64,000 nucleotides of DNA from Nitrospirales bacterium (GTDB taxonomy: Bacteria; Nitrospirota; Nitrospiria; Nitrospirales; UBA8639), in contig JAJDBM010000010.1 in assembly GCA_029261355.1 (NCBI GenBank), positions 62,001 to 126,000 of the forward strand, in the 5' to 3' direction. Every line of letters starts with the position of its first letter. Position 1 is the stretch's first letter. Positions 1-64,000 of the stretch are shown piece after piece. The notes beneath the pieces were generated by a model. The model saw nothing but the letters and a program-made list of their open reading frames with translations, was not told where the DNA came from and ran no database searches. The position numbers were made by a program, and so were the translations under genes.

Positions 1-2
1 GT

Positions 3-128
3 ACTCCGCTCCTAAGGGTCCAGGAAAGTATTTCACAATTACTGAATGGTATGTCGATTGAAGATATGATGTCGGGTTCTCCCTTAATTATTGTTGAGTC
101 GCGAAAAGAAGAAGGAGTGCAATTATGA
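3..128 (+). CDS. C-terminal end of an Rrf2-family regulator (IscR-like), cut by the window start
   Basis: An open frame enters from the left edge and stops in a TGA that overlaps the iscS start codon (ATGA). The 41 visible residues, containing [20 protein letters not shown], resemble the helical C-terminal tail of Rrf2/IscR regulators. The DNA-binding and Cys-cluster regions lie outside the window. IscR normally heads ISC operons and represses them when carrying a [2Fe-2S] cluster, so position and overlap support the call. The identity is inferred from a short tail plus context. Confidence 0.6.
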
Positions 129-1339
129 AGTTGCCAATATATTTGGATAATCATTCCACAACTCCGTGTGATCCAAGAGTCGTGGAGGCTATGCTTCCGT
201 ATTTTACAGAAAAGTTTGGAAATTCTGCGAGTCGGAATCATAGTTTTGGATGGGCAAGTGAAGAAGGAGTTGATACTGCGAGAAAGCAAATTGCGAAGTT
301 AATTCATGCAGATCCAAAGGAAATCGTGTTCACGAGTGGAGCAACTGAATCAGATAATTTGGCCATTAAAGGTGTGTTGGAGATGTATCGTGAAAAGGGT
401 GACCATATTATCACCAGTTCCACCGAACATCGAGCCGTGATTGACACCACGAAGGCACTTGAGAAGAAAGGTGTAAAGGTCACCTATCTTGATGTGGGCA
501 AGGATGGCATGGTTAATCCAGAAGATGTTCGGAATGCGATTACCGAGAAGACCATACTCATCTCGATCATGCTCGCAAATAATGAAATCGGGACAATTAA
601 TCCAATTAAGGAAATCGGGAAAATCGCCAAAGAAAAAGGCATTCTTTTTCACTGTGATGCGACTCAAGGGGTTGGGAAAATTCCTGTTGATGTTCAGGAA
701 CTTGGAGTCGATCTGATGGCTTTTACCAGTCACAAAATCTATGGTCCTAAAGGTATTGGTGCTCTCTACGTTCGTCGGAAAGGTCCTCGTGTTCGATTAG
801 AGCCTATGATTCATGGTGGTGGTCATGAACGGGGAATGCGGTCAGGTACAATTCCGGTCCCTCTTGTCGTTGGGTTTGGAAAAGCCTGTGAACTCTGTGA
901 ACAAGAAATGGATGCAGAAGCGGAACGTCTTATTAAGCTACGTGACCGTCTCGAGGAAGGCATTACCAAGGAACTCGAAGAGGTCTATCTCAATGGACAT
1001 CGCACAGAGCGTTTGCCTGGAAATTTGAACCTCAGTTTTGCGTATGTTGAAGGTGAAGCGCTATTGATGGGTGTCAAGGAAATCGCACTGTCCTCTGGGT
1101 CTGCTTGTACATCGGCGACGCTTGAGCCTTCGTATGTATTACGAGCCTTGGGGGTTGGATCAGATCTTGCCCATTCTTCAATTCGTTTTGGATTAGGTCG
1201 CTTCAATACGGCAGAAGAAGTGGAATATACTATTGATCGTATGGTGAAAGCGGTCAATCACCTTCGTGCCATGTCGCCGCTCTATGAAATGGCCAAAGAT
1301 GGTGTCGATTTGAGTACAGTCCAATGGGCTGCACATTAA
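125..1339 (+). CDS. iscS: Cysteine desulfurase IscS
   Basis: PLP-dependent cysteine desulfurase, 404 residues, the normal IscS length. It removes sulfur from L-cysteine and passes it as persulfide to the scaffold IscU. The PLP lysine is in SHKIYGPKG (about residue 204) and the catalytic Cys is in the SSGSACTSA loop (about residue 328), the long-loop arrangement of group I desulfurases (IscS/NifS). The start has an AAGGAG ribosome site 8 bases upstream and overlaps the preceding regulator's stop codon, so the two are probably translationally coupled. First enzyme of the ISC operon that runs to iscX. Confidence 0.97.
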
Positions 1340-1384
1340 CAAACGCGAGTGTTCATTTTTTGTCAATAACGGGAGGTTCAGATC

Positions 1385-1798
1385 ATGGCATATAGCGAAA
1401 AAGTGATTGACCACTATAATAATCCACGTAATATGGGAAGCTTTAAGAAGGAAGAAGAAGGGGTGGGAACTGGAATTGTCGGTGCCCCAGAATGTGGTGA
1501 CGTCATGAAGCTTCAAATTAAAGTTGAAAACGATACGATTGTGGATGCAAAGTTTAAGACCTTTGGATGTGGCTCTGCTATTGCTAGCTCAAGTTTAGCG
1601 ACGGAATGGTTAAAGGGAAAAACAGTCGAAGAAGCTGGCAATATTAAGAATACGGAAATCGTTCAAGAGCTAAATTTACCACCAGTCAAAATTCACTGTT
1701 CTGTGTTAGCTGAGGATGCAATTAAGTCAGCCCTAAATGATTATAAGAAAAAGGCAGAGGAAAGTCCGAAGGTTGAGAGTGTTGCCACTTCATCGTAG
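1385..1798 (+). CDS. iscU: Fe-S cluster assembly scaffold IscU
   Basis: The 137-residue scaffold on which [2Fe-2S]/[4Fe-4S] clusters are built. The three ligand cysteines are visible at about residues 37 (PECGD), 62 (FGCGSA) and 105 (KIHCSV), with the conserved Asp at 39. LPPVK, just before the third Cys, is the known recognition motif for the chaperone HscA, whose gene lies downstream. GGGAGG precedes the ATG. The last 20 or so residues form a charged tail beyond the usual C-terminus. Confidence 0.97.
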   Translation: MAYSEKVIDHYNNPRNMGSFKKEEEGVGTGIVGAPECGDVMKLQIKVENDTIVDAKFKTFGCGSAIASSSLATEWLKGKTVEEAGNIKNTEIVQELNLPPVKIHCSVLAEDAIKSALNDYKKKAEESPKVESVATSS

Positions 1799-1838
1799 AG
1801 GGTGAACAAGAAAACTCGAAAGGGAAGGAGGTCTGGGA

Positions 1839-2195
1839 ATGGAAACAACAGAGACAACAACAAATACCCCAATCGTGAACTTGACTGAAGTGGCATTAAA
1901 GGAAGTGAAGCGTCTGCTTGACTTGCAGGGGATTACTGAGGGCGGGCTTCGTCTTGGAGTAAAAGGGGGCGGATGTTCAGGCCTTAGCTATACCACCAAC
2001 TTTGATGAAAAGATTGGGGAGTTTGATTCAGTTTCAGAAATTGATGGCGTCAAGGTCATTATTGATGCAAAGAGTGAAATATATTTATCGGGGATGACCC
2101 TCGACTATGAAAAAGACATGGTAAGTGGCGCCTTTAAGTTCATTAACCCAAATGCGAGCAAAACCTGTGGGTGTGGTGAGTCATTTTCCGCATGA
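1839..2195 (+). CDS. iscA: A-type Fe-S carrier protein IscA (HesB/YadR family)
   Basis: A-type carrier of 118 residues that takes clusters from IscU and delivers them to apo-proteins. The three conserved cysteines are in GGGCSGLSY (Cys46) and the C-terminal CGCG (Cys110 and Cys112). A strong GGAGG site sits just upstream of the ATG. The acidic, Thr-rich first 12 residues are an extension before the core. A second A-type protein lies at 9912-10232. The position between iscU and hscB fits an ISC operon. Confidence 0.93.
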   Translation: METTETTTNTPIVNLTEVALKEVKRLLDLQGITEGGLRLGVKGGGCSGLSYTTNFDEKIGEFDSVSEIDGVKVIIDAKSEIYLSGMTLDYEKDMVSGAFKFINPNASKTCGCGESFSA

Positions 2196-2237
2196 CCTTG
2201 TTGGATTAGGTTTCTGTCGACGGATATATTGAAATTA

Positions 2238-2268
2238 GACGGGCATGGCCAATTCAGCCATGCCCGTC
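2238..2268 (+). terminator. Perfect 12-bp inverted repeat between iscA and hscB
   Basis: GACGGGCATGGC and GCCATGCCCGTC pair perfectly around a 7-base loop. No T-run follows, so it may act as a weak or partial terminator, or as an RNA-stability/processing hairpin that reduces expression of hscB-hscA-iscX relative to iscSUA. The stem is visible in the sequence; its role is inferred. Confidence 0.5.
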
Positions 2269-2287
2269 GTGCGAGAGGCACAAAACT

Positions 2288-3010
2288 ATGGCACACGATC
2301 ACGGTACGCACACCTCATTTCGAGAGTTACCGATGGCACGCAGTATGTGCTGGCATTGCCAATCTGAGGTCACAGGTGAGTATAAGTGCGGACAATGCGT
2401 CAAGGTTCAACCTCTATCAAAAGACTTAGATTACTTTACGTGCATGCGCCTTCCCCGATTATTGAATATTCAACCAGAAAAACTTCAGTCGACATTTTAT
2501 GAATTAAGCCGGACCTTTCACCCTGATTTTTATTCAAATAAAGATGATCAAGAGCAAATTATTAGCCTTGGTAATTCAGCCTTACTGAATACGGCGTACC
2601 GGACATTAAAGGATCCCGTGCAACGTGCTGAATACCTCATACGGTTAGAAGCTGGCGCTGTGAAGCAAATTCGATCAAATCCTCCCGCTGATTTATTTGA
2701 TGAGATATTAGAGTTACAAGAAGACTTGGATGAATACCGATCACTTTCGCAAGAAAAAAATATTGAGCGAATAGAAGAATTACGAAAAAAACTAAATGTG
2801 AGTCGGGAGGCCCTCGAGCAACGTCAGGTTCAAATGGAATTGTCCCTCACAAGTAAGTTTGATGAATGGGATACCATTCAAATCGCATCACCAGAGTCTG
2901 ATGACGCGCGAGGTAAAAAGGATGCTGTGTTAAAAGAAATGCAGGAAATCCTTTCTGATAAGACGTACGTTCGAAATATTGTCAACGATTTAATAGAGAC
3001 CGCTGATTAG
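2288..3010 (+). CDS. hscB: Fe-S assembly co-chaperone HscB with N-terminal zinc finger
   Basis: J-domain co-chaperone (240 residues) that brings IscU to HscA and stimulates its ATPase. A CxxC...CxxC metal-binding motif (Cys21, 24, 34, 37) precedes the J domain, as in mitochondrial HSC20 and some bacterial HscB proteins. The J-domain HPD triad is at residues 78-80 (SRTFHPDFYS). The C-terminal half is the helical IscU-binding region. A second in-frame ATG at 2333 leaves the zinc finger intact, so the true start could be slightly later. hscA follows after 143 bases. Confidence 0.93.
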   Translation: MAHDHGTHTSFRELPMARSMCWHCQSEVTGEYKCGQCVKVQPLSKDLDYFTCMRLPRLLNIQPEKLQSTFYELSRTFHPDFYSNKDDQEQIISLGNSALLNTAYRTLKDPVQRAEYLIRLEAGAVKQIRSNPPADLFDEILELQEDLDEYRSLSQEKNIERIEELRKKLNVSREALEQRQVQMELSLTSKFDEWDTIQIASPESDDARGKKDAVLKEMQEILSDKTYVRNIVNDLIETAD

Positions 3011-3153
3011 TGCAGTGAACGGAAATCCCTTCGCGTAAATGGCGAGACCATTTTTATCGGGTCATACTCGAAAGCACGAGGGTGGTTCTGTCGATGAGTG
3101 AAATTTTTGAGATAGCACACTAGCGGAATCAAGAAAGACTAATAGGAAACACC

Positions 3154-4974
3154 ATGCCTCGTATTGTTGGAATAGATTTGGGTACAACCAACTCTCTAGT
3201 CGCGTATATGGATGGTGAGGAACCTCGCGTGATTGCAGGGCAGCATGAGCAAGCCAAAGTTCCCTCCATTGTTGGCATGACGGATAATGGTTTGATTGTC
3301 GGCGAAGCTGCGAAGGAACATCTCGTTCGCGATCCATCCCGTACGATTTATTCGGTCAAGCGATTTATGGGAAAAAGCCTAGAGGATGTGACTGACGAAC
3401 TGAAGTACTTTCCCTATACCTTGCAAGAAAAAAACGGAGTCATTCGTATCGTCATTGGAGAGAAGACATATTCTCCTCCGCAAGTATCGGCGATGATTTT
3501 AAAGGAATTAAAGGTACGGGCAGAAGCTCACTTGAAAGAAAGTATCACCAAAGCGGTGATTACGGTTCCTGCCTATTTTAACGATAGTCAGCGGCAAGCC
3601 ACAAAAGATGCGGGAATGATAGCCGGTCTTGAAGTCTTACGTATCATCAACGAACCGACTGCAGCAGCTCTCGCCTACGGTCTGCAGAAAAAGACTCAAG
3701 GATGTATAGCTGTGTATGATTTTGGTGGAGGAACGTTTGATATTTCCATTCTACAACTCAAGGATGGAATTTTTGAGGTTCTGTCTACCAGTGGAAATAC
3801 ACATTTGGGTGGGGATGATATTGATCGTCAGATCACAGATATTTTCATCAAAGAGATAGCAGAACAATATTCAATTGATTCTCATGATCATGCGGATTTG
3901 GTTCAGGCAATTCGGCTTGAGGCAGAGCGCCTCAAGGTGAAATTATCTGATGACGTGAAGGCCACGGCCGTTGTGGAATTGCCAAATCAACAGGGCACCT
4001 ATCAGCGAGAATGGACTAGAGATGAATTGGAATCGCTAGCCAATGAACTGATTGACCAGACATTGGAGCCTTGCCGGCTGGCCTTGAAAGATGCCGGGTT
4101 ACGAGCAGAGCAAATTGATGAAGTTGTTCTTGTTGGTGGCAGTACGCGTATGCCTTTAGTTCGTCAACGAGTACAAGAGTTATTTGGCCAAGAGCCGCAT
4201 TGTGAGCTGAACCCAGACGAGGTGGTTGCGCTCGGCGCAGCCGTCCAAGCCGATATATTAAGTGGAAATAAAATTGATATGTTGTTGTTGGATGTAACGC
4301 CTCTATCCCTTGGTATTGAGACCATGGGTGGCGTGATGAGTGCACTGATCCGTCGAAACACGACAATTCCAACGAGTGCCAAGGAAATGTTTACCACCTA
4401 TGTTGATGGTCAAACATCGGTAGATATCCATATTTTACAAGGTGAACGTGAGCTTGTAAGAGATAATCGAAGTTTGGCACGGTTTCAGTTAAAAGTTCCT
4501 CCTCTTCCAGCAGCAGTCCCACGTGTAGAGGTTACATTTTTGATTGACGCCAATGGCATGTTAAATGTGACGGCCAAAGATATTCGAACGGGTGAAGCAC
4601 AGTCAGTCCAAGTGAAACCTTCTCATGGGTTAACGGATGATGAAGTAGAAGGCATGGTGCGTGAGTCGTTTCAATTTGCCGCAGAAGATATCAAGATGCG
4701 CCAAGTTATTGAAGCGAGGACTGAAGCCGATGCAATTCTCATGGCCACTGAGAAAGCGTTATTTCGAGGGAAGGACTTAATAAGTCAAGACGAGGTCAAA
4801 GGAATTCATAAAATCTTAGATGAATTAAAATCCGTCAAAGAAGTCGATGACCACCGTCAGATCAGGTCAAAAATTACTGAAGTTGAGCAAGTCACCCATC
4901 ATCTAGCTGAAAAATTGATGGATGCCACATTGAAAGAAGCGTTAGAAAATAAAAAACTTTCAGAAGTGACCTAA
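3154..4974 (+). CDS. hscA: Fe-S assembly Hsp70 chaperone HscA
   Basis: Specialised Hsp70 of 606 residues. The N-terminal ATPase domain opens with VGIDLGTTNSLVAY. It carries the second phosphate motif (VYDFGGGTFDIS, about residue 190) and the VLVGGSTRMP segment near 330. The substrate-binding domain follows from about residue 375. The short tail lacks the acidic EEVD-like end of general chaperones and fits HscA. It binds the IscU LPPVK motif and, with HscB, drives cluster release. Being next to hscB and iscX distinguishes it from DnaK. Confidence 0.95.
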   Translation: MPRIVGIDLGTTNSLVAYMDGEEPRVIAGQHEQAKVPSIVGMTDNGLIVGEAAKEHLVRDPSRTIYSVKRFMGKSLEDVTDELKYFPYTLQEKNGVIRIVIGEKTYSPPQVSAMILKELKVRAEAHLKESITKAVITVPAYFNDSQRQATKDAGMIAGLEVLRIINEPTAAALAYGLQKKTQGCIAVYDFGGGTFDISILQLKDGIFEVLSTSGNTHLGGDDIDRQITDIFIKEIAEQYSIDSHDHADLVQAIRLEAERLKVKLSDDVKATAVVELPNQQGTYQREWTRDELESLANELIDQTLEPCRLALKDAGLRAEQIDEVVLVGGSTRMPLVRQRVQELFGQEPHCELNPDEVVALGAAVQADILSGNKIDMLLLDVTPLSLGIETMGGVMSALIRRNTTIPTSAKEMFTTYVDGQTSVDIHILQGERELVRDNRSLARFQLKVPPLPAAVPRVEVTFLIDANGMLNVTAKDIRTGEAQSVQVKPSHGLTDDEVEGMVRESFQFAAEDIKMRQVIEARTEADAILMATEKALFRGKDLISQDEVKGIHKILDELKSVKEVDDHRQIRSKITEVEQVTHHLAEKLMDATLKEALENKKLSEVT

Positions 4975-5013
4975 GTACTCCACGCACGCGAATTTATGTA
5001 ACAAGAGGCTAAA

Positions 5014-5232
5014 ATGGCGCAAGAGCTAACATGGGACGACATTGAAGATATCGGCATTCGATTGCAAGAGGAACATCCGGAGCTTGATCCGCTGACCGTG
5101 AGGTTTACTGACATGCATGGGTGGGTTGTGGCATGGCCAGAGTTTACGGGTGATCCTAAGAGTTCAGATGAAAAAAAGCTCGAAGCGATACAGATGGCAT
5201 GGTATGAGGAATATCAAGATGCTCAATCATAA
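5014..5232 (+). CDS. iscX: Fe-S assembly protein IscX
   Basis: Small acidic protein (72 residues) of the IscX/YfhJ family. The hallmark order is LTWDDIEDIGIRL near the start, a central RFTDMHGWV and a C-terminal MAWYEEYQD. IscX binds IscS and is thought to adjust its activity and iron access. An AAGAGG site precedes the ATG and the gene follows hscA by 39 bases. In E. coli a ferredoxin gene (fdx) sits between hscA and iscX; here there is none. This is the last gene of the operon and it converges with the PBP1A gene. Confidence 0.92.
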   Translation: MAQELTWDDIEDIGIRLQEEHPELDPLTVRFTDMHGWVVAWPEFTGDPKSSDEKKLEAIQMAWYEEYQDAQS

Positions 5233-5265
5233 GTGGCCGATGGATAGTGAGAACTTGTTGGTCGG

Positions 5266-7647
5266 TTAAAACGAAGTGGGAGTGGCAGAAGAAGACTCGA
5301 TTTGATCCATTTCGAAAAAATCCAGTGGGCTAGGCTTCGGTGCGACGAGCTTAGTGGGTTCCGTTCCTTCGGCAAACACTTCAGTCGCAATGCTTTTTGA
5401 GCTCTTTGTTGGTAATGTCCCAGTGGCGATATCGATTTGAGAAAACCGGATTCCTTCTGGAATCGAAAAGGTTGTGACGGGCATGGGATTCAACGCTCTG
5501 CCCATAAATTGAGTCCAGATTGGTAGTGCTGCATGGGCGCCAGACTCTAGCCGACCCAATGTTCGTACACCATCAAATCCAACCCAGACTCCTGTCGCAA
5601 GGTTTGGAGCATAGCCAACGAACCATGCATCTTGATAGCTATTCGTGGTCCCTGTTTTTCCCGCAAGTGGCCGACCTATGGATTTAGCTCTTCGCCCTGT
5701 TCCACTTTGAATGACATCCATCATCATGTTGGTCACAAGGTAGGCTGTTTCTTTGGAGACCGCTTCTTGTGGTTCAAATATATGTTGCTCGAGGATTTCA
5801 CCTTCGAGGCTTTTCACCGTCGTGATGGTATACGGTGGAAGCCACAAACCTTGGTTCGAGAAAACCCCATATGCTGATGTAATTTCTTGTAGGGTCACAC
5901 TTGAAGAGCCAAGGGCCAGGGAAAGGTCCTGACTCAATGGGCTCGTGATTCCAAGAGTAGAGGCCAAATCCATGACGTCCTGAACGCCAATCTTTTCTAA
6001 TAATCGGACTGTGGCAGCATTGCGAGAATGTCGTAAGGATTCTCGCAGAGAAATCATTCCGAAAAAACGCTTCTCATAGTTTTCAGGTTTCCAGATTTCT
6101 CCCTCTTCCTCTTGTTCGTACACAACCGGAGCATCAAGGATGAGTGTGGCCGGTGTGTATCCTTTCTTGAGTGCTGTGGCATAGATAATGGGTTTGAACG
6201 CAGAGCCAGGCTGACGTTTTGCGGTAATGGCACGATTAAATTCACTCCGTTGAAAATCATATCCTCCAACCATTGCGCGGACAGCACCTGTTCGAGGGTC
6301 AAGTGCTAACAAGGATCCTTCAACGATGGGCGTTTGATCCAGAGCAAATTCACCTGCTTCAATGTCTCCATTTTTAGTGACGACCTCAATTATATCCCCA
6401 GGCTTTAAAATCTCTTTGGCTGTAAGGTTTTTTCGAACGACCGCGTCTGTCACACCTGTTCCGCGTTTTAGCCGACGCGAAGCCCACAGCATATCGGCGA
6501 GGGCAATTTTCCCCTTGTACGTGTTTTCAACCAACACATCAGCTGAATTCTTTGATGTATTGGTGACCAGGGCTTTTAGTATGCCATGCGGGTTAGGGGC
6601 GTGACTTGATTCTTCGACTAGTTCTTGCAGGTCAGTTAGCGATTGATGCCCGATAGGTCCACGCCACCCTTGCCGTTTATCAAGTTCATGGAGACCCTGA
6701 TGGACGGCCTCATCGGCAGCTTTTTGCATCGCGACATTCAAGGTCGTATAGACTTGTAGGCCGCCTTTATACACCATGGTTTCGCCATAGTGTCCGACTA
6801 ATGTTTGGCGGATATGCTCTAAAAAATACGAAGCAATGGGTTTGACTGATTTTCGACGAAAGACAATATCAGCTGCCAGAGCGTCGTTCGACTCAGCTTG
6901 TGAGATGAACTTTGTTTGAACCATGCGATGGAGGACGTGCTCTTGTCGTTTCTTGGCACGTTCAGGATTGCGATACGGTGAATACGTATTGGGGGCTTTC
7001 GGTAGGCCAGCCAGAATGGTCGACTCTGAAAGATTGATGTCGACTAGGTTTTTATCAAAATATGTCTGTGCGGCTGAGCCGACTCCATAAGCCCCGTGGC
7101 CGAAGTATATTTGGTTTAAATACATTTCTAAAATTTTTTCTTTACTCAGCACCAACTCCATTTTAATTGCTAAAATTAGTTCACGAATCTTCCGAGTGTA
7201 GGTTCGTTCGCGTGAAAGGAACAAAGTTCGTGCGAGTTGTTGGGTAATGGTGCTGGCGCCCTGAACCTTTCCACCGCTTTTCAGGTTGGTCCAAGCAGCA
7301 CGGAAAATACCGACAACATCAAGGCCTGGATGTTCAAAAAACCTTGTATCTTCGACTGCAATGATGGCGTTGATGAGGGATTTTGGCATGTCCGAAACAG
7401 GAATATAGATGCGACGTTCCACGAAAAACTGCCCAATCACGTCTCCCTCATCTGAATAGACGCGGGTAATGAGACTTGGTTGGTAATCTTGAAGAGATTC
7501 AATGGATGGCAAGCCTTGCATACCAAACCAGAGAATGCCAATAAGACCGCCAATTCCGAGTCCAACGCAAATGGCGAAACTGATAACTACTTTCTTGGAA
7601 AACAAACTCTCTTGGAGTCTAGTTCGAAACGATCGCTTGCCTGCCAT
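5266..7647 (-). CDS. mrcA: Penicillin-binding protein 1A (class A bifunctional peptidoglycan synthase)
   Basis: Inner-membrane enzyme of 793 residues that polymerises lipid II and cross-links peptidoglycan. One membrane anchor lies near residues 18-42. The family-51 glycosyltransferase follows (EDTRFFEHPG, then GASTITQQLART, about residues 97-150). An OB-like insertion precedes the transpeptidase, whose SxxK is in RQPGSAFKP, with SRN in RHSRNAAT and KTG in AGKTGTTNSYQDAWFVGY. Length and order are normal for PBP1A. It converges with iscX and is divergent from the peroxiredoxin gene. Confidence 0.95.
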   Translation of the reverse strand: MAGKRSFRTRLQESLFSKKVVISFAICVGLGIGGLIGILWFGMQGLPSIESLQDYQPSLITRVYSDEGDVIGQFFVERRIYIPVSDMPKSLINAIIAVEDTRFFEHPGLDVVGIFRAAWTNLKSGGKVQGASTITQQLARTLFLSRERTYTRKIRELILAIKMELVLSKEKILEMYLNQIYFGHGAYGVGSAAQTYFDKNLVDINLSESTILAGLPKAPNTYSPYRNPERAKKRQEHVLHRMVQTKFISQAESNDALAADIVFRRKSVKPIASYFLEHIRQTLVGHYGETMVYKGGLQVYTTLNVAMQKAADEAVHQGLHELDKRQGWRGPIGHQSLTDLQELVEESSHAPNPHGILKALVTNTSKNSADVLVENTYKGKIALADMLWASRRLKRGTGVTDAVVRKNLTAKEILKPGDIIEVVTKNGDIEAGEFALDQTPIVEGSLLALDPRTGAVRAMVGGYDFQRSEFNRAITAKRQPGSAFKPIIYATALKKGYTPATLILDAPVVYEQEEEGEIWKPENYEKRFFGMISLRESLRHSRNAATVRLLEKIGVQDVMDLASTLGITSPLSQDLSLALGSSSVTLQEITSAYGVFSNQGLWLPPYTITTVKSLEGEILEQHIFEPQEAVSKETAYLVTNMMMDVIQSGTGRRAKSIGRPLAGKTGTTNSYQDAWFVGYAPNLATGVWVGFDGVRTLGRLESGAHAALPIWTQFMGRALNPMPVTTFSIPEGIRFSQIDIATGTLPTKSSKSIATEVFAEGTEPTKLVAPKPSPLDFFEMDQIESSSATPTSF

Positions 7648-7961
7648 GGAAGAATACTAATGAAGATTATTAGGTTACTGTTGATATGGAGATGGGGGAT
7701 AGGTCTCGTGACCATGTAATTTTACGATACTCCCCATTGGCGATAATTACAAGAGAGGAAAGGAGATTCCTCATATGTTGTTTGGACTTTTGAGAAACAA
7801 ATGAATAAGAAATGGAGTGTGATAAGCTCCTCGTTCTGAAGCAGTCAGTAGGAGACGCGAGATTGTTGGAAGTTGTTGACAAAGTTTTGGATCCCATGTT
7901 ACCAACTTTGAATATGTAGGAATCGTTTCATTTGTCTTTTAGAACAAAGGGGGATACATCC
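7648..7961. other. Divergent intergenic region between PBP1A and peroxiredoxin genes
   Basis: 314 bases without a convincing gene; it must contain the promoters of both flanking genes. A TTGACA hexamer at 7876-7881, followed 17 bases later by TTACCA, is a possible weak promoter for the peroxiredoxin gene. No operator or RNA element was recognised. Confidence 0.4.
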
Positions 7962-8432
7962 ATGTCCGATGTTGCAGCCGAAATTAAAGTTGGTGATGAA
8001 GCTCCTGATTTTACAATGAAGGATCAGGATCAAGCCGATGTGAAACTCAGTGAGTTTCGTGGAAAGAAGAATGTGGTACTCGCATTTTATCCTTTAGATT
8101 GGAGTCCAGTCTGTGAAGGTGAAAATAAGTGTCTGACAGATGATTTTCCAAGCTTGGAATCCGCAGATTCCGTTCTGTTTGGTGTGAGCTGTGACAGTTT
8201 CTTCTCGCACAAAGCTTGGGCTGATGCCCTCGATTTGAAGCATAAGCTTTTGGCCGATATGAGTCGTTCAGTCAGCAAATCATATGGTCTCTTCTTTGAG
8301 CCTCTTAATTGTTCCAAGCGAGCCACCGTGATTGTTGGCAAAGATGGTAAGGTTGGCTATGTAAAAGTTCAAGAGATTAAAACAGCACGAGATGACAAAG
8401 AAATTATCGATGCCCTTAAAACCATGGGGTAA
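7962..8432 (+). CDS. Peroxiredoxin (AhpE/BCP-like thiol peroxidase)
   Basis: Thioredoxin-fold peroxidase of 156 residues that reduces hydroperoxides through a cysteine. The catalytic segment is [12 protein letters not shown], placing the peroxidatic Cys at 51 in the family pattern Pxxx(T/S)xxC. Cys57 could be a resolving Cys, and two more cysteines follow near 78 and 110. I chose the ATG at 7962 because AAAGGGGG precedes it at the right distance; an in-frame ATG 30 bases upstream has no such site. Its reductant could be the thioredoxin-like protein next door. A strong terminator follows. Confidence 0.88.
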
Positions 8433-8451
8433 TGTCGAGAAAGATTTGCTG

Positions 8452-8487
8452 AAAAAAGGGGATCTCACATTGGGGTCCCCTTTTTTT
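8452..8487 (+). terminator. Rho-independent terminator after the peroxiredoxin gene
   Basis: AAAAAAGGGGA pairs with TCCCCTTTTTT around a 13-base loop and ends in seven T residues, a textbook intrinsic terminator on the + strand. It begins 19 bases after the peroxiredoxin stop codon and separates it from the thioredoxin-like gene. Confidence 0.88.
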
Positions 8488-8539
8488 ATTATGAGTGCAC
8501 GTGCAAATTTTACGAGATCCCCTTTGATGGAGTCACTAC

Positions 8540-8878
8540 ATGGCTGGAATTGTCGAAAATGTAAACGATGAGAACTACGAAGAATTGACCAAGGCGTCTG
8601 CAGCCATTGTGGCCTATGGCATTGCTCCCTGCAATCCCTGTCAGGCGTATGATCCCATCTTACAAGAGACAGCAGGAAAGTATGAACATATTCGGTTTGG
8701 TAAGGCCAAAATGCACGTACCTGGTAAATGTCGAAACATTAAAAAACAACATACCTTTGGAACCTATCCCACCACTCACTTTTTTTCAAATGGAACCCTC
8801 TTACTGACTCGAGAAGGGAAAGTTGAGGCTTCCGAGTTGGCTGATCTGATAGAGCAATACTTCACAAAGAAAAGTTAA
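8540..8878 (+). CDS. Thioredoxin-like protein with CNPC active site
   Basis: Cytoplasmic-looking thioredoxin-fold protein of 112 residues without a signal peptide. The redox site is APCNPCQAY (Cys31 and Cys34), in place of the classic WCGPC. The cis-proline region is GTYPTTHFF (about residue 76), and a third Cys (GKCRNI) lies between. A TGGAG site precedes the ATG. The position just after a peroxiredoxin suggests it is a reductant for that or another thiol enzyme, although the terminator between them argues for separate transcripts. The non-standard CxxC dipeptide implies a redox potential unlike housekeeping thioredoxin. Confidence 0.8.
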   Translation: MAGIVENVNDENYEELTKASAAIVAYGIAPCNPCQAYDPILQETAGKYEHIRFGKAKMHVPGKCRNIKKQHTFGTYPTTHFFSNGTLLLTREGKVEASELADLIEQYFTKKS

Positions 8879-9016
8879 AATGGAGAATCAGGTCTTGCGA
8901 TGAGAAGCTTATGACCGTGGGTACGGTTGGGTTATTCTGGTGAAGTAGAATCAGTGCGAAAGAACTCAAATGGGGAAAATAGTGGTGCTTGTTGCGAGTT
9001 CATAACATGTCAGCCC

Positions 9017-9814
9017 TTAACCTCGATAAGCTGTGCTTGTATTCACTCCTTCGCTTACTCTGATCTGAGTCAATGTCGTTCCGAATAAGGTTTCGTCCCC
9101 TAGGGTATGCCATATCACCTGGGCGAGACTACTTTCACCTACGGGAGCCTGCTGGAACGCAGTATCATCAGATAAATTTCTTCCATTGAATCGCAAAAGC
9201 ACCTTGTCCTGCACAAGTTGATCTAGCAATACAAGGTTAACGACTTGGCCTGTGTCGTTGGCGATAGGGCCAGTCACCGTGACCTCTAATGCATAGTTGT
9301 GCCCCGTCGTTTGACCAGATGAGAGGTTATGTGCTGCAGAAAAATTATATCGTCGAGTGATGTGTGCATGTGGGGTATGAGGCGACCCGTTTGTACCGTG
9401 AAGAAGTTCAGCGGTGATATCTACGAAGAAGGTGTGATCTTCATAAAGTTTGATGTGATCAAGAGGGGGCATGTGTGGATGTTGTTCTAACTGCCTCCAT
9501 AATGTGACTGCGAGGTTTTCCGTGGTTGGAATACGGTCTGTGAAATAGGGCGTATCCAGGTTCAAGTTTTTGTGGTCAAATTCTTTGAGCACATCCCAGA
9601 GGTAGATCTTCAGGTCATATAAATTAATGATCATTCCATTAATGGGATCAATGTCACCGCAGAGTGTGACTTCGAGGATGTAATTATGCCCATGGGAATG
9701 CTCATTGTTGCAGGGCCCAAACACTTCTTTATTCTTTGCATCATCCCAATTGGGGTTATGATAACGATGAGATGAGCAGAACTCAGTGCATTTGGTGAGC
9801 GTCGCTTTTGACAT
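9017..9814 (-). CDS. Tandem 6-pyruvoyltetrahydropterin synthase / QueD-family protein
   Basis: 265 residues containing two PTPS/QueD domains. The first has the zinc ligands in FCSSHRYHNP and HSHGHNY, a GPCNN cysteine, EFDHKNLN and the LYED glutamate, so it looks catalytically complete. The second (from about residue 145) keeps NFSAAHNL and SEG but has TTGHNY in place of HGHNY and NGRNLS in place of the DHKNLN type, so it has lost a zinc ligand and a catalytic His. PTPS/QueD enzymes act on dihydroneopterin triphosphate for biopterin- or queuosine-type products; which one cannot be told here. I chose the start at 9814 because GGAGG precedes it. Confidence 0.85.
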   Translation of the reverse strand: MSKATLTKCTEFCSSHRYHNPNWDDAKNKEVFGPCNNEHSHGHNYILEVTLCGDIDPINGMIINLYDLKIYLWDVLKEFDHKNLNLDTPYFTDRIPTTENLAVTLWRQLEQHPHMPPLDHIKLYEDHTFFVDITAELLHGTNGSPHTPHAHITRRYNFSAAHNLSSGQTTGHNYALEVTVTGPIANDTGQVVNLVLLDQLVQDKVLLRFNGRNLSDDTAFQQAPVGESSLAQVIWHTLGDETLFGTTLTQIRVSEGVNTSTAYRG

Positions 9815-9828
9815 GAATGGAGCCTCCA

Positions 9829-9885
9829 AAAAGAAAAAGGGGCTGAGCTGTGATCTCATCGAGAGATGCACACCCAACCCCTTTT
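9829..9885 (-). terminator. Intrinsic terminator between the A-type carrier and PTPS-like genes
   Basis: On the reverse strand AAAAGGGG pairs with CCCCTTTT across an insert that itself folds (ATCTC/GAGAT), followed by a TTTTTCTTTTT tract. It ends transcription of the upstream A-type carrier gene and lies immediately before the ribosome site of the PTPS-like gene, so it could also act as an attenuator for that gene. Confidence 0.7.
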
Positions 9886-9911
9886 AAGAGACAATGATGA
9901 GACTTTATTGA

Positions 9912-10232
9912 TTACGTTGAAAAGGAGCTGCCACAGCCACAAGTGCTTTTCGCTTGAGGATTCTTAATCGCGAATCCAGAACCTTGAAGACTGTCAACAT
10001 AGTCCACTTCAGCGCCACTCAAGAGTGGAGCGCTTTGGGAGTCAACGATGACCTTCACGTCACCTTTTTCGATGATGGTATCGTCATCGCCTGTTTTGTC
10101 TTCGAAGGACATCCCATATTGGTAGCCGCTACACCCGCCACCTTTGACGTAAATACGCAATCCAACGGAATTCTCTTCTTCCTTTATCATTTCCTTAATT
10201 TTTTGCTCGGCAATCTCAGTAATTGTAACCAT
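9912..10232 (-). CDS. erpA: A-type Fe-S carrier protein (ErpA/HesB family)
   Basis: 106-residue A-type Fe-S carrier with the three ligand cysteines in GGGCSGYQYG and the terminal CGCGSSF. It is a clear paralogue of the IscA at 1839-2195 and closer to ErpA in its compact length, lacking the N-terminal extension. A GGAGG site lies 7 bases before the ATG. Standing outside the ISC operon, it probably delivers clusters to late targets such as respiratory or isoprenoid [4Fe-4S] enzymes (IspG is encoded in this window). ErpA rather than a generic HesB protein is an inference. Confidence 0.85.
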   Translation of the reverse strand: MVTITEIAEQKIKEMIKEEENSVGLRIYVKGGGCSGYQYGMSFEDKTGDDDTIIEKGDVKVIVDSQSAPLLSGAEVDYVDSLQGSGFAIKNPQAKSTCGCGSSFST

Positions 10233-10404
10233 TTTTATACCTCCACCGCGATAAGTGAATGAAACTAAAAGGAAAATCTAAACAAGTCTGAATCTATAAT
10301 TTTACCAAGCACATACAAGGTTGTCAATTGACTGGAAAATGATAACTCATTGATATTGCAAGACTTTCCATGAAGTGAAGCTGTGCCTTTCTATCAGATA
10401 ACCA

Positions 10405-10986
10405 CTATTTGAGATCTTTCAACCACTCCTCGCGCATTTCTCGGGTAATGGGCACCTCAGCTTGATAGTGCGGATGCTCAACACTGAGAGTGCCTGGTAT
10501 TTCAAGGTTTTCCAATAGTTCACGAAATGCGAGGGTGGTTTTATACCGTATAAAGTGGACCGCGCTGATTTTGTCTTCTTTGCTATGACCAGCTTCAAAT
10601 TCAGCAAAGACCGTGTGGTCACCAATTCGAATGGCCAGGGTGTCAGAGCGATCAATCTCTTGGAATGAATTCAATAGTTCCTCAATACGTTCAGAATCAG
10701 TGATTTCAATAAAAAGAGTGGCACTCAACTCTTCAGTATCAGGAAGGAGCGCATTATAGACGTCAATCTCTTCTTGGATCTTTTCAGCGTCAAATATCCG
10801 TTCCGTGCGAATCATTTCATGAATTTGAAAAATAATGGTCTCGCGGTTTTCAAAAATTACTGTGACCAGTTCGCCAATGGCAACCCGTCGACGTTTCTTC
10901 AATGCAATAATCTTCTGGCGAATAGCAGGGCGTTGTGCTTCGTATTCAGCAGGTGATAGCAGGTCTTCTTGAGTGACTTTATTCAT
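10405..10986 (-). CDS. DUF3501 family protein
   Basis: 193 residues, mostly charged and soluble, with no signal peptide or cysteine motif. The opening KVTQEDLLSPAEYEAQR and the KRRRVAIGELVTVIFENRET segment match my recollection of DUF3501, a family of unknown function usually encoded beside rubrerythrin and a GlpC-like Fe-S protein, as here. The ATG at 10986 overlaps the stop of the Fe-S protein gene (ATGA), indicating translational coupling; a longer frame beginning inside that gene is less likely. Last gene of the perR-rubrerythrin unit. Function unknown, probably linked to peroxide defence. Confidence 0.8.
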   Translation of the reverse strand: MNKVTQEDLLSPAEYEAQRPAIRQKIIALKKRRRVAIGELVTVIFENRETIIFQIHEMIRTERIFDAEKIQEEIDVYNALLPDTEELSATLFIEITDSERIEELLNSFQEIDRSDTLAIRIGDHTVFAEFEAGHSKEDKISAVHFIRYKTTLAFRELLENLEIPGTLSVEHPHYQAEVPITREMREEWLKDLK

Positions 10987-12266
10987 GAGGGAAGTCCATA
11001 GGAGTCTCGAATAATTTGTATTGGATGCCGAGCAGATTTCGTTGAGCATTGCGGAATGCCCCGAACTTGGTCAAGTTGTAAGGCAGAAAGTGGACAATCA
11101 GACGCCATCATATCGACCGAATCGTCCTCAACTTCTCTCACTGCCTTTTTCGCAATTTTCATCGACAGGTCAAAGAACTCAACTTTGGCGCTCCAGGTAC
11201 CGTCATGTCCTGAGCATTTTTCGATAAGTTGAACCTTTGCACCAGTGAGTTCCATGAGCTCTTTCGATTTAAAGCCAATATTTTGATCCCGGAGATGGCA
11301 GGGAATCTGATACGCAATTCGACCTGGATTGGAGGGGAAGTCGACAGAGAGCGTCCCTTCCTTCTTCAGCTGCATCAGATATTCACACACATCAAACGTC
11401 CGTTCTGACATGTTCTTGATGTGTTCATCATCAGGCATGAGATAAGGGTATTCACGTTTCAACATCAGGCTGCAGCTTGCGGTTGGGACGATAATATCGT
11501 GGCCTGTTTCGAGATAGGGACGAAACGTCTCATAGTTAGCTTTCGCTATTTCAATCATCTTGTTGGTATCGCCGAGGTCGAACTGTGGCATCCCACAGCA
11601 TTGCTGACCGGTAGGTGTCACCACTTCAATGCCATTCTTTTCCAAAACCTGTACGGTCGCTTTGCCAATGTCCGTAGCTTGATTATTCACCATACAACTC
11701 GGAAACAACGCAACTTTTCTTTTGGAAACTGACTTGACTGATGCCGCGGGTCGTTTAGACCACCATGCCGTAAACGATTCTTTCTGAAAGGGAAGGATCT
11801 GTCGATCTCGATGTACACCCATCACTCGTTCCATGAGGTGACGAACCCAGGGAGTGCGCAGCGCCCAATTAGTGAAAGGAGCGGTGAGCGTACCTACCTT
11901 CCCAATGAAGTCAGTCTGGATGAGCAAGCGGTCACGCCAGGTGGCACCCTTCTCGGCAATGCGCTCCTGTTTCCATGCGATCATGAGTCGAGGGAAGTCA
12001 ATTTCATATTTGTGCGGGGGCGAATAGGGGCAATGATTAAAGCAGAGCTTGCAGTAGTAACATTCTTGCTCAACCTGCTCGAAATCTTTGGCCGTAAACT
12101 TGTTGACGTCATTGTCATAGTCATCAATACGATCAATGAGAGTATTGAATGACGGACAGAGATTAAAGCACCGGCGACATCCATCACAGATATCAAAGAC
12201 GCGCAATGTCTCAGTTTCAAGTTGTTGGCGATCTCGGCCTGGTGTGATGAGTTCAAAATCTTTCAC
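10983..12266 (-). CDS. GlpC/HdrD-like Fe-S oxidoreductase (two ferredoxin motifs plus CCG domains)
   Basis: 427 residues. The N-terminal part binds two [4Fe-4S] clusters through CDGCRRCFNLCP (about residue 30) and CYYCKLCFNHCP (about 73). The C-terminal part has two cysteine-rich CCG-type regions: CCGMPQFD near 222, then a region near 330-400 with PCHLRDQ, CSGHDGTW and SDCP. This is the plan of GlpC and heterodisulfide reductase D subunits, which transfer electrons without flavin. The partner is unknown; the operon suggests it reduces or is reduced by rubrerythrin or the DUF3501 protein. An intrinsic terminator separates it from the rubrerythrin gene. Confidence 0.88.
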   Translation of the reverse strand: MKDFELITPGRDRQQLETETLRVFDICDGCRRCFNLCPSFNTLIDRIDDYDNDVNKFTAKDFEQVEQECYYCKLCFNHCPYSPPHKYEIDFPRLMIAWKQERIAEKGATWRDRLLIQTDFIGKVGTLTAPFTNWALRTPWVRHLMERVMGVHRDRQILPFQKESFTAWWSKRPAASVKSVSKRKVALFPSCMVNNQATDIGKATVQVLEKNGIEVVTPTGQQCCGMPQFDLGDTNKMIEIAKANYETFRPYLETGHDIIVPTASCSLMLKREYPYLMPDDEHIKNMSERTFDVCEYLMQLKKEGTLSVDFPSNPGRIAYQIPCHLRDQNIGFKSKELMELTGAKVQLIEKCSGHDGTWSAKVEFFDLSMKIAKKAVREVEDDSVDMMASDCPLSALQLDQVRGIPQCSTKSARHPIQIIRDSYGLPS

Positions 12267-12311
12267 ATGTTCCCCAATGTATCAAGTATAACGGGAGCGA
12301 ACTCAATGAAA

Positions 12312-12346
12312 ACCCCAGACAGGAACATAGGGTTTCTGTCTGGGGT
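12312..12346 (-). terminator. Intrinsic terminator downstream of rubrerythrin
   Basis: ACCCCAGACAG and CTGTCTGGGGT form an 11-bp perfect stem with a 13-base loop. Reading the reverse strand it is followed by TTTTCATT. It lies between the rubrerythrin gene and the Fe-S protein gene, so it probably makes the downstream pair a lower-level readthrough product. Confidence 0.75.
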
Positions 12347-12369
12347 ACATGCCCAATGGACGTGTGTCT

Positions 12370-12795
12370 TTATAAAGAGAGTGACTCTAACCCTTTGGTG
12401 AAGCGATTGGCATGAGACTTTTCGGCTTTCGCCAAGGTCTCAAACCATTCAGCGAGTTCCTCAAACCCTTCTTCGCGCGCAGTCTTGGCCATGCCTGGGT
12501 ACATTTGCGTGTACTCGTAGGTTTCACCTTCGATCGCTGCTTTCAGATTGGCTTCGGTATTGCCAATAGGCACGCCGGTCGCAGGGTCTCCAACTTCCTT
12601 TAAGAAGTCCAAGTGCCCAAAGGCATGTCCTGTTTCGGCTTCAGACGTATCACGAAAAAGTCCACCGACATCGGTATAGCCTTCAATATCAGCACGGCGT
12701 GCAAAATAGAGATAACGACGATTCGCTTGGGATTCACCAGCAAACGCGTCTTTTAAGTTTTGGTGACTTTTGGTTCCATCCAGACCTTTACCCAT
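12370..12795 (-). CDS. Rubrerythrin (di-iron domain only)
   Basis: 141-residue ferritin-like di-iron protein that reduces hydrogen peroxide to water. The metal ligands are visible in [14 protein letters not shown] (first helix), [11 protein letters not shown] (second), [13 protein letters not shown] (third) and [11 protein letters not shown] (fourth). The C-terminal rubredoxin domain of classic rubrerythrin is absent, so electrons must come from a separate partner, possibly the Fe-S protein encoded next. The gene lies 43 bases after the PerR-like gene and is probably controlled by it. Confidence 0.92.
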
Positions 12796-12838
12796 GTTCT
12801 TCCTCCTTTGAAAAATAATAACGTGTGGAACAAAAACT

Positions 12839-13264
12839 TTATGCCGTTTTCGACCGGCAAGCCTTACAGTACCCTCGAAATTCTACTTGGTAATCAGTGA
12901 TCGTAAACCCAGAGGGAATACCATTGGGGAATGATAATTCATTCAGCCGTTCATCCATTACATCCACAATCGATTGACAGCTAGTACAGATCAGATGATG
13001 ATGAGGGGAAAGATTCCCATCATACCGCGCACGATCATGCCCGACATTCACTTCACGAATGAGCCCAGCCTTCTGTAATACCCCCAATGTATAATAGACC
13101 GTATTTTGCGAAATCATCGGATAGTCCTGAGAGACCAGTTGATACAGGTCGTCAGCCGTCGGATGGCTCGTCGTCTCCACCAAGGCTGTATAAATGGCCG
13201 TACGTTGAGGCGTATTCTTTAATCCGTGGTCTTTGAAGCGCTGTTGGATAGTTTCAGTGATCAT
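12839..13264 (-). CDS. perR: Fur-family transcriptional regulator, PerR-like
   Basis: Metal-dependent repressor of 141 residues. The winged helix includes LKNTPQRTAIYTAL and SQNTVYYTLGVL. Regulatory metal ligands are suggested by SHPTADDL (His37 region) and SPHHHLICTSC, and the structural zinc by CTSC and CKAC. The PerR subgroup is suggested by the neighbouring rubrerythrin gene and by a near-perfect operator overlapping the promoter (13282-13298). It probably represses itself, rubrerythrin and the two genes beyond, releasing them when its iron-bound form is oxidised by peroxide. Confidence 0.88.
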   Translation of the reverse strand: MITETIQQRFKDHGLKNTPQRTAIYTALVETTSHPTADDLYQLVSQDYPMISQNTVYYTLGVLQKAGLIREVNVGHDRARYDGNLSPHHHLICTSCQSIVDVMDERLNELSFPNGIPSGFTITDYQVEFRGYCKACRSKTA

Positions 13265-13281
13265 TTTTATGTAGTTCTCTT

Positions 13282-13298
13282 TTAGGAATCATTACTAA
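13282..13298. promoter_or_regulatory. Palindromic PerR/Fur-type operator upstream of perR
   Basis: TTAGGAATCATTACTAA is a 17-base palindrome: the half-sites TTAGnAAT and ATTnCTAA match perfectly on either side of a central C. It closely resembles the known PerR box (TTAnAATnATTnTAA form). It ends 17 bases upstream of the perR start codon, where a repressor would block transcription, so autoregulation is likely. Confidence 0.7.
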
Positions 13299-13582
13299 CT
13301 AGCAAAATGTTGTGAGGGGGTCAAGTGAAAAAGGGGACGTTACCTTTTATGTGACATTATTTATGTATTATGGCAATTTTCAGTCGTGCTCCCCTCACAT
13401 TTCGCACTTTTTTGCTGAGTCAAGGTTTTAGGTGTTCATATTTAACTGGTAAGGACTGTGTGTCTTAGCGCACGCATAATCCGTTTCTTTTTCTATCCTT
13501 GAGCTCCTCCTCAAGACCAGAAGGCAGAAGGAATTTTTTTCAGGATAACAAGATACGAAATGCTAGTGACGAGATAAGTCTT
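13299..13582. other. Intergenic region between perR and the SNF transporter gene
   Basis: 284 bases with no credible gene. It carries the promoter side of perR and the 5' neighbourhood of nothing else, because the transporter gene ends here. I see short AT-rich stretches but no clear terminator, riboswitch or small-RNA signature. Confidence 0.35.
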
Positions 13583-14950
13583 TTAGAGGATGCCAACAGA
13601 TTTGAGTAAGACAATGAACACAGCCACTGGGGCGACGTAGCGAACAAGCGTTTGCCAGATGAGGTAGGCGGTGGGGTGTTGGATGTTGAGTTCGGACTTC
13701 GTCAGTTCGACTTTCATGAGCCATCCGGCGAACACGGCGATTAATATTCCGCCAAGCGGAAGCATGATATTTGACGTGATGAAATCAAGGAGTTCAAAGA
13801 AGTTCAGACCAAAGAGTTTGGAGTCTTCCCAAATATTAAACGAAAACACTGTGCCGAGCCCGAGCAGCCATGTGGCGATCCCAGCCCACAATGCGGCGCT
13901 TTTCCGTGACATGTCATAGGTTTCGATCATCCAGGTGACCATGGGTTCGATGAGCGAAATGGAGGAGGTCCAAGCGGCGACCAAGAGCAGAATGAAAAAG
14001 AGCGAGCCGAAGGCCATGCCGCCCGTCATGTTGCCAAAGGCCACAGGGAGTGTTTGAAAAATTAAGCCTGGCCCAGAACCGGGTTCCATGCCATTGGCAA
14101 AGACAATAGGAAAGATGGCCATACCCGCAAGGAGGGCAACCCCTGTATCGGCCAACGCAATGGCCACCGAGGTACTCGCGATCGAAGTGTCCTTAGGCAC
14201 ATACGAGCCATAAATCATGATCGTCCCCATGCCGAGGCTCAAGCTGAAAAAAGCTTGTCCCATGGCTGTGAGCATGCTGGCTCCAGTGAGTTTGCTGAAG
14301 TCTGGTGTGAACAGAAATTCTAAGCCTTTTCCAAAAAATCCCGTCGTCATGCTGTAGCCCACCATCAGGAGTAAGAGCGCAAACAAGGTCGGCATCAAAT
14401 ACTGTACGGCTTTTTCTAACCCTCCCTTGACCCCACCAGCCACGATGCTCATGGTGATGACCATAAAGATGGTATGCCAGAGGAACAACGTCCCTGGGCT
14501 GGCCACAAATTCGGCAAACGTGGAGGCAGCCATCTCTCCGGTGGCACCACTAAATGTGCCAATCACTGACTTGAAGATATAGGCTAAGGTCCATCCACCA
14601 ATTACACTGTAATAGGAGAGGATTAATACGCCCGCGATCGTGCCGGACCACCCAATGATCTGCCACCATGGACTGGCTTTTGTTTCATTGGCCAGTGCGC
14701 GCATAGAGTTGATGGGGGTTGAACGTCCCCGACGACCAAGTAAAATCTCTGACATCATCAACGGAATGCCGAGCGCCGCAACACACACGATATAGATGAG
14801 GACAAAGGCGCTTCCCCCGTTTTCACCAGTGAGATAGGGGAATTTCCAAATGTTCCCTAGGCCAACGGCAGCGCCAGTTGCGGCGAGGATAAATGTCCAG
14901 CGTGAGGACCACTGGCCATGCATGGATTGTTTTGGAAGGTGTGCTGCCAT
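13583..14950 (-). CDS. Sodium:neurotransmitter symporter (SNF/NSS, LeuT-like) family transporter
   Basis: 455 residues with about 11 membrane helices. The NSS signature lies at the N-terminus: SSRWTFILAATGAAVGLGNI followed by WKFPY and an ENGGSAF stretch, which form the sodium and substrate sites in LeuT. These proteins import amino acids or related solutes with Na+. Bacterial members often have 11 rather than 12 helices, which fits. The substrate cannot be read from the sequence. The gene stands alone, with 374 bases of non-coding DNA upstream. Confidence 0.9.
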   Translation of the reverse strand: MAAHLPKQSMHGQWSSRWTFILAATGAAVGLGNIWKFPYLTGENGGSAFVLIYIVCVAALGIPLMMSEILLGRRGRSTPINSMRALANETKASPWWQIIGWSGTIAGVLILSYYSVIGGWTLAYIFKSVIGTFSGATGEMAASTFAEFVASPGTLFLWHTIFMVITMSIVAGGVKGGLEKAVQYLMPTLFALLLLMVGYSMTTGFFGKGLEFLFTPDFSKLTGASMLTAMGQAFFSLSLGMGTIMIYGSYVPKDTSIASTSVAIALADTGVALLAGMAIFPIVFANGMEPGSGPGLIFQTLPVAFGNMTGGMAFGSLFFILLLVAAWTSSISLIEPMVTWMIETYDMSRKSAALWAGIATWLLGLGTVFSFNIWEDSKLFGLNFFELLDFITSNIMLPLGGILIAVFAGWLMKVELTKSELNIQHPTAYLIWQTLVRYVAPVAVFIVLLKSVGIL

Positions 14951-15324
14951 AGAAGGGTGTTAGGGGGTTAGCGAGTCTACTTCATGAGAAGTCGTGGTGC
15001 TTGGATACGATAGACCTTAAGGCCACCCATCACTGATAGCCCATCTCTTATGGGAGAATTTTTCATATTGATGTCGGCATTGAAAGGTATCCAAGTATCA
15101 TCGCGACATGACCATTTTTGAAACATTGGAAATAAACTGAATCGGCTATATCCAGCGGAGTGTACCGAGCGCTCTTCGGTGTTTCAAGGGTTTTTCCTTA
15201 TGATTCAGGTTGATGGGAGTCATTGGATTGATTAACGACTTGCTTACTTTGAGCAACCTCATTATATTCAAATGCTTAGTGAAACCCCTAAGATCTCTAC
15301 CTGATTTATACAATACGGTGTTCT
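14951..15324. other. Divergent intergenic region before the ThyX-like gene
   Basis: 374 bases between divergently transcribed genes, so promoters for both must lie here. Small hairpins are visible (CCCAT/ATGGG near 15040-15055; ACCGA/TCGGT near 15167-15183), but nothing matches a known regulatory RNA or operator and no credible gene was found. Confidence 0.35.
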
Positions 15325-16815
15325 ATGAGTTCTGACAAGAAAGCTCAGCGAGTGATTGCTCTGGCTCCGATGCCTCCAGAAAAGTCGGCCTATGCGCTGG
15401 CTCGATATAGCCGTTCTCCTGATTCTATTGAGGAGAGTTTGGCATGGGTGCATGGTCATTCATCAGAAAAGTTTTGGGAGCAATTTTATTTTGCCTATGG
15501 TCATGGGTCCATCGCCGATTTAGGCCATGTAACAATCTGTTTTGAAAACATTTCGGAATTGGCGGCCATTCGGATTGAAGATGAATCGTTGTGGGATGGT
15601 CAGGCCAAGTCGAGCCGCTATCAAAACTTTGAGGCGAGCGGGTGTTTTCTACCATCGACGATACTCGATCCTGAAACTGAAGGGACTTATAACGGTATTC
15701 TCAATAGTTTGTTTAATATTTATCGTGAGCTGAAAGATCCCGTTCAGAAGTTTCTGTCTTTGCGCGATCCACGTCCAGAATCTATGTCTCAGGATCAATA
15801 TGATCGAACGATTGCGGCTCGTACTTTTGATGTGACTCGGTATCTTCTTCCACTCGCCGCCAAGACGAATGTTGGGCAGGTGGTCAGTATTCGAACGTTG
15901 GAGAAGCAGATTGCGCGACTGTTGTCGACGCAATTACCGGAATTGAAGTCCATTGGAGAAGATCTTAAAGAGGCTTGCGCGAAACGACCTTCGACGGTGT
16001 GGGCAGACCTTAATCAACAGGATGCGGGCGCTCTCGAGCCCTTGGCCCCAACGTTGGCTCGGTATGCTGTCGAGAGTCCCTATTTATCGGCGGTCTATCG
16101 CGATCTCACACGGGCCGGGAGGCGGATTTTACAAGATGCAGGGTTAGATCGGCCTGAGGGTTGGGCGGGACGTAGTCATCCTGTTGACCTGATTGAACCG
16201 CACGAACCCCTCGATGAACTGGTGACGACCCTACTGTATCGAGTGGCGCATGCACCGTACCGTTGTCTTCTTGAGTTGGTACAGCAGTGGTCGGATGGGC
16301 AAAAGCATGATTTTATTGCGGTGGCTTTACAGACACGTGGGCCGCATGATGAGTTGATCAAAGAGTTTCGGTCTGGCTATGCCTTTATTTTTGATATTCT
16401 GATGGATATTGGCGGGTGGCGGGATATGCATCGGCATCGTCGGTGTCAGCAAGTTCAGCAAAACTTTACGACCATGCATGGGTATGATGTGCCGCCAGTG
16501 CTCACGGAGGCTGGCCTTGATACTATGTATCGTCAGGCGATGGATGCGGTGCGGGATGATATCGACAAACTTCGGAATACGAATCAGGAAGGCGCGCTGT
16601 ATGCGACTCCTTTTGGATTTAGGGTTCGGTGTCTCTTTAAAATGGATTATGCCCAAGCGGAATATATGTCTCAGTTACGATCGGGAGTGAAAGGGCATTG
16701 GTCCTATCGTACTATTGCCTGGTTGATGAAAGAGAAGATGGTGGAGCGGTATCCGTATCTTGGTACTCTGATTCAGGCTACACCCCCAGATATTGAAGAT
16801 TCGCTTAAGCGATAA
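15325..16815 (+). CDS. Double-length ThyX-like protein (flavin-dependent thymidylate synthase fold)
   Basis: 496 residues, about twice the length of ThyX. The N-terminal half has the ThyX-like ARYSRSPDSI...GHGSIADLGHVTICFE layout and an SSRYQNF segment. The C-terminal half (from about residue 305) has ARVAHAPYRC-type spacing, then WRDMHRHRRCQQVQQN, matching the ThyX signature RHRx7S except that the final Ser is Asn. ThyX makes dTMP from dUMP using FADH2 and methylene-tetrahydrofolate. The split of motifs between halves suggests an intramolecular pseudo-dimer; whether it still makes dTMP is uncertain. Confidence 0.75.
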   Translation: MSSDKKAQRVIALAPMPPEKSAYALARYSRSPDSIEESLAWVHGHSSEKFWEQFYFAYGHGSIADLGHVTICFENISELAAIRIEDESLWDGQAKSSRYQNFEASGCFLPSTILDPETEGTYNGILNSLFNIYRELKDPVQKFLSLRDPRPESMSQDQYDRTIAARTFDVTRYLLPLAAKTNVGQVVSIRTLEKQIARLLSTQLPELKSIGEDLKEACAKRPSTVWADLNQQDAGALEPLAPTLARYAVESPYLSAVYRDLTRAGRRILQDAGLDRPEGWAGRSHPVDLIEPHEPLDELVTTLLYRVAHAPYRCLLELVQQWSDGQKHDFIAVALQTRGPHDELIKEFRSGYAFIFDILMDIGGWRDMHRHRRCQQVQQNFTTMHGYDVPPVLTEAGLDTMYRQAMDAVRDDIDKLRNTNQEGALYATPFGFRVRCLFKMDYAQAEYMSQLRSGVKGHWSYRTIAWLMKEKMVERYPYLGTLIQATPPDIEDSLKR

Positions 16816-16853
16816 CCCACGATGTTGGGTGTGCATCTCACAATGGAACACGT

Positions 16854-17882
16854 ATGAATTCCTCACATGAAACGGTCATCGCCGACGCGATTCTCAAGGG
16901 TGAATGGTCAACAGTTTTGAGTGAAGGGACTGTATGGTCAAAGGGGCCAGAGTCCAGTCCTCGAGCGTTTTTTTCCATTAATATTGCCAGTTTGATTCAA
17001 GGTGATTTTGCGAAGGCGTGGCAGGTTCATTCTCAGTCCTTGGAGAAGCCAGAGGATATTGAGTCTGTGAAAGATTGGATTGAGCTCATGCAGGGTACCT
17101 CTCCTGACAGTAGCCATGTTCAGTTAGTATTAGGTTTGTTTATGGGACAGTCGGGGAAGGCGGAAGAGTCGGTGGCGTGTTACGAACAGGCCATTCAATT
17201 GGATTCCACTTCGGCATACCCCCATTTCTTCCGGGCACAGATATTTCAACGTATGCAGCGGAAAGATCAGGCGATTAAGTCCTACCGTGAAGCGGTCAAG
17301 CAGGACCCGAGCTACATTGCCGCGCGGTTGAATCTCGGTGTCGCGTATCAAGATCAGGGTCAGTTAGAAATGGCCATCCCGCAATATCGAGAAATTTTGA
17401 AAATGCGTCCTGATGATGCCGTGGCTCATACAAACTTAGGGTGTGCGTTGGCTGAACAGGGGAAGATCGAACCCGCCATTCTTGAGTACAAAAAAGCCGT
17501 GGAACTCGTTCCCAATGACCCAGAAGTCCACTTCGCGCTTGGCGGCATCTATGAAACCAAAGGACGTAAGGACTTAGCTCTTCGGGCTTATGAAGAATCG
17601 TTAAAGCATGCGCCTCACTTCTCCCCCGCGGCTACGGCGATCGGGTGGTATTATTTCGATAAGGGACAGGCAGATATGGCATTGGATTATTTCAGTACGG
17701 CGTTAAATGCGAATCCTGAAGATGCGAATGCGACGTTTGGCGTGGGGCAAGTCTATGATAGGAAAGGAATGGGTTCGATCGCGGCCGATCATTATTACCG
17801 AGCCCTGAACTTAGAGAAAGATGCTGACCGAAAGTCTCGTATATTGAATTTTATTGATAAAGTTGGTGGGTTTCAGGCGTAA
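16854..17882 (+). CDS. TPR repeat protein
   Basis: 342-residue soluble protein with no signal peptide. From about residue 80 to 330 it is made of tandem 34-residue tetratricopeptide repeats (about seven), such as LNLGVAYQDQGQLEMAIPQY and THTNLGCALAEQGKIEPAI-type units. TPRs form a superhelical protein-binding surface. The gene follows the ThyX-like gene by 38 bases, so they may be cotranscribed, but no functional link is evident. The specific partner is unknown. Confidence 0.85.
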   Translation: MNSSHETVIADAILKGEWSTVLSEGTVWSKGPESSPRAFFSINIASLIQGDFAKAWQVHSQSLEKPEDIESVKDWIELMQGTSPDSSHVQLVLGLFMGQSGKAEESVACYEQAIQLDSTSAYPHFFRAQIFQRMQRKDQAIKSYREAVKQDPSYIAARLNLGVAYQDQGQLEMAIPQYREILKMRPDDAVAHTNLGCALAEQGKIEPAILEYKKAVELVPNDPEVHFALGGIYETKGRKDLALRAYEESLKHAPHFSPAATAIGWYYFDKGQADMALDYFSTALNANPEDANATFGVGQVYDRKGMGSIAADHYYRALNLEKDADRKSRILNFIDKVGGFQA

Positions 17883-17962
17883 TGCCTGGTCAGGCGTCTC
17901 TCCGTATCTTGCGAATTTTTGCTCTCACGGTGGTTCTGCTTCTCGACGTGGGAATACGAGGG

Positions 17963-18232
17963 TTATCCTATTTGGAGTGATTGTTGTAAGGCGCTGATTT
18001 GTGTGCTGCTATTCTCACTTTTTGTTAGTTCGGCCTGAATCTGTTCCTTCAAATATGAAGAATACCCGACCTTGTCTATCAGGACAGATATAAATTTATC
18101 GCCTGCAGAGGCTGTATATTGCTTGAGTTCATCGATGATTTCATCGGTGACTGGCACGTAACAATCCCCAATATGCAAGATCGCCTTATAATAATATTCT
18201 TCCCCTTTAAACTCAAAACGCAATCCAGTCAT
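17963..18232 (-). CDS. Small conserved-looking protein of unknown function
   Basis: 89 residues if the ATG at 18232 is used, which has GAGG 7 bases upstream; a TTG codon immediately before it is an alternative. The protein is soluble and mixed alpha/beta, with LRFEFKGEEYYYKAILHIGD forming a likely beta-rich start and an acidic, Gln-rich C-terminus. No cysteine pair or known motif is visible. I do not recognise a family. It is convergent with the upstream TPR gene. Confidence 0.6.
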   Translation of the reverse strand: MTGLRFEFKGEEYYYKAILHIGDCYVPVTDEIIDELKQYTASAGDKFISVLIDKVGYSSYLKEQIQAELTKSENSSTQISALQQSLQIG

Positions 18233-18552
18233 CAATAGGCCTCACTCGTTTATATGTCTCTGTCTTTCCAAGAACAGTCATATTAGGTCATTGTCAGCTT
18301 GCAAGACAAGTTCTTCCCGGTGATCCTTGACTGGTTTGAGACCCTATGCTAGCGTAGCCTTTTTTTCAGCTTGACGCTCAAAAAGTGCGCTGAAACACGA
18401 AATTTTGTGATAATGTTGAGTCCGTTTGATCGATGAGGATTCATCGCATGCCCCTGGCATGTAGTCGATTGGGAATGTTCCGTACTATTAAGGGGCTACG
18501 AGTCCCTGCTGAATCGTGTACGTTGCTGAAATTTTAAATGTAGGAGTAGTGA
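18233..18552. other. Intergenic region before serC, with an imperfect inverted repeat
   Basis: 320 bases of divergent intergenic DNA. TTTCAGC at 18364-18370 is repeated inverted as GCTGAAA at 18389-18395 around an 18-base insert, and CACGAAA/TTTTGTG follows at once. These could be a regulatory site or an RNA hairpin for serC. No gene is visible. An AGGAG site at the right edge serves serC. Confidence 0.4.
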
Positions 18553-19635
18553 ATGTCACGAATTTATAACTTTAGTGCTGGTCCTGCCATGCTGCCAGAG
18601 CCGGTGCTTAAGCAAGCGCAAGATGAGTTATCTGATTGGCATGGTGCCGGTGCTTCGATTATGGAACTGAGTCATCGTGGAAAAGAGTTTGTTTCCGTCG
18701 CTGCAGAAGCCGAGCAAGATGTTCGGGACCTTCTGGGAGTGCCAGCCAACTATAAAGTCCTCTTCCTTCAAGGTGGTGCTAGCACGCAGTTTGCTACCAT
18801 TCCAATGAATATTCTGAGAGGAAAGACGAAGGCTGATTACATATGGACTGGCGCTTGGGGAACAAAGGCCATTAGTGAGGCCAAGAAATATTGTGAGGTC
18901 AACGTTGCGGGCTCTTCGAAGAGCGATAACTTTTCGAGTATTCCGCCTGTCGCCACTTGGACCTTAGATCCCGATTCGGCGTACGTCCACTATACTCCCA
19001 ACGAGACGATTGGTGGGGTTGAATTCCATTGGGTGCCGGATACGGGCTCGGTGCCGCTGGTCGCAGATTTTTCGTCAACGATTTTGTCGCGCCCTATAGA
19101 CGTCAGTCGGTTTGGAATCATTTATGCTGGTGCGCAAAAAAATATTGGGCCGTCTGGTGTGACCTTGGTCATCGTGCGTGATGATCTGCTCGGACAGGCG
19201 ATGCCCACGACTCCTAGTGTGTACGATTATGCACAACAAGCTGAAGCTGATTCGATGCTGAATACTCCCCCAACCTATGGCGTGTATATTGCTGGATTGG
19301 TGTTTAAGTGGTTAAAAGAACAAGGTGGGTTATCTGCTGTTGGAAAGGTCAATGAACGCAAAGCCAAGAAGCTGTATGCGGCCATTGATGATTCGAGTTT
19401 TTACGGTAATCCTGTTGAGATATCTTCGCGATCGTGGATGAACGTGCCGTTTGTCTTGGCGAATGCAGACTTGGATAAAGAATTTCTCTCAGGTGCGACT
19501 GAAGCCGGATTGACGACTCTTAAAGGACACCGATCAGTCGGAGGAATGCGAGCCAGTATTTATAATGCCATGCCTGAGGCTGGAGTTGATGCCTTGATTG
19601 ACTATATGGCTGATTTTGAAAAACGTAAAGCCTAA
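18553..19635 (+). CDS. serC: Phosphoserine aminotransferase SerC
   Basis: PLP-dependent aminotransferase (360 residues) converting 3-phosphohydroxypyruvate and glutamate to phosphoserine and 2-oxoglutarate in serine synthesis. It begins with the family hallmark [15 protein letters not shown]. The PLP-lysine region is [19 protein letters not shown] (about residue 198), and the C-terminal [12 protein letters not shown] is diagnostic. An AGGAG site lies before the ATG. It is followed by serA, so two of the three serine-pathway steps are encoded together. Confidence 0.97.
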
Positions 19636-19687
19636 GTTGGGTTACCATATTTCTCTTTGATGCGTAGGAGGTTAGATACATTTAGCC

Positions 19688-21280
19688 ATGAATATATTAG
19701 TAAGCGATAAGCTCTCAACTCGAGGCGTCGAGGTTTTGGAACATGCCGGGTTTACTGTTGGGTTTAAGACCAAGCTATCCAAAGAAGAATTGCTCAAAGA
19801 AATTAAGGACTATGAAGGGATCATTGTCCGCTCTGCCACCAAAGTTACGAAGGAAGTGATTGAAGCCGGTGGTCGCCTCAGGATTATTGGGCGAGCCGGA
19901 ACCGGACTTGATAATGTTGATACCGACGCGGCGACACGACGTGGCATTGTCGTCATGAATACGCCTGGGGGTAATACGATTACGACGGCTGAGCACACCA
20001 TGGCGATGGTGGTAGCGATGAGTCGGAAAATCCCTCAAGCGACAGCTTCAATGAAAGCTGGTAAATGGGAAAAAAGTAAGTTCATGGGTGTCGAGTTGAA
20101 TAACAAGACCATGGGACTTGTCGGTCTTGGGCAGATTGGCTCGCACGTCACAAAGCTAGCCCAGGGTCATTTCATGAACGTGATTGGGTATGATCCATAT
20201 TTGGCGAAGGATCGGGCCAAACAGATGGGGATAGAGGTCGTTGAGTTGGAAGAGCTCTTTCAGCGGGCTGATGTCATTTCTGTCCATACACCGTTGACCA
20301 ATGAAACGCGAAGCCTCATTAACACGGCTACCATCAAAACTATGAAAGATGGTGTCATGATTGTGAACTGTGCCAGGGGTGGGATTATCAATGAGCAGGA
20401 TCTCTATGAAGCATTGAAGTCTGAAAAGGTATTTGCGGCAGCATTTGATGTGTTTGAAGAGGAGCCAATACAAGCGGATCATCCTTTGTTAACCCTTGAT
20501 AATTTTGTTTGTACTCCTCATATCGGAGCTTCAACTGAAGAAGCTCAGGAAAATGTCGCCATTGGAATCGCAGAGCAGTTTGTGGACTACTTTAAACGTG
20601 GGGTTGCGCGCGGTGCTGTCAATGTTCCTTCTGTTCCTCCAGAGGTGCTTCCTCAACTGCAGCCATATTTAGTTTTGGCTGAGCGGATGGGGCTGTTTCA
20701 GGCACAACTGCTGGAAGGCGGTGTGAAGTCTGTCACCGTTGAATATTTTGGGGAAGTTGCTGGTCTTACGGTGGCTCCCTTGACGATCGCTGTCTTGAGA
20801 GGCCTATTGGCGCCTATACTTGAGGATGTTATCAACTTTGTGAATGCGCCGGTTGTCGCAAAAGATCGAGGTATTGAAGTCAAAGAAGTGAAAAGTAGTG
20901 ACGCTGGAGATTTTACGAGTCTTATTCGCATTAAGGTTGAAACGGGTCAGCATAACTATGTTGTGGCTGGGACTTTATTTCATCGTCAAGACCCACGTAT
21001 TGTTGAAATTAATCAGTATCAGGTTGAGGTGGCTTCAGAGGGGCAAATGATTTTGATTGATAACGTTGATCGTCCCGGAGTTATTGGGACGGTTGGACGA
21101 ATTCTTGGGGAGCATTCTGTCAATATTGCCCAAATGCAATGTTCTCGTGCTGAACAAGGCGGGCAAGCATTGCTCATTCTTGGGCTCGATGCACCTCCCC
21201 CGTCTGAGGTCTTGCAAGCCGTGAAGCAGGAGGATGGAATTCTGTCTGTCCGACTTGTTGATCTTTCCAAAAGCCACTAG
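19688..21280 (+). CDS. serA: D-3-phosphoglycerate dehydrogenase SerA (long form)
   Basis: 530-residue NAD-dependent enzyme catalysing the first step of serine synthesis. The nucleotide-binding motif is GLVGLGQIGSHV (about residue 147), and the catalytic Arg, Glu and His are in NCARGGII, DVFEEEP and TPHIGAST. A long intervening domain and a C-terminal ACT domain (from about residue 455, LIDNVDRPGVIGTVGRIL) make it the type I long form, often feedback-inhibited by serine. The AGGAGG site is 16 bases from the ATG, unusually far. It is probably in an operon with serC. Confidence 0.97.
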   Translation: MNILVSDKLSTRGVEVLEHAGFTVGFKTKLSKEELLKEIKDYEGIIVRSATKVTKEVIEAGGRLRIIGRAGTGLDNVDTDAATRRGIVVMNTPGGNTITTAEHTMAMVVAMSRKIPQATASMKAGKWEKSKFMGVELNNKTMGLVGLGQIGSHVTKLAQGHFMNVIGYDPYLAKDRAKQMGIEVVELEELFQRADVISVHTPLTNETRSLINTATIKTMKDGVMIVNCARGGIINEQDLYEALKSEKVFAAAFDVFEEEPIQADHPLLTLDNFVCTPHIGASTEEAQENVAIGIAEQFVDYFKRGVARGAVNVPSVPPEVLPQLQPYLVLAERMGLFQAQLLEGGVKSVTVEYFGEVAGLTVAPLTIAVLRGLLAPILEDVINFVNAPVVAKDRGIEVKEVKSSDAGDFTSLIRIKVETGQHNYVVAGTLFHRQDPRIVEINQYQVEVASEGQMILIDNVDRPGVIGTVGRILGEHSVNIAQMQCSRAEQGGQALLILGLDAPPPSEVLQAVKQEDGILSVRLVDLSKSH

Positions 21281-21352
21281 TCTGTGAGTTCCATCTATTC
21301 CATGTTGAGGCTTTTGTATTACGAACGAGTCATTATTTTCCGTTAATCCGCT

Positions 21353-22678
21353 ATGAAACCGGCGCGCTCCCTCATTCCCATCGGAACGGCCACGTTTGGG
21401 CCAAACACGGCACGACGAGTTAGAATTCTTGAAAGTCAGCTTCTCACGCTTCTGTCCCGATGGGGGTATCGTGAGATTATCCTTCCTACCTTTGAATATC
21501 TTGATGTCCTCTCCGTTGGATTAGCTCCTGAGGTTTTAGAGAAGTGCTATAAATTTGCTGATTGGACCACGGGAAGGATTCTTGTTCTCCGTCCCGATAT
21601 TACCGCGCAAATTGCTCGAATGGTCGCGATGGGGATGGGTGGTGACGGTCTGCCCTTACGCCTATCCTATCGGACAACCGTTTTTCGCTACGAACCGGAG
21701 CATGCAGGGCGTGAGCGTGAGGTGTTTCAAGTTGGGGTTGAACTCATTGGGACTGATGATGCTTATGCAGATGCGGAAGTCCTCATCTCCCTCATTGAAC
21801 TCCTCAAAGAGGTTGGTCTTCCTGATTTCAAAATATCAGTTGGTCATGTTGGTTTTTATAACGCTTTATTGAACCGGTCAGGGTTGTCGGGTGACGGGCA
21901 GCGAAAGGCTGAAATTGCTGCTGCTCGTAAGGATCTTCCACTTCTTGAAAGCCTCTTGTTAAAGGAGCGAATTTCTCGAAAAAAAATCCAGGTTCTTCTT
22001 GAAGCCGTTGGGCGTTGTGGGCAAGCTGATGTGCTTGAATGGGGACGAACAATCGCAGGCAAAGATTCCGCATTGACCATCCCGCTTACTCGATTGTCGA
22101 CTGTGTATGACCTCTTGGGTACTGCGGGATTACAGGATCACCTCTTGATTGATCTTGGAGAGTTTCGAGGGTTTAACTATTATGACGGTGTCGTGTTTGA
22201 TGTATTTACCTCTTCGTTTGGCTCAGAGCTTGGCGGAGGAGGTCGTTATAATCATTTGCTCGGACGGTTTGGTCGAGAATTACCTTCCACCGGATTCGCT
22301 CTGGATATGGACCGGGTGTTTGCGAGTTTAGACTCTGCTGCTTTTCAAAATGGAGATCAAGGCCTTCCTCTTTTACTCGTGTCTACTCACAAGCATTATG
22401 GGGTTGCCTTTAAGCTGGCCCAGCAATTACGGAGTGAGGGGTTCCAGGTTATTCAGGAAACGGAAGGACCTGGGAAAATAGATCTTGCCAAGCAAGCTCG
22501 TATTCGTTCAAAGAAAATGGGAATTTTCAAGGCCATTATTGTTGGGGCTCCGCGTGTTTCTTTGGGCTATGTTATGGTGATGACTCTTGGCGCATTGTCC
22601 AAACAGCCACCTCTGGCGAAAGTTTTGTGTGATGAATTACCCAGTTTTTTAAGAGGGCAATTACATGGCCGCCTCTGA
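21353..22678 (+). CDS. hisZ: ATP phosphoribosyltransferase regulatory subunit HisZ
   Basis: 441-residue class II tRNA-synthetase-like protein. It resembles the HisRS catalytic core (EIILPTFEYLDV, LRPDITAQIARM, RTTVFRYEPEHAGREREVFQ, GGGGRYNHLL). HisZ lacks tRNA charging and activates the short form of HisG in histidine synthesis. The RYEPEHAGRERE segment and the overall HisZ-like pattern favour HisZ over HisS. There is no clear ribosome site before the ATG. Its end overlaps the start of dnaB by 14 bases. No other his gene is in the window. Confidence 0.87.
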   Translation: MKPARSLIPIGTATFGPNTARRVRILESQLLTLLSRWGYREIILPTFEYLDVLSVGLAPEVLEKCYKFADWTTGRILVLRPDITAQIARMVAMGMGGDGLPLRLSYRTTVFRYEPEHAGREREVFQVGVELIGTDDAYADAEVLISLIELLKEVGLPDFKISVGHVGFYNALLNRSGLSGDGQRKAEIAAARKDLPLLESLLLKERISRKKIQVLLEAVGRCGQADVLEWGRTIAGKDSALTIPLTRLSTVYDLLGTAGLQDHLLIDLGEFRGFNYYDGVVFDVFTSSFGSELGGGGRYNHLLGRFGRELPSTGFALDMDRVFASLDSAAFQNGDQGLPLLLVSTHKHYGVAFKLAQQLRSEGFQVIQETEGPGKIDLAKQARIRSKKMGIFKAIIVGAPRVSLGYVMVMTLGALSKQPPLAKVLCDELPSFLRGQLHGRL

Positions 22679-24014
22679 GATGACCGATCTACGGTTACCT
22701 CCTCAGAATATCGAGGCTGAGCAATCGGTGCTTGGGGCTGTGCTTCTCGATAATGCGGCACTGAGCCGTGCCATTGAAGTCATATTGAGTGAAGACTTTT
22801 ATCGTTCTGCCCATCAAATGATCTATGATGCGATGCTCACCCTGTCTGAGCAGAACGAACCGGTTGACCAAATTACCCTAACCGAGCATCTTAAAAGTAT
22901 TGGTGAGCTCGAGAATATTGGGGGTGCAGCCTATATTGCTGAGCTGGTTCATGTGGTCGCCAGTGCTGCAAACATCCGCTATCACTGTAAAATTGTTCAT
23001 GATAAAGCCATGTTGCGTGGACTCATTCGTACCGCCACCGATGTGGTTACTCGTGGGTACGAGGGAACGACTCAGACCGATGAGCTGTTAGATTATGCTG
23101 AGCGTGAAGTATTTCGATTGGCACAAGGGAAATTGGGGCGAGCGTTTGCCCCAGTCAGTGATGTCATTAAGGAAAGCGTTGAAATCGTTGATCGACTGTT
23201 TCAACGAAAGGAACGAATTACCGGAGTGGCCACCGGGTATATTGCACTTGACAACCTATTGGCCGGGTTGCAACCGTCAGATCTCATTATCATTGCTGGG
23301 CGTCCGAGTATGGGAAAGACCAGTCTTGCTTTAGGTATCGCTGAACATGCGTCGATAAAAGCTAATGCCACAGTTGGGATTTTCAGTTTGGAAATGTCTA
23401 AGGCTCAATTAGTATTGCGCATGCTCAGTTCCCAGGCATCGTTAGATTCGCATGCGTTACGAACTGGGCAGCTTACCTCTCGGGATTGGCAAGCCTTGAC
23501 CAATGCGGCGACCCGGTTGGAAGAAGCCAAAATTTTCATTGATGATTCTGGAAATTTATCAGTCCAGCAAATGAGGGGAAAAGCGAGGAGGTTAAAAGCT
23601 GAGCATGGACTTCACCTCTTGATTATCGACTACCTTCAGCTGATGGAAGGACGTCGTGATTCAGAGTCGCGGCAGCAAGAGATTTCAGATATTTCACGTT
23701 CTCTAAAGGCCTTGGCCAAGGAACTGGATATCCCCGTGATCGCCCTGTCTCAGCTAAGTCGTGCAGTTGAAAATCGAACGGATAAAAGACCTGTACTTGC
23801 TGATCTTCGTGAATCTGGTGCCATTGAGCAAGACGCTGATGTCGTCATGTTTATCTATCGAGATGAAGTCTATGATTCTGATACCGAAGAGAAGGGTATC
23901 GCCCAGATACTCGTTCGTAAACATCGAAATGGGCCAATCGGTGAGCCTCGTCTGCAATTTCATGATCGGTATGCGGCCTTTAAAAACCTTGAAGAACATC
24001 GAGAGGAGAGCTAG
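22665..24014 (+). CDS. dnaB: Replicative DNA helicase DnaB
   Basis: 449-residue hexameric helicase that unwinds DNA at the replication fork. The N-terminal helical domain starts with RLPPQNIEAEQSVLGAVLLD. The RecA-like C-terminal domain has Walker A (IIIAGRPSMGKTSLALG, about residue 210), the DnaB motif H2 (LLIIDYLQLM, about 320), an ALSQLSRAVE segment and RESGAIEQDADVV. Its start lies inside the hisZ coding end, preceded by AGAGGG, so the two are probably coupled. No intein or insertion is seen. Confidence 0.97.
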   Translation: MAASEMTDLRLPPQNIEAEQSVLGAVLLDNAALSRAIEVILSEDFYRSAHQMIYDAMLTLSEQNEPVDQITLTEHLKSIGELENIGGAAYIAELVHVVASAANIRYHCKIVHDKAMLRGLIRTATDVVTRGYEGTTQTDELLDYAEREVFRLAQGKLGRAFAPVSDVIKESVEIVDRLFQRKERITGVATGYIALDNLLAGLQPSDLIIIAGRPSMGKTSLALGIAEHASIKANATVGIFSLEMSKAQLVLRMLSSQASLDSHALRTGQLTSRDWQALTNAATRLEEAKIFIDDSGNLSVQQMRGKARRLKAEHGLHLLIIDYLQLMEGRRDSESRQQEISDISRSLKALAKELDIPVIALSQLSRAVENRTDKRPVLADLRESGAIEQDADVVMFIYRDEVYDSDTEEKGIAQILVRKHRNGPIGEPRLQFHDRYAAFKNLEEHREES

Positions 24015-24105
24015 CCTAATTGTAGTAAGACATCTTTATCTGTTGGGAAACCACATTTTGTGGAGATTATGTTAGAATAATCTTGAACACGGAATTTCTC
24101 AGTTT

Positions 24106-25935
24106 ATGGACATCCTTACCGCTAGCCAACCAACACGTTATGCTTCTTGTTGTGGGCGTTTTTCCTTAGTTCTCATTGCGATCCCTCTCCTTGTCCTTTC
24201 TTGTGGTACGGCTCCACATGGGAAGCCATCAACGATCAAGCCTCATCCTCCAGCTTCCTCGTTCCTTCGTCCCGAAGCGTATTTCCATTTTCTTCGCGGA
24301 TACTTGATGGAATTGTCTAATCAACCCATCCAGGCTCTTGAGGACTATCGTCAGGGGTTACGTGTAGATCCTGACTCGATTTTTTTAAAAACACGCATGG
24401 CCAAACTTTACTTTTCAAGCGGCGAAATGGCTTCGGCTGTAGATATGGCTGATACAATTCCTGTATCGGCAGTTAATGATGCGAGGGGGCTTTTGCAACT
24501 CGCCAAAATTTATGCAGGAACAGGACATTCTGATAAGGCACTTCTTTTCCTTGATCGAGTGATTGAAAAAGATCCTACGAACGAGAAGGGCTATATTTCT
24601 AAAGGGATGCTTCTACTGAGTCTCAAGCGGCTGGACGAGGCTCAAGCCTTTTTACAAGCGGCTGTTGATCAAGTTCCGGCGTCACCGGAGATTCATTTTT
24701 ATCTTGGCATGACCATGAATGAAGCCGGGAAAATTGAAGAATCAGAAAAGCATTTTGAGCAGGCGATCACCATCCGTGAAAATTTTCGACGTGCCTATCT
24801 CAGTTTAGGAAGTTTGTATGAAGAACATAAGAAGCCAGCGCGCGCCATGCAGGTGTATGAGCGCTATCTTCAGCATGGAAATCCGCATGACAAAGACATT
24901 CGTCTCCAGCTTGTTCGCCTCTATCTTCGGAGCCAGGCGTATGAAAAAGCTCTCGAACAATTAACTCAGATCCTTGAGTATTCCCCTGACGATTTGAATG
25001 CGCAGGTCCGAATGGCTCTTGTCTATGGTGAGATGGGTAATTATCAACAGGCTATAGATGAACTGACCACGATCTTACAGTCTCGGCCCAAAGAACTGCG
25101 TGTTCGAGATTATCTCGGCCTGATGTATGAAGAAATGAAAGATTACGATCAGGCGAAACGCACCTATGTGGCGAATCTGAAAATCAATCCCAATTACTAT
25201 GATACGTTGCTACATCTTGGCTTTTTGTTGTATCGAGAAAAGCAATACGATGAAGCGATCACTTATTTGGGGGAAGGTAAGCGCGTCCAACCCAAGCGGT
25301 CGGAGCCCTATTTGTTGTTGGGATTAACTTACTTGCAACAACAACAATATGACGCTGCCGTTACTGTATTTCAGGAAGGAATTCAGCATAATCCTGCGAA
25401 TGCAGATCTTCATTTCAATCTTGGTACGACTTATGACAAGCTCGATCAATTTGATAAGGTGGTTCAAGAGATGGAGCGAACGTTGAGTTTGGAGCCTGAG
25501 CATGCCGATGCGCTGAACTATCTCGGCTATAGTTATGCCGATCGAGGCGTGAAGGTTGAGCAAGCGTTAAAGCTGACTCAGCGAGCCGTCGAATTAAAGC
25601 CGAATAATGGGTATTATATCGATAGTCTTGGATGGGCTCTTTTTAAAGTTGGGCGAAGTGCTGAAGCGTTGGAGACTATTGACCGTGCGCTGTCTTTAGT
25701 TTTTGACGACGCGGTAATTTTTGAACATCTCGGGGAAATTTATCTTCAACGTGAAGAGCGAGAGAAAGCGCAAAAAGCTTGGGCGCGCTCCATTGAACTT
25801 GATGCGTCCAATGAACGGCTCATCCAGCGGTTTCGCGATCAAGGGTTTGGTGACCCCATCCCTGCCAAGGCATTTCAGCCTGACGACCTTCCCAAAGTCA
25901 GTCATAGTACTGTAGAGCACACCGTCGCACCATAA
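24106..25935 (+). CDS. TPR-repeat lipoprotein
   Basis: 609 residues. The N-terminal signal ends in a lipobox (LLVLSC, Cys33), so it is probably a lipid-anchored periplasmic protein. The remainder is made of about 15 tetratricopeptide repeats with the typical Y/L-G-A-P pattern, ending near residue 590. Large TPR lipoproteins of this kind often serve as scaffolds for envelope or pilus machinery. The pilin gene 250 bases downstream makes a pilus role possible but unproven. Confidence 0.85.
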   Translation: MDILTASQPTRYASCCGRFSLVLIAIPLLVLSCGTAPHGKPSTIKPHPPASSFLRPEAYFHFLRGYLMELSNQPIQALEDYRQGLRVDPDSIFLKTRMAKLYFSSGEMASAVDMADTIPVSAVNDARGLLQLAKIYAGTGHSDKALLFLDRVIEKDPTNEKGYISKGMLLLSLKRLDEAQAFLQAAVDQVPASPEIHFYLGMTMNEAGKIEESEKHFEQAITIRENFRRAYLSLGSLYEEHKKPARAMQVYERYLQHGNPHDKDIRLQLVRLYLRSQAYEKALEQLTQILEYSPDDLNAQVRMALVYGEMGNYQQAIDELTTILQSRPKELRVRDYLGLMYEEMKDYDQAKRTYVANLKINPNYYDTLLHLGFLLYREKQYDEAITYLGEGKRVQPKRSEPYLLLGLTYLQQQQYDAAVTVFQEGIQHNPANADLHFNLGTTYDKLDQFDKVVQEMERTLSLEPEHADALNYLGYSYADRGVKVEQALKLTQRAVELKPNNGYYIDSLGWALFKVGRSAEALETIDRALSLVFDDAVIFEHLGEIYLQREEREKAQKAWARSIELDASNERLIQRFRDQGFGDPIPAKAFQPDDLPKVSHSTVEHTVAP

Positions 25936-26184
25936 ATTTTTGGGTTCTTGTATTGTTGGGTGATATGGATGAGTCCTAAGCTGGCTCCTTAGGCATTGTT
26001 TAGTTTTGACCGACAACAAGAGAAATGAGGGGTGTATGTGAGAGAGTGATGAGCCCAGGGGTTATTGGGCAATAGACAGAAGGTGGTGCTTCGTGCACAA
26101 TAGAGGGGTGAAGATTGTTCCTTTTAATGTAACGCAAGCTGTATGAGTGGTCAGGCTGTGGTGTTACGGGTAGGAGATGCAACT

Positions 26185-26631
26185 ATGAAAAGCCATGTCT
26201 ACGACAAACGTGGATTTAGTTTAACAGAGCTCATGATTGTAGTGGCCATTATCGGGATTCTTGCGACGATTGCCATTCCAAAATTCATGACCTATCAAGC
26301 GAAGGCCAAACAGACAGAGGCTAAGAATAACTTAGTTGCGGTCCATACTGGTGAAATCTCATACTTTGCAGAAAATAATGGCTACATTGATGACTTTAAT
26401 GCTATTGGCTTTGCCGTGAGTGGTTCATCGCAGCGATACTATTATGAGATTGGCAAGTCGAGCATTGGTACGCTGCCACCGGGATGCACTGCATCAACAT
26501 TGGATCAAGTGTCGCCAAACACTTTTGTGGCGGTCGCCATCGGAAATATTGATGGTGACAATACCTGTGATGTCTGGACCATTGATCAGGATAAAGTCCT
26601 CAAGAATGTGTCCAATGACGTCTCGTCATAA
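26185..26631 (+). CDS. Type IV pilin-like protein (PilA family)
   Basis: 148-residue prepilin. The class III leader is short and positively charged, ending MKSHVYDKRG, with cleavage expected before FSLTELMIVV; the conserved Glu5 of mature pilin is present. A single hydrophobic helix forms the fibre core. The C-terminal domain has two cysteines (PPGC and NTCDVW) that may close a disulfide loop. TAGGAGA precedes the ATG at 26185; an in-frame start 42 bases upstream would lengthen the leader unusually. No other pilus gene is nearby. Confidence 0.88.
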   Translation: MKSHVYDKRGFSLTELMIVVAIIGILATIAIPKFMTYQAKAKQTEAKNNLVAVHTGEISYFAENNGYIDDFNAIGFAVSGSSQRYYYEIGKSSIGTLPPGCTASTLDQVSPNTFVAVAIGNIDGDNTCDVWTIDQDKVLKNVSNDVSS

Positions 26632-26762
26632 ACCTGATCATTAGGACCACCCTGATTCCAGCAGGCTGACTCAATTTCTCTAAAGGCGATTCATTGTATT
26701 CTAGGTAAAGATTGACTTTCCCAACCTCAAGTTTCTCAGTTGGGTACCCGAAGATTACTGCT

Positions 26763-26821
26763 GGGCTCTTGCTATTTTTCCGGTACATTAGCATCTCTAC
26801 TGTAGAGAGACGCAATAGCCC
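26763..26821 (+). promoter_or_regulatory. Two-part hairpin in the leader of the nucleotide-sugar dehydrogenase gene
   Basis: GGGCTCTTGC pairs with GCAATAGCCC (one mismatch), enclosing a second hairpin TCTCTAC-T-GTAGAGA. It lies 65 bases before the start codon and 130 bases after the pilin stop. No T-run follows, so it looks like a structured leader or a site for a dimeric protein rather than a terminator. I could not match it to a known riboswitch. Confidence 0.4.
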
Positions 26822-26886
26822 TTAGGCAGGAGAAGCTTGTATTTCTACTATCATTCGTTAATGTGATCCTCAAGGAGGAGTGGCAG

Positions 26887-28191
26887 ATGAAGTTACTGGA
26901 GAAGGTTAAGAGTCGTTCAGCAAAGATTGGCGTGGTCGGACTTGGTTATGTCGGGCTTCCCCTTGCTGTGTTGCAGGCCAAAACGGGTTTCACTGTTATT
27001 GGGATTGATGCGGTTGCTGAGAAGGTTGAGTTAGTCAATAAAGCGAAGAATTATATTGGCGATGTACTTGATAGCGACCTTCAGGAGGTTATAGAAAAAA
27101 AGAAACTTGTTGCTACCACAGACTTTTCAGCCTTACAAGAATGTGATGTCATTCTCATCTGTGTGCCAACTCCTTTAACAAAGAATAAGGAACCAGATAT
27201 TACTGCTATTGTGAAGGTTACGGAGCATCTTGCCAATTATGCTCATCCTGAAATGCTGGTGGTCTTAGAAAGCACGACCTATCCAGGGACGACCGAGGAA
27301 GTGATTCTTCCTCGATTGGAAGAGAAGGGATTGACCGTTGGACAGGATCTTTTTGTGGCATTTTCTCCAGAGCGAGTGGATCCCGGGAACGAAGACTTTA
27401 AAACCCATAATACCTTTAAGCTTGTGGGTGGTGTCACGGAAGCCTGCCAGAAAGTGGCCAAGGCGTTTTATGAGCAGTCCATCGTCAAAATATTTCCATT
27501 GAGCTCTCCGCGGGTTGCGGAGATGGCCAAGGTTTTTGAAAATGTGTTTCGTTCTGTGAATATTGCGCTGGTGAATGAACTCACAGTGCTTTGTGATCGA
27601 ATGGATATTAATGTCTACGAAGTGATCGATGCGGCGGCAACTAAGAACTTTGGATTTATGGCTTTTTACCCAGGTCCAGGCGTTGGTGGTCATTGTATTC
27701 CTCTAGATCCGTACTATTTATCTTGGAAGTCTAAGGAATATGACATTCATACTCGTTTCATTGAACTTGCCGGGGAAATCAATGAAGGCATGCCTTACTA
27801 TGTGGTGAATAAACTTCAGCGCGTGCTGAATCAACGCGGCCAATGTCTGAAAGGTGCAAAGGTCCTGGTGTTAGGCGTGACCTATAAAGCCGATATTAGT
27901 GATGATCGTGAATCGCCAGCGACCAAAGTGATCGAGTTATTGCAAAAAGAAAATGCCAATGTGAGCTACGTTGATCCTTTTGCTCCTAATTTTACGGTGG
28001 GGAGTCAACAGTATGCCTCCCAAGAACTCACGCCTCAACTTCTTGCTGACAGCGCTTGTGCGCTTATCTTAACAGCGCATTCGGCGTTTGATTACGACAT
28101 GATTGTTGAGCAGGCCCCGGTGGTATTTGATACTCGCAATGGAACGCGAAATGTTGAATCTCACCGAGATCGTATCGTATTGCTATCATAG
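26887..28191 (+). CDS. Nucleotide-sugar dehydrogenase (UDP-GlcNAc/GalNAc 6-dehydrogenase type)
   Basis: 434-residue NAD-dependent enzyme oxidising the C6 hydroxyl of a UDP-sugar to a carboxylate, for polysaccharide precursors. The Rossmann motif is GVVGLGYVGLPLA (from about residue 15), and the catalytic Cys is in GPGVGGHCIPLDPYYLSWK. The long GHCIPLDPYYL form is typical of WbpA/WbpO-type UDP-HexNAc dehydrogenases rather than UDP-glucose dehydrogenase. AAGGAGG lies before the ATG at 26887, so I prefer that start to one 24 bases upstream. No glycosyltransferases are adjacent. Confidence 0.9.
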   Translation: MKLLEKVKSRSAKIGVVGLGYVGLPLAVLQAKTGFTVIGIDAVAEKVELVNKAKNYIGDVLDSDLQEVIEKKKLVATTDFSALQECDVILICVPTPLTKNKEPDITAIVKVTEHLANYAHPEMLVVLESTTYPGTTEEVILPRLEEKGLTVGQDLFVAFSPERVDPGNEDFKTHNTFKLVGGVTEACQKVAKAFYEQSIVKIFPLSSPRVAEMAKVFENVFRSVNIALVNELTVLCDRMDINVYEVIDAAATKNFGFMAFYPGPGVGGHCIPLDPYYLSWKSKEYDIHTRFIELAGEINEGMPYYVVNKLQRVLNQRGQCLKGAKVLVLGVTYKADISDDRESPATKVIELLQKENANVSYVDPFAPNFTVGSQQYASQELTPQLLADSACALILTAHSAFDYDMIVEQAPVVFDTRNGTRNVESHRDRIVLLS

Positions 28192-28422
28192 GTGGGGCAG
28201 GTAAATAATTAACTTGGCCCCGTAGTCCGTCCTGCATCCTTCGCTGCATATTTGGGAATTTCTCCAGGGGGCTCTTCAAATAACATTTATTGACAGTTTC
28301 TACGTGTTATTGCTATAAGCGATAGCTCCCTTCTCAAATGATTTAGAGTAGCCGTATTCTTTAAATAGAATCGGCATTCTTTCAACGGCACTTTTCTTTA
28401 TACAGTATAGAGTCCATCGCTT

Positions 28423-30597
28423 ATGAGCATTTTTAAGCAGCTGTTGGTGCGTCTATCCGATAGCCTTCTTGCGAATGTCCCGCCCGCTTTGAAATCGCGC
28501 ACGACGAAGCGGCCCACCCCAGCTCTTAAGCTTGTCTCCGGTCATGCCCATGTACCGATTCAATCATCACAACTCGGGCGTGCGCCTTCATCGACGGCGG
28601 GTCACGCTGAAGCTATTGAAGAGGCCCTGCTTCAGGGGGAGTCTTGGTTCTTAACTCATCAGAATCGGGAGGTTGGTTATTGGGTTGCTGAACTCGAAGC
28701 TGATACGACTCTGACCTCTGAGTACTTGATGTTGAGGAGGTTTATTGACCGTGTTGATCAAGAACGCGAACGAAAAGCCGTTCGATATCTTATCGAAGCA
28801 CAACAGGAGGAAGGCGGATGGCCTATTTATTCCGGTGGCCCTGCTGATCAGAGCGCTTCGGTGAAAGCCTATTTTGCTTTGAAACTCTCCGGTGTCTCGC
28901 CAGATGAGCCGTGTATGACGAAGGCTCGTGAGTTAATTTTGAAAAATGGTGGAGTGGTCACATCGAATGTTTTTTCTAAGATTACGTTAGCGTTATTCGG
29001 ACAATATTCATGGCGTGGTATTCCTAGTATGCCAGCCGAAATCATGTTGGCTCCACGGTGGCTGTACTTTAACCTCTATGCAGTTTCATATTGGTCGAGG
29101 GTGGTTATTATTCCCCTCCTTATTATTTTTGCTCAACGACCACTTTGTCGAATTCCACGTGAGCAAGGGATTGAGGAGCTGTTTCTTCAACCTTCTGCGC
29201 AAATTGATTTTTCAAAGGAACCTCCATTTAAGAGGGATCGAGTATGGTTGAGTTGGCGGAACTTTTTTGTCTGGTTGGACTCTGTTTTAAAGTTGTATGA
29301 GCTCTTTCCGGTGCCGGCCCTTCGAAAGCAGGCTGTGAAAAAGGCAGAGGCTTGGATGTTGGACCACATGCAGGGCGAAGGTGGGTTAGGGGCTATTTAT
29401 CCAGCCATGGCCAACTCGATTGTTGCGCTTCATGCGTTAGGCTATTCGACCGAGCACCCAGCGGTGGTCAAAGCATTGAAGGAAATAGAGGACTTGGAGG
29501 TCTATGCCCCGTCGTGTGAAGGAGGTAGCCCAAGGGGGACCCTTCATCTACAGCCTTGTATTTCTCCTGTCTGGGACACTGCATTGACGTTAGATATGTT
29601 AGTTGAACGTGGGTTGAACAAAGATCATCCGTCTTTATTACGTGCGGCATCTTGGTTGCGATCTCGACAGACTGCTCGAGTTGGTGACTGGATCGTTTCA
29701 TCACCCCAAGCCCCTCCGGGTGGGTGGTATTTTCAGGGGGAAAATGATTGGTACCCTGACGTTGATGATACGGCCGCTGTTGTGATTGCCTTATCAAAGC
29801 TTGAGTCCGGCCCAGGAGATCGTGATGATGCCATTCGAGCTGGGTTAGAATGGACGTTAGCCATGCAAGGGACAGATGGCGGTTGGGGGGCATACGATAA
29901 AGACAATAACCGCATGATATTTAATAAAATTCCATTTGCCGACCATAATGCATTACTTGATCCGAGTACATCCGATCTCACGGGTCGGTGTCTCGAAATG
30001 CTCGGAACTTTAGGCTATGACCAAACGCATCCAGCTGTAGGGCCCGCTCTAGAATTTCTGCGACGTGAACAGGAAGCCAATGGCAGTTGGTATGGGCGAT
30101 GGGGTGTCAATTATGTCTACGGGACGTGGTGCGTCTTATCAGGTCTACAGGCGATTGATATTGATATGTCTTCTCCTTGGGTTCAGCGGGCAGTGATCTG
30201 GCTGGAGACCATGCAAAATCAGGATGGCGGCTGGGGAGAGTCGTGTGAATCTTACTCGGATTTCAATGTGGCAGGCAAGGGAGAAAGTACGGCTTCTCAG
30301 ACGGCTTGGGCGCTGATGGGATTGCTTGCTGCAGGTGCTTCAGACTCAATTAGCGTGATTCGAGGAGTGAATTATTTGCTACGTCATCAACGGCCAGATG
30401 GTGTGTGGGATGAACCCTTTCACACAGGAACTGGATTCCCTCGTGTTTTTTATCTTCGCTATCATGGATACTTTAAATACTTCCCATTGTGGGCTCTGGC
30501 CATGTATCGAAATATCAAAGTGAGTGGTCAGTCACGGGCTGATGAACTGCGCAAAGCTGCCCAGGCAGCCAGAAGGCATCATCCCAAAATCCTCTAA
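28423..30597 (+). CDS. shc: Squalene-hopene cyclase
   Basis: 724-residue membrane-associated triterpene cyclase converting squalene to hopene. The catalytic acid motif DxDD is seen as DVDDTA (about residue 446). QW repeats are frequent, such as QEEGGWPIY, GTDGGWGAYD, QDGGWGES and QRPDGVWDE. It is slightly longer than typical because of a basic, low-complexity N-terminal stretch of about 60 residues. It heads the hopanoid region that continues with hpnG immediately downstream in the same frame. Confidence 0.96.
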   Translation: MSIFKQLLVRLSDSLLANVPPALKSRTTKRPTPALKLVSGHAHVPIQSSQLGRAPSSTAGHAEAIEEALLQGESWFLTHQNREVGYWVAELEADTTLTSEYLMLRRFIDRVDQERERKAVRYLIEAQQEEGGWPIYSGGPADQSASVKAYFALKLSGVSPDEPCMTKARELILKNGGVVTSNVFSKITLALFGQYSWRGIPSMPAEIMLAPRWLYFNLYAVSYWSRVVIIPLLIIFAQRPLCRIPREQGIEELFLQPSAQIDFSKEPPFKRDRVWLSWRNFFVWLDSVLKLYELFPVPALRKQAVKKAEAWMLDHMQGEGGLGAIYPAMANSIVALHALGYSTEHPAVVKALKEIEDLEVYAPSCEGGSPRGTLHLQPCISPVWDTALTLDMLVERGLNKDHPSLLRAASWLRSRQTARVGDWIVSSPQAPPGGWYFQGENDWYPDVDDTAAVVIALSKLESGPGDRDDAIRAGLEWTLAMQGTDGGWGAYDKDNNRMIFNKIPFADHNALLDPSTSDLTGRCLEMLGTLGYDQTHPAVGPALEFLRREQEANGSWYGRWGVNYVYGTWCVLSGLQAIDIDMSSPWVQRAVIWLETMQNQDGGWGESCESYSDFNVAGKGESTASQTAWALMGLLAAGASDSISVIRGVNYLLRHQRPDGVWDEPFHTGTGFPRVFYLRYHGYFKYFPLWALAMYRNIKVSGQSRADELRKAAQAARRHHPKIL

Positions 30598-30645
30598 ACG
30601 ATTGTTTCACTTGCGCGACAATCTGTCTTTCCTGGGGTTTTCCTC

Positions 30646-31410
30646 ATTAAGCTCGCCATCTTTACTGCAACCATATGGGAATATCGGTCCGTTCTAGAGG
30701 CCTGTTCTCTTACGCAAACGACGGAAATTGCTGGTATTCCCTGTACGATTGGGTATTGCGGCTCGAACAAGGTTTGTGTGCTTCAGTCTGGTATCGGCCC
30801 GCAGCAGGCGTATCATGCCTCTCAGGCTGTCCTAGCGGTCGACTCTTGGGATTTGGTTGTGTCTTCTGGATTTGCCGGCGCATTGGTTCCTTGTGCTATC
30901 GGCACAATAGTGGTTGGTTATGATGTTTTGATGGAAGATACTGGAACCCAACTGGATTCAATTTCTCTGAGTTGTGACGAAAGGTATCGAGATTGTTCTT
31001 TTCAGATAGCTTATTCCTTGGATGGGGCAAGTCAGTTGGGCCGTATCGTGACATGGCCGCGGATCGTTGGTCAGTCCTCTGAGAAGCGACGCATTGCTTC
31101 TCACACCAAGGCTGTGGCGATTGATATGGAAAGTGCGGTGCTGGGTCGTATCGCACAGAATCACGGTTTTCCTTTTATTGTTGTCCGAACCATATCGGAT
31201 TTAGTGGATGAGGATCTTCCTCTCGATTTCAATCTTTTTCTTCGTCCAAACAGATGGGTTGAAGGGATTACTCAGGTGATTCAAAGCCCAGGATCCTTAC
31301 TCAAGCTTCCGCGTCTTCGAAGGCAAATGCTTGTGGCTTCTGCACAATTGACAAAGTTTTTCTTGAAATTCTTTGACGACCTTGAATCGGTAGCTGGACG
31401 CCAGGCGTGA
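30646..31410 (+). CDS. hpnG: Hopanoid-associated phosphorylase HpnG (probable ATT start)
   Basis: Nucleoside-phosphorylase-fold protein acting on adenosylhopane to remove adenine and give ribosyl-hopane phosphate. Motifs are VVSSGFAGALVPCAIG and AIDMESAVLG, with RTISDLVDED near the C-terminus. The frame is open from the shc stop codon onward, but the first ATG/GTG/TTG codon is GTG at 30778, inside the conserved core. Upstream codons read KLAIFTATIWEYRSVL, a typical N-terminal strand, and are preceded by GGGG and an ATT codon at 30646. I therefore propose an ATT start giving 254 residues; the GTG start is the alternative. Confidence 0.8.
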   Translation: MKLAIFTATIWEYRSVLEACSLTQTTEIAGIPCTIGYCGSNKVCVLQSGIGPQQAYHASQAVLAVDSWDLVVSSGFAGALVPCAIGTIVVGYDVLMEDTGTQLDSISLSCDERYRDCSFQIAYSLDGASQLGRIVTWPRIVGQSSEKRRIASHTKAVAIDMESAVLGRIAQNHGFPFIVVRTISDLVDEDLPLDFNLFLRPNRWVEGITQVIQSPGSLLKLPRLRRQMLVASAQLTKFFLKFFDDLESVAGRQA

Positions 31411-31647
31411 TTGCTCTGAAACAGTGGTGAGGTATGCCTCAAGCTGCATTGTGTTCATTGGAACTCATGGTATGATTGATAAACTGATTCTCGGGTTTTT
31501 GCCCATTAATAGGTAGATGAATAGGAACACTTCATTGAGTGTCTTGTGAGTGAAGAGATGTCATGAGCACATGGATGGGGAGCAAGTGATTCGTCAAAAT
31601 ATTTATGGTACTCTTGCGTAATATTTTGAATGTTGGAGGGACTGCTA

Positions 31648-32340
31648 ATGGTGAAGTCAATTTCAGGGGTATCTTCAAGGCGAAATATTTTAAGTTCAAT
31701 GGAGTATTGGATGAAATGTCGTAATCGTTGGTATGTGCGTGTGGCGTTGTCTAGTTTTCTTGTGTGTCTCATTAGTTTTTCTTCGGTCGTGCATGCAGGA
31801 GGTCCTGGAACAGCAACTGAAGCAATGAAAGATACTATTGATCGGGTGCTTGTCGTCTTGCAGCAAGAGGATTTACAGGGTGGAGATAAAAAAGATGTGA
31901 GGTTGACGCGTCTGGTTGAAATTATTCGCCATCGGTTTGACTATGAAGAAATGGGGAAACGAACGCTCTCACATGAATGGAAAAAATTGACTGCTTCACA
32001 GCAACAGGAGTTTGTGACTCTTTTTGAGCGTTTTCTTACGAAATCTTATGCCAGTAATGTGAGTTCCTATTCTGGAGAAAAAATCGAGTACCTCAAAGAG
32101 CGAAACAAAGGGAAATTTGCAGAGGTTCAAACCCTCGTCACCTCTCCCAAGTCCCAAGTTCCACTGGATTATCGACTTCTGAAAAAGAACGATGAATGGA
32201 AAGTCTATGATGTGGTGATTGATGGTGTGAGCTTGATGAAAAACTATCGCGGACAATTTGCTCGCATCCTGAAAGCGTCTTCCTTTGAAGGTTTGTTGGC
32301 CAAGTTGAGTGCAAATGAGGATCAGGCGACACAGCCCTGA
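31648..32340 (+). CDS. MlaC/Ttg2D-family periplasmic lipid-transfer protein (HpnM-like)
   Basis: About 230 residues, with an N-terminal export signal (VALSSFLVCLISFSSVVHAG) followed by the MlaC/Tol-tol-Ttg2 fold: TVDRVL-like start, RHRFDYEEMGKRTLSHEWKK, FVTLFERFLTKSYASNV, DYRLLKKNDEWKVYDVVIDG and RGQFARIL. MlaC carries phospholipids across the periplasm, and HpnM is the related protein in hopanoid clusters. GGAGG lies 8 bases before the ATG at 31648. A shorter start at 31711 (GGAG, 6 bases) would give a more conventional signal peptide. The hopanoid context supports the HpnM reading. Confidence 0.85.
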   Translation: MVKSISGVSSRRNILSSMEYWMKCRNRWYVRVALSSFLVCLISFSSVVHAGGPGTATEAMKDTIDRVLVVLQQEDLQGGDKKDVRLTRLVEIIRHRFDYEEMGKRTLSHEWKKLTASQQQEFVTLFERFLTKSYASNVSSYSGEKIEYLKERNKGKFAEVQTLVTSPKSQVPLDYRLLKKNDEWKVYDVVIDGVSLMKNYRGQFARILKASSFEGLLAKLSANEDQATQP

Positions 32341-32354
32341 TTGTATTTGGTTTC

Positions 32355-33560
32355 ATGCTATCCTGCCGATGGTTTTTGTCTATTTTTCTTGTTCTGCTCA
32401 CTGTGATAGGTAGTGCTCCCTCCCCTGTTGCCGCGAAGCAGGCGATCTTTGCCGTTCCAGCGATCTCCACTTCTAAGAATGATGGCCAAGATTTTGGTCT
32501 GATCGTCCCTGTCCTTGAGTCAGATGAGGAGGGGAACCTCGTCTCACTCATGGCCCCTATGGTGATTCACAATTCCTTTTTAGGGGTACGTGGGACGATG
32601 AATTATTATCACTACTGGACTGCAGGGCGGCAAATGGAGTTTGTTGGCTCCTACACAGATCAAATTGAGCGAAAGCTGAAGATTCGGTATCAAGACCCTG
32701 GATTTGTTCAGGGATTATTTTTTCTTGATGTCGGAGCCGAGTTCTTTAAAAATGCAACGAAGCGGTTCTATGGCATTGGTCAGATAACTCCAGAAAGTAA
32801 TGAATCGAACTACACCAGTCGAGAGATTGGGGTGAAATGGAATTTTGGAGTTCATCTTAATGATGTGACGCGATTGATGATTGGGCAACGATACCGAGAT
32901 GTCGAAGTTCAGCCTGGTGGGGTCGATACGAAGCCATTTACGCGAGATCAATTTGGTGGTCTTTCAGGAATAGAGCGTGCTGCCATTCTCGCGAATCGTC
33001 TGGTCTTTCAGTATGACACACGAGACAATCTCACGACGCCCACAGTCGGGTCTCGTGCCGAAGCCTATGTAGAGGTGGTCCATAACTTTCAGCGAGGAAA
33101 GGAGGATGACGTCCTCTTTTTTCGTTATGGCGTTGATCTTCGAGCTTTATTCCCCACGCCATCAAAGCGGTTGGTTCTCGCTGTTCGAGGCCTTGTTCAG
33201 TTAAATTTTGGCGATGGAATACCTTTTTATGAACTGAGCTCTCTTGGTGGACAAAACAACTTACGAGGGTTTGGTCAAGATCGCTTTGTTGATCGACACC
33301 TACTTGCGTTGAATGTTGAAGAGCGTATCCATGTGCTTGGATTAAAGCTATTTCACGTTAATGTAGAGTTTGAAGTTGCGCCATTTGTGGATATGGGAAG
33401 AACCTATAATAATTTTGAATTTCGGCAATTTAGTGAATATGAAGTGACCCCAGGGATAGGACTGCGAGGAATCGTGCGTCCGAATCTCGTTGGGCGCGTT
33501 GATTGGGCCTATAGTAAAGAGGGCGGAGCCGTATTTGCAGGGTTGGATTATCCTTTCTAA
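32355..33560 (+). CDS. Omp85/BamA-superfamily outer-membrane barrel protein
   Basis: 401 residues with a signal peptide ending about residue 27 (PSPVAAKQ). There is little or no POTRA region. The C-terminal half matches the surface-antigen (D15) barrel: VFQYDTRDNLTTPTVGSRAEAY, LSSLGGQNNLRGFGQDRFVD (the LRGF-type loop motif) and a C-terminal aromatic residue (LDYPF) for barrel insertion. It lies 14 bases after the MlaC-like gene, so it probably acts in the same lipid or envelope transport process. No relation to the essential BamA is implied. Confidence 0.85.
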   Translation: MLSCRWFLSIFLVLLTVIGSAPSPVAAKQAIFAVPAISTSKNDGQDFGLIVPVLESDEEGNLVSLMAPMVIHNSFLGVRGTMNYYHYWTAGRQMEFVGSYTDQIERKLKIRYQDPGFVQGLFFLDVGAEFFKNATKRFYGIGQITPESNESNYTSREIGVKWNFGVHLNDVTRLMIGQRYRDVEVQPGGVDTKPFTRDQFGGLSGIERAAILANRLVFQYDTRDNLTTPTVGSRAEAYVEVVHNFQRGKEDDVLFFRYGVDLRALFPTPSKRLVLAVRGLVQLNFGDGIPFYELSSLGGQNNLRGFGQDRFVDRHLLALNVEERIHVLGLKLFHVNVEFEVAPFVDMGRTYNNFEFRQFSEYEVTPGIGLRGIVRPNLVGRVDWAYSKEGGAVFAGLDYPF

Positions 33561-33606
33561 GAAGGGTGAATGGTCTGGATCGCAAGTCAAAGGGGAGGGG
33601 GTATGT

Positions 33607-34401
33607 GTGAGAATTCATGTGAATGGATGCTCTTTTCTTCAGCTGTTTCACGTGAAATGTTGGAGGGCCCCCTTTTGGGGATGTGTGATCGTGCTTGGCT
33701 GTTGGTTTGGGTTGGTTGCAAATTTGGCTTGGGCTCAACCGTATGTCGTTGAACGTGTTGTTGCTTTAGAGCGAGAGATTGAGGACCTAGAATCTCGTGC
33801 CTCTTCCACTCCTCAAGGGCCAGTTGTCTTAGTGCAGCTTGCTCGACTGCATTTGCAATTGGGCGGTCTGGATCAGAAGTCTCACGAAAAGCAGATCACC
33901 ATCTTTGAAGAAGGTGCTCGACTTGCCAAGCAAGCGCTAGCTCTTCAGGAGGCCCTGGCCGATGCTCATTACTATTATGCCGCCAATCTTGGGAGTGCAA
34001 CTCAATTAAAAGGGGTGATGGCTTCCGCGTTAATCGTGGAGGAATTAAAGCTTCATATTAGGCGGGCTGTGGAGCTGCAGGATAATCATGCCCCTGCCTT
34101 GCATATGCTGGGACGAATGTTGGATGAGTTGCCTTGGTTTTTAGGTGGCAATGAGGATGAGGCCCTGCGCGCTCTTCGAAAGGCCGTATCAGTGGATGAA
34201 TATGACGCTCATGCGCGACTCGACCTCGCGAAGCTCTATCGAAAGAGGGGGGATATTTTAGCTGCCAGTAAGGAGCTTATACATCTATTGCAATATCCGG
34301 CTGTTTACCAAAGTTGGGGTTGGACATATCAGTATAAAACCGAAGCTGAGCGAATATTGAAAGAGCTTGATGCCCCGGCGAGTTTTGGTGATGTTCGGTA
34401 G
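33607..34401 (+). CDS. TPR-like exported protein
   Basis: 264 residues with a GTG start at 33607 preceded by GGAGGGG 6 bases away. A hydrophobic stretch at about residues 25-45 (GCVIVLGCWFGLVANLAWAQ) looks like a signal peptide. The mature part is alpha-helical, with repeats such as LVQLARLHLQLGGL, DAHYYYAANLG and AHARLDLAKLYRKRGDI that resemble TPRs. The frame continues upstream but overlaps the preceding gene without a ribosome site. Its place after the lipid-transport genes suggests a shared envelope role. Function unknown. Confidence 0.75.
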   Translation: MRIHVNGCSFLQLFHVKCWRAPFWGCVIVLGCWFGLVANLAWAQPYVVERVVALEREIEDLESRASSTPQGPVVLVQLARLHLQLGGLDQKSHEKQITIFEEGARLAKQALALQEALADAHYYYAANLGSATQLKGVMASALIVEELKLHIRRAVELQDNHAPALHMLGRMLDELPWFLGGNEDEALRALRKAVSVDEYDAHARLDLAKLYRKRGDILAASKELIHLLQYPAVYQSWGWTYQYKTEAERILKELDAPASFGDVR

Positions 34402-34435
34402 TCAGGTTGTCTCCTTTAGCCTTTCTTGCAAATTC

Positions 34436-34481
34436 TTGACATGGGTGTGTAACTGTGTGAAAATTTAAAAAAAAGTATAAT
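34436..34481 (+). promoter_or_regulatory. Candidate sigma-70-type promoter for dxs
   Basis: TTGACA at 34436-34441 is followed by 17 bases and GAAAAT at 34459-34464, a plausible -35/-10 pair. A perfect TATAAT lies at 34476-34481 but at the wrong distance from this -35. Either could serve dxs, which starts 78 bases further on. Confidence 0.35.
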
Positions 34482-34558
34482 ACTACTGTTTCCTTCGGTT
34501 TTCGTGTGTTTCCCTACCCGCGAGACGAATCAAAAAGCCACAGTGAAAGGTACTAGCT

Positions 34559-36454
34559 ATGTCGATTTTAAAAAGGATTGATAGTCCTGCCGACCTGAAA
34601 AAACTCACGCCTAAAGAATTCCCTGAACTTTGTCAGGAAATTAGGAGTTTAATCATCTCCGTCTTATCGGATGTTGGGGGACATTTAGCTTCAAACTTGG
34701 GGGTAGTTGAACTCACGGTTGCACTGCATTATTTGCTGGATACTCCTCAGGATAAGATTGTGTGGGATACCAGCAACCAGGCCTATGCCCATAAGCTATT
34801 GACTGGTAGACGTGAGCAATTTCATACGCTTCGTCAATTTGGTGGAATGAGTGGGTTTTGTAAGCGTGAAGAAAGTGAGTATGACGCATTTAATGCAGGT
34901 CATGCTGGCACTGGCGTATCGGCTGCAGTCGGATTCTCAGAAGCTCATAAGCAAATGGGGTTGCCGCATCGAACTGTGTGTGTGGTTGGCGATGGAGCGT
35001 TAACTTCTGGGATGACGTTGGAAGGGTTGCAGCATGCCGGTGACCTCAAGAAGAATCTGGTAGTTATTCTTAATGATAACCAAATGTCCATATCCAGAAA
35101 TGTTGGAGCCATATCGGCCTATCTTAATCGAACCTTCACGGGTGAGTTTTATACGCGGTTGCGTGAAGAGACGTCACAGTTTTTAGAAACCATTCCTCAA
35201 ATCGGTGAACCAGTGAAGAAAATGGCTATTCGCGCTGAAGAATTAGCTAAGGGGTTTTTGTTGCCAGGTTTGCTTTTTGAAGAATTGGGGTTTCGGTATG
35301 TTGGCCCGATCGATGGCCATAATTTTGAGCATCTCTTATCAACGCTTGAAAATGTCATTAAGTTAAAAGGTCCAACGCTATTACATGTGATTACTAAAAA
35401 GGGATTAGGCTTTGAGCCAGCAATGAAAGACCCGGTTTGGTTCCATGCCTGTTCACCTTTTGATGCGCAAACAGGGAAACCCACCAAAAAGGCTACGAGG
35501 CCTTCTTATAGCGCTGTGGCCGTGAACACACTGGTGAAATTGGCGAAGGACGATAAGCGGATTGTAGCCATTACGGCAGCAATGTGCGAGGGGACAAGCC
35601 TCAATATATTCGAGAAAGAATTTCCCGATCGTATTTATGATGTTGGAATTGCTGAGCAGCATTCGGTGACCTTTGCTGCGGGTCTTGCCGCCCAAGGGTT
35701 GCGACCGGTGATTTGTATGTATTCAACATTTTTGCAACGAGCATACGACCAAGTTGTTCATGACGTAGCCACGCAGAATTTACCTGTGACCTTGTGCATT
35801 GATCGTGGGGGCTTAGTGGCTGAAGACGGAACGACTCACCATGGTGCGTTTGATTTTGCGTATTTACGACATATGCCTAATATGGTGGTCATGGCGCCGA
35901 AGGATGAAAATGAATTACAGCATATGGTGAAAAGTTGTATTCATTATGAAAAGCCTGTTGCGGTTCGGTACCCACGAGGTGCAACCCTTGGAGTTTCTAT
36001 GGATCCCGTTCCGGAGCCATTGCCGCTTGGGCAAGGTGAGTTACTTCGGGAAGGGAATGACGTGGCACTTGTGGCTATTGGGGTGATGGTTCACCATGCG
36101 TTAGAAGCGGCCGAGCGATTGGCACAAGAAGGGATTTCAGCTGCTGTGGTCAATGCTCGATTTGTCAAGCCCCTGGATGAGGAATTAATTGGGACTGTGG
36201 CCAAAAAGGTGAAATGTTTATTGACCATGGAAGAGGGGTGTCGCATGGGAGGGTTTGGGTCAGCTGTCCTTGAATCTTTATCAGAACAGGGTCTGTGGCA
36301 TATCCCAACAAAGGTCTTAGCACTTCCTGATATTTATATTGAACAAGGACCTCAAGATCTATTGCGTGAAAAGTATGGATTAACGGCAAATGGAATTTAT
36401 GAGCAGGCTAAAGTGTTGTTTGATCGTGTCTCTTTCCAAGCAATCGTGAGTTAA
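34559..36454 (+). CDS. dxs: 1-deoxy-D-xylulose-5-phosphate synthase
   Basis: Thiamine-diphosphate enzyme (631 residues) joining pyruvate and glyceraldehyde 3-phosphate in the first step of the MEP isoprenoid pathway. Landmarks are SNLGVVELTVALHYL, the ThDP-binding GDGALTSGMTLEGL with NDNQMSIS (about residues 145-180), DGHNFEHLL, and the transketolase pyrimidine domain with VGIAEQHSVTFAAGLA (about 365). Length and domains are normal. It lies near ispG and the hopanoid genes, so a supply role for squalene and hopanoids is likely. Confidence 0.97.
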   Translation: MSILKRIDSPADLKKLTPKEFPELCQEIRSLIISVLSDVGGHLASNLGVVELTVALHYLLDTPQDKIVWDTSNQAYAHKLLTGRREQFHTLRQFGGMSGFCKREESEYDAFNAGHAGTGVSAAVGFSEAHKQMGLPHRTVCVVGDGALTSGMTLEGLQHAGDLKKNLVVILNDNQMSISRNVGAISAYLNRTFTGEFYTRLREETSQFLETIPQIGEPVKKMAIRAEELAKGFLLPGLLFEELGFRYVGPIDGHNFEHLLSTLENVIKLKGPTLLHVITKKGLGFEPAMKDPVWFHACSPFDAQTGKPTKKATRPSYSAVAVNTLVKLAKDDKRIVAITAAMCEGTSLNIFEKEFPDRIYDVGIAEQHSVTFAAGLAAQGLRPVICMYSTFLQRAYDQVVHDVATQNLPVTLCIDRGGLVAEDGTTHHGAFDFAYLRHMPNMVVMAPKDENELQHMVKSCIHYEKPVAVRYPRGATLGVSMDPVPEPLPLGQGELLREGNDVALVAIGVMVHHALEAAERLAQEGISAAVVNARFVKPLDEELIGTVAKKVKCLLTMEEGCRMGGFGSAVLESLSEQGLWHIPTKVLALPDIYIEQGPQDLLREKYGLTANGIYEQAKVLFDRVSFQAIVS

Positions 36455-36470
36455 GCAAGGGGATTGTCTG

Positions 36471-37676
36471 GTGTTCATTTCTCGAAGAAAAACTAAGCAG
36501 GTTCAGGTGGGGGGAGTGAAAGTTGGGGGCGATGCTCCGATTTCTGTTCAATCCATGACCATCCCTCATCCCAGTGATGTCTCTGGCACAGTCGAGCAAA
36601 TACACCAGCTTGAGAAAGCGGGCTGTGAGCTCATTCGTGTGGCTGTCCCAGATCAAGAAGCAGTTGCAGCTCTTCCAAAGATTAAGTCTCAGATGACCGT
36701 GCCTTTAATTGCAGACATCCATTTTGATCATCGTCTTGCCCTTCAGGCAGCCTCAGTCGTGGATTGTGTCCGTATTAATCCAGGGAATATTGGTCCGTGG
36801 TGGAAGACGGAAGAAGTGATCAAGGCTGTGAATGACAATGGTATTCCTCTTCGAATTGGGGTAAATGGTGGCTCACTTGAAAAGCCGATTCTTGATAAGT
36901 ATGGCTATCCAACAGCTGAAGCACTTGCAGAGTCAGCATTAAATGCAGTCCATGCGTTGGAAGATGTTGGATTTACGAACATGAAGGTGTCGTTGAAGGC
37001 ATCTGATGTTCATATGGCTATTGATGCCTATTGGTTATTTGCCCAGCAATCGAATTACCCTTTGCATATCGGCATTACCGAGGCAGGTACAGCAATGACT
37101 GGAGCCGTCAAGTCTGCCATGGGGTTAGGGTGGCTGCTTTCGCAGGGTATTGGCGACACGCTGCGTGTCTCACTTGCCGCTGATCCAGTAGAAGAGGTGA
37201 AGGTCGGGTTTGAAATTCTCAAATCGTTAGAGCTTCGCCATCGAGGGGTCAATGTTATTGCTTGTCCGACCTGTGGGCGTGTGGAAATAGATGTGGTCAA
37301 AATGGCTAATGAGCTTGAGCGTCGCTTGGCCCATATTACGACTCCTCTTACTGTCTCGGTTCTAGGGTGTGTGGTCAATGGTATTGGTGAGGGGAAAGAG
37401 GCGGATATTGGGATTGCTGGTGGGCAAGGTTCGGGTATTTTATTTAAGAAGGGGAAGCTTGTTCATAAAATCCCTTCCAAGGATTTGATTGAGACGCTGA
37501 TTGAAGAGGTTGAATTAATGGCTAAGGAAAAAGAAGCTGAATCTGCCGGTGTAGCTGTATCGGAATTGCCTTATGACGGTACATCTGTAGACCGACCACA
37601 GCTCCAGCCACTTTCTTTAGAGTCGGAAAGTGCGGGTAGCCAAAAAGAAATTCCAGTCTTTCCTGTGCGTTCTTAA
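36471..37676 (+). CDS. ispG: 4-hydroxy-3-methylbut-2-en-1-yl diphosphate synthase IspG (GcpE)
   Basis: [4Fe-4S] enzyme (401 residues) that reduces the cyclic diphosphate intermediate in the penultimate MEP-pathway step. The cluster cysteines are in ACPTCGRVEIDVV (about residue 265) and VLGCVVNGIGEGKEADIG (about 300). The N-terminal barrel begins with VGGVKVGGDAPISVQSMT. It starts with GTG, 16 bases after dxs. The last 45 residues form a low-complexity tail beyond the conserved core. It requires ISC-made clusters. It is followed by a tRNA gene. Confidence 0.96.
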   Translation: MFISRRKTKQVQVGGVKVGGDAPISVQSMTIPHPSDVSGTVEQIHQLEKAGCELIRVAVPDQEAVAALPKIKSQMTVPLIADIHFDHRLALQAASVVDCVRINPGNIGPWWKTEEVIKAVNDNGIPLRIGVNGGSLEKPILDKYGYPTAEALAESALNAVHALEDVGFTNMKVSLKASDVHMAIDAYWLFAQQSNYPLHIGITEAGTAMTGAVKSAMGLGWLLSQGIGDTLRVSLAADPVEEVKVGFEILKSLELRHRGVNVIACPTCGRVEIDVVKMANELERRLAHITTPLTVSVLGCVVNGIGEGKEADIGIAGGQGSGILFKKGKLVHKIPSKDLIETLIEEVELMAKEKEAESAGVAVSELPYDGTSVDRPQLQPLSLESESAGSQKEIPVFPVRS

Positions 37677-37744
37677 GTTATTCACGCATATCGAATTATT
37701 CCGATCTTGTCTTCGTCGATTCATAGCCTATATAATGATTTTTC

Positions 37745-37820
37745 GGCGCCGTACCCAAGTGGCTAAGGGAGCAGTCTGCAAAACTGCGATTCAGCGGTTC
37801 GAACCCGCTCGGCGCCTCCA
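37745..37820 (+). tRNA. tRNA-Cys (anticodon GCA)
   Basis: A full cloverleaf is seen. The acceptor stem GGCGCCG pairs with the CGGCGCC side. The D arm contains AAGTGGCTAAGGGA. The anticodon arm GCAGT-CTGCAAA-ACTGC carries GCA, which reads Cys codons. The T arm has GGTTCGAACCC. U73 is the usual discriminator for tRNA-Cys, and CCA is encoded (37818-37820). It sits between ispG and hpnH on the same strand. Confidence 0.97.
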
Positions 37821-37905
37821 ATTTCCTTTTTATTTTATTGCAGTTTAGAATAATTGCTGTAATATTTGTATTGAAATGATGACCTAGTAATAAAAGGATA
37901 ATATT

Positions 37906-38922
37906 GTGGCTGTACCTGTTTCTCAAATGTTTACTGTCGCGAAGTACGTCGTGACACAAAAAGTGAATCGGACGAAGCGATACCCTCTGGTGCTCATGCT
38001 TGAGCCGTTATTTCGCTGCAACCTTGAATGTGCAGGGTGTGGGAAAATTCAATACCCTGACCATGTGCTTGACCGACGTTTAACTCCCGAGCAATGTTGG
38101 GCGGCTGCAGATGACTGTGGTGCCCCGATTGTGAGTATTCCTGGTGGAGAGCCACTGATTCATCCAGAAATGCCGAAAATTGTTCAGGGTTTAGTTGAAC
38201 GTAAAAAGTATGTCTATTTATGTACAAATGCAATTCTTCTGGAGCGGAAGCTGTCGGAATATACGCCATCCAATTATCTGACCTTTAGTGTTCATATGGA
38301 TGGGTTAAAGGACGAGCATGATCATGCCGTTTGTCGTGATGGAGTCTATGATGTGGCAGTGAAGGCCATTCGTGCGGCTCTTAAGCGTGGCTTTCGCGTG
38401 ACGACCAATACGACATTATTCGATGATGCGAATCCCTCTCGTGTTCGTCAGTTCTTCGATGAAATGATGGGCCTCGGTGTTGAGGGCATGATGATTTCGC
38501 CTGGCTATAGTTATGATAAGGCTCCAGATCAAGGCAGCTTTCTCAAGCGCGATCGAACTCATACGCTTTTCACTCAATTACTGAGCGAGAGAAAGCGAGG
38601 GTGGCAGTTTAATCAATCTCCACTCTTCTTGGAGTTTTTGATGGGTAAGCGAGAGTATGAGTGCACCCCATGGGGTAATCCTACTTATAATATTTTTGGT
38701 TGGCAGAAGCCCTGTTATTTAATTCAGGATGGCTATGTCTCTTCGTTTCGTGAGCTAATGGAGGAAACTTCATGGGAGCATTATGGAACTGGGAGAAACG
38801 ATAAATGTCGCGATTGCATGGTGCATTGTGGGTATGAAGCATCTGCTGTTGAAGATACGTTTAGCTCGTGGTCTGGGTTTTTGGGGACTGTCCGAGCAAC
38901 TCTGTTTCCTCATGTCACCTAA
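37906..38922 (+). CDS. hpnH: Adenosyl-hopene transferase HpnH (radical SAM)
   Basis: 338-residue radical SAM enzyme that adds the 5'-deoxyadenosyl group to hopene, giving adenosylhopane, the first step in extended (C35) hopanoids. The cluster motif CNLECAGC (CxxxCxxC, about residues 38-45) is preceded by LVLMLEPLFR. GGEPLIHPEM follows at about residue 85. The C-terminal CRDCMVHCGYEAS is typical of HpnH. It starts with GTG behind AAGGA. Its product is the substrate for HpnG encoded upstream. Confidence 0.95.
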   Translation: MAVPVSQMFTVAKYVVTQKVNRTKRYPLVLMLEPLFRCNLECAGCGKIQYPDHVLDRRLTPEQCWAAADDCGAPIVSIPGGEPLIHPEMPKIVQGLVERKKYVYLCTNAILLERKLSEYTPSNYLTFSVHMDGLKDEHDHAVCRDGVYDVAVKAIRAALKRGFRVTTNTTLFDDANPSRVRQFFDEMMGLGVEGMMISPGYSYDKAPDQGSFLKRDRTHTLFTQLLSERKRGWQFNQSPLFLEFLMGKREYECTPWGNPTYNIFGWQKPCYLIQDGYVSSFRELMEETSWEHYGTGRNDKCRDCMVHCGYEASAVEDTFSSWSGFLGTVRATLFPHVT

Positions 38923-38960
38923 TCTCCTCTAGGACGTGTTTTTTCTTTAGCCTGTTACTC

Positions 38961-39317
38961 ATGGACAGTAATCCAGCATCATCATATCCAGGTGGTAGTC
39001 TTGAGGGGCAGCGGTTTCAATTGGTTGACCCCCAAGAGAGACATCGAGTGATTGATTTGGCTTTTGACTATCGTGGAGACATCACTCTCGAATTGGAGTC
39101 TGGTGAATGTATCGAAGGCTATCTTTTTGACAGGGACCTCAATCATTCTGTCCCCACCATTAAAATTTTCCCAAAAGGCCAAACGAGTACTCAGACTATC
39201 CAATGTGAGCATCTTGCTGCACTTGTGTTTTCTGGAGAAGATACCGCTTTTGGGAAATCCTGGGATGAATGGATCAATAAAATGAAGAAAGTTTCACAGA
39301 AGAAGCAGTCTTCTTAA
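38961..39317 (+). CDS. Unknown small soluble protein following hpnH
   Basis: 118 residues from the ATG at 38961; the frame is open further upstream but overlaps hpnH and lacks a good start. No signal peptide or membrane helix. The sequence is beta-rich (IDLAFDYRGDITLELESGE, then CIEGYLFDRDLNHSVPTIKI) and ends in a basic, Lys/Gln-rich tail. I do not recognise a family. It lies 38 bases after hpnH, so cotranscription is probable. Confidence 0.65.
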   Translation: MDSNPASSYPGGSLEGQRFQLVDPQERHRVIDLAFDYRGDITLELESGECIEGYLFDRDLNHSVPTIKIFPKGQTSTQTIQCEHLAALVFSGEDTAFGKSWDEWINKMKKVSQKKQSS

Positions 39318-40113
39318 TCTCTAACGCCTGCACTCTTTCCTTACTGCCTGACGGCGCACACCGCTTCCTTTTATTTCTCGTTCGATTTCTCCCTTCTTCA
39401 CACTGTAAGTAGTATTTGACAGGAGTCCTTTATCTAGTCGGTGGGAATCAGGATGAGTTTTTACGATTCCTCTAGACGAAGCAGTAAGGAAGGCATTACG
39501 TATTAGATGATTTCAGGTGCCACTGGGATAGACGGGTGAATGCTCTGAGAAGCATTGTCGGTGGATGTTAGTGTATTCATCGCTTAGTGAATAGAAAATT
39601 GCATCATCAATATTTATCAGGAAAGAAAGGCTGCGGGACTTTGATCAGATTCCAGTGGAAAGACTTGTCTAGAAAAAGTATCTGGAAAAGTATCTGGAAG
39701 TGAAAGGTATTTTTTCATGCCATACGATAAGGGGATGGTATTACAATTGACGGTAACCTGTTTTCTGTGATAAAAACCACGGATATTTTTTGCAGGAACG
39801 GACATTTTTTAATAAGTAGAAAACTCATGGTTAAGCCGAGAGTCTAAGTAGTAAATTGAATGATTTTTTAAATAATAAATTATAATTTGAGAAGTTGAAA
39901 GAGAGAGTTCGATTTTTTAAATATTTCTTATAGACATACGGTAACCAGTTGTAATAAAAGAATAGCATTCATCGAGTTTGGGCACGACCTAATTCGAGCG
40001 GCGCTTTTGTTCCTGGCAGGAGGGCAGGAAAGGGGCGTTTTTTTTATGAAGGAATTTTTGAAAGAGTCAGCTGAGCCGAGTATATGTATTTCAATAATGA
40101 TCGAGGGGGTTAT
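39318..40113. other. Long non-coding region before the respiratory locus
   Basis: About 796 bases with no convincing gene. It holds a tandem repeat of AAAGTATCTGG (near 39675), an inverted repeat pairing CCTTACTGC (39341) with GCAGTAAGG (39480), a very AT-rich stretch (39840-39970) and a terminator-like hairpin at 40002-40045. The structure suggests a promoter with a long transcribed leader, or a small RNA gene, controlling the cytochrome genes. Confidence 0.5.
40002..40045 (+). terminator. Terminator-like hairpin just upstream of the respiratory locus
   Basis: CGCTTTTGTTCCTG pairs with CAGGAAAGGGGCG (12 pairs including three G-U pairs and one bulge) around a 9-base loop, followed by eight T residues. 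It has the form of an intrinsic terminator but lies 69 bases before the first cytochrome gene and far from any upstream stop. It could therefore be a leader attenuator or the 3' end of a small RNA. Confidence 0.65.
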
Positions 40114-40665
40114 ATGAAGCAGAGTCGAAATGTAAGGAATGCGTTGTTAGTTGGATTATCCGTTGCTGGCTTAACCCTCACGGCCTGCGGAGGAGCGGAT
40201 GCACCTCCTAAGCCACCACCAGCTCCTCCTGCAGAATATGCCGACAAGCATATGCCTGCTGGCCATTGGGGGAATGCAGATATCATTGCTGAAGGAAAGG
40301 CGATATACACAGGTCAGCAAAATATTGATGTTAATTGTGCGAGTTGTCATGGAAAGAATGGGAAGCCTGTGAAGGCTGGAGCCCGTGATTTTAGGCAGAC
40401 AGAGCATATGACACTCTTCTCTGATGCTCAATGGTTTTGGCGGGTATCTGAAGGAGTCAAGGGTACAAAGATGAAAGCATGGAAGAGTAAGCTTTCTGAA
40501 GATGAAATTTGGAAAGTGATTGCCTTTGAAGCTTCGTTTGGGTTGAAGGGCAAGGAATACGACGTTGCGGCCAAGAAGTGGGTTGATCAAGGAACGGCAG
40601 GGAAGTCTGGAGCGCCAGCAGGAGAGGCTCCAGTAGAAGAGGCTGCAGGTGAGCCGAAGGGGTAA
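40114..40665 (+). CDS. Monohaem c-type cytochrome lipoprotein
   Basis: 183 residues from the ATG at 40114, which follows GAGGGGG. The signal ends in a lipobox (LTLTAC), so it should be lipid-anchored in the periplasm. A proline-rich linker precedes one haem-c site, NCASCHGKNG, and the likely axial Met is in TKMKAWKSKLSE. The Ala/Gly/Pro/Glu-rich C-terminal tail is low complexity. First gene of the respiratory locus; probably an electron carrier for the complex encoded behind it. Confidence 0.88.
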   Translation: MKQSRNVRNALLVGLSVAGLTLTACGGADAPPKPPPAPPAEYADKHMPAGHWGNADIIAEGKAIYTGQQNIDVNCASCHGKNGKPVKAGARDFRQTEHMTLFSDAQWFWRVSEGVKGTKMKAWKSKLSEDEIWKVIAFEASFGLKGKEYDVAAKKWVDQGTAGKSGAPAGEAPVEEAAGEPKG

Positions 40666-40715
40666 GCGTCTGAATGTTAGTCAATCGAACAAGATCCTGA
40701 TTAGATCACGGGGAC

Positions 40716-42458
40716 ATGAAAGCTAAAGAAGGAGGGCTACGACCCTTGGAAAAACTGAGTCGAAGCTTATTAATGTTGACAGGCCTTGTGTTGGCAAGCG
40801 CGGCTTCTGCGTATGGGCAGATCCCTGACGCTCCGATTGTTGATTTACCGCTTGTCGGTAATAGGACCGGCGTATGGGTCGTGGCTCAGTTGCATATATT
40901 GTTTGCCGCATTTATCCTTGGTGCGCCAATTTTTGCGGTAGTTTCTGAGTGGTTAGGGTATAAAAATAATGATCCAAAGTATGATCGCCTAGCAAAAGAG
41001 GTGATCAAGGTTACAGTCATCTTGTATAGTATGACTGCTCTTACTGGTGGGTTGTTTATTTTTATGTTGTTAGGAACCTATCCTGACTTCACGACCTGGC
41101 TCATCAAGCATTTTTTCTTGGTTTTTGCTGTCATTTATCCTCTCCTCTTTATCGCGGAAACAATCATTCTCTATACCTACTTTTATTCATGGGACACCAT
41201 GAAGGGGAGTAAAAAGGCCAGGCATATTGCTTTGGGGGTCTTATTGAATGTAGTGGGGACGACCACCCTTTTTGTGATTGATGGTCCAACGGCATTTATG
41301 AATACTCCAGCAAAGGCTGCTGAGGGTATGTCGCTTGTAGAATTTGTTCAGACAGCTGGGCTTTGGGATAAAATTGCCAATTATAGTTGGATGCCACTAA
41401 ATCTTCATCGCCTTGTGGGGAATGTTACTTTTGGTGGTTTCATTGCTGGGCTAATTGCTGCCTATATGTACATGCGGTCTCGTACTGATGAGGAGCGAGC
41501 CTATTATGATTGGATGGGATTTATTGGGAACCTGATAGGGGTGGGGGCACTCTTATTATTACCATTCATGGGTTACTTATTAGCCTATGAACTTTGTGAT
41601 TATGATGCCTCTATCTGTCCTTATATGATGGCTGACCAGCTTTCGATGTTCTTTGAAATGCAGGGAGCAATGATTGGACTCATTTTCCTTGCGAGCAACT
41701 ATTATATTTGGCTTAGTATGAAGCGAATAGATGGTGTTGAGAAAGTTCGAATATCTGGTTTGGTCATGATCGCCGTATTGATTATGCCAGTAGTAATGGG
41801 AATTGCCTGGAAAATGTTCCCACCACCAGAGTGGCAATCCCTAATTTTCTTAGCAGCGCTTGTAGTCTTGCCGCCAGTGCTTAGTAAGCTGCCAGGTTTA
41901 AGGTTTACGGTATCAGCATTTACCATGATCAAGGTAGGATTTTTGATGATTGTCGTATCCGATGCTATTTGGATGACGCCACATGGATTTGTTGCAACGC
42001 AAGGTGCGGCAACTCATGATCTGGAGTTGCCAGAGTGGGCTCAGGAGTTAGCATTAATGCCTGCTAAAAATGCAGCAGCCTTTACTTTGGTATTTCTCAC
42101 AATCGTTAACTATATTTTGTACAACAGAGCAATCCGCCTAGGGAGTATTTCATGGGGTAAAATTGATTTTGCCTCACAATTTGTCCTGATATTTTTAGCC
42201 TTCAGTGCTATTTGGACAATGGGTCTGATGGGGACAGTTCGTTCCCTGACAAGAAAGTACTTCCATGTATATAATTTGTATCCAGACTTTACGCCTGAAG
42301 CATTTACCCCGACATTGGCCTACTCGGCATGGTGGGTGACTGCGTGTACGGTTGTATTCTTTGCAGTGGTGAGCTTTGCTATCATGGTTACGCTACGTAC
42401 TACAAAAGAAAAAACTCCTCCTACTCAAGGAGTTCCCCTTCCGGAGGGGGCGAAGTAA
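40716..42458 (+). CDS. Cytochrome bd-like oxidase subunit I (CydA family), first copy
   Basis: 580 residues and many membrane helices. Resemblance to CydA: a His in VVAQLHILFAAFILG (b595 ligand position), a membrane Glu in FIAETIILYTYFYSWD, and a His in NLHRLVGNVTFGG (b558 position). I could not find the quinol-binding GRxPW loop, and no CydB follows. An N-terminal hydrophobic stretch ends in SASAYGQ. A TTG at 40746 with AAGGAGG upstream is an alternative start. In nitrite oxidisers such bd-like proteins are proposed to act in cytochrome c-linked respiration; the role here is inferred. Confidence 0.82.
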   Translation: MKAKEGGLRPLEKLSRSLLMLTGLVLASAASAYGQIPDAPIVDLPLVGNRTGVWVVAQLHILFAAFILGAPIFAVVSEWLGYKNNDPKYDRLAKEVIKVTVILYSMTALTGGLFIFMLLGTYPDFTTWLIKHFFLVFAVIYPLLFIAETIILYTYFYSWDTMKGSKKARHIALGVLLNVVGTTTLFVIDGPTAFMNTPAKAAEGMSLVEFVQTAGLWDKIANYSWMPLNLHRLVGNVTFGGFIAGLIAAYMYMRSRTDEERAYYDWMGFIGNLIGVGALLLLPFMGYLLAYELCDYDASICPYMMADQLSMFFEMQGAMIGLIFLASNYYIWLSMKRIDGVEKVRISGLVMIAVLIMPVVMGIAWKMFPPPEWQSLIFLAALVVLPPVLSKLPGLRFTVSAFTMIKVGFLMIVVSDAIWMTPHGFVATQGAATHDLELPEWAQELALMPAKNAAAFTLVFLTIVNYILYNRAIRLGSISWGKIDFASQFVLIFLAFSAIWTMGLMGTVRSLTRKYFHVYNLYPDFTPEAFTPTLAYSAWWVTACTVVFFAVVSFAIMVTLRTTKEKTPPTQGVPLPEGAK

Positions 42459-42484
42459 CCGCTTTAGAAATAAGGGAGATGTGA

Positions 42485-43294
42485 ATGGCTCAGCAAAGTC
42501 TAATGGGTAACATAATGAAAAAGGGAATTATCGGGGTAATCATTGGTGCGATCCTTGTGGTGTTCGCCAAGATGACGCATTTCCCATTTGTCTTCCAGGT
42601 GATGTTTTTTATGTATGCCATGTTAGGGGCTTTCGTCTTTATCTTGCTGGATGCACCAACGATGAAGCGCTTGGAGGGACCAAAGGCGGCGATTGCATTG
42701 GTTGTGTTTTATGTGATTCTATCTTTGGTGTTCACTGGGGGGGCAAGCGGTCTTCCCCAATACGATCCAGAGATTGAAAAGGGGAAGATTGATAAGATTC
42801 TCAAAAGACGAAAAGCAATGACGGAGCAAGGTAAAGCTGAAGTGCTCATTGCGCGCGTGAAGGCACTTGATGAGCGAGCTATCGCGATCGACAAAAAACT
42901 CAATTCGCTAGGTGCGGACAAAATTGAAGTCGTAGAGGAAGTAGGTTCAGTGGCTACTTCTGCAGGTGGCGATGATATTCTAGCTTTAGGAAAAGAGCAG
43001 TGGGAATTACAGGAATGTTATAACTGCCATAAGTTAGGTGGTGAAGGTGGTAAGAAACGTGGGCCAATCATGGATAATATAGGAAGTCTGATGACGCCTG
43101 CTCAACTCCGTGAAAAAATCCTATATCCTAAGACTTGGATGGCTGAAGGATTTGATAAGCAGTATAAAAAAGGCAAGATGCCAGATAAGTATAAAGATTT
43201 GATGTTTGATGAGGAAATTGATGTACTCGTTGCATTTCTTGCATCACTAAAAGATACATCTGTTGACACACCTAAGCCCATAAAGATGAATTAA
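42485..43294 (+). CDS. Membrane-anchored monohaem cytochrome c
   Basis: 269 residues. Three hydrophobic segments near the N-terminus (residues about 12-85) anchor the protein. A charged, Lys/Glu-rich helical region follows (ILKRRKAMTEQGKAEVLIAR). The C-terminal cytochrome domain has one haem-c site, QECYNCHKLGG, and a candidate axial Met in KKGKMPDKYKDL. GGGAG precedes the ATG. It lies between the first bd-like subunit and the Rieske gene and probably links those components electronically. Confidence 0.85.
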   Translation: MAQQSLMGNIMKKGIIGVIIGAILVVFAKMTHFPFVFQVMFFMYAMLGAFVFILLDAPTMKRLEGPKAAIALVVFYVILSLVFTGGASGLPQYDPEIEKGKIDKILKRRKAMTEQGKAEVLIARVKALDERAIAIDKKLNSLGADKIEVVEEVGSVATSAGGDDILALGKEQWELQECYNCHKLGGEGGKKRGPIMDNIGSLMTPAQLREKILYPKTWMAEGFDKQYKKGKMPDKYKDLMFDEEIDVLVAFLASLKDTSVDTPKPIKMN

Positions 43295-43319
43295 ACTGTG
43301 ATTTTCTAGGTTCTTTGCT

Positions 43320-44264
43320 ATGCAACCAAAATTAGCCGCAAAAGCAGTCTGTTCTAATGGAGAAATCGGTAAGGTATCCAAAGTAATTATGGATCCTATC
43401 TCGCATGAGGTAAGCCATGTCGTTGTCCAGGAGAATGCACGCCAAAAATTAGACCGGGCTATACCAATTGGAGAGGTTCAGGAAATAGTAAGTGAAGAAG
43501 AGATTGTTCTTAAGTGTTCAGTTTCAGAATTTGTGCAGTTTCCCCTGCTGAACCGAGACCATTATGTTACGACTCATGAAGTTGAGATTGCTCATCTTGA
43601 AGATAATATTCACGTTACGCCTGGAGAGGTGCTTGTTCCCCTACCCTGTTTAGAACGCGATGTGCCACGCAGAACGTTCTTTAATAATATGACCCATGCA
43701 ATTGGGGCATTAATCGCACTTCCGTTAGCATTTCCAGTCTTAAAGTACCTTATGAAGCCGATGTATAAGCCATTTGACAATGCATGGTTTTCTGTTGGGA
43801 ATGAAAAAAAAATAACGAAAGAAAATATTGGTTTTCAATTTAAGTTTACTCGTGGCTTTAAAGAAGCTTTTATGCCTGAGCAACAAATTGAAAAAAATAT
43901 TTGGATCGTAAGGGCTACTCCAGAAGTGAAAAAAGAAGTCTACTCGGGAAAAGATAGAAAGTTTTACGATAATAAAGGTGATCTACTTTGGGTGAATAAA
44001 GCTAACTCACCATTGATTGGTTTTTCTGGGAAATGCCCTCATCTTGGGTGTGGCTACAAATGGAGAAGAACTAAAAGTAACCCAGATGGTGTCTTTATTT
44101 GTCCTTGTCACCTTAGTCTATATGATGAGTCTGGCAAGGTTATTGATGGGCCTGCGCCTAGGGGACTTGATATCCTACCATTAGAGGTTAATGCAGCTGG
44201 AGAAATACGAATCATTGATGTCGAATATAAAGCTGGTGTTAAAGACCAAATCCGCCTTTTGTAA
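43320..44264 (+). CDS. Rieske iron-sulfur protein with N-terminal PRC-barrel domain
   Basis: 314 residues. The first 80 or so resemble a PRC-barrel (SNGEIGKVSKVIMDPISHEV), normally a small cytoplasmic or ribosome-associated beta domain. A membrane helix lies near residues 127-145. The C-terminal domain is a Rieske [2Fe-2S] protein with CPHLGCGYKW and CPCHLSLYD as ligand boxes, followed by the PRGLDILP loop. It is the Rieske subunit for the adjacent cytochrome b. The PRC-barrel fusion is unusual and should place that domain on the cytoplasmic side. Confidence 0.87.
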   Translation: MQPKLAAKAVCSNGEIGKVSKVIMDPISHEVSHVVVQENARQKLDRAIPIGEVQEIVSEEEIVLKCSVSEFVQFPLLNRDHYVTTHEVEIAHLEDNIHVTPGEVLVPLPCLERDVPRRTFFNNMTHAIGALIALPLAFPVLKYLMKPMYKPFDNAWFSVGNEKKITKENIGFQFKFTRGFKEAFMPEQQIEKNIWIVRATPEVKKEVYSGKDRKFYDNKGDLLWVNKANSPLIGFSGKCPHLGCGYKWRRTKSNPDGVFICPCHLSLYDESGKVIDGPAPRGLDILPLEVNAAGEIRIIDVEYKAGVKDQIRLL

Positions 44265-44282
44265 CTCTATAGTCACACTTCC

Positions 44283-45395
44283 ATGAATAATCAGCCACCT
44301 ACCACTAACGAACCTAATGCGCTTGAAAAAGTCGTTGACTTTGTTGACGAACGTGTTGGATTAAAAACATTACAGGCAAAAATGCTCAATGAACCCGTAC
44401 CTGGTGGTTCACGCTGGGCATATGCGTTTGGTTCAGTTCTTCTTTTCATATTTATCCTACAGGTGGTAACTGGCATATTGTTAATGTTTTATTATGTGCC
44501 TAGTACCGATCACGCCTACGACAGTACCCAATATATTATTCATGAAGTGGAATATGGATGGTTTTTGCTCAGCTACCATTTTTGGGGATCCTCCGCAATG
44601 GTTGTGATGGTTTTCGCACATATGTCGCAGGTTTTTTTATGGGGTGCATACAAGAAACCTCGTGAGCTTATATGGTTAGTGGGTTTAGCGCTCTTTGGCA
44701 TTGTGATGGCTTTTGGTTTTACTGGGTATCTGCTTCCATGGGATCAACGTGCTTATTGGGCAACGGTGGTTGGTGTAGAGATCATGGATAAAACGCCACT
44801 AATTGGTGATTTTATGGCTCGCTTCCTTAAGGGAGGACCCACGCCAGGTCAAATGACGTTAAGTCGATTTTTTGTGATCCATGTCATGGTTTTGCCAGCT
44901 GGTTTAATGGCGTTAGCCGGGCTTCACATATTTTTATTTAGGAAGGCTGGTCCTGCTGGTCCTTTTCGTGGCACATCCGCAGAGCTTAAAGCTAAGACTG
45001 ATTATTTCTTCCCACGACAAATATGGAAAGACATCGTGGCAATGGCCAGTGTGTTTCTTATTATTTGCAGTTTAGCATTTATAGAGCCAGTAGTATTATT
45101 AGAGCAAGCGACTCCGGATCCAGGTGATTATCATCCTGAGCCTGAATGGTACTTCCTTTTCCTCTTTCAACTCTTGCGACTTAAGATGTTTGGTGGAGAG
45201 TTTGGCCAATTCTTGGGGGCAATTGCCATTCCTGGAGCCTTCATGGGCCTGCTTGCGGCGCTACCTTTTATTGATACGAACCCAGAGCGAAATATTTTTA
45301 AACGTCCTGCATCCCTTGTGTCTTGGATTGTCATTATGGTCGGAATTCTTCTCTTTACGGTTTCTGCAATTTTGAATAGAGAGTTTTTGCACTAA
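44283..45395 (+). CDS. Cytochrome b (fused b6/subunit IV type)
   Basis: 370 residues carrying both halves of the bc/b6f core in one chain. Two haem-ligand pairs are visible: SYHFWGSSAMVVMVFAHM, with 13 residues between the His, and IHVMVLPAGLMALAGLH, with 14, the spacing typical of b6. The Qo-site PEWY motif is in HPEPEWYFLFLFQLL (about residue 286). Ends with LNREFLH. It forms, with the Rieske protein, a quinol-oxidising module. There is no clear ribosome site; the gene starts 18 bases after the Rieske gene. Confidence 0.92.
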   Translation: MNNQPPTTNEPNALEKVVDFVDERVGLKTLQAKMLNEPVPGGSRWAYAFGSVLLFIFILQVVTGILLMFYYVPSTDHAYDSTQYIIHEVEYGWFLLSYHFWGSSAMVVMVFAHMSQVFLWGAYKKPRELIWLVGLALFGIVMAFGFTGYLLPWDQRAYWATVVGVEIMDKTPLIGDFMARFLKGGPTPGQMTLSRFFVIHVMVLPAGLMALAGLHIFLFRKAGPAGPFRGTSAELKAKTDYFFPRQIWKDIVAMASVFLIICSLAFIEPVVLLEQATPDPGDYHPEPEWYFLFLFQLLRLKMFGGEFGQFLGAIAIPGAFMGLLAALPFIDTNPERNIFKRPASLVSWIVIMVGILLFTVSAILNREFLH

Positions 45396-45404
45396 ACGTC
45401 AACC

Positions 45405-46304
45405 ATGTCGAATACAAAACTTGGACTACTAGTTTCTTGGCCGACATTTTGGACAGGCTTTCCTATCAAGATGTTGATCTGTTTTATGCTGCTTGCAGGT
45501 GGGCTCCATCCATGGAGTGGGCTCGGCTTAGAGCTTTTGTTGCTCCTTTCTATTCCAATCGATATTTGGGCATTAGGCGTTTGTTCCCGTACGGTCTTTT
45601 TAGAGCGTTTAAATGTTGATTCTCAACCAGGAATTGGGTTGAGGTTATGGTGGAAATGGGCTCTACTTAGCGTTATATACCTTCCGATACTGTACATCGT
45701 TATTACTACAACTACCTCCGTTGCAAAGTCAGTGACAGCAAGTATTATTGCGACAGTAAAAGCAAGTATTTGGGAAATCCCTGTAGCAGAACAAATTTCT
45801 ATTGAGTTGGTTATGTGGGGAAGTATAGCAAGTGCTGTTCTCATTCTTTTACTAATTGGATGGATGTGGGGACTAGGTGCACTAGCTCAACGTGAAGTAT
45901 CGGCAGCTAGAAAAAAGGATGGAAATTTTGAAGAAATTGTCCATTTCTGGGATCTGTTAAGAATACCTGCAGATCAAGGTTTATTTCTTACGGCATTTAC
46001 TTTCTCAGGTGTGGTACTTGCTTTTCTTTTTTGGGGTATTTTGCCAGAGACAACCCCTCATCCACATGATGAATATGTATATTCAAATGTGTTAAAGGTA
46101 GAGCCCCCTCTAAAAGCATTAAAAGTATTAAAGAGCGCAGAAAAGGTTTTAAAAAAGGCTGAATTGACAATAGTTGAGTTGGAAAAAAACGAAGCTAAAG
46201 AGAATGCTCTAGTTAAAAAAGATGATAAGAAAAAGAAAGCTGAAGAAATAAAAGTAGAGAAAAAACCAACTACACCAAAAGAACCATCAAAGGGAGGTTC
46301 TTAG
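45405..46304 (+). CDS. Membrane protein with Lys-rich tail in the respiratory locus, unknown
   Basis: 299 residues. About four to five membrane segments lie between residues 20 and 225 (such as MLICFMLLAGGLHPWSGL, VIYLPILYIVITTTTSVA and VLILLLIGWMWGLGALAQR). The last 60 residues are Lys/Glu-rich and helical, probably cytoplasmic. No cysteine or haem motif. I do not recognise the family. Being sandwiched between cytochrome b and the second bd-like gene, it is most likely a structural subunit of the same complex. Confidence 0.75.
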   Translation: MSNTKLGLLVSWPTFWTGFPIKMLICFMLLAGGLHPWSGLGLELLLLLSIPIDIWALGVCSRTVFLERLNVDSQPGIGLRLWWKWALLSVIYLPILYIVITTTTSVAKSVTASIIATVKASIWEIPVAEQISIELVMWGSIASAVLILLLIGWMWGLGALAQREVSAARKKDGNFEEIVHFWDLLRIPADQGLFLTAFTFSGVVLAFLFWGILPETTPHPHDEYVYSNVLKVEPPLKALKVLKSAEKVLKKAELTIVELEKNEAKENALVKKDDKKKKAEEIKVEKKPTTPKEPSKGGS

Positions 46305-46324
46305 GAAATTCTGAAAGGGAAGAA

Positions 46325-46356
46325 TTTTCTCCAACTAAAAGTTGGTGAGGAGAAGG
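46325..46356 (+). promoter_or_regulatory. Hairpin overlapping the ribosome site of the second bd-like gene
   Basis: CCAACT pairs with AGTTGG around AAA, and flanking TTTTCT can pair with part of the GGAGAAGG ribosome-binding sequence just before the ATG at 46359. This would partly hide the ribosome site, so translation of the gene may be tuned relative to its neighbours. The structure is seen in sequence; an effect is inferred. Confidence 0.4.
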
Positions 46357-46358
46357 TC

Positions 46359-48224
46359 ATGAAACACTACAGCCCACTACAAATGATACGGAACTCAACA
46401 TTTCCGATTTCAGGGGTCTCACTTCTGAAGTGGGGAGGCATGCTTGTCCTTCTTCTTTTTCCTATTTTGGCATGGGCACAGGATGCAGCGACTCAGGCAA
46501 TGTCGGTCGAATACCGTGATATCCCCGGAATTGGTAGTCGTAATATAATTTGGATTGTCGCTCAGCAACACCTTTTGTTAGCAGGTTTTGTGTTAGGGGT
46601 GCCAATATTTGCTTGGATTTGTGAAATTGTTGGTTGGAAAACAAACGAACCGCGCTATGATAAGTTAGCAAAAGAATTCACTAAGCTTTTGACATCGGCC
46701 TACGCGACTACCGCCCTTTTTGGAGGAATATTACTGTTTCTTCTTATAGGGTTATATCCAAAATTAATGGCCTACCTCACTGATATATTTTTCCCTTCTT
46801 TCATCGCATACTGCATTCTTTTTATACTTGAGACCGCTACATTGTATATGTATTGGTATGGTTGGGATGCGATGCAGGGTAGAAAAAAGGCATTACATAT
46901 ATTTCTAGGTCTCCTTCTGAATTTGTTTGCACTTGGTATTATGATTGTTCCGAATGCATGGGCTACTTTCCAAGCAAGTCCGGTCGTGATTGCAGATGGA
47001 ACCGCTATTGAGCGTGCATGGTCAGCAATGCAGAATCCTACATGGTGGCCAGTAAACATTCACAGATTAATTGCGAATGTAGTGCTTGGTGGATTTATCT
47101 GTGGTGCATATGCCGGAGTTCGATATTTACTTGCGGTGACCAAGGAAGAAAAAGAACATTATGACTGGATGGGATATGTAGGTAACTTTATTGGGGTTTT
47201 CGGCATGTTGCCGCTGCCCTTTGCTGGATACTGGCTCATGAGAGAGATTTATCAGTACAACCAGCAAATGGGAATTACCCTTATGGGAGGATTTCTAGCG
47301 TGGTTATTTATCCTTCAAGCCATGCTAATAGGAGTATTATTCCTAGGTGCAAACTATTATTTTTGGCTAGGAATTGCACACAGGATACCTGGGTCTGAAG
47401 GTCAATATAAAAAGCCTATTATGGCTATGTTGATTGTACTCTTAGCCTGTCTAGCAGTTTGGATGACTCCCCATTCCTTAGTCGCAAGCTTAGCTGAAGC
47501 TCAAAAAATGGGAGGAACTCATCACCCTTTGTTGGGCGTCTTTGGGGTGATGTCTGCAAAAATGACTGTTTCCAATCTCATGGTTTTAGTTACGTTTATG
47601 AGTTTTATCATGTATTGGCGAGCAGGGAAGGTTGAGACTGCTGGGTGGGCCAAGGCAGCGAAAGGACTGATGGGGGTTCTTTTGGTTATTGCCAGTGTGG
47701 CTGTCATCGGTCTTGGAATATGGGGGTATTTTGTCCCTGCGATTATTCGGATTAATTATTTCTCCGTTGCACAAGTATTGATTGTTCTCTTCATCATGAT
47801 TACTTTTACGCCCCTTACGGCCTTACTGATGAAAAGTGCAAAGACCACAACAGAAATGGTTTGGGGTCAAATGCCGGTTAGGGCTGGATATAGCTTGGTC
47901 CTTAATGCAGTGATGGTCATATTACTTATGTCCCTTATGGGCTACGCTAGATCGTCGTCTCGCGTTCATTGGCACATTTATGGAGTGATGCGAGATACAT
48001 CCGAATACGCCTATTCACCTGCACTTGGCTATGCAGCAGCATTTATGTCACTCAATACATTTGTCTTTTGCTTATTGGCTGCGTTTATATTCTGGGTTGC
48101 TACATTGGGTGACAAAGCTAAAAGCCAACCTCCAAAAGACGAGCCGGTAAAAGTTCCACCTATGGGGAGTAGCACTCCAGCCATGGCTGGAGGGGCACCA
48201 ACTTCAGAAGAAACTAGAAAATGA
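46359..48224 (+). CDS. Cytochrome bd-like oxidase subunit I (CydA family), second copy
   Basis: 621 residues and many helices, clearly paralogous to the protein at 40716-42458. Equivalent residues are the His in VAQQHLLLAGFVLG, the Glu in FILETATLYMYWYGWD and the His in NIHRLIANVVLGG, with WMTPHSLVASLAEAQ near the middle. It also has an export-like N-terminus (PILAWAQDA), lacks the GRxPW quinol loop and has no CydB partner. Two such subunits in one locus suggest a heterodimer of CydA-type proteins or two functional modules. GGAGAAGG precedes the ATG. Confidence 0.82.
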   Translation: MKHYSPLQMIRNSTFPISGVSLLKWGGMLVLLLFPILAWAQDAATQAMSVEYRDIPGIGSRNIIWIVAQQHLLLAGFVLGVPIFAWICEIVGWKTNEPRYDKLAKEFTKLLTSAYATTALFGGILLFLLIGLYPKLMAYLTDIFFPSFIAYCILFILETATLYMYWYGWDAMQGRKKALHIFLGLLLNLFALGIMIVPNAWATFQASPVVIADGTAIERAWSAMQNPTWWPVNIHRLIANVVLGGFICGAYAGVRYLLAVTKEEKEHYDWMGYVGNFIGVFGMLPLPFAGYWLMREIYQYNQQMGITLMGGFLAWLFILQAMLIGVLFLGANYYFWLGIAHRIPGSEGQYKKPIMAMLIVLLACLAVWMTPHSLVASLAEAQKMGGTHHPLLGVFGVMSAKMTVSNLMVLVTFMSFIMYWRAGKVETAGWAKAAKGLMGVLLVIASVAVIGLGIWGYFVPAIIRINYFSVAQVLIVLFIMITFTPLTALLMKSAKTTTEMVWGQMPVRAGYSLVLNAVMVILLMSLMGYARSSSRVHWHIYGVMRDTSEYAYSPALGYAAAFMSLNTFVFCLLAAFIFWVATLGDKAKSQPPKDEPVKVPPMGSSTPAMAGGAPTSEETRK

Positions 48225-48270
48225 ATTACGTAAAAGTGGGGCTCAATCTTCAAATAAAGCGTGAGGCATC

Positions 48271-48924
48271 ATGAGCGAAGTTGCGTTATTACAATTACTA
48301 GGAATGAGTGTTGTTGGGTTGGGTATATGTATCCTTCTCTTTATAAAGTCAAAGTTTCTGCGTGTTTTAGGGTTCGTTATTATTGTACTTGGTTCATTCA
48401 GTCTCACAGCCCTCAGTGTTCCTCAGATGGCTTCACTTCCACCTGCCATTGAGTCATTTGATATAGCAAGTCTAAAATCACCTGATGATCTTGCGTCCCT
48501 TGGCCAAAAAATATTTTTTAGCAAAGGTCAATGTGCACTGTGTCACTCAATAGGACCTAGTCATTCAGCTCGTTGTCCTGATCTAGCTGGTATTGGGGCA
48601 AAACTTGCTCCTGAATTTATTTATGAAAGCTTAACAAATCCTCAGGCATATGTGTATTTGGATTACCGGCATGATCAATTACCAGAAGAATATCCAGCTC
48701 AAATGCCTTATATCAATAAGAATCCAATCGCATTAAGTAAGCCAGAAATTTACTCAGTTATCGCGTTTCTCCAAAAAATGAGTGGTGAACCGATAACCAT
48801 TAAAGTTGAAGATGTTTTAAACCAGGAGCCTGATACAAAAGAGCTAAAGGTTGCTGGTCATGCTAGGGCTAATGATGCTGGAAATATAATTCTAGCTCAG
48901 TCCTCAGATATGGTTGTCGAATAG
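48271..48924 (+). CDS. Membrane-anchored monohaem cytochrome c
   Basis: 217 residues. Two N-terminal hydrophobic helices (residues about 8-55) form an anchor. The haem-c site is GQCALCHSIGPS (about residues 86-97), followed by a third nearby Cys (SARCPDLAGIG), which is unusual for a simple cytochrome domain. Candidate axial Met residues occur in PAQMPYINKN. GAGG lies before the ATG. Likely a small electron-transfer subunit of the complex. Confidence 0.83.
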   Translation: MSEVALLQLLGMSVVGLGICILLFIKSKFLRVLGFVIIVLGSFSLTALSVPQMASLPPAIESFDIASLKSPDDLASLGQKIFFSKGQCALCHSIGPSHSARCPDLAGIGAKLAPEFIYESLTNPQAYVYLDYRHDQLPEEYPAQMPYINKNPIALSKPEIYSVIAFLQKMSGEPITIKVEDVLNQEPDTKELKVAGHARANDAGNIILAQSSDMVVE

Positions 48925-48946
48925 TTCATAGTAGGAGCAAGTGAAT

Positions 48947-49669
48947 ATGAAAAGCCCTCTAATTTCAGCAGCGATTCTTCTCGGAGGAGTGTTTGCCTTC
49001 TTGAAGTTTATTCTTCCTCTATTTACGGCTCCCCTACCGGCTAGTCTTATTTATCTATATTTGGCCATTGTCTTAAGTGGGATAATGATTTTTGGTACCA
49101 TGAGTGCTGGAGGACTTGAAGCATTTATGGGTCCAATTTACCGGTTTATATCTGGAGAAATTGACGGTCCTACTAAAATGGCTCGTATCCTGGTTTTAAT
49201 CGTATTCCCGTTGCTTGTCGGCTGGCAGACGTACACAAAGCTTGCGCCAAGTGAACTTCCACCTGCAGAAAACAGAACTATACACCCTGCACCGCCTGGA
49301 GAATTTGTGGGGCTAGCTAATCCTTATCCTACCAATGAGTCTACCATTCAAGAAGGTAAGGGGATCTATGCTGCGAATTGTTCTCCCTGTCATGGACCTA
49401 ATTTTGATGGCAAAGGTTCCGCAGCTCTAGGATTCAATCCACCACCTGCGAATTTTGCCGATCCTGGAACGATTGCACAACTTCAAGAATCTTACCTATT
49501 TTGGCGAATTAAAAAAGGTGGTGTGGGCTTACCAATTGAAGGAATGCCATGGAAGTCTGCTATGCCAAGGTGGGAGCATGAGTTAACAGACGAGAAGATT
49601 TGGAAAGTGATCATTGGCGAATATGATGGAGCAGGGCAGTCACCACGTACATGGGAAGAAGAAGACTAA
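48947..49669 (+). CDS. Membrane-anchored monohaem cytochrome c
   Basis: 240 residues from the ATG at 48947, which has AGGAG 9 bases upstream; the GTG at 48941 is too close to it. Two or three N-terminal hydrophobic segments anchor the protein. The haem site is AANCSPCHGPNFDGKGSAALG (about residue 150), with the axial Met probably in IEGMPWKSAMPRWEHELTD. It resembles the monohaem lipoprotein at 40114-40665 in its C-terminal layout (EKIWKVI). Confidence 0.87.
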   Translation: MKSPLISAAILLGGVFAFLKFILPLFTAPLPASLIYLYLAIVLSGIMIFGTMSAGGLEAFMGPIYRFISGEIDGPTKMARILVLIVFPLLVGWQTYTKLAPSELPPAENRTIHPAPPGEFVGLANPYPTNESTIQEGKGIYAANCSPCHGPNFDGKGSAALGFNPPPANFADPGTIAQLQESYLFWRIKKGGVGLPIEGMPWKSAMPRWEHELTDEKIWKVIIGEYDGAGQSPRTWEEED

Positions 49670-49696
49670 CTGAATTACATTGGATTGGATGATGTA

Positions 49697-50563
49697 ATGG
49701 TATATGGGCAGAAACACATGAAGGGTTTCTTTGCAAAGGCACAAGCAAGTCTTTACCTTGCTATTGCGTGTGGTTTGTTTGGTTTCGCAATCAGTCCGGT
49801 GTTGGCAAGTGATCCACCACCAGATGGAGCACCTGCGAGTGTGTCGGTACGTGTGTACCTTACTGAAGGGGTTGTCCCGCTTGACGATCCATTAGCTTCC
49901 GCATGGGATTCTGCTGCAGAGTCAGAATTTAATTTATCTCCACAAGTACATTGGCCTGATCGAATTCAGGAAACTACGGTTAAATCGGTAAAAGTCAGAG
50001 GTCTTCACGATGGACAAGCTATCGCCATATTGGTGGAATACCAAGATCCAACCGAAGATCCAGCTGATGCAGCGGCTCTTGAGTTTATGGTTGGAGATCA
50101 AAAGGCTCACTTCGCCCATGGCCAAGAGATGTTGTTGGTTGAAGGTGGTCCAGTAAATATTTGGTATTGGAAAAACGAAGTAGGAAAAGCAACAGATATG
50201 AGTGCAAAGGGTTTTAAAACCCTTAGACCACAAGATCAACAAGATGTCGCGGCTAAGGGTGTCTGGCAAGATGGTACGTGGAAAATTGTTTTTTCTAGAC
50301 CACTTCAGACTGGTGATGAGCACGACATTCAAATTAACCCCGGTAATTGGGCGAGTGTCGCCTTTGCAATGTGGGATGGGAAGCTTGTGGATGGTGCGGT
50401 GAAAGAGAAGGGGAGTCAAAAAGCTGTGTCTTCCTGGTGGAATATACGTGCAGAACCAGCCCCAGATAATTCTATATTCCTCTATGTCATTTTAGGCCTT
50501 TTGGTTGCCGCAGCATTTGAATTTGTCCTGGTTAGGAAACTTCGAAAAGGACAAGCCGTATGA
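49697..50563 (+). CDS. Ethylbenzene-dehydrogenase-gamma-like haem-binding protein
   Basis: About 288 residues. The signal peptide is LYLAIACGLFGFAISPVLAS. The mature part resembles the EB_dh/DMSO-reductase-family gamma subunit haem-b domain (VSVRVYLTEGVVPLDDPLAS, KSVKVRGLHDGQAIAILVEY, NIWYWKNEVGKATDM and WKIVFSRPLQTGDEHDI). One C-terminal membrane helix (YVILGLLVAAAFEFVLVR) anchors it. Such domains form gamma subunits of nitrite oxidoreductase-type molybdenum enzymes; its presence here suggests electron entry from such an enzyme. Starts at 49685 (TTG) or 49718 are also possible. Confidence 0.78.
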   Translation: MVYGQKHMKGFFAKAQASLYLAIACGLFGFAISPVLASDPPPDGAPASVSVRVYLTEGVVPLDDPLASAWDSAAESEFNLSPQVHWPDRIQETTVKSVKVRGLHDGQAIAILVEYQDPTEDPADAAALEFMVGDQKAHFAHGQEMLLVEGGPVNIWYWKNEVGKATDMSAKGFKTLRPQDQQDVAAKGVWQDGTWKIVFSRPLQTGDEHDIQINPGNWASVAFAMWDGKLVDGAVKEKGSQKAVSSWWNIRAEPAPDNSIFLYVILGLLVAAAFEFVLVRKLRKGQAV

Positions 50564-51600
50564 GTACTTTACAGAAATCAAAGCGTTGGTGGATATGGCC
50601 GACATTGGCCATGGTAGGGATGTTTCTTTTTATTAATGGCTGTGCCCTTTTTGAAGACGAACGAACGACTAAAGGGAAAAAGCTATATCGCCATTATTGT
50701 ATGCATTGTCACGGTGAATCTGGACGACAAGGTGAAGGGTTTAACTGGGATAGTCTCTCCAACATGGAGTTCCCACCGCCTAAGGACCTTTCTGAATCAT
50801 CAATGGGTGATTCAATCTCTGACGAAGATATTTTCAATGCGATTTCTCGAGATATGAAAGATACCTCTGATCCTATAGTTGTTGATGATATTGACTACTT
50901 TGGTGTGGCTACAATGCCTACTTTTAAGTATACGCTTTCAGAGATGGAGATATGGACGCTTGTACGTTATGTCAGGTCACTACATGGCGGTTCTTTTACA
51001 TTTGATGTTGAAGGAAAACGACAACAATTAGAGTCAGACCTGACAGCGGCTAAAGATACACTTGATTCAGCTACACAAGTATTAGAAGCTGCAGAATCAA
51101 AGCGTGACGAAGAAATTGAAGCCGCAGAAGCAGCTGCCGAGGCGGCTGGTGATGATGACTTTGAAGCAGAAGAGATCGATCTTCCTGAAGAGGAAATTGC
51201 TACTCAGGCTGCTATTAAACATGTTCAAGCTAAAAAATCGTTTGATCGATTTGCTAAACGACCAAAATTGACTATTGCACGACCAGATCTTGCTGTCACA
51301 GAAGAAGAGCATGCTGTGTTAGCAGAGAGAGGTAAGCATCTGTATATTAATAAATATGGATGTAATAGCTGTCATAGCCTTGATGGACAAGGAGGTCTTG
51401 TTGGACCAGCACTTGATAGAGCAGGATTTCGATTAAATGCAACTTGGATTTATAAATGGCTAATGTACCCTGCAGGTATTAAAAAGCATACTAGAATGCC
51501 AAATCTTGGGTTTAACGATCAGGATGCTCGTGATGTTACTGCTTACCTGAAAACATTACGTGGTCCAAAACCTGAACCAGCTCAGATTGTTCCAGAGTAG
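50560..51600 (+). CDS. Two-domain (dihaem) cytochrome c lipoprotein with charged coiled-coil linker
   Basis: 346 residues. The signal ends in a lipobox (FINGCALFED). The first haem-c site is HYCMHCHGESG (about residue 46) and the second YGCNSCHSLDG (about 272). Between them lies about 60 residues of Glu/Ala-rich helix with heptad-like character, followed by a charged linker. It overlaps the preceding stop codon (ATGA), so it is coupled. Last gene of the respiratory locus. The long linker could let the two haem domains reach different partners. Confidence 0.85.
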   Translation: MSTLQKSKRWWIWPTLAMVGMFLFINGCALFEDERTTKGKKLYRHYCMHCHGESGRQGEGFNWDSLSNMEFPPPKDLSESSMGDSISDEDIFNAISRDMKDTSDPIVVDDIDYFGVATMPTFKYTLSEMEIWTLVRYVRSLHGGSFTFDVEGKRQQLESDLTAAKDTLDSATQVLEAAESKRDEEIEAAEAAAEAAGDDDFEAEEIDLPEEEIATQAAIKHVQAKKSFDRFAKRPKLTIARPDLAVTEEEHAVLAERGKHLYINKYGCNSCHSLDGQGGLVGPALDRAGFRLNATWIYKWLMYPAGIKKHTRMPNLGFNDQDARDVTAYLKTLRGPKPEPAQIVPE

Positions 51601-51610
51601 GGAGATGCTT

Positions 51611-52519
51611 TTACAGGCTTCCTGCCCAGATAGAAATCAATAAAGCCAAGCCAACCCAGATGTGTTGCTTAAACATATTGAAATAATTCGCGGGTGAATG
51701 TTCCCGTCTAAGTTTCCATGCTTGGTATCCCAAAAATATTGTTATTAAAAACATTCCTTCATAAAAAATAGTGCTCAACCCTTTTAACAATCCCGCCAAG
51801 CTGATGAACATTATCGTCATTCCAGACGCAACTGCTACCCCAAGCCATACGTAACGACCAAATAATATCGCTGAAGATTTTACTCCAATTTTCACATCAT
51901 CTTTTCTATCCTGAAGCGCATAAATAGTATCATAAGCAATTGCCCAGCAAACCGTTGCGCTAAAGAGTAGCCACGTTGTCGTTTCAATCTGGTTTTGAAC
52001 GGCTGACCAAGCCATTACAGCCCCCCACCCAAAGGCTATCCCTAACACCAATTGTGGAATGTGGATATATCGTTTTGCGAATGGATAGATTGCTGCCAGC
52101 ACCAATGCAATCGGACTGAGTGTGATCGTTAAAGGATTTAAAAGACAGACTAATCCAAACGCTAAAAATAGGATTGACATCGCGAATATTAATGCCTGTT
52201 TTCTTGAGACAACGCCACTTGCTAAAGGGCGGTCCTGAGTACGTTGAACCTTTTGGTCTATGGATTGGTCAGCTATGTCATTGAGTATGACGCCAGCACT
52301 CCGCATTAAAAAGGCACCTGTGACGAAAACACAGACGAGTATCGGATCAGGGTTTCCTTGAGAAGCTAGTACCAGAGCCCATAGTGAGGGAAAGAGGAGT
52401 AATAACGTCCCACTTTGATTCTGTAGTCGGATGAGTTTCGTAAAAGACTTGATTTGGAATTGCCTCTGATTACTGTCCTGTGATCGGGGAGTTGAGTGCT
52501 GGTAGGAATCTTCGGCCAT
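51611..52519 (-). CDS. ubiA: UbiA-family prenyltransferase (4-hydroxybenzoate polyprenyltransferase-like)
   Basis: 302-residue intramembrane prenyltransferase attaching a polyprenyl chain to an aromatic ring in quinone synthesis. The first Asp motif is NDIADQSIDQKVQRTQDRPLA (about residue 108) and the second YALQDRKDDVKIG (about 220). Nine or so helices. The motifs match UbiA, but MenA-type or haem-type relatives cannot be excluded; the substrate is inferred. It converges with the dihaem cytochrome gene, ending 10 bases from it. Ribosome site weak. Confidence 0.88.
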   Translation of the reverse strand: MAEDSYQHSTPRSQDSNQRQFQIKSFTKLIRLQNQSGTLLLLFPSLWALVLASQGNPDPILVCVFVTGAFLMRSAGVILNDIADQSIDQKVQRTQDRPLASGVVSRKQALIFAMSILFLAFGLVCLLNPLTITLSPIALVLAAIYPFAKRYIHIPQLVLGIAFGWGAVMAWSAVQNQIETTTWLLFSATVCWAIAYDTIYALQDRKDDVKIGVKSSAILFGRYVWLGVAVASGMTIMFISLAGLLKGLSTIFYEGMFLITIFLGYQAWKLRREHSPANYFNMFKQHIWVGLALLISIWAGSL

Positions 52520-52657
52520 TTCGGGATTATTTTTTTCGAAGGGGAAAGTCTACGAATCTCAAAATATCTTCATTTTGACTATTACTGAGGGTTATACAAT
52601 TAGTTGGAAGGTTTGCAGTTGTTGAAAAAGAGAAATAACGAGAGATTGTTGTTCTAT

Positions 52658-53119
52658 TTACTTTACACTAAATCTCGTGATGCACAGCACGCGTTGTGGT
52701 TCATGAGATGGGGCAAGGACAATCATCCAATCACCAATAGGGTTTATTTTACGAAAAGCTTTGGCACTCCACATTCGATAACCTGGAGAGGGACTGATTG
52801 GAATATCGACTATCGACACCGTTTCCCATCCATCATTTATATGTTGATGCCATGTATGGCGAATAGACCCTTTCGATGATGAAGCTATTCTTGTCCAAAA
52901 GAAGACTTTGCGCCAATTTGAAGAATCTATAATAGGAAGGCTGGCCTTCCCACTTTTATCTTTCTCGCAATGGGCTGATGGTGAAACTGGCTTAACCGGT
53001 TGGCGGCCCCGAACGGAATTTGCTAATGCCACATCAAGTACGTCAAAGTCAGCCCAGGAATCAATGCTGTTTACAAGGCAGCTCGTCCCAATTATAAGCA
53101 AAATAATAATTAGTCGCAC
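52658..53119 (-). CDS. Exported DUF2914-domain protein
   Basis: 153 residues from a GTG at 53119, which has GAGGAG 5 bases upstream; the frame is open a little further to a TTG. A signal peptide (LIIILLIIGTSCLVN) precedes the mature protein. The C-terminal half has the DUF2914 pattern: FWTRIASSSKGSIRHTWHQH, WETVSIVDIPISPSPGYRMW, GDWMIVLAP and VLCITRFSVK. DUF2914 is of unknown function and probably a periplasmic beta domain. It is transcribed away from ubiA's start side and stands alone. Confidence 0.75.
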   Translation of the reverse strand: MRLIIILLIIGTSCLVNSIDSWADFDVLDVALANSVRGRQPVKPVSPSAHCEKDKSGKASLPIIDSSNWRKVFFWTRIASSSKGSIRHTWHQHINDGWETVSIVDIPISPSPGYRMWSAKAFRKINPIGDWMIVLAPSHEPQRVLCITRFSVK

Positions 53120-53383
53120 AAGATCTCCTCTAATCTCTGGAGTATCCAATTCTGACTTAAGCTGTGAATTTAGGGCATTATTCTTGGCTTGTCAACGGCT
53201 TATCCCAGGAGCAGCCGGTCTTTCAATGACAGAAGTTATTGACGTCAAGATGTCGCACTAAAGTTGACGGCTCTCCTTGGAGGGCGGTATAAATGGCTAT
53301 GAGGGCCACCGATTCATGGAATAGTTTTTGGTCCTCTAAACTATACTTCGTGCTCTCTTTCCTCTATTGGTCCTGAAGCCCGA

Positions 53384-53458
<75 letters not shown>

Positions 53459-53786
53459 TATCCTGCTTGCTTCCTAATTACAAAACCAAAAATGAATTGC
53501 CTGAAATATGCGGTTCATTTTTGGTTCCTAACCTAGCCAAATTTCTGTTCATCCAGAGGGAATATAGTGGCTGTATAATCGCTACAATAATTACAGAACT
53601 TTGCAAAATACATGATTTTTCATGATAATTTCACAAAACAGAACCCATTATTTGTCATGTTAAAGCTGTCAGAAAGAAATACCGATAGAATTACACTATG
53701 GACACGAAAGACATTATGATTCTTACACAGCCATGGCAACACACGGTCGTGCACCGGTATTTCCATGAATCTTAGGAGGAGAGTGT
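53459..53786. other. Intergenic region after tRNA-Thr, with a 13-bp inverted repeat
   Basis: 328 bases without a gene. AACCAAAAATGAA at 53484-53496 pairs perfectly with TTCATTTTTGGTT at 53514-53526 around a 17-base loop, 26 bases after the tRNA; it may terminate the tRNA transcript. The remainder is AT-rich and holds the promoter and AGGAGGAG ribosome site of the bactofilin gene. Confidence 0.5.
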
Positions 53787-54428
53787 ATGGCACCTGTTAG
53801 TGAGTTAGACATGCCCACGCAATCGCTTACGAATCTCGGTAATTTAGAGTCACAAAAGACATTTCGAGTACCCACGCAGCCAGTCGATGGAAAGGGTGAG
53901 GTTGTGGCTTTTATTGGGCCAGGGGTAGAGTTTAAAGGGGAGATATTTTACGAGGGAAGTGTCCAAATTGATGGGACTCTTGAAGGGCAAATTCATACCA
54001 ATGGGGTCTTATTAGTTGGTGAACAAGCAGTCATCAATGCCAAGGTCAATGTTGGGTCAGTGATTAGCAAAGGGAAGGTAAACGGTAATATTGTTGCCAG
54101 TAAACAAGTTCAACTTCTTTCTAGCGCTATTATGGATGGATCGCTCAAGACTCCTGAATTGTCAATGGAAATTGGAGTGGTATTTAATGGTGATATTTCC
54201 ATGTGTTCTGAGGGAGAGGTTGCAAGCAATCCTCACACACAAAAGTACAAGGAGCCAACCCCTTATCAAAGACCTAATGGAAGTAGTAGTAATATGACGA
54301 AATCTCAGAAACCTTCTGATCCCACGACGGAATCTATGGAGGTATCTGGCGCAAAAATGAATGTAGAAAAAAGCTCAACGGATGTTTCTTCTACTAATAA
54401 GCCTGGTTCAGGTAACCCTTCGAAGTAA
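53787..54428 (+). CDS. Bactofilin-family cytoskeletal protein
   Basis: 213 residues. The central beta-helix domain (about residues 38-150) has the bactofilin signature: VVAFIGPGVEFKGEIFYEGS, VQIDGTLEGQIHTNG, VLLVGEQAVINAKVNVG and VISKGKVNGNI. Bactofilins polymerise without nucleotides and organise cell-wall or appendage machinery. The disordered Ser/Thr/Pro-rich C-terminal tail is typical of the class. A strong AGGAGGAG precedes the ATG. Confidence 0.93.
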   Translation: MAPVSELDMPTQSLTNLGNLESQKTFRVPTQPVDGKGEVVAFIGPGVEFKGEIFYEGSVQIDGTLEGQIHTNGVLLVGEQAVINAKVNVGSVISKGKVNGNIVASKQVQLLSSAIMDGSLKTPELSMEIGVVFNGDISMCSEGEVASNPHTQKYKEPTPYQRPNGSSSNMTKSQKPSDPTTESMEVSGAKMNVEKSSTDVSSTNKPGSGNPSK

Positions 54429-54490
54429 TTGATGGCTTGGCCTCAGGTATTGTAACTCGTAGTCTTTTATCCTGTGAACCGTCCCAATAT

Positions 54491-54517
54491 CTTGGGCCAT
54501 CAAACTGATGGCCCAAG
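54491..54517 (+). terminator. Perfect 12-bp hairpin after the bactofilin gene
   Basis: CTTGGGCCATCA and TGATGGCCCAAG pair perfectly around an AAC loop, 62 bases past the bactofilin stop. Only a short T-run (CTTTCT) follows. A strong stem with a minimal loop, probably a terminator or RNA-end protecting hairpin. Confidence 0.7.
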
Positions 54518-54937
54518 ACCTTTCTCGTAACCCAACGCAGTCTTCTTTATATTTTCTCACATCACCTCCTGCATCTCTGCCTGTGATCACATTTTCATTC
54601 ACTCATATGTCCTAAGGCGGGTTTTGTTGTATCTTTATGGCAGTCCCGTATGGCGTAAGATGTATTGACATGAAAAAGACGGCATAAGTCATTGAAAATA
54701 TGAAGTTTTTAATTGTCATTCTTCTGATACTGTCAGAGTTTGTCAGTCTGATTGACAGTTAATCCTACTTCCCATCTAGCATTCGTCTCTTGAGGCAAAG
54801 GCCCTCTTATTTGTTGTTTTGAGGTCTTACTAATTCTTGAGTATTAGGGGCAGCTCTTTGTGTCATGACAAAAGGGCATGCCCCTTGCTGTAGTAACGAT
54901 AGAAATACACAAACCTATGTAATATGAGGTGTCGCTG
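54518..54937. other. Intergenic region with no clear content
   Basis: 420 bases. A repeated TGTCAG/CTGACA-like pattern occurs near 54731-54762 (CTGTCAG...TTGACAG). I see no gene on either strand worth calling. The promoter of the small genes that follow must lie at the right end. Confidence 0.35.
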
Positions 54938-55084
54938 ATGAAGACATGTGATAAATGCCAGGGTTCTATGGTGATAGAACGAGCAGTTGACCTTGAAGTG
55001 GGACTTAAAATTTTATATTACGCATGTTTAAATTGTGGTCGACGGGTACAGGCTGAGAAAGAACCCCGGCCTCTCGTTCATTAA
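54938..55084 (+). CDS. Small zinc-ribbon-like protein (48 residues)
   Basis: A short frame with GAGG 8 bases before the ATG encodes MKTCDKCQGSMVIERA... and a second pair in YACLNCGRRV, giving CxxC-x25-CxxC, the pattern of a small zinc ribbon. No other domain fits in 48 residues. It ends 13 bases before the next gene, so they are probably cotranscribed. Similar mini-ribbons are common in proteobacterial and Nitrospira-like genomes, but I recognise no named family. Function unknown. Confidence 0.75.
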   Translation: MKTCDKCQGSMVIERAVDLEVGLKILYYACLNCGRRVQAEKEPRPLVH

Positions 55085-55097
55085 TAAGGAGGAAGAT

Positions 55098-55358
55098 ATG
55101 TCTACAGAAATGAATCAAACATCACGACCACTAACCCATGATGAAAAGAAAGCTGCCGAAGCTGCGTTTCGAGGTGCTCCCTTTAATCCAAAATGGTCGG
55201 AAGCGGCAAGGAAAGTCTATCAGGGGATCGCTGGTAGTTTGGAGAGCAACCCGAGTGAAGTTCTCGCGCAACTAGCTTCAGAATCACAGGCGATGAGTCC
55301 CATGGCGACAGTAGTAGAACGGAAGTCTAACTCTCGCTCGAAAACAAAAATTCAATAA
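55098..55358 (+). CDS. Small protein of unknown function (86 residues)
   Basis: The ATG at 55098 is preceded by AAGGAGG, a strong site, in preference to an upstream start in the same frame that overlaps the zinc-ribbon gene. The protein is soluble, with a helical start (LTHDEKKAAEAAFRGAPF) and a basic, Ser/Lys-rich tail. No signal peptide or cysteines. I do not recognise a family. Together with the mini zinc ribbon it forms a two-gene unit closed by a hairpin at 55368. Confidence 0.75.
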   Translation: MSTEMNQTSRPLTHDEKKAAEAAFRGAPFNPKWSEAARKVYQGIAGSLESNPSEVLAQLASESQAMSPMATVVERKSNSRSKTKIQ

Positions 55359-55367
55359 ACGATATTC

Positions 55368-55402
55368 GGTGGGGGCAGGCCAGTTTATCCACTGCCCTCA
55401 CC
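55368..55402 (+). terminator. Hairpin terminator candidate after the small-gene pair
   Basis: GGTGGGGGCAG pairs with CTGCCCTCACC (10 of 11) around a 13-base loop, starting 10 bases after the stop codon. TAAAAAA rather than a T-run follows, so the terminator call is tentative; position supports it. Confidence 0.5.
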
Positions 55403-55459
55403 TAAAAAATCATCCCCTCCCTCATATTTGTCTTTTATCTCCATTACAAATTATTAGTT

Positions 55460-55624
55460 TTACTTTCCAACCGGTTGTCTAGCCTGATCTTCAATTTCTT
55501 GAGTCAAGCGTCCACCCAACCCTTCCGTTTCAACGGCCTCGTCTATTTCTGTTTAATCACGTGGCAAGTTAGTACCTAATTCCTCTTGTTTTCGTTCAAT
55601 CGAAGATGACGTGGCTTGTTTCAT
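55460..55624 (-). pseudogene. Broken small acidic-protein gene with an in-frame TAA
   Basis: Reading from an ATG at 55624 on the reverse strand gives MKQATSSSIERKQEELGTNL-PRD, then a TAA at 55553-55555, then in the same frame TEIDEAVETEGLGGRLTQEI and a normal stop at 55460. The composition (Glu/Gln-rich, no frameshift) is even across the TAA, so this looks like a 54-residue protein gene with one nonsense mutation. No clear ribosome site is visible. It could also be a chance frame, but the protein-like character continues on both sides. Confidence 0.5.
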
Positions 55625-55904
55625 CACTAGGTGTTAAAGGGAATATCGTGTTGAATATCACTCAAATGTCCCGAAGTGTATCAAATTGAATGGAGGTGGA
55701 GACCATAGACCTACTCATGATCAATATATATGCAAAGTTATGAAAGTAGTTCAGGTCATTTGGCCATAGGAAGATTAAATTTTAAAGATTTGTAGTTTGA
55801 CATAACTCCAATTTGCCATCAACTTTTTAAGTACCCTCTCTTAAGGTAAGGTCTGTCCTTTCAAAGCAGGCCAACTTGGCTGACTGAAAGTTTGGAGGTG
55901 GTAG
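55625..55904. other. Upstream region of the PEP-CTERM gene
   Basis: 280 bases without a gene. AT-rich in the middle, ending with GGAGGTGG just before the ATG at 55905. I see no operator or RNA element. Confidence 0.35.
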
Positions 55905-56753
55905 ATGAGACGTATCATCCAGATGTTAGGGGTTCTGTTTCTATTATTCGGCTTGACCGGAGGAGTTAACGCTGAAACAATTTCTTTGTCTGGTCGTGCC
56001 GGCAGCACGTTGGGAACAAACGATTTGTCGTTTGAAGGTGAAGATGTGGTGAGATATAACTCTACTAATAATACGGCGACGTTGTCTTTAGAGGGAGGCA
56101 ATATTTTCAGCAATGTACTTGATATTAAAGCTGTTCACCTCCTGGCCAATGGTGATTTTCTTCTATCGACTAGTGGCACAACCAGTATTGGAGGACTGAG
56201 CTTTGATGATGATGATGTTGCGATATACAATCCAATGACCTCTATGGCCTCCTTGTTGATAGATGGTGCAATGATTTTCTCTGGAAATGAAGACATAGAT
56301 GCGATCTCAGTCCTTGCGAATGGTAACTATGTTTTCTCGACGACAAACGAGGCCTCTATTAATGGGTTTTCGTTCGAGGACGAAGATCTTGTAGAATATA
56401 ATCCAACGACCATGAAGGCGTCACTCTTTCTTGATGGAGATACCCTATTCGCTAGTGACGAGGATATTGATGCTGCGCATGTGCGAGCCAATGGCAACAT
56501 TCTTTTTTCAACAGCCGGCAATAATTCGATTAATGGTCTGAGTTTTAGTCATGATGATATTGTTGAATACAATCCGATTTTAGATACGGCTGCAATAGTC
56601 TTTAATAATAGATTGCAGAATAAGGACAGGGTGCTTAATATTGACGCGCTAACTATAGCTCCCGTGTCGACGACGGCGGTGCCTGAACCAACATCAGTGG
56701 TTTTGTTGGGTACCGGGCTCCTTGGATTCTGGGCGCATCGACGTCTGAAGTAA
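55905..56753 (+). CDS. Exported PEP-CTERM protein with internal repeats
   Basis: 282 residues. The signal peptide is MLGVLFLLFGLTGGVNAE-like. The body is four copies of a unit of about 57 residues with the pattern SxxGLSFxDDDxVxYNP, ASLxLDGxxxF and LANGNxxFSTT, giving a beta-rich repeat protein. The C-terminus is a PEP-CTERM sorting signal: VPEPTSVVLLGTGLLGFWAH plus a basic end, recognised by exosortase. It should be exported and anchored or released at the cell surface. No exosortase is in the window. GGAGGTGG precedes the ATG. Confidence 0.9.
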   Translation: MRRIIQMLGVLFLLFGLTGGVNAETISLSGRAGSTLGTNDLSFEGEDVVRYNSTNNTATLSLEGGNIFSNVLDIKAVHLLANGDFLLSTSGTTSIGGLSFDDDDVAIYNPMTSMASLLIDGAMIFSGNEDIDAISVLANGNYVFSTTNEASINGFSFEDEDLVEYNPTTMKASLFLDGDTLFASDEDIDAAHVRANGNILFSTAGNNSINGLSFSHDDIVEYNPILDTAAIVFNNRLQNKDRVLNIDALTIAPVSTTAVPEPTSVVLLGTGLLGFWAHRRLK

Positions 56754-56787
56754 GACAGTCGAACCCATGACGAGTGCAGATTTTCTC

Positions 56788-56827
56788 AAAGAGCCTGGCT
56801 TAAGTAAAAAGCCAGGCTCTTTTTTTG
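56788..56827 (+). terminator. Intrinsic terminator after the PEP-CTERM gene
   Basis: AAAGAGCCTGGCTT pairs with AAGCCAGGCTCTTT around a 7-base loop, followed by seven or more T residues. It lies 35 bases past the stop codon and is a textbook terminator. Confidence 0.9.
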
Positions 56828-56847
56828 TTTAGTGAAGGGAAAACCAA

Positions 56848-57081
56848 TTGAATTGTGCAGATAAAATGGGAGTAAGCAGCTTAGGCGCTTATGCGGCTGT
56901 TTGGTCTCGCTTGTTAACTCAGTTTCGTGACTCTACACCCTGTTCAAGTTGGGAGGATCTATCATTGGAATTGAATCCGGTAAAAGGAATCTTTAAACGA
57001 TTTCCTGTGTTTCCACAACCTGTTACACTTTGGTATTCAATGAGCAATCCAGTACCCATGGGATATTCTAGCGACCAATGA
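56848..57081 (+). CDS. Small unknown protein translationally coupled to the DUF2868 gene
   Basis: 77 residues from a TTG with GAAGGG upstream, or 71 from the ATG at 56866. No hydrophobic segment or motif is evident. Its stop codon overlaps the DUF2868 start (ATGA), which argues that it is really translated. I do not recognise a family. It forms the first member of a coupled trio with the DUF2868 and DUF3482 genes, so a role in the same system is likely. Confidence 0.55.
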   Translation: MNCADKMGVSSLGAYAAVWSRLLTQFRDSTPCSSWEDLSLELNPVKGIFKRFPVFPQPVTLWYSMSNPVPMGYSSDQ

Positions 57082-58571
57082 CTGAAGATAAATTAATAAA
57101 AGTTGTTATGGTTTGGAGTTGTGAGGAAGAAGATCCCAAAGGACAGTTTCTTTCGATGCATGAACGACAACAAGCAAGCCGATTGGCAAGTGCAGAGGTC
57201 ATCAAAGAATCAAGTCAAATTCCAAGATTCTTAGAAGAGGAGCTCGTGCTTTCTCGTGCTCAGCATCTCACCACAGTACTTGAAAGCCAATGTTCCATCC
57301 TGCAGACTGCTCGTCGCCTTACTCAGATACGTTTTCCCATTTTTGTAATCGTGACATTTGCAATTCTCGGAGGATTATTGAGCGACCCAATTGGGCTCAA
57401 AGGACACATTAACTTACTGCATTTTCCTTTGCTTGTCTTATTGATTTGGAATATGACTTTGTTTATGTGGATTGGTGTGAAGCCTGTGTTTCAGAACCCA
57501 TTAACGAATGGTCAACCTGGGTGGGTGTTAGCTGGATTCAGTAAAGTTGGTCTCTGGGTTTCCCAATTTCAACTTCGTCTTATCCAATGTCGGAGTCATG
57601 AAGAAAAGCAATGGATAGTGAATTCGTTGGTGCGGTTTTTTGGACGATGGAGATCTCTTGCGGGACAAGCCATTCGCCTTCAACTACAGTCAGTATTGCA
57701 TGTGGGTGCAGCAAGTCTTGCCATTGGTGCCATTATCGGTCTGTACCTTAGAGGATTCGCCTTGGAATATCGTGTGAATTGGGCTAGTACATTTCTTGAA
57801 GCTGAACATGTACATAGTATTATGTTCATGATTCTTTCTCCAGCAGCTATCATCTTGGGTATCGACTTTCCGTCGGTTCAGACAATAGCCATGCTCAGGG
57901 CGCCTGCTAGTGAAAATGCCGCAATGTGGATTCATCTGTGGGCCGTGACGTGTTTGCTGTTTATTATTATTCCAAGAATCGGACTAGCATGGGCGGTTAG
58001 GCAAAAAGCTTCAGCGCAATTAGAGGACTTCGTTCTTCCTTTAGACGAGCCATACTTCCTTCGCATACTCGCTCAGTATCGTGGAGATGGCATAAGTGGA
58101 GAAGTCTTGCCGTATCAATGTCAGCTTGATCCTTCAATTATTGAGCGTCTAGAGGGACTGTGTTTGGAAATGTTTGGAAATAGCGTCTATGTGAGTACAA
58201 GGCCTCCAATTCCATATGGTGAGACGAATTATCATGTGCAGGTATCTAGTCATATGTCACTGCGCGTACTCGTGGTTTTTGATGTCGCGACAACACCTGA
58301 ACAAGAAGTGCATGGTGAGTTTCTTCAATGTATTCAAGCTCAGATTGAAGGTTGGACATCGGAGGCTTCGTTATTAGTATTCATTTATGAAGAGTCTTAC
58401 AGGACTAGCATGGATCAACAAAGACAACGAGAACGCTACCAAACATGGAAACGATTTACGAATGGCTACGGTCTTGAGCCGATTCCGTTTTCCGTCACAA
58501 GTGATGTGAATGGTCTTCTTCCGCAAGCAGCGGCAACGTTGTGGACGACTCGTTCGCAAGAGGTTCCATGA
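57078..58571 (+). CDS. DUF2868 family membrane protein
   Basis: 497 residues with four membrane helices (about residues 85-105, 115-135, 210-230 and 275-300), a long soluble N-terminal region and a C-terminal alpha/beta domain. DUF2868 proteins are almost always encoded with a DUF3482 GTPase, as here. The pair is of unknown function and is thought to form a membrane-linked NTPase system. Both ends overlap neighbours (ATGA at each side), so the trio is translated together. Confidence 0.85.
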   Translation: MTEDKLIKVVMVWSCEEEDPKGQFLSMHERQQASRLASAEVIKESSQIPRFLEEELVLSRAQHLTTVLESQCSILQTARRLTQIRFPIFVIVTFAILGGLLSDPIGLKGHINLLHFPLLVLLIWNMTLFMWIGVKPVFQNPLTNGQPGWVLAGFSKVGLWVSQFQLRLIQCRSHEEKQWIVNSLVRFFGRWRSLAGQAIRLQLQSVLHVGAASLAIGAIIGLYLRGFALEYRVNWASTFLEAEHVHSIMFMILSPAAIILGIDFPSVQTIAMLRAPASENAAMWIHLWAVTCLLFIIIPRIGLAWAVRQKASAQLEDFVLPLDEPYFLRILAQYRGDGISGEVLPYQCQLDPSIIERLEGLCLEMFGNSVYVSTRPPIPYGETNYHVQVSSHMSLRVLVVFDVATTPEQEVHGEFLQCIQAQIEGWTSEASLLVFIYEESYRTSMDQQRQRERYQTWKRFTNGYGLEPIPFSVTSDVNGLLPQAAATLWTTRSQEVP

Positions 58572-60022
58572 GTCACGATGTACCACAACAGGTCACGCTT
58601 TCTATCACGTCCCACACAAACGTTGGCAAGACGACGCTGATTCGAACATTACTCCGTCGCGATGTCGGAAAAGTGTTGGATCAGGCTCATGTCACTGATC
58701 AGAATGAGAAATTTACATGGGTAGAAACACAAACGGGAGAAAAACTAGAGGTTTGGGATACGCCGGGCTTTGGCAATTCAGTTCAGTTGTTACGATTATT
58801 AGAAAAACAGGAAAGTCCGATTGGGTGGATGATTGCACATGTATGGGATCGATTTAAAGACCGGCCATTGTGGTGCAGCCAACAAGCGCTAAAAAATGTT
58901 CGGGATGATGCAGATATTGTCCTCTATCTCGTGAATGCGTTGGAAGATCCAAAATTGGCCGGTGGTTATATTAATCCTGAAATGGAAATTTTAAATTGGC
59001 TACAGAAGCCAGTGCTGGTGGTACTGAATCAAATTGGACCTGAACGTGATCAGTCAGAAATGGCAGTATGTGAACAGGCGTGGCATGAGTATCTCCAAAA
59101 ATATTCGGTTGTTCGAGGGGTGTTGAGCTTAGATAGCTTTTCAAGATGTTGGGTGCTTGAAGGTGTACTCTTGGAACATGTTCAGGATATTCTCCCTATG
59201 AGTTCTCAGCCTCCAATGGCTCGACTAGCGAAGAGCTGGAAGAGACACAATATTGAAATTTTCAAAAATTCTATGGCTCGATTAGCTGAGGTCTTATCGC
59301 GAGCTGTCTATGATCAGGAAGAAGTAAGTGGAACAGGTCCGAGTAGGAAGATCAAGGTCAAGCATGCGGCAAAGGAATTAAGGCATCGGCTCGAACAGGA
59401 CATACGGCTTGCCGTCCAAGATCTGATCAATTGGCATGGGTTAGAAGGAGATGCTGCGATAAAGATTCAAACGCAATTACACGATATGACCGTTCCAATG
59501 GAAACTTCTGTGATGGAGGAAGCCTTGGGGCGTGCAGCATTGGGCGGATTTGGAGGGGCTGCTGCAGGAACGGCTACGGGAGTTGCAATTGATGCGGCAA
59601 CTGGTGGGATGTCGTTGGGACTCTTTGCCCTGACAGGTGCGTTTCTTGGCGCATTGGGTTTGGCGGCTTGGGGGAATGAGACCGAAACAGAAGAGACTCT
59701 GAAAATCAAATGGGTGCCTACATACCTTAATACGCTTGCCCAAGACCTTCTTTTGCACTACATGGCCGTCTCGCATTTCGGCCGAGGTCGAGGACACTTT
59801 CAAGGCACTCAAGAGAACCCAGAGCTTTGGTCAGAAGAAATTCAACGAGTATGTGAACAGTATCAGAATGAGTTTGAGCGAATCTGGTTGATTGACGACG
59901 ACTATCTTGACGAACCTGTCGGTCCAGAAGAGCATTCTCGAGAAGTCTCCTCCTTGCTTTCAAGTGCTATGCATGACGTTTTTTTGATTTTTTACCCTTC
60001 TGCTTCAGCGCTAGACATCTAA
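58568..60022 (+). CDS. DUF3482 family GTPase-like protein
   Basis: 484 residues. An N-terminal Era-like G domain has the P-loop SHTNVGKTTLIRTLL (about residue 18; the usual first Gly is Ser), a G3 DTPGFGN and a G4-like LNQIG in place of NKxD. The C-terminal half carries two hydrophobic stretches, GGFGGAAAGTATGVAIDAAT and GLFALTGAFLGALGLAAWG, probably membrane-inserting. The ATG at 58568 overlaps the DUF2868 stop; an earlier TTG is unlikely. The pair may sense or remodel membranes, but this is a guess. Confidence 0.85.
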   Translation: MSHDVPQQVTLSITSHTNVGKTTLIRTLLRRDVGKVLDQAHVTDQNEKFTWVETQTGEKLEVWDTPGFGNSVQLLRLLEKQESPIGWMIAHVWDRFKDRPLWCSQQALKNVRDDADIVLYLVNALEDPKLAGGYINPEMEILNWLQKPVLVVLNQIGPERDQSEMAVCEQAWHEYLQKYSVVRGVLSLDSFSRCWVLEGVLLEHVQDILPMSSQPPMARLAKSWKRHNIEIFKNSMARLAEVLSRAVYDQEEVSGTGPSRKIKVKHAAKELRHRLEQDIRLAVQDLINWHGLEGDAAIKIQTQLHDMTVPMETSVMEEALGRAALGGFGGAAAGTATGVAIDAATGGMSLGLFALTGAFLGALGLAAWGNETETEETLKIKWVPTYLNTLAQDLLLHYMAVSHFGRGRGHFQGTQENPELWSEEIQRVCEQYQNEFERIWLIDDDYLDEPVGPEEHSREVSSLLSSAMHDVFLIFYPSASALDI

Positions 60023-60106
60023 AACATTCAACTCATGTCCTGACGGTAGAGAATGCAGTAATTCGTTCCTGATTCGTTAGGCGAATGGGGCAGACATGCA
60101 GTGAGG

Positions 60107-60988
60107 CTATCGTTGAATCTGAATTCCATACTTTTTAATCTTATAATACACTGTTCCTCGACTCACATTTAAAACGTTCGAGGCTTTTTGGGTGTCCAAT
60201 TCTGTTCGGTAAGCACTTTGATGAGGGTCTGTCGGTTCACATCTTCCAAGGGAGACGATTTTCCTTCAGATTCACTCTCATTGTCGAGGGCAGGGGAAAG
60301 CTCAGGTTAAATAGTCTGATCTTCAATCATGTAAGTGGTTCGAGAGCGAAGGATGAGGTTATATAACCTATTCTTTAATTGCCGAATATTTCCAGGTCAT
60401 GGGGCAGACAACAGTAGTTGCATTCCCTTTTCGGTCATGACTGGGACGGTGTCCAAATGAAGCTCTTTTCCAAGTTTTTTTAAAAAATGATCAATAAGAA
60501 GTGGTAGGTCTTTCATTCTTTTCCTTAAGGGAGGGACGACAATCTGTACGACTCGAAGTCGATAGTATAAATCTTCGTGAAAGCTTCCTTCTTGAATATC
60601 ATGTTCTAAATTCCTATTTGTCGCAGTGATAAACCTGACATCTGTAGGAATTTCTTGTGATCCTCCCACCCGCATGACAGCATGTTGCTGTAAGACTCGT
60701 AGTAACTTTGCTTGAGCTGGTAAGGACAGTTCTTCAATTTCATCCAAAAATACTGTGCCATTTTTGGCTTGCTCGATTTCCCCCATCTTCATATTCGATG
60801 CCCCGGTAAAAGCACCTTTTTCATAACCAAATCATTCACTTTCCATAAGGTCGATGGGAATGGTTCCGCATTCTGAGAAATGTCACTATTTTTTACACCC
60901 ATGATGAGCATTCTTCTACCCTATTGAAAAAGATGGCTTTAATCTAAAAAATATCTTTCCCGAGTCACCCAAAATAACTAGCAGGCCC
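60107..60988 (-). pseudogene. Remnant of a sigma-54-dependent response regulator/activator
   Basis: The reverse strand keeps recognisable sigma-54 activator parts: a damaged Walker A (LLVILGDSGK, missing the TG step), ECGTIPIDLMESE, a TGA where Leu is expected, then FGYEKGAFTGASN, NGTVFLDEIEELSLPAQAKL, EDLYYRLRVVQIVVPPLRKR, another TGA where the Trp of the WPGN motif is expected, then PGNIRQLKN. A TAA follows, and a frameshift before ASNVLNVSRGTVYYKI, the Fis-type DNA-binding helix. At least three stops and one or two frameshifts show it is inactive. Confidence 0.88.
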
Positions 60989-61157
60989 CTTGCGATATGT
61001 CTGTATCATGCGGTCACGAACAAAAGGTATTCAAAGGTAATTCGTGGCTTATTTGAACCTCCAGAGCTATGCTACACGACTAACGAGAAGAGTAATGTCG
61101 CTGCATTGAGAGAATACTATTTACCGTATCAAAAACTAATTGAGGGAGATGGCGAAA

Positions 61158-61787
61158 ATGACAAACACAGGAAAAACCCAATTGATGTTGATCATTGCTG
61201 GTGGAGTTCTTCTCGGTAGTATGCCCGTAGTTTTTGGGGAATCTGAAATAAAGGGAAACGTCACAAACACTTCGAAAATTCAAAACTCCAATAATGTCAG
61301 TCAGGGCAAGGGAAGTGAGGCCAACCTGGGTTCTATTAAAATTTCTGAAAGCAAGATTAAAGGAAATATTCGAAATTCTGCAAACATTAAATCTTCCTCA
61401 AATGTGGCCAAGGGGTCAAATGCGGAGGCCAATCTAGGATCGGTTTCGATCAAGAACAGTACGGTGAAGGGGAACGTCACAAATTCCGTCAATATCCAAG
61501 GAGCACGCAATACAGCCGAAGGCCCCAATGCCACCGCCAATTCAAGCTCAGTCATTCTGGACAATAGCACCTATAGTGGGACTGTTGTGAATTCAGTCAA
61601 AGGCAAGTCTGGGAAAAATATAGCCAAAGGTTCTGGGGCCGAAGCCAATTCCAACTCAGTGGTCCTTAAAAATCAAAGTAGTTCTAAAACAATCATCAAT
61701 TCTGTGACGGCTGGGGCCAGCCAGGATGACAATGTGGCCTCTGGAGCTGGGCAGACATCTAACAAGAACTCCATCATTTTTAAATAA
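61158..61787 (+). CDS. Exported repeat protein 1, candidate amyloid fibre subunit
   Basis: 209 residues from the ATG at 61158 (GGGAG 9 bases upstream). A signal peptide (LMLIIAGGVLLGSMPVVFGE) is followed by five degenerate repeats of about 36 residues in the pattern KGNVTNSxxIQxSxNVAxGx, then AEANLGSVxIxNS, rich in Asn, Ser, Gly and Ala and lacking Cys. Each unit splits into two about 18-residue strand-turn-strand halves, like curlin repeats. Homologous to the next gene's repeats. I infer a fibre-forming secreted protein; a beta-solenoid adhesin is the alternative. Confidence 0.75.
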   Translation: MTNTGKTQLMLIIAGGVLLGSMPVVFGESEIKGNVTNTSKIQNSNNVSQGKGSEANLGSIKISESKIKGNIRNSANIKSSSNVAKGSNAEANLGSVSIKNSTVKGNVTNSVNIQGARNTAEGPNATANSSSVILDNSTYSGTVVNSVKGKSGKNIAKGSGAEANSNSVVLKNQSSSKTIINSVTAGASQDDNVASGAGQTSNKNSIIFK

Positions 61788-61968
61788 TGGGATTTGGCGA
61801 AAGTTAATCGAGATGGACGAACAAGAGAACATGCAGCATTACATGAACTTACTTCAAAAGAAAATAATCATGAACCTTTTAACCATTCACCCCGACTCAT
61901 TAATTATGGAGAGCGCAATGAACATTCAATCATCAATCACTCATCATCATTCAACTAAGGAGAGAGCC

Positions 61969-62751
61969 ATGAAAACAGTATTATCATTTTTTACAGCCTT
62001 AATGTTAGTCAGTGCCTCGGGAGCGTTCGCGCAAGGTAGTCCAAGTTCACGAGTTGATGGCACTATCACAAACAAAGCTCAGGTGGAAAGCTCAAAGAAC
62101 ACAGCGATAGGTAGTAGCAAGACGAGTGCTGACGCGAATCAAGGTTCTGTGCAAATTTCAGATTCAAAGGTTGAGCGCAGTGGAAGCGTCAATAACGAAG
62201 CCAGCATCAAAGGATCACACAATACTGCTACGGCGGGCAGAGGCAGCGCGGATGCGAATATGGGATCCGTGCAAGTGGAAGATTCCACAGTCGGTGGTCG
62301 GATTTCAAATAATGCTAAAAAAATAGACCGATCGACAAATTTTGCGGATGGAACAAAGGGCACGGCGAATGCCAATATGGGATCCGTGCAATTGGAGGAT
62401 TCAACGGTGGAAAAAGGCGGCACAGTGACGAATGAAGCCACCATCAAAAATTCAACCAACACCGCCATAGGCAGCTATCGTAATCGTGCTGACGCCAATA
62501 TGGGGTCAGTGCAATTGAAGGATTCTATTGTGAGTGGCGATATTCACAACAAGGCCAACATTGATAAATCTCATAACACCTCCATGCCTGGTTATGGCAC
62601 TGCAGATGCCAACATGGGATCCGTTCAGGTGCAAGACTCTGAAGTCAAAGGACATATCAGCAACGATGGAACCGTCAAAGATTCCACGAACCTTTCTGAT
62701 GGGACCCGTGGCACCGCTGACGCCAATGTGGGATCTGTTCAGGTTGACTAA
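61969..62751 (+). CDS. Exported repeat protein 2, candidate amyloid fibre subunit
   Basis: 260 residues from the ATG at 61969 (AAGGAG). The signal peptide is VLSFFTALMLVSASGAFAQG. Six repeats of 37-41 residues follow, with a consensus of VxGxIxNxAxIxxSxNTAxG then ADANMGSVQVxDS. They are better conserved than in the upstream paralogue, even at the DNA level (for example AATATGGGATCCGTGCAA recurs), which suggests recent amplification or gene conversion. The frame extends 243 bases upstream, but that stretch has no signal peptide or ribosome site. Likely the major fibre subunit. Confidence 0.78.
   Translation: MKTVLSFFTALMLVSASGAFAQGSPSSRVDGTITNKAQVESSKNTAIGSSKTSADANQGSVQISDSKVERSGSVNNEASIKGSHNTATAGRGSADANMGSVQVEDSTVGGRISNNAKKIDRSTNFADGTKGTANANMGSVQLEDSTVEKGGTVTNEATIKNSTNTAIGSYRNRADANMGSVQLKDSIVSGDIHNKANIDKSHNTSMPGYGTADANMGSVQVQDSEVKGHISNDGTVKDSTNLSDGTRGTADANVGSVQVD
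62041..62750 (+). repeat. Six tandem coding repeats of about 117 bases
   Basis: The DNA core recurs about every 114-123 bases, always in multiples of three, near positions 62130, 62250, 62367, 62493, 62607 and 62721 (GCxAATATGGGATCxGTxCA and close variants). This gives the protein's repeated ADANMGSVQ segments. Confidence 0.85.
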
Positions 62752-62862
62752 TACGGACGAATAAGGGCACCAAGCGATCCGCCTGAGCAGGACAGTCCTG
62801 GCTCAGGCGGATCACCATACACAATCCTTTATCAATTGACATACCTACCTGGAGACAAAACG

Positions 62863-63186
62863 ATGAACAAATTATTGGGAATGGGTTTATGTGTGGGGCT
62901 CATGATATTTATGGGAGGCTTGAGTGAGCCGACATTGGCTGGTGAATTGGATGATGGGATTTCAACGTATAGAGACGATCCTATCAAGAATGATGATCAA
63001 GCCCTCAAGCCGGACACGAATTTAAATTTCATCATACAAGATGCGATTGCGGCTTCGAAGAGTGGAAGGAATGATAAGGATTCAAAAAACTTTAATGACG
63101 GAAGTGGTGAGAATAATCAAAATAGTATCATCGTCGGCCCTGGAACGCAGACCGGGGATGTGATTAATGTGATAATCGAGAAATAA
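62863..63186 (+). CDS. Small exported protein with a repeat-like C-terminus
   Basis: 107 residues from the ATG at 62863 (TGGAGA upstream). The signal peptide covers MNKLLGMGLCVGLMIFMGG and a little beyond, cleaving near LAGEL. The mature part is Asp/Asn-rich and ends NNQNSIIVGPGTQTGDVINV-IIEK, which echoes the NxxSV...G...VxN pattern of the two upstream repeat proteins. I infer a minor subunit, nucleator (CsgB-like) or chaperone-like partner for the fibre proteins. No homology to CsgE or CsgF can be claimed from the sequence alone. Confidence 0.65.
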   Translation: MNKLLGMGLCVGLMIFMGGLSEPTLAGELDDGISTYRDDPIKNDDQALKPDTNLNFIIQDAIAASKSGRNDKDSKNFNDGSGENNQNSIIVGPGTQTGDVINVIIEK

Positions 63187-63242
63187 GCACGGTTCATCAC
63201 GTGCAACGAAGGTTCAATCCAAAGGAAAAACAACGAAGGAAT

Positions 63243-64000
63243 ATGGACACCATGGACTCAATATGCAGGTTACGCAATCATCCTCTCTATAAACCGCAAA
63301 GACTATTTCTTCATGCCACAATAGTCATAGTCCTTTCCTGGTCCTTGGTATCGTGTCAGTCCATGGACCCTCGCAATGTGGATGTGACGCTTCCCGAAAC
63401 CCTGCCGACTGAAAAGGTGACCTCTTATAGTCAGGCTCTTACTGACTTAGGTTTGATGACAGAAATCTATAATACTGATCTTCTTAACATTCAAAGTAAT
63501 CCTATTGGCGATGACACTGGGGCCTCACGTTCGACTGGCAGCGAAATTCCTCAAGATATTACAGAAATGATCAAGACCTCCTTAAATTCTATTGGTGGAA
63601 ACGTCGTCTTTATTCCCTATGACCCGGCGTTTGTTCAAAACCAAACTTTAACTGGGTATTCCACCTTTGAAAATAAAACCATCCCTGACCTTGTCCTCAG
63701 CGGAGGGATCACGGAATTCGATCGAGGACTGGAGACTCGAGGCAAAAATACGGATGCTAGTGTTGACGTAGAAGTCAATGCTATGCCGGATTTCCTGCCT
63801 TCTAAAAATGTTGGATTTCGGTATGGGGATGAAGGGAAAACTGGACTTGCCAGAATCACGCTCGACTTTAACCTGTTGGATTTTCGAACCTTAGCTGGAA
63901 TCGCCAAAATTAATGCTGTGAATACGATGGAGGTCAATAAAGCTGTAGGGGGGAACGAATTAGGTATTAGCTTGTTTGGGCAAAGCTTTGGCCTGAAAGG
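63243..64000 (+). CDS. CsgG-like outer-membrane lipoprotein, cut by the window end
   Basis: An open frame of 252 or more residues runs off the right edge. A basic N-terminus and hydrophobic stretch end in a lipobox (SWSLVSC, Cys38). The mature part has a CsgG-like core: an NIGGNVV-type segment, FIPYDPAF, DLVLSGGITEFDRGLETRG (about residue 150), and ARITLDFNLLDFRTLAGIAK. CsgG is the nonameric secretion pore for curli subunits; HfaB is a relative in holdfast anchoring. An alternative start is the ATG at 63252. The C-terminus is missing, so the pore-forming part cannot be checked. Confidence 0.7.
   Translation, partial: MDTMDSICRLRNHPLYKPQRLFLHATIVIVLSWSLVSCQSMDPRNVDVTLPETLPTEKVTSYSQALTDLGLMTEIYNTDLLNIQSNPIGDDTGASRSTGSEIPQDITEMIKTSLNSIGGNVVFIPYDPAFVQNQTLTGYSTFENKTIPDLVLSGGITEFDRGLETRGKNTDASVDVEVNAMPDFLPSKNVGFRYGDEGKTGLARITLDFNLLDFRTLAGIAKINAVNTMEVNKAVGGNELGISLFGQSFGLK

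Follow-up and report, generated by a model that had tools for sequence, protein, structure and literature searches.

The closest described counterpart of the locus analysed here is a gene cluster of Nitrospira moscoviensis, in which Mundinger et al. (2019) described CIII_1 (Rieske, cytochrome b), bd-like_1, bd-like_2 as the putative complex IV, and alt_nxrC_1, with two c-type cytochromes between bd-like_2 and alt_NxrC_1 (PMC6606698). The cluster was strongly transcribed and highly co-expressed, and a III-IV supercomplex contacting nitrite oxidoreductase via alt_NxrC_1 was proposed for it (PMC6606698). In marine and order-wide surveys the NIDE0901-like protein is called OR-N2 (PMC12342949, PMC10579370, PMC10839748), and a pairing of OR-N1 with OR-N2 as a CydAA' using cytochrome c was hypothesised (PMC12342949, PMC10839748). 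As conveyed by two later papers (PMC12342949, PMC10839748), the OR-N family of Murali et al. 2021 consists of cytochrome bd-like oxygen reductases (CydAA'). According to the published view, these take their electrons from cytochrome c and not from quinol (PMC10839748, PMC12342949), and cytochrome c is also one of the two sources, next to the Rieske/b module, that a sequence-only reading had suggested for the present locus.

Nitrospira-type bacteria are major nitrifiers, and many of them are without another visible oxygen reductase. How these nitrifiers conserve energy depends on whether an OR-N assembly works as a bd-superfamily enzyme supplied by cytochrome c and on whether it is a proton pump. 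This question is already published and testable, and was not raised by the present window. Native-complex data for Nitrospira were not found in literature searches, nor was biochemistry of any OR-N enzyme found in the literature examined.

Gene content and conservation of the locus

The window is the whole stretch of DNA that was analysed, 64,000 nucleotides in length. Eleven ORFs were found on its + strand at 40084/40114-51600, separated by intergenic gaps of -4 to 54 bp and arranged in the order c1-bd1-c2-Rieske-cytb-mem-bd2-c3-c4-EB_dh-c5 (Table 1). Protein families were assigned with Pfam/NCBIfam. All eleven same-strand genes named in the sequence-only reading are present with the families listed there, including five c-type cytochromes with six CXXCH motifs in total, a DMSO-reductase-gamma-like haem protein, and a membrane protein without a family. 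The c1 ORF opens at 40084 and has its second ATG at 40114, which is the likelier start as it yields the predicted lipoprotein signal. Because the gene order matches that of N. moscoviensis, bd2 is equated with bd-like_2, and the EB_dh protein is, by its position, the alt_nxrC_1 orthologue. A UbiA-family prenyltransferase, possibly with a role in quinone biosynthesis, lies convergent with the operon.

Table 1. Features of the locus and the neighbouring gene, with positions in the window
Feature	Position	Strand	Evidence
c1: monohaem cytochrome c, predicted lipoprotein	40114..40665	+	Cytochrome_CBB3 9.1e-11; one CXXCH; lipobox
bd1: CydA-like, 580 aa, N. moscoviensis bd-like_1 orthologue	40716..42458	+	PF01654 (Cyt_bd_oxida_I) 3.9e-16; tree, residues
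c2: monohaem cytochrome c, membrane-anchored	42485..43294	+	Cytochrom_C 1.4e-9; CXXCH
Rieske [2Fe-2S] protein, PRC-barrel-like N-terminal domain	43320..44264	+	Rieske 5.4e-8; CPHLGC/CPCH
cytb: cytochrome b, b6/subunit IV fused, PEWY	44283..45395	+	Cytochrome_B 8.9e-50; Cytochrom_B_C 4.2e-8
mem: membrane protein without family	45405..46304	+	no family match
bd2: CydA-like, 621 aa, N. moscoviensis bd-like_2 orthologue	46359..48224	+	PF01654 (Cyt_bd_oxida_I) 1.6e-19; tree, residues, gene order compared with PMC6606698
c3: monohaem cytochrome c, membrane-anchored	48271..48924	+	Cytochrom_C 1.4e-6; CXXCH
c4: monohaem cytochrome c, membrane-anchored	48941..49669	+	Cytochrome_CBB3 5.5e-10; CXXCH
EB_dh: EB_dh / DMSO-reductase-II gamma-like periplasmic haem-b protein, C-terminal anchor	49685..50563	+	PF09459 4.8e-22; TIGR03477 (DMSO_red_II_gam) 1.6e-29
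c5: dihaem cytochrome c, predicted lipoprotein	50560..51600	+	two CXXCH; two Cytochrom_C stretches; N-terminus INGC
UbiA-family prenyltransferase	51611..52519	-	Pfam 1.1e-63

The bc/b6f-type quinol module claimed for the locus was recovered with its Rieske boxes and the PEWY Qo motif of cytochrome b intact, and therefore looks functional from its motifs. The PRC domain on the Rieske protein was weak here, with an E-value of 0.056, and reached 9.5e-5, over the Pfam cut-off, in the N. moscoviensis orthologue. This fusion (PRC-barrel-like domain at 43320-43655) is unusual and apparently conserved in the clade. Outside the order only the C-terminal single-helix part of mem is conserved, and it stays with cytochrome b (L051, L165, and L167).

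A bd2-type match was present in 40 of the 40 relatives searched, with more than 70% identity in all but six; these matches were near full length and partial in one genome (G030). The exact 11-gene order occurred in 51 of 80 named loci with bd1, including N. moscoviensis NSP M-1 (L102) and an N. defluvii MAG (L124), while nearly all remaining named loci end at a contig or locus edge. Exceptions were a swap of the last two genes (L134) and an extra c1-like match (L090). The order also appeared in families f8 and f9, which lie outside the order but within the class and have only the short version of mem. The arrangement noticed in the sequence-only reading is thus not due to chance, given its conservation in these named loci and in two families outside the order. 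An assembly artefact was rejected, as the identical order was found across many independent genomes. In one single-contig MAG (G013, CP070743.1) the locus is split into two parts at approximately 0.49 and 1.63 Mb (L041 and L042) and the Rieske gene is shortened, which is either a real rearrangement or a misassembly.

The CydA-like proteins and the oxidase inventory

For the residue comparison, six canonical CydA were aligned with 23 OR-N-type sequences, namely ten bd2, six bd1, five bd3/4-like, and two bd1-like proteins found outside the class. The roles of the aligned CydA residues are established for E. coli cytochrome bd. Equivalents of H19, H186, M393, and R448 were kept in all 23 OR-N-type sequences and that of E107 in 22, among them both bd1 and bd2 of the locus. 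E99, E257, E445, and the rest of GRQPW were absent from 23 out of 23, and K252 was likewise lost in all OR-N groups examined, including bd1 and bd2 of the locus. The Q-loop columns of K252 and E257 shift slightly between two alignments, and the residues are absent in both. At the GRxPW position bd1 and bd2 read R-x-[HY]-[WF]-H. GRxPW is a CydA signature beside the haem b595 ligand and strictly not the quinol site itself. The earlier claim of a missing “quinol-binding GRxPW loop” therefore stands for the loss, which extends to K252 and E257 of the Q-loop, and fails for the function given to the motif. An analysis of Nitrospina bd-like proteins is in line with this loss of quinol residues (PMC3578206).

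New invariant histidines were found at H517/H539 in 23 of 23 OR-N-type sequences and at H423/H372 in 21 of 23, the two molybdoenzyme-linked sequences carrying R instead. The check for copper and haem ligand patterns that the sequence-only reading had proposed showed the haem ligands kept, with H186 and M393 (low-spin haem) and H19, and a bd2-type HH388-389 pair, which occurred in all ten bd2, with one or both histidines in bd3/4, and was absent from bd1. This pair may be the copper site named by earlier authors.

The phylogeny, likewise proposed, separated canonical CydA from three OR-N groups, bd1, bd2, and bd3/4, in a tree with long branches in which some deep forks are unsure. The bd1 and bd2 of the window each fell into a 100/100 clade with their N. 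moscoviensis orthologue. Accordingly labelled by tree and residues, bd1 is probably of the OR-N1 type, and bd2 is assigned to the NIDE0901/OR-N2 type from NIDE0901-like naming and gene order. Single-chain AlphaFold2 models had a mean pLDDT of 54 for bd1 (36-row alignment) and 51 for bd2 (34-row alignment), which is too poor for haem placement. No close solved structure for bd1 or bd2 was found; the alignments to 9r2g and 5doq are limited to the N-terminal half. Both proteins start with signal-peptide-like segments ending in ASAYGQ (bd1, 40716-40820) and AWAQ (bd2, 46359-46480), and canonical CydA has no such segment.

The host assembly comprises 4.63 Mb and is 99% complete. Of its four CydA-like proteins, two belong to the locus, and the other two, on contig C17, are the counterparts of the published bd-like_3/_4. 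The absence of CydB, claimed for the locus, extends to the whole genome in a profile search for PF02322 with positive controls in 10 of 14 genomes, and COX1, and with it a haem-copper oxidase, was also absent from the whole genome. Two candidates for the terminal oxidase were consequently rejected: a canonical CydAB quinol oxidase, for which both CydB and the quinol site (Q-loop K252/E257, GRxPW) are missing, and a haem-copper oxidase as complex IV. Therefore, if the host respires O2, its terminal oxidase must be an OR-N-type CydA-like protein. Among 117 near-complete genomes of the order, COX1 exceeded the cut-off in 24, with some matches weak and partial, and CydB was present in 65. Neither occurred in at least 14 further near-complete relatives, including one single-contig genome (G014).

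The two molybdopterin matches of the genome both score like NuoG (one was inspected) and did not include a recognisable NxrA. An NxrC-like fragment, neighboured by a TorD-like gene, is cut off by the end of contig C8, and contig C58 starts with a match of identical score, so that the nxr repeats were probably lost in an assembly gap. Nitrite oxidation by the host is suggested by its kinship.

The residue losses and the inventory both bear on a reading in which neither bd-like protein reduces O2 and both carry out reverse electron transport from cytochrome c to quinone in the manner of an alternative complex III. Bd-like relatives occur in anaerobic anammox bacteria, so that a CydA-like fold alone is no proof of O2 reduction, and the same role was suggested for Nitrospina bd-like proteins (PMC3578206). 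The loss of E99 and E445 points the same way. Yet this reading leaves the genome without an oxygen reductase apart from the other OR-N pair, and the known quinol-site residues are lost as well; we consider it improbable.

Separable modules and candidate electron paths

The two CydA-like proteins were each found without the other. In family f4, c1-bd1-c2-Rieske-cytb-mem-c3-c5 is intact and bd2, c4, and EB_dh are gone, as in L051 (G026, 8059-15215); COX1 and CydB were not found in this family. Relatives of bd1 in other classes adjoin a molybdopterin oxidoreductase, an Fe-S subunit, and a cytochrome c. Two such loci outside the class, L170 (6687-13441) and L171 (323-6391), carry a bd1-like CydA with these partners, the cytochrome c having two CXXCH motifs, and L171 adds a tetrahaem-like protein and a TorD-like chaperone. 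The bd1-like CydA of these loci is a candidate CydA-fold membrane partner of molybdoenzymes.

Conversely, families f7, f10, f11, and f12 have bd2 but no bd1 orthologue. The bd2 of f7 and f10 contains an additional CXXCH and is preceded by a pair of membrane proteins with 9-12 predicted helices. Such bd2 proteins of approximately 800 aa were seen in L219 (7934-10339), L220 (7156-9648), and L222 (6791-9211). The block bd2-c3-c4-EB_dh recurs in f14 and f27, is partial or shuffled in f11, and surrounds bd3 in f4. The operon thus reads as a fusion of a bc-linked module, c1-bd1-c2, with an oxidase-like module, bd2-c3-c4-EB_dh.

This separability weighs on the reading of bd1 and bd2 as one obligate CydAA' heterodimer (OR-N1 and OR-N2) and sole oxygen reductase. 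The two share an operon in the 51 named loci, their association has been hypothesised in the surveys (PMC12342949, PMC10839748), and the partner of canonical CydA is CydB, a protein of CydA fold that this genome does not have. Nevertheless, the occurrence of bd1 without bd2, in f4 and beside molybdoenzymes, and of bd2 without bd1, in f7 and f10-f12, makes an obligatory heterodimer doubtful, and four bc-module genes separate the two in every intact locus. We regard it as a real possibility, though not one to favour. The “bd-like heterodimer” of the sequence-only reading does not hold as stated; the pairing may hold in Nitrospirales and is not obligatory. A supercomplex may still form from separable modules. 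The earlier interpretation is partly supported, as regards the complex III-like quinol module, the neighbouring bd-like proteins devoid of known quinol-binding residues, the many c-type haems, the electron supply from cytochrome c, and the proposed supercomplex; it was, like the observation behind it, already in the literature.

Slightly less probable, and on balance rather unlikely, is that bd1 belongs to the bc complex as a membrane module with haem b, through which electrons pass between cytochrome c and the membrane domain, a role that its relatives seem to have for molybdoenzymes, and that bd2 alone is the oxidase. It is consistent with f4, in which bd1 stays with c1, c2, Rieske, cytochrome b, c3, and c5, with the molybdoenzyme neighbours of its nearest relatives outside the class, and with the lack in bd1 of the HH388-389 pair, but bd1 shares all three haem ligand equivalents with bd2. 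An extended form, which we put forward as unlikely, would make bd1 a non-oxidase electron-transfer subunit of CydA fold with haem b, possibly ion-translocating and permanently built onto the bc complex, recruited from a CydA-like and cytochrome c module that serves molybdoenzymes elsewhere; bd2 would then be a cytochrome c oxidase of CydA fold acting without a CydB-like partner.

Overall, the operon probably represents the combined complex III and terminal oxidase machinery of Nitrospira-type bacteria. In this scheme, Rieske and cytochrome b would form a b6f/bc-type quinol:cytochrome c oxidoreductase, and bd2 (OR-N2/bd-like_2) with c3, c4, and the NxrC-like haem-b protein would be the terminal oxidase, reducing O2 with electrons from periplasmic donors (nitrite oxidoreductase, cytochrome c) rather than from quinol. 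Electrons of nitrite would reach bd2 through nitrite oxidoreductase and then c-type haems or the NxrC-like protein. Together with c1 and c2, bd1 (OR-N1/bd-like_1) would be a partner built onto the bc module, either as the second half of a CydAA' oxidase or as an electron bridge from bc to the oxidase, and the modules may associate physically. The bc module would exchange electrons between quinone and the cytochrome pool, forwards or backwards (for CO2 fixation). During nitrite oxidation the majority of electrons would pass via bd2 to O2, and a minority would enter quinone via the reversed bc module and feed reverse electron transport. Three findings count against the scheme: E99 and E445 are missing, while a second high-spin haem would need a binding site; f4 keeps bd1 and bc while lacking bd2, COX1, and CydB; and the bd-like relatives include those of anaerobic anammox bacteria.

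Comparison with known systems

The locus shares with cytochrome b6f and bc1 the Rieske boxes and a cytochrome b with PEWY. It differs in the N-terminal PRC-barrel-like domain of its Rieske protein, the fusion of b6 and subunit IV, and the lack of a cytochrome f or c1 of the usual type. With canonical CydAB, bd1 and bd2 share the CydA fold, H19, H186, M393, and E107, whereas CydB, the Q-loop residues, GRQPW, and E445 are missing from the locus.

The likeness to the OR-N family consists of CydA homologues without CydB or a quinol site, kept haem b ligands, adjacent c-type cytochromes, and the occurrence in Nitrospirota. TO_1 and TO_2 of Ca. Manganitrophaceae (PMC9040806) resemble the locus in a bd2-like protein, c-type cytochromes, and a periplasmic haem-b protein. 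Loci of the TO_2 type can be recognised in f7 and f10, with two MrpD-like pumps and no bd1; their membrane-protein pair appears to match the TO_2 pumps, the MrpD identity being taken from PMC9040806.

N. moscoviensis NSP M-1 is the closest, with the same 11 genes in the same order and identities of 72% for bd1 and 79% for bd2. Within the locus the two differ only by sequence divergence (c5 49%, mem 40%), but N. moscoviensis has a canonical CydAB and the genome of the window does not. The 11-gene operon and the supercomplex idea were thus already published in 2019, and the locus is not a new kind of system. Added here are the separability of the modules and a genome without any other oxidase class (no COX1, no CydB).

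Follow-up and report, generated by a model that had tools for sequence, protein, structure and literature searches.

Exported solenoid-repeat proteins encoded beside a CsgG/HfaB-type lipoprotein in a Nitrospirales bacterium: a probable secretion and assembly cluster

Do two exported repeat proteins, a small exported protein, and a lipoprotein encoded side by side in a Nitrospirales bacterium make up a curli-like secretion and fiber system? The question is raised by the 3' end of the window, by which we mean the whole stretch of 64,000 nucleotides that was analyzed. The original prediction, made from the sequence by itself, saw here the minimal logic of curli, that is, fiber subunits plus a CsgG pore, in a form not known to have been described. 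From the results below, we consider it probable that these genes form a CsgG/HfaB-type secretion and assembly cluster, in which the two repeat proteins stack into surface fibers or an anchor layer.

RESULTS

Four adjoining genes lie on one strand

The four adjoining genes that had been predicted were all found, in a row and co-directional. The end of the window (position 64000) cuts the fourth, whose open reading frame is complete in the parent contig. Positions marked L002 refer to contig 10, bases 121001 to 141000, and equal the window position minus 59000. The features are as follows.

61158..61787, + strand: P1, gene for an exported solenoid-repeat protein (alternative ATG start at 61149)
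61969..62751, + strand: P2, gene for an exported solenoid-repeat protein, the probable fiber subunit
62752..62862, + strand: intergenic hairpin directly 3' of the P2 gene
62863..63186, + strand: P3, gene for a small exported protein of the DLDDGI family (107 aa)
63243..64000, + strand: P4, gene for a CsgG-fold outer-membrane lipoprotein, 5' part in the window (lipobox LVSC, Cys at 63354-63356)
L002:4243-5772: complete P4 gene (509 aa), with its stop at window-equivalent 64772
L002:6114-6845: LPP20-like exported protein, beyond 64000, conserved with the cluster
L002:7356-8129: DUF2807 (head GIN domain) protein, beyond 64000, conserved with the cluster
L002:8555-9448: DUF4384 protein, beyond 64000, downstream of the lipoprotein

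Other genes were seen nearby. Just upstream of P1, on the opposite strand (60397-60792), lies a 131-aa fragment of a sigma-54 enhancer-binding (AAA+) regulator; it appears truncated and is possibly a decayed regulator gene. The gene at 55905-56753 (+) encodes an exported protein with about four ~50-aa repeats (LANGNxxFST...) and a PEP-CTERM-like sorting signal at its end, a second, unrelated repeat protein close to the cluster. The genes at 57078-60022 (+), which appear to be cotranscribed, form a pair encoding a large membrane protein and a protein with a GTPase domain.

P1 and P2 are paralogous repeat proteins that differ from curlins

P1 consists of a signal peptide and five repeats of ~36 aa, the last two of them degenerate, and P2 of a signal peptide and six repeats of 36 to 41 aa, with neither end capped. 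In both proteins, the repeats are rich in Asn, Ser, Gly, and Ala. Self-identity peaked at lag 36 in P1 (0.445, versus 0.163 +/- 0.014 in shuffles) and at lag 38 to 40 in P2 (0.19, versus 0.127 +/- 0.010), and for each protein 0 of 2,000 shuffles was as strong. The core ANx[GSN]S[VIT] was present in 4 copies in P1 and 6 in P2, with 0.03 expected. The repeats are thus far beyond chance, and the two proteins, which share 36% identity (E = 7e-17), are paralogues. They were the only two such repeat genes found in this genome.

Orthologues range from 98 to 972 aa, with about 2 to over 20 repeats and no other domains. P1 is the paralogue that has a longer form in most relatives, its orthologues in loci L008, L009, L016, and L017 being 656 to 972 aa long. 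The number of repeats is likewise variable among curlins (PMC3521004, PMC10192328).

The repeats had been said to differ from the classic curlin consensus, and this was borne out. The curlin motif X6QXGX2NX10 occurred 0 times in P1 and P2 and once in 18 relatives together, with 4 occurrences in the E. coli CsgA control. None of the repeat proteins matched the Pfam curlin repeat, and the repeat profile showed no similarity to a CsgA/CsgB profile (0.1%). Searches by sequence in Pfam, NCBIfam, and the PDB gave nothing convincing for the repeat family. Pfam matches to DNA_ligase_OB, Adap_comp_sub, LBP_C, and others were rejected as low-complexity noise, being to unrelated families and inconsistent between members.

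P2 is modeled as an uncapped beta-solenoid

With relatives supplied as the alignment, AlphaFold modeled mature P2 as a regular beta-solenoid (pLDDT 93.9, pTM 0.90), in which one series of short strands (xV, xVxN, xIx, xNTAx, ADANM, and SVQV) recurs in every repeat. Repeats fill the mature protein up to its last residue, without a capping domain. In curlins, uncapped ends have been named as enabling end-to-end stacking (PMC10192328). A Foldseek search of the PDB with the P2 solenoid returned no significant match, the top-ranked entry being the functional amyloid FapC (9u4u; E = 0.037, probability 0.06); a viral fold library gave no significant match, and sequence searches of the PDB gave nothing. 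An uncapped beta-solenoid model was obtained for the repeat units, and no homology to curlin was detectable. P2 is probably the fiber subunit, and P1 and P2 would polymerize, with formation of fibers or amyloid.

Alternatively, P1 and P2 might remain monomeric outside the cell, as beta-solenoids of an adhesin-, ice-binding-, or lectin-like kind, and not polymerize. Beta-solenoids are frequent among nonfibrous proteins (PMC10192328), and weak Ice_binding Pfam matches were found for the repeats (E = 0.11, 2 of 22 members). Against this stand the absence of capping domains, the wide range of repeat numbers in proteins with no other domains, and the CsgG-type partner described below, and we regard monomeric solenoids as very improbable.

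P4 is a divergent CsgG-superfamily lipoprotein nearest to HfaB

The lipobox of P4, LVSC, is kept in nearly all orthologues; in P4 it is followed by QSM, with a +2 residue of the outer-membrane type. P4 itself had no accepted match in Pfam or NCBIfam. The PF03783 (CsgG) model misses the window protein; among 25 members of the family, it gave weak matches to 11, with E values up to 1 and 1.3e-4 at best. The HfaB model matched weakly in 10 of the 25, and PG_binding_1 was also matched in 10 (best E = 6.5e-6). With the HfaB equivalog NF037935, P4 scored 14.4 bits (E = 0.016), far below the cutoff of 300 bits. Profile-profile comparison by hhalign aligned the P4 family with HfaB over the whole CsgG domain (E = 1.1e-10, 97%); the values were 3.5e-4 for curli CsgG and 1.8e-3 for other CsgG-domain proteins. 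P4 was also modeled with AlphaFold (pLDDT 72.8, pTM 0.73). When the model was compared with the PDB by Foldseek, hits 1 to 18 were all CsgG (4uv2, 4q79, 6l7a, and 6lqh), the best being 4uv2 (E = 4.1e-6, probability 1.00), with moderate TM-scores to CsgG (0.28 to 0.33 by query and 0.42 to 0.51 by target). P4 thus belongs to the CsgG superfamily as a divergent member whose nearest relative is HfaB, and it carries in addition a peptidoglycan-binding-like domain at its C terminus. The call of a CsgG-like lipoprotein therefore stands for fold and homology, except that the nearest relative is HfaB and not curli CsgG. A separate PF03783 match in the same genome, on contig 47, was to a different, TolB-like protein outside the system and was discarded.

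The position of P4 nearest to HfaB suggests another reading, in which the cluster would be the functional counterpart of HfaABD, the holdfast anchor, with P4 exporting P1, P2, and P3 into a short, stable surface layer tethering polysaccharide or another adhesive, rather than into long fibers. In hfa loci, too, the neighbors of hfaB include genes for a small exported protein and for a long repeat protein, and HfaA forms SDS-resistant multimers, with HfaB required for arrival at the surface (PMC6707917). However, hhalign gave no significant homology between P3 and HfaA (8%, E = 0.004 over 29 columns) or between the repeats and HfaD (0.1%, E = 0.75), and holdfast polysaccharide genes were not seen next to the cluster. 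We consider an analogue of the holdfast anchor unlikely.

The CsgG pore is built from two beta-hairpins per subunit, giving 36 strands in the nonamer. In P4, segments 126-164 and 184-218 (mature numbering) fit the CsgG pore hairpins in place and length. For the first of these, 126-164, the pLDDT stayed under 50, and a scan of hydrophobic moments did not pick out the pore strands of P4 and was indecisive for CsgG itself too. The lipoprotein as completed beyond 64000 has the CsgG fold in the model, with candidate pore segments of which the first is modeled at low confidence. Because of the low confidence of the hairpin region and the indecisive scan, we infer, rather than observe, that P4 forms an outer-membrane pore or channel.

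P4 could also be a periplasmic CsgG-fold scaffold fixed to the wall, with no channel, the repeat proteins leaving the cell by another route. Precedents exist among flagellar outer rings and in other lipoproteins with a CsgG domain, and an LPHT ring was a weak Foldseek match of P4; the PG_binding_1-like C-terminal domain in 10 of 25 members, the LPP20-like neighbor gene, and the poor definition of the pore segments in the model and the moment scan point the same way. Its nearest homologue, HfaB, is nevertheless required for both HfaA and HfaD to reach the surface (PMC6707917), and the linkage of P4 to exported repeat proteins is constant. We judge such a scaffold improbable and favor a secretion and assembly role for P4.

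A small exported protein and a hairpin lie between subunit and lipoprotein genes

Linkage was counted in 29 loci whose upstream sequence reaches 1.3 kb or more, the window's own included. The DLDDGI gene encoding P3 directly precedes the lipoprotein gene in 27 of them. The original prediction had pointed to a C-terminal motif in P3 resembling the repeats; this motif, GENNQNSIIVGPGTQTGDVINVII, is visible by eye, but the comparison of P3 with the repeat profile was not significant. P3 is a possible nucleator or adaptor.

The hairpin at 62752-62862 has 13-bp perfect arms (GATCCGCCTGAGC / GCTCAGGCGGATC; z = -5.3). In 21 of 23 loci (the window and 22 relatives), a stable hairpin with z at or below -2 occupies the gap that separates the subunit gene from the small gene, and the hairpin sequences are unrelated between these loci; in L012, the hairpin is followed by a T-rich tail. 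No Rfam family was found for the hairpin, and promoter and terminator scans gave nothing above shuffles. The hairpin is probably a partial terminator or a stabilizer of the mRNA 3' end. Partial termination or 3'-end protection would lead to the subunit being made in excess of the exporter.

The cluster is patchily distributed and has its own accessory genes

A scan of genome contigs for the lipoprotein gave 31 loci, with the cluster in about 30 genomes. The hosts belong to Nitrospirota, Desulfobacterota/Desulfuromonadota, Planctomycetota (Candidatus Scalindua), Campylobacterota, and methanotrophs, and the cultured ones include Methylotuvimicrobium buryatense 5G and Geomonas sp. Red32. Upstream of the lipoprotein gene, between one and three repeat genes are present in 25 of the 29 loci, in five phyla; no repeat genes were found nearby in L033, L036, and L038, despite room upstream. 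The system is rare and patchy. Matches spanning the CsgG domain were found in 2 of 198 Nitrospirota genomes, and full-length lipoprotein matches in 4 of 297 Desulfobacterota genomes, plus two distant ones. The repeat profile had exactly 3 matches in the same 297 genomes, all with the lipoprotein.

Downstream of the lipoprotein gene, 20 loci encode an LPP20-like exported protein and 18 a DUF2807 protein; proteins of 112 aa and 100 aa are encoded in many. The original prediction had proposed a search for CsgE- or CsgF-like genes beyond 64000. Neither was matched in Pfam or NCBIfam among P3 and the six downstream proteins, and a different conserved accessory set was found there instead.

Minimal distant relatives were seen at L068:1240-3365 (-) and L069:370-2370 (+). 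In these loci, small exported proteins with a single repeat-like C terminus are followed by a CsgG-like lipoprotein, together with a von Willebrand A-like protein; long repeat genes are absent within the 1.5-kb flanks.

DISCUSSION

In the secretion and assembly cluster that we favor, P1 and P2 would cross the inner membrane unfolded via Sec and leave the cell through a ring of P4, a CsgG-fold outer-membrane assembly presumably held to the cell wall by the peptidoglycan-binding-like domain. Outside, they would fold as uncapped beta-solenoids and stack end to end, giving surface fibers or an anchor layer. P3 may be a nucleating or gating subunit with a CsgB/CsgF- or HfaA-like role. Periplasmic or surface accessories may be provided by the exported proteins encoded downstream (112 aa, LPP20-like, 100 aa, and DUF2807).

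Three known systems invite comparison. The Caulobacter HfaA-HfaB-HfaD anchor also unites, in one cluster, a CsgG-fold lipoprotein with two exported proteins, one of them small and the other a long repeat protein. However, P4 lies far under the HfaB equivalog cutoff (14 of 300 bits), the repeats have no detectable homology to HfaD and P3 has no significant homology to HfaA, and the peptidoglycan-binding-like domain, the other accessory genes, and the gene order are different here. With curli (csgBAC-csgDEFG), the cluster shares the CsgG fold, exported subunits of variable repeat number, a predicted uncapped beta-solenoid, and a candidate minor subunit. In contrast to curli, the repeat has 36 to 41 aa rather than about 23, the curlin motif and Pfam curlin match are absent, CsgE and CsgF were not found, and P4 is about twice as long as the curli pore protein. 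Fap resembles the cluster in using a long repeat as the solenoid unit, with FapC, which has a Greek-key solenoid, as the top-ranked, although not significant, fold match. In Fap, export is through FapF, a trimeric barrel (PMC12822426), whereas here a CsgG-fold lipoprotein is found, and no FapF candidate was present among the cluster neighbors by Pfam.

The minimal logic of curli thus survives as a CsgG-fold lipoprotein constantly linked to exported repeat proteins, but the curlin repeat, CsgE, and CsgF that would make it curli proper were not found. No description of the repeat family or of such a cluster was found in the open-license full-text papers searched, in agreement with the view that no system of this form is known to have been described. 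The cluster is not curli proper; it most likely adds a new variant to the CsgG-dependent solenoid-fiber or anchor systems. With confidence only a little better than even, we propose that curli and Hfa are joined here by a third CsgG-dependent fiber lineage. Its solenoid unit of 36 residues would have evolved separately from curlin, its pore would be anchored to the wall, and its accessory set would be its own; it would occur patchily in five or more phyla, mostly in bacteria from sediments, the sea, and the subsurface.

If this is true, CsgG-type secretion of self-stacking repeat proteins would extend past curli and holdfast anchors and would not be tied to the curlin repeat, so that unrelated solenoid sequences would share one kind of exit. 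The cluster would also provide a fresh test of which substrate features are recognized by the CsgG pore and, through the cultured M. buryatense 5G and Geomonas sp. Red32, a new tractable fiber family for biofilm biology.
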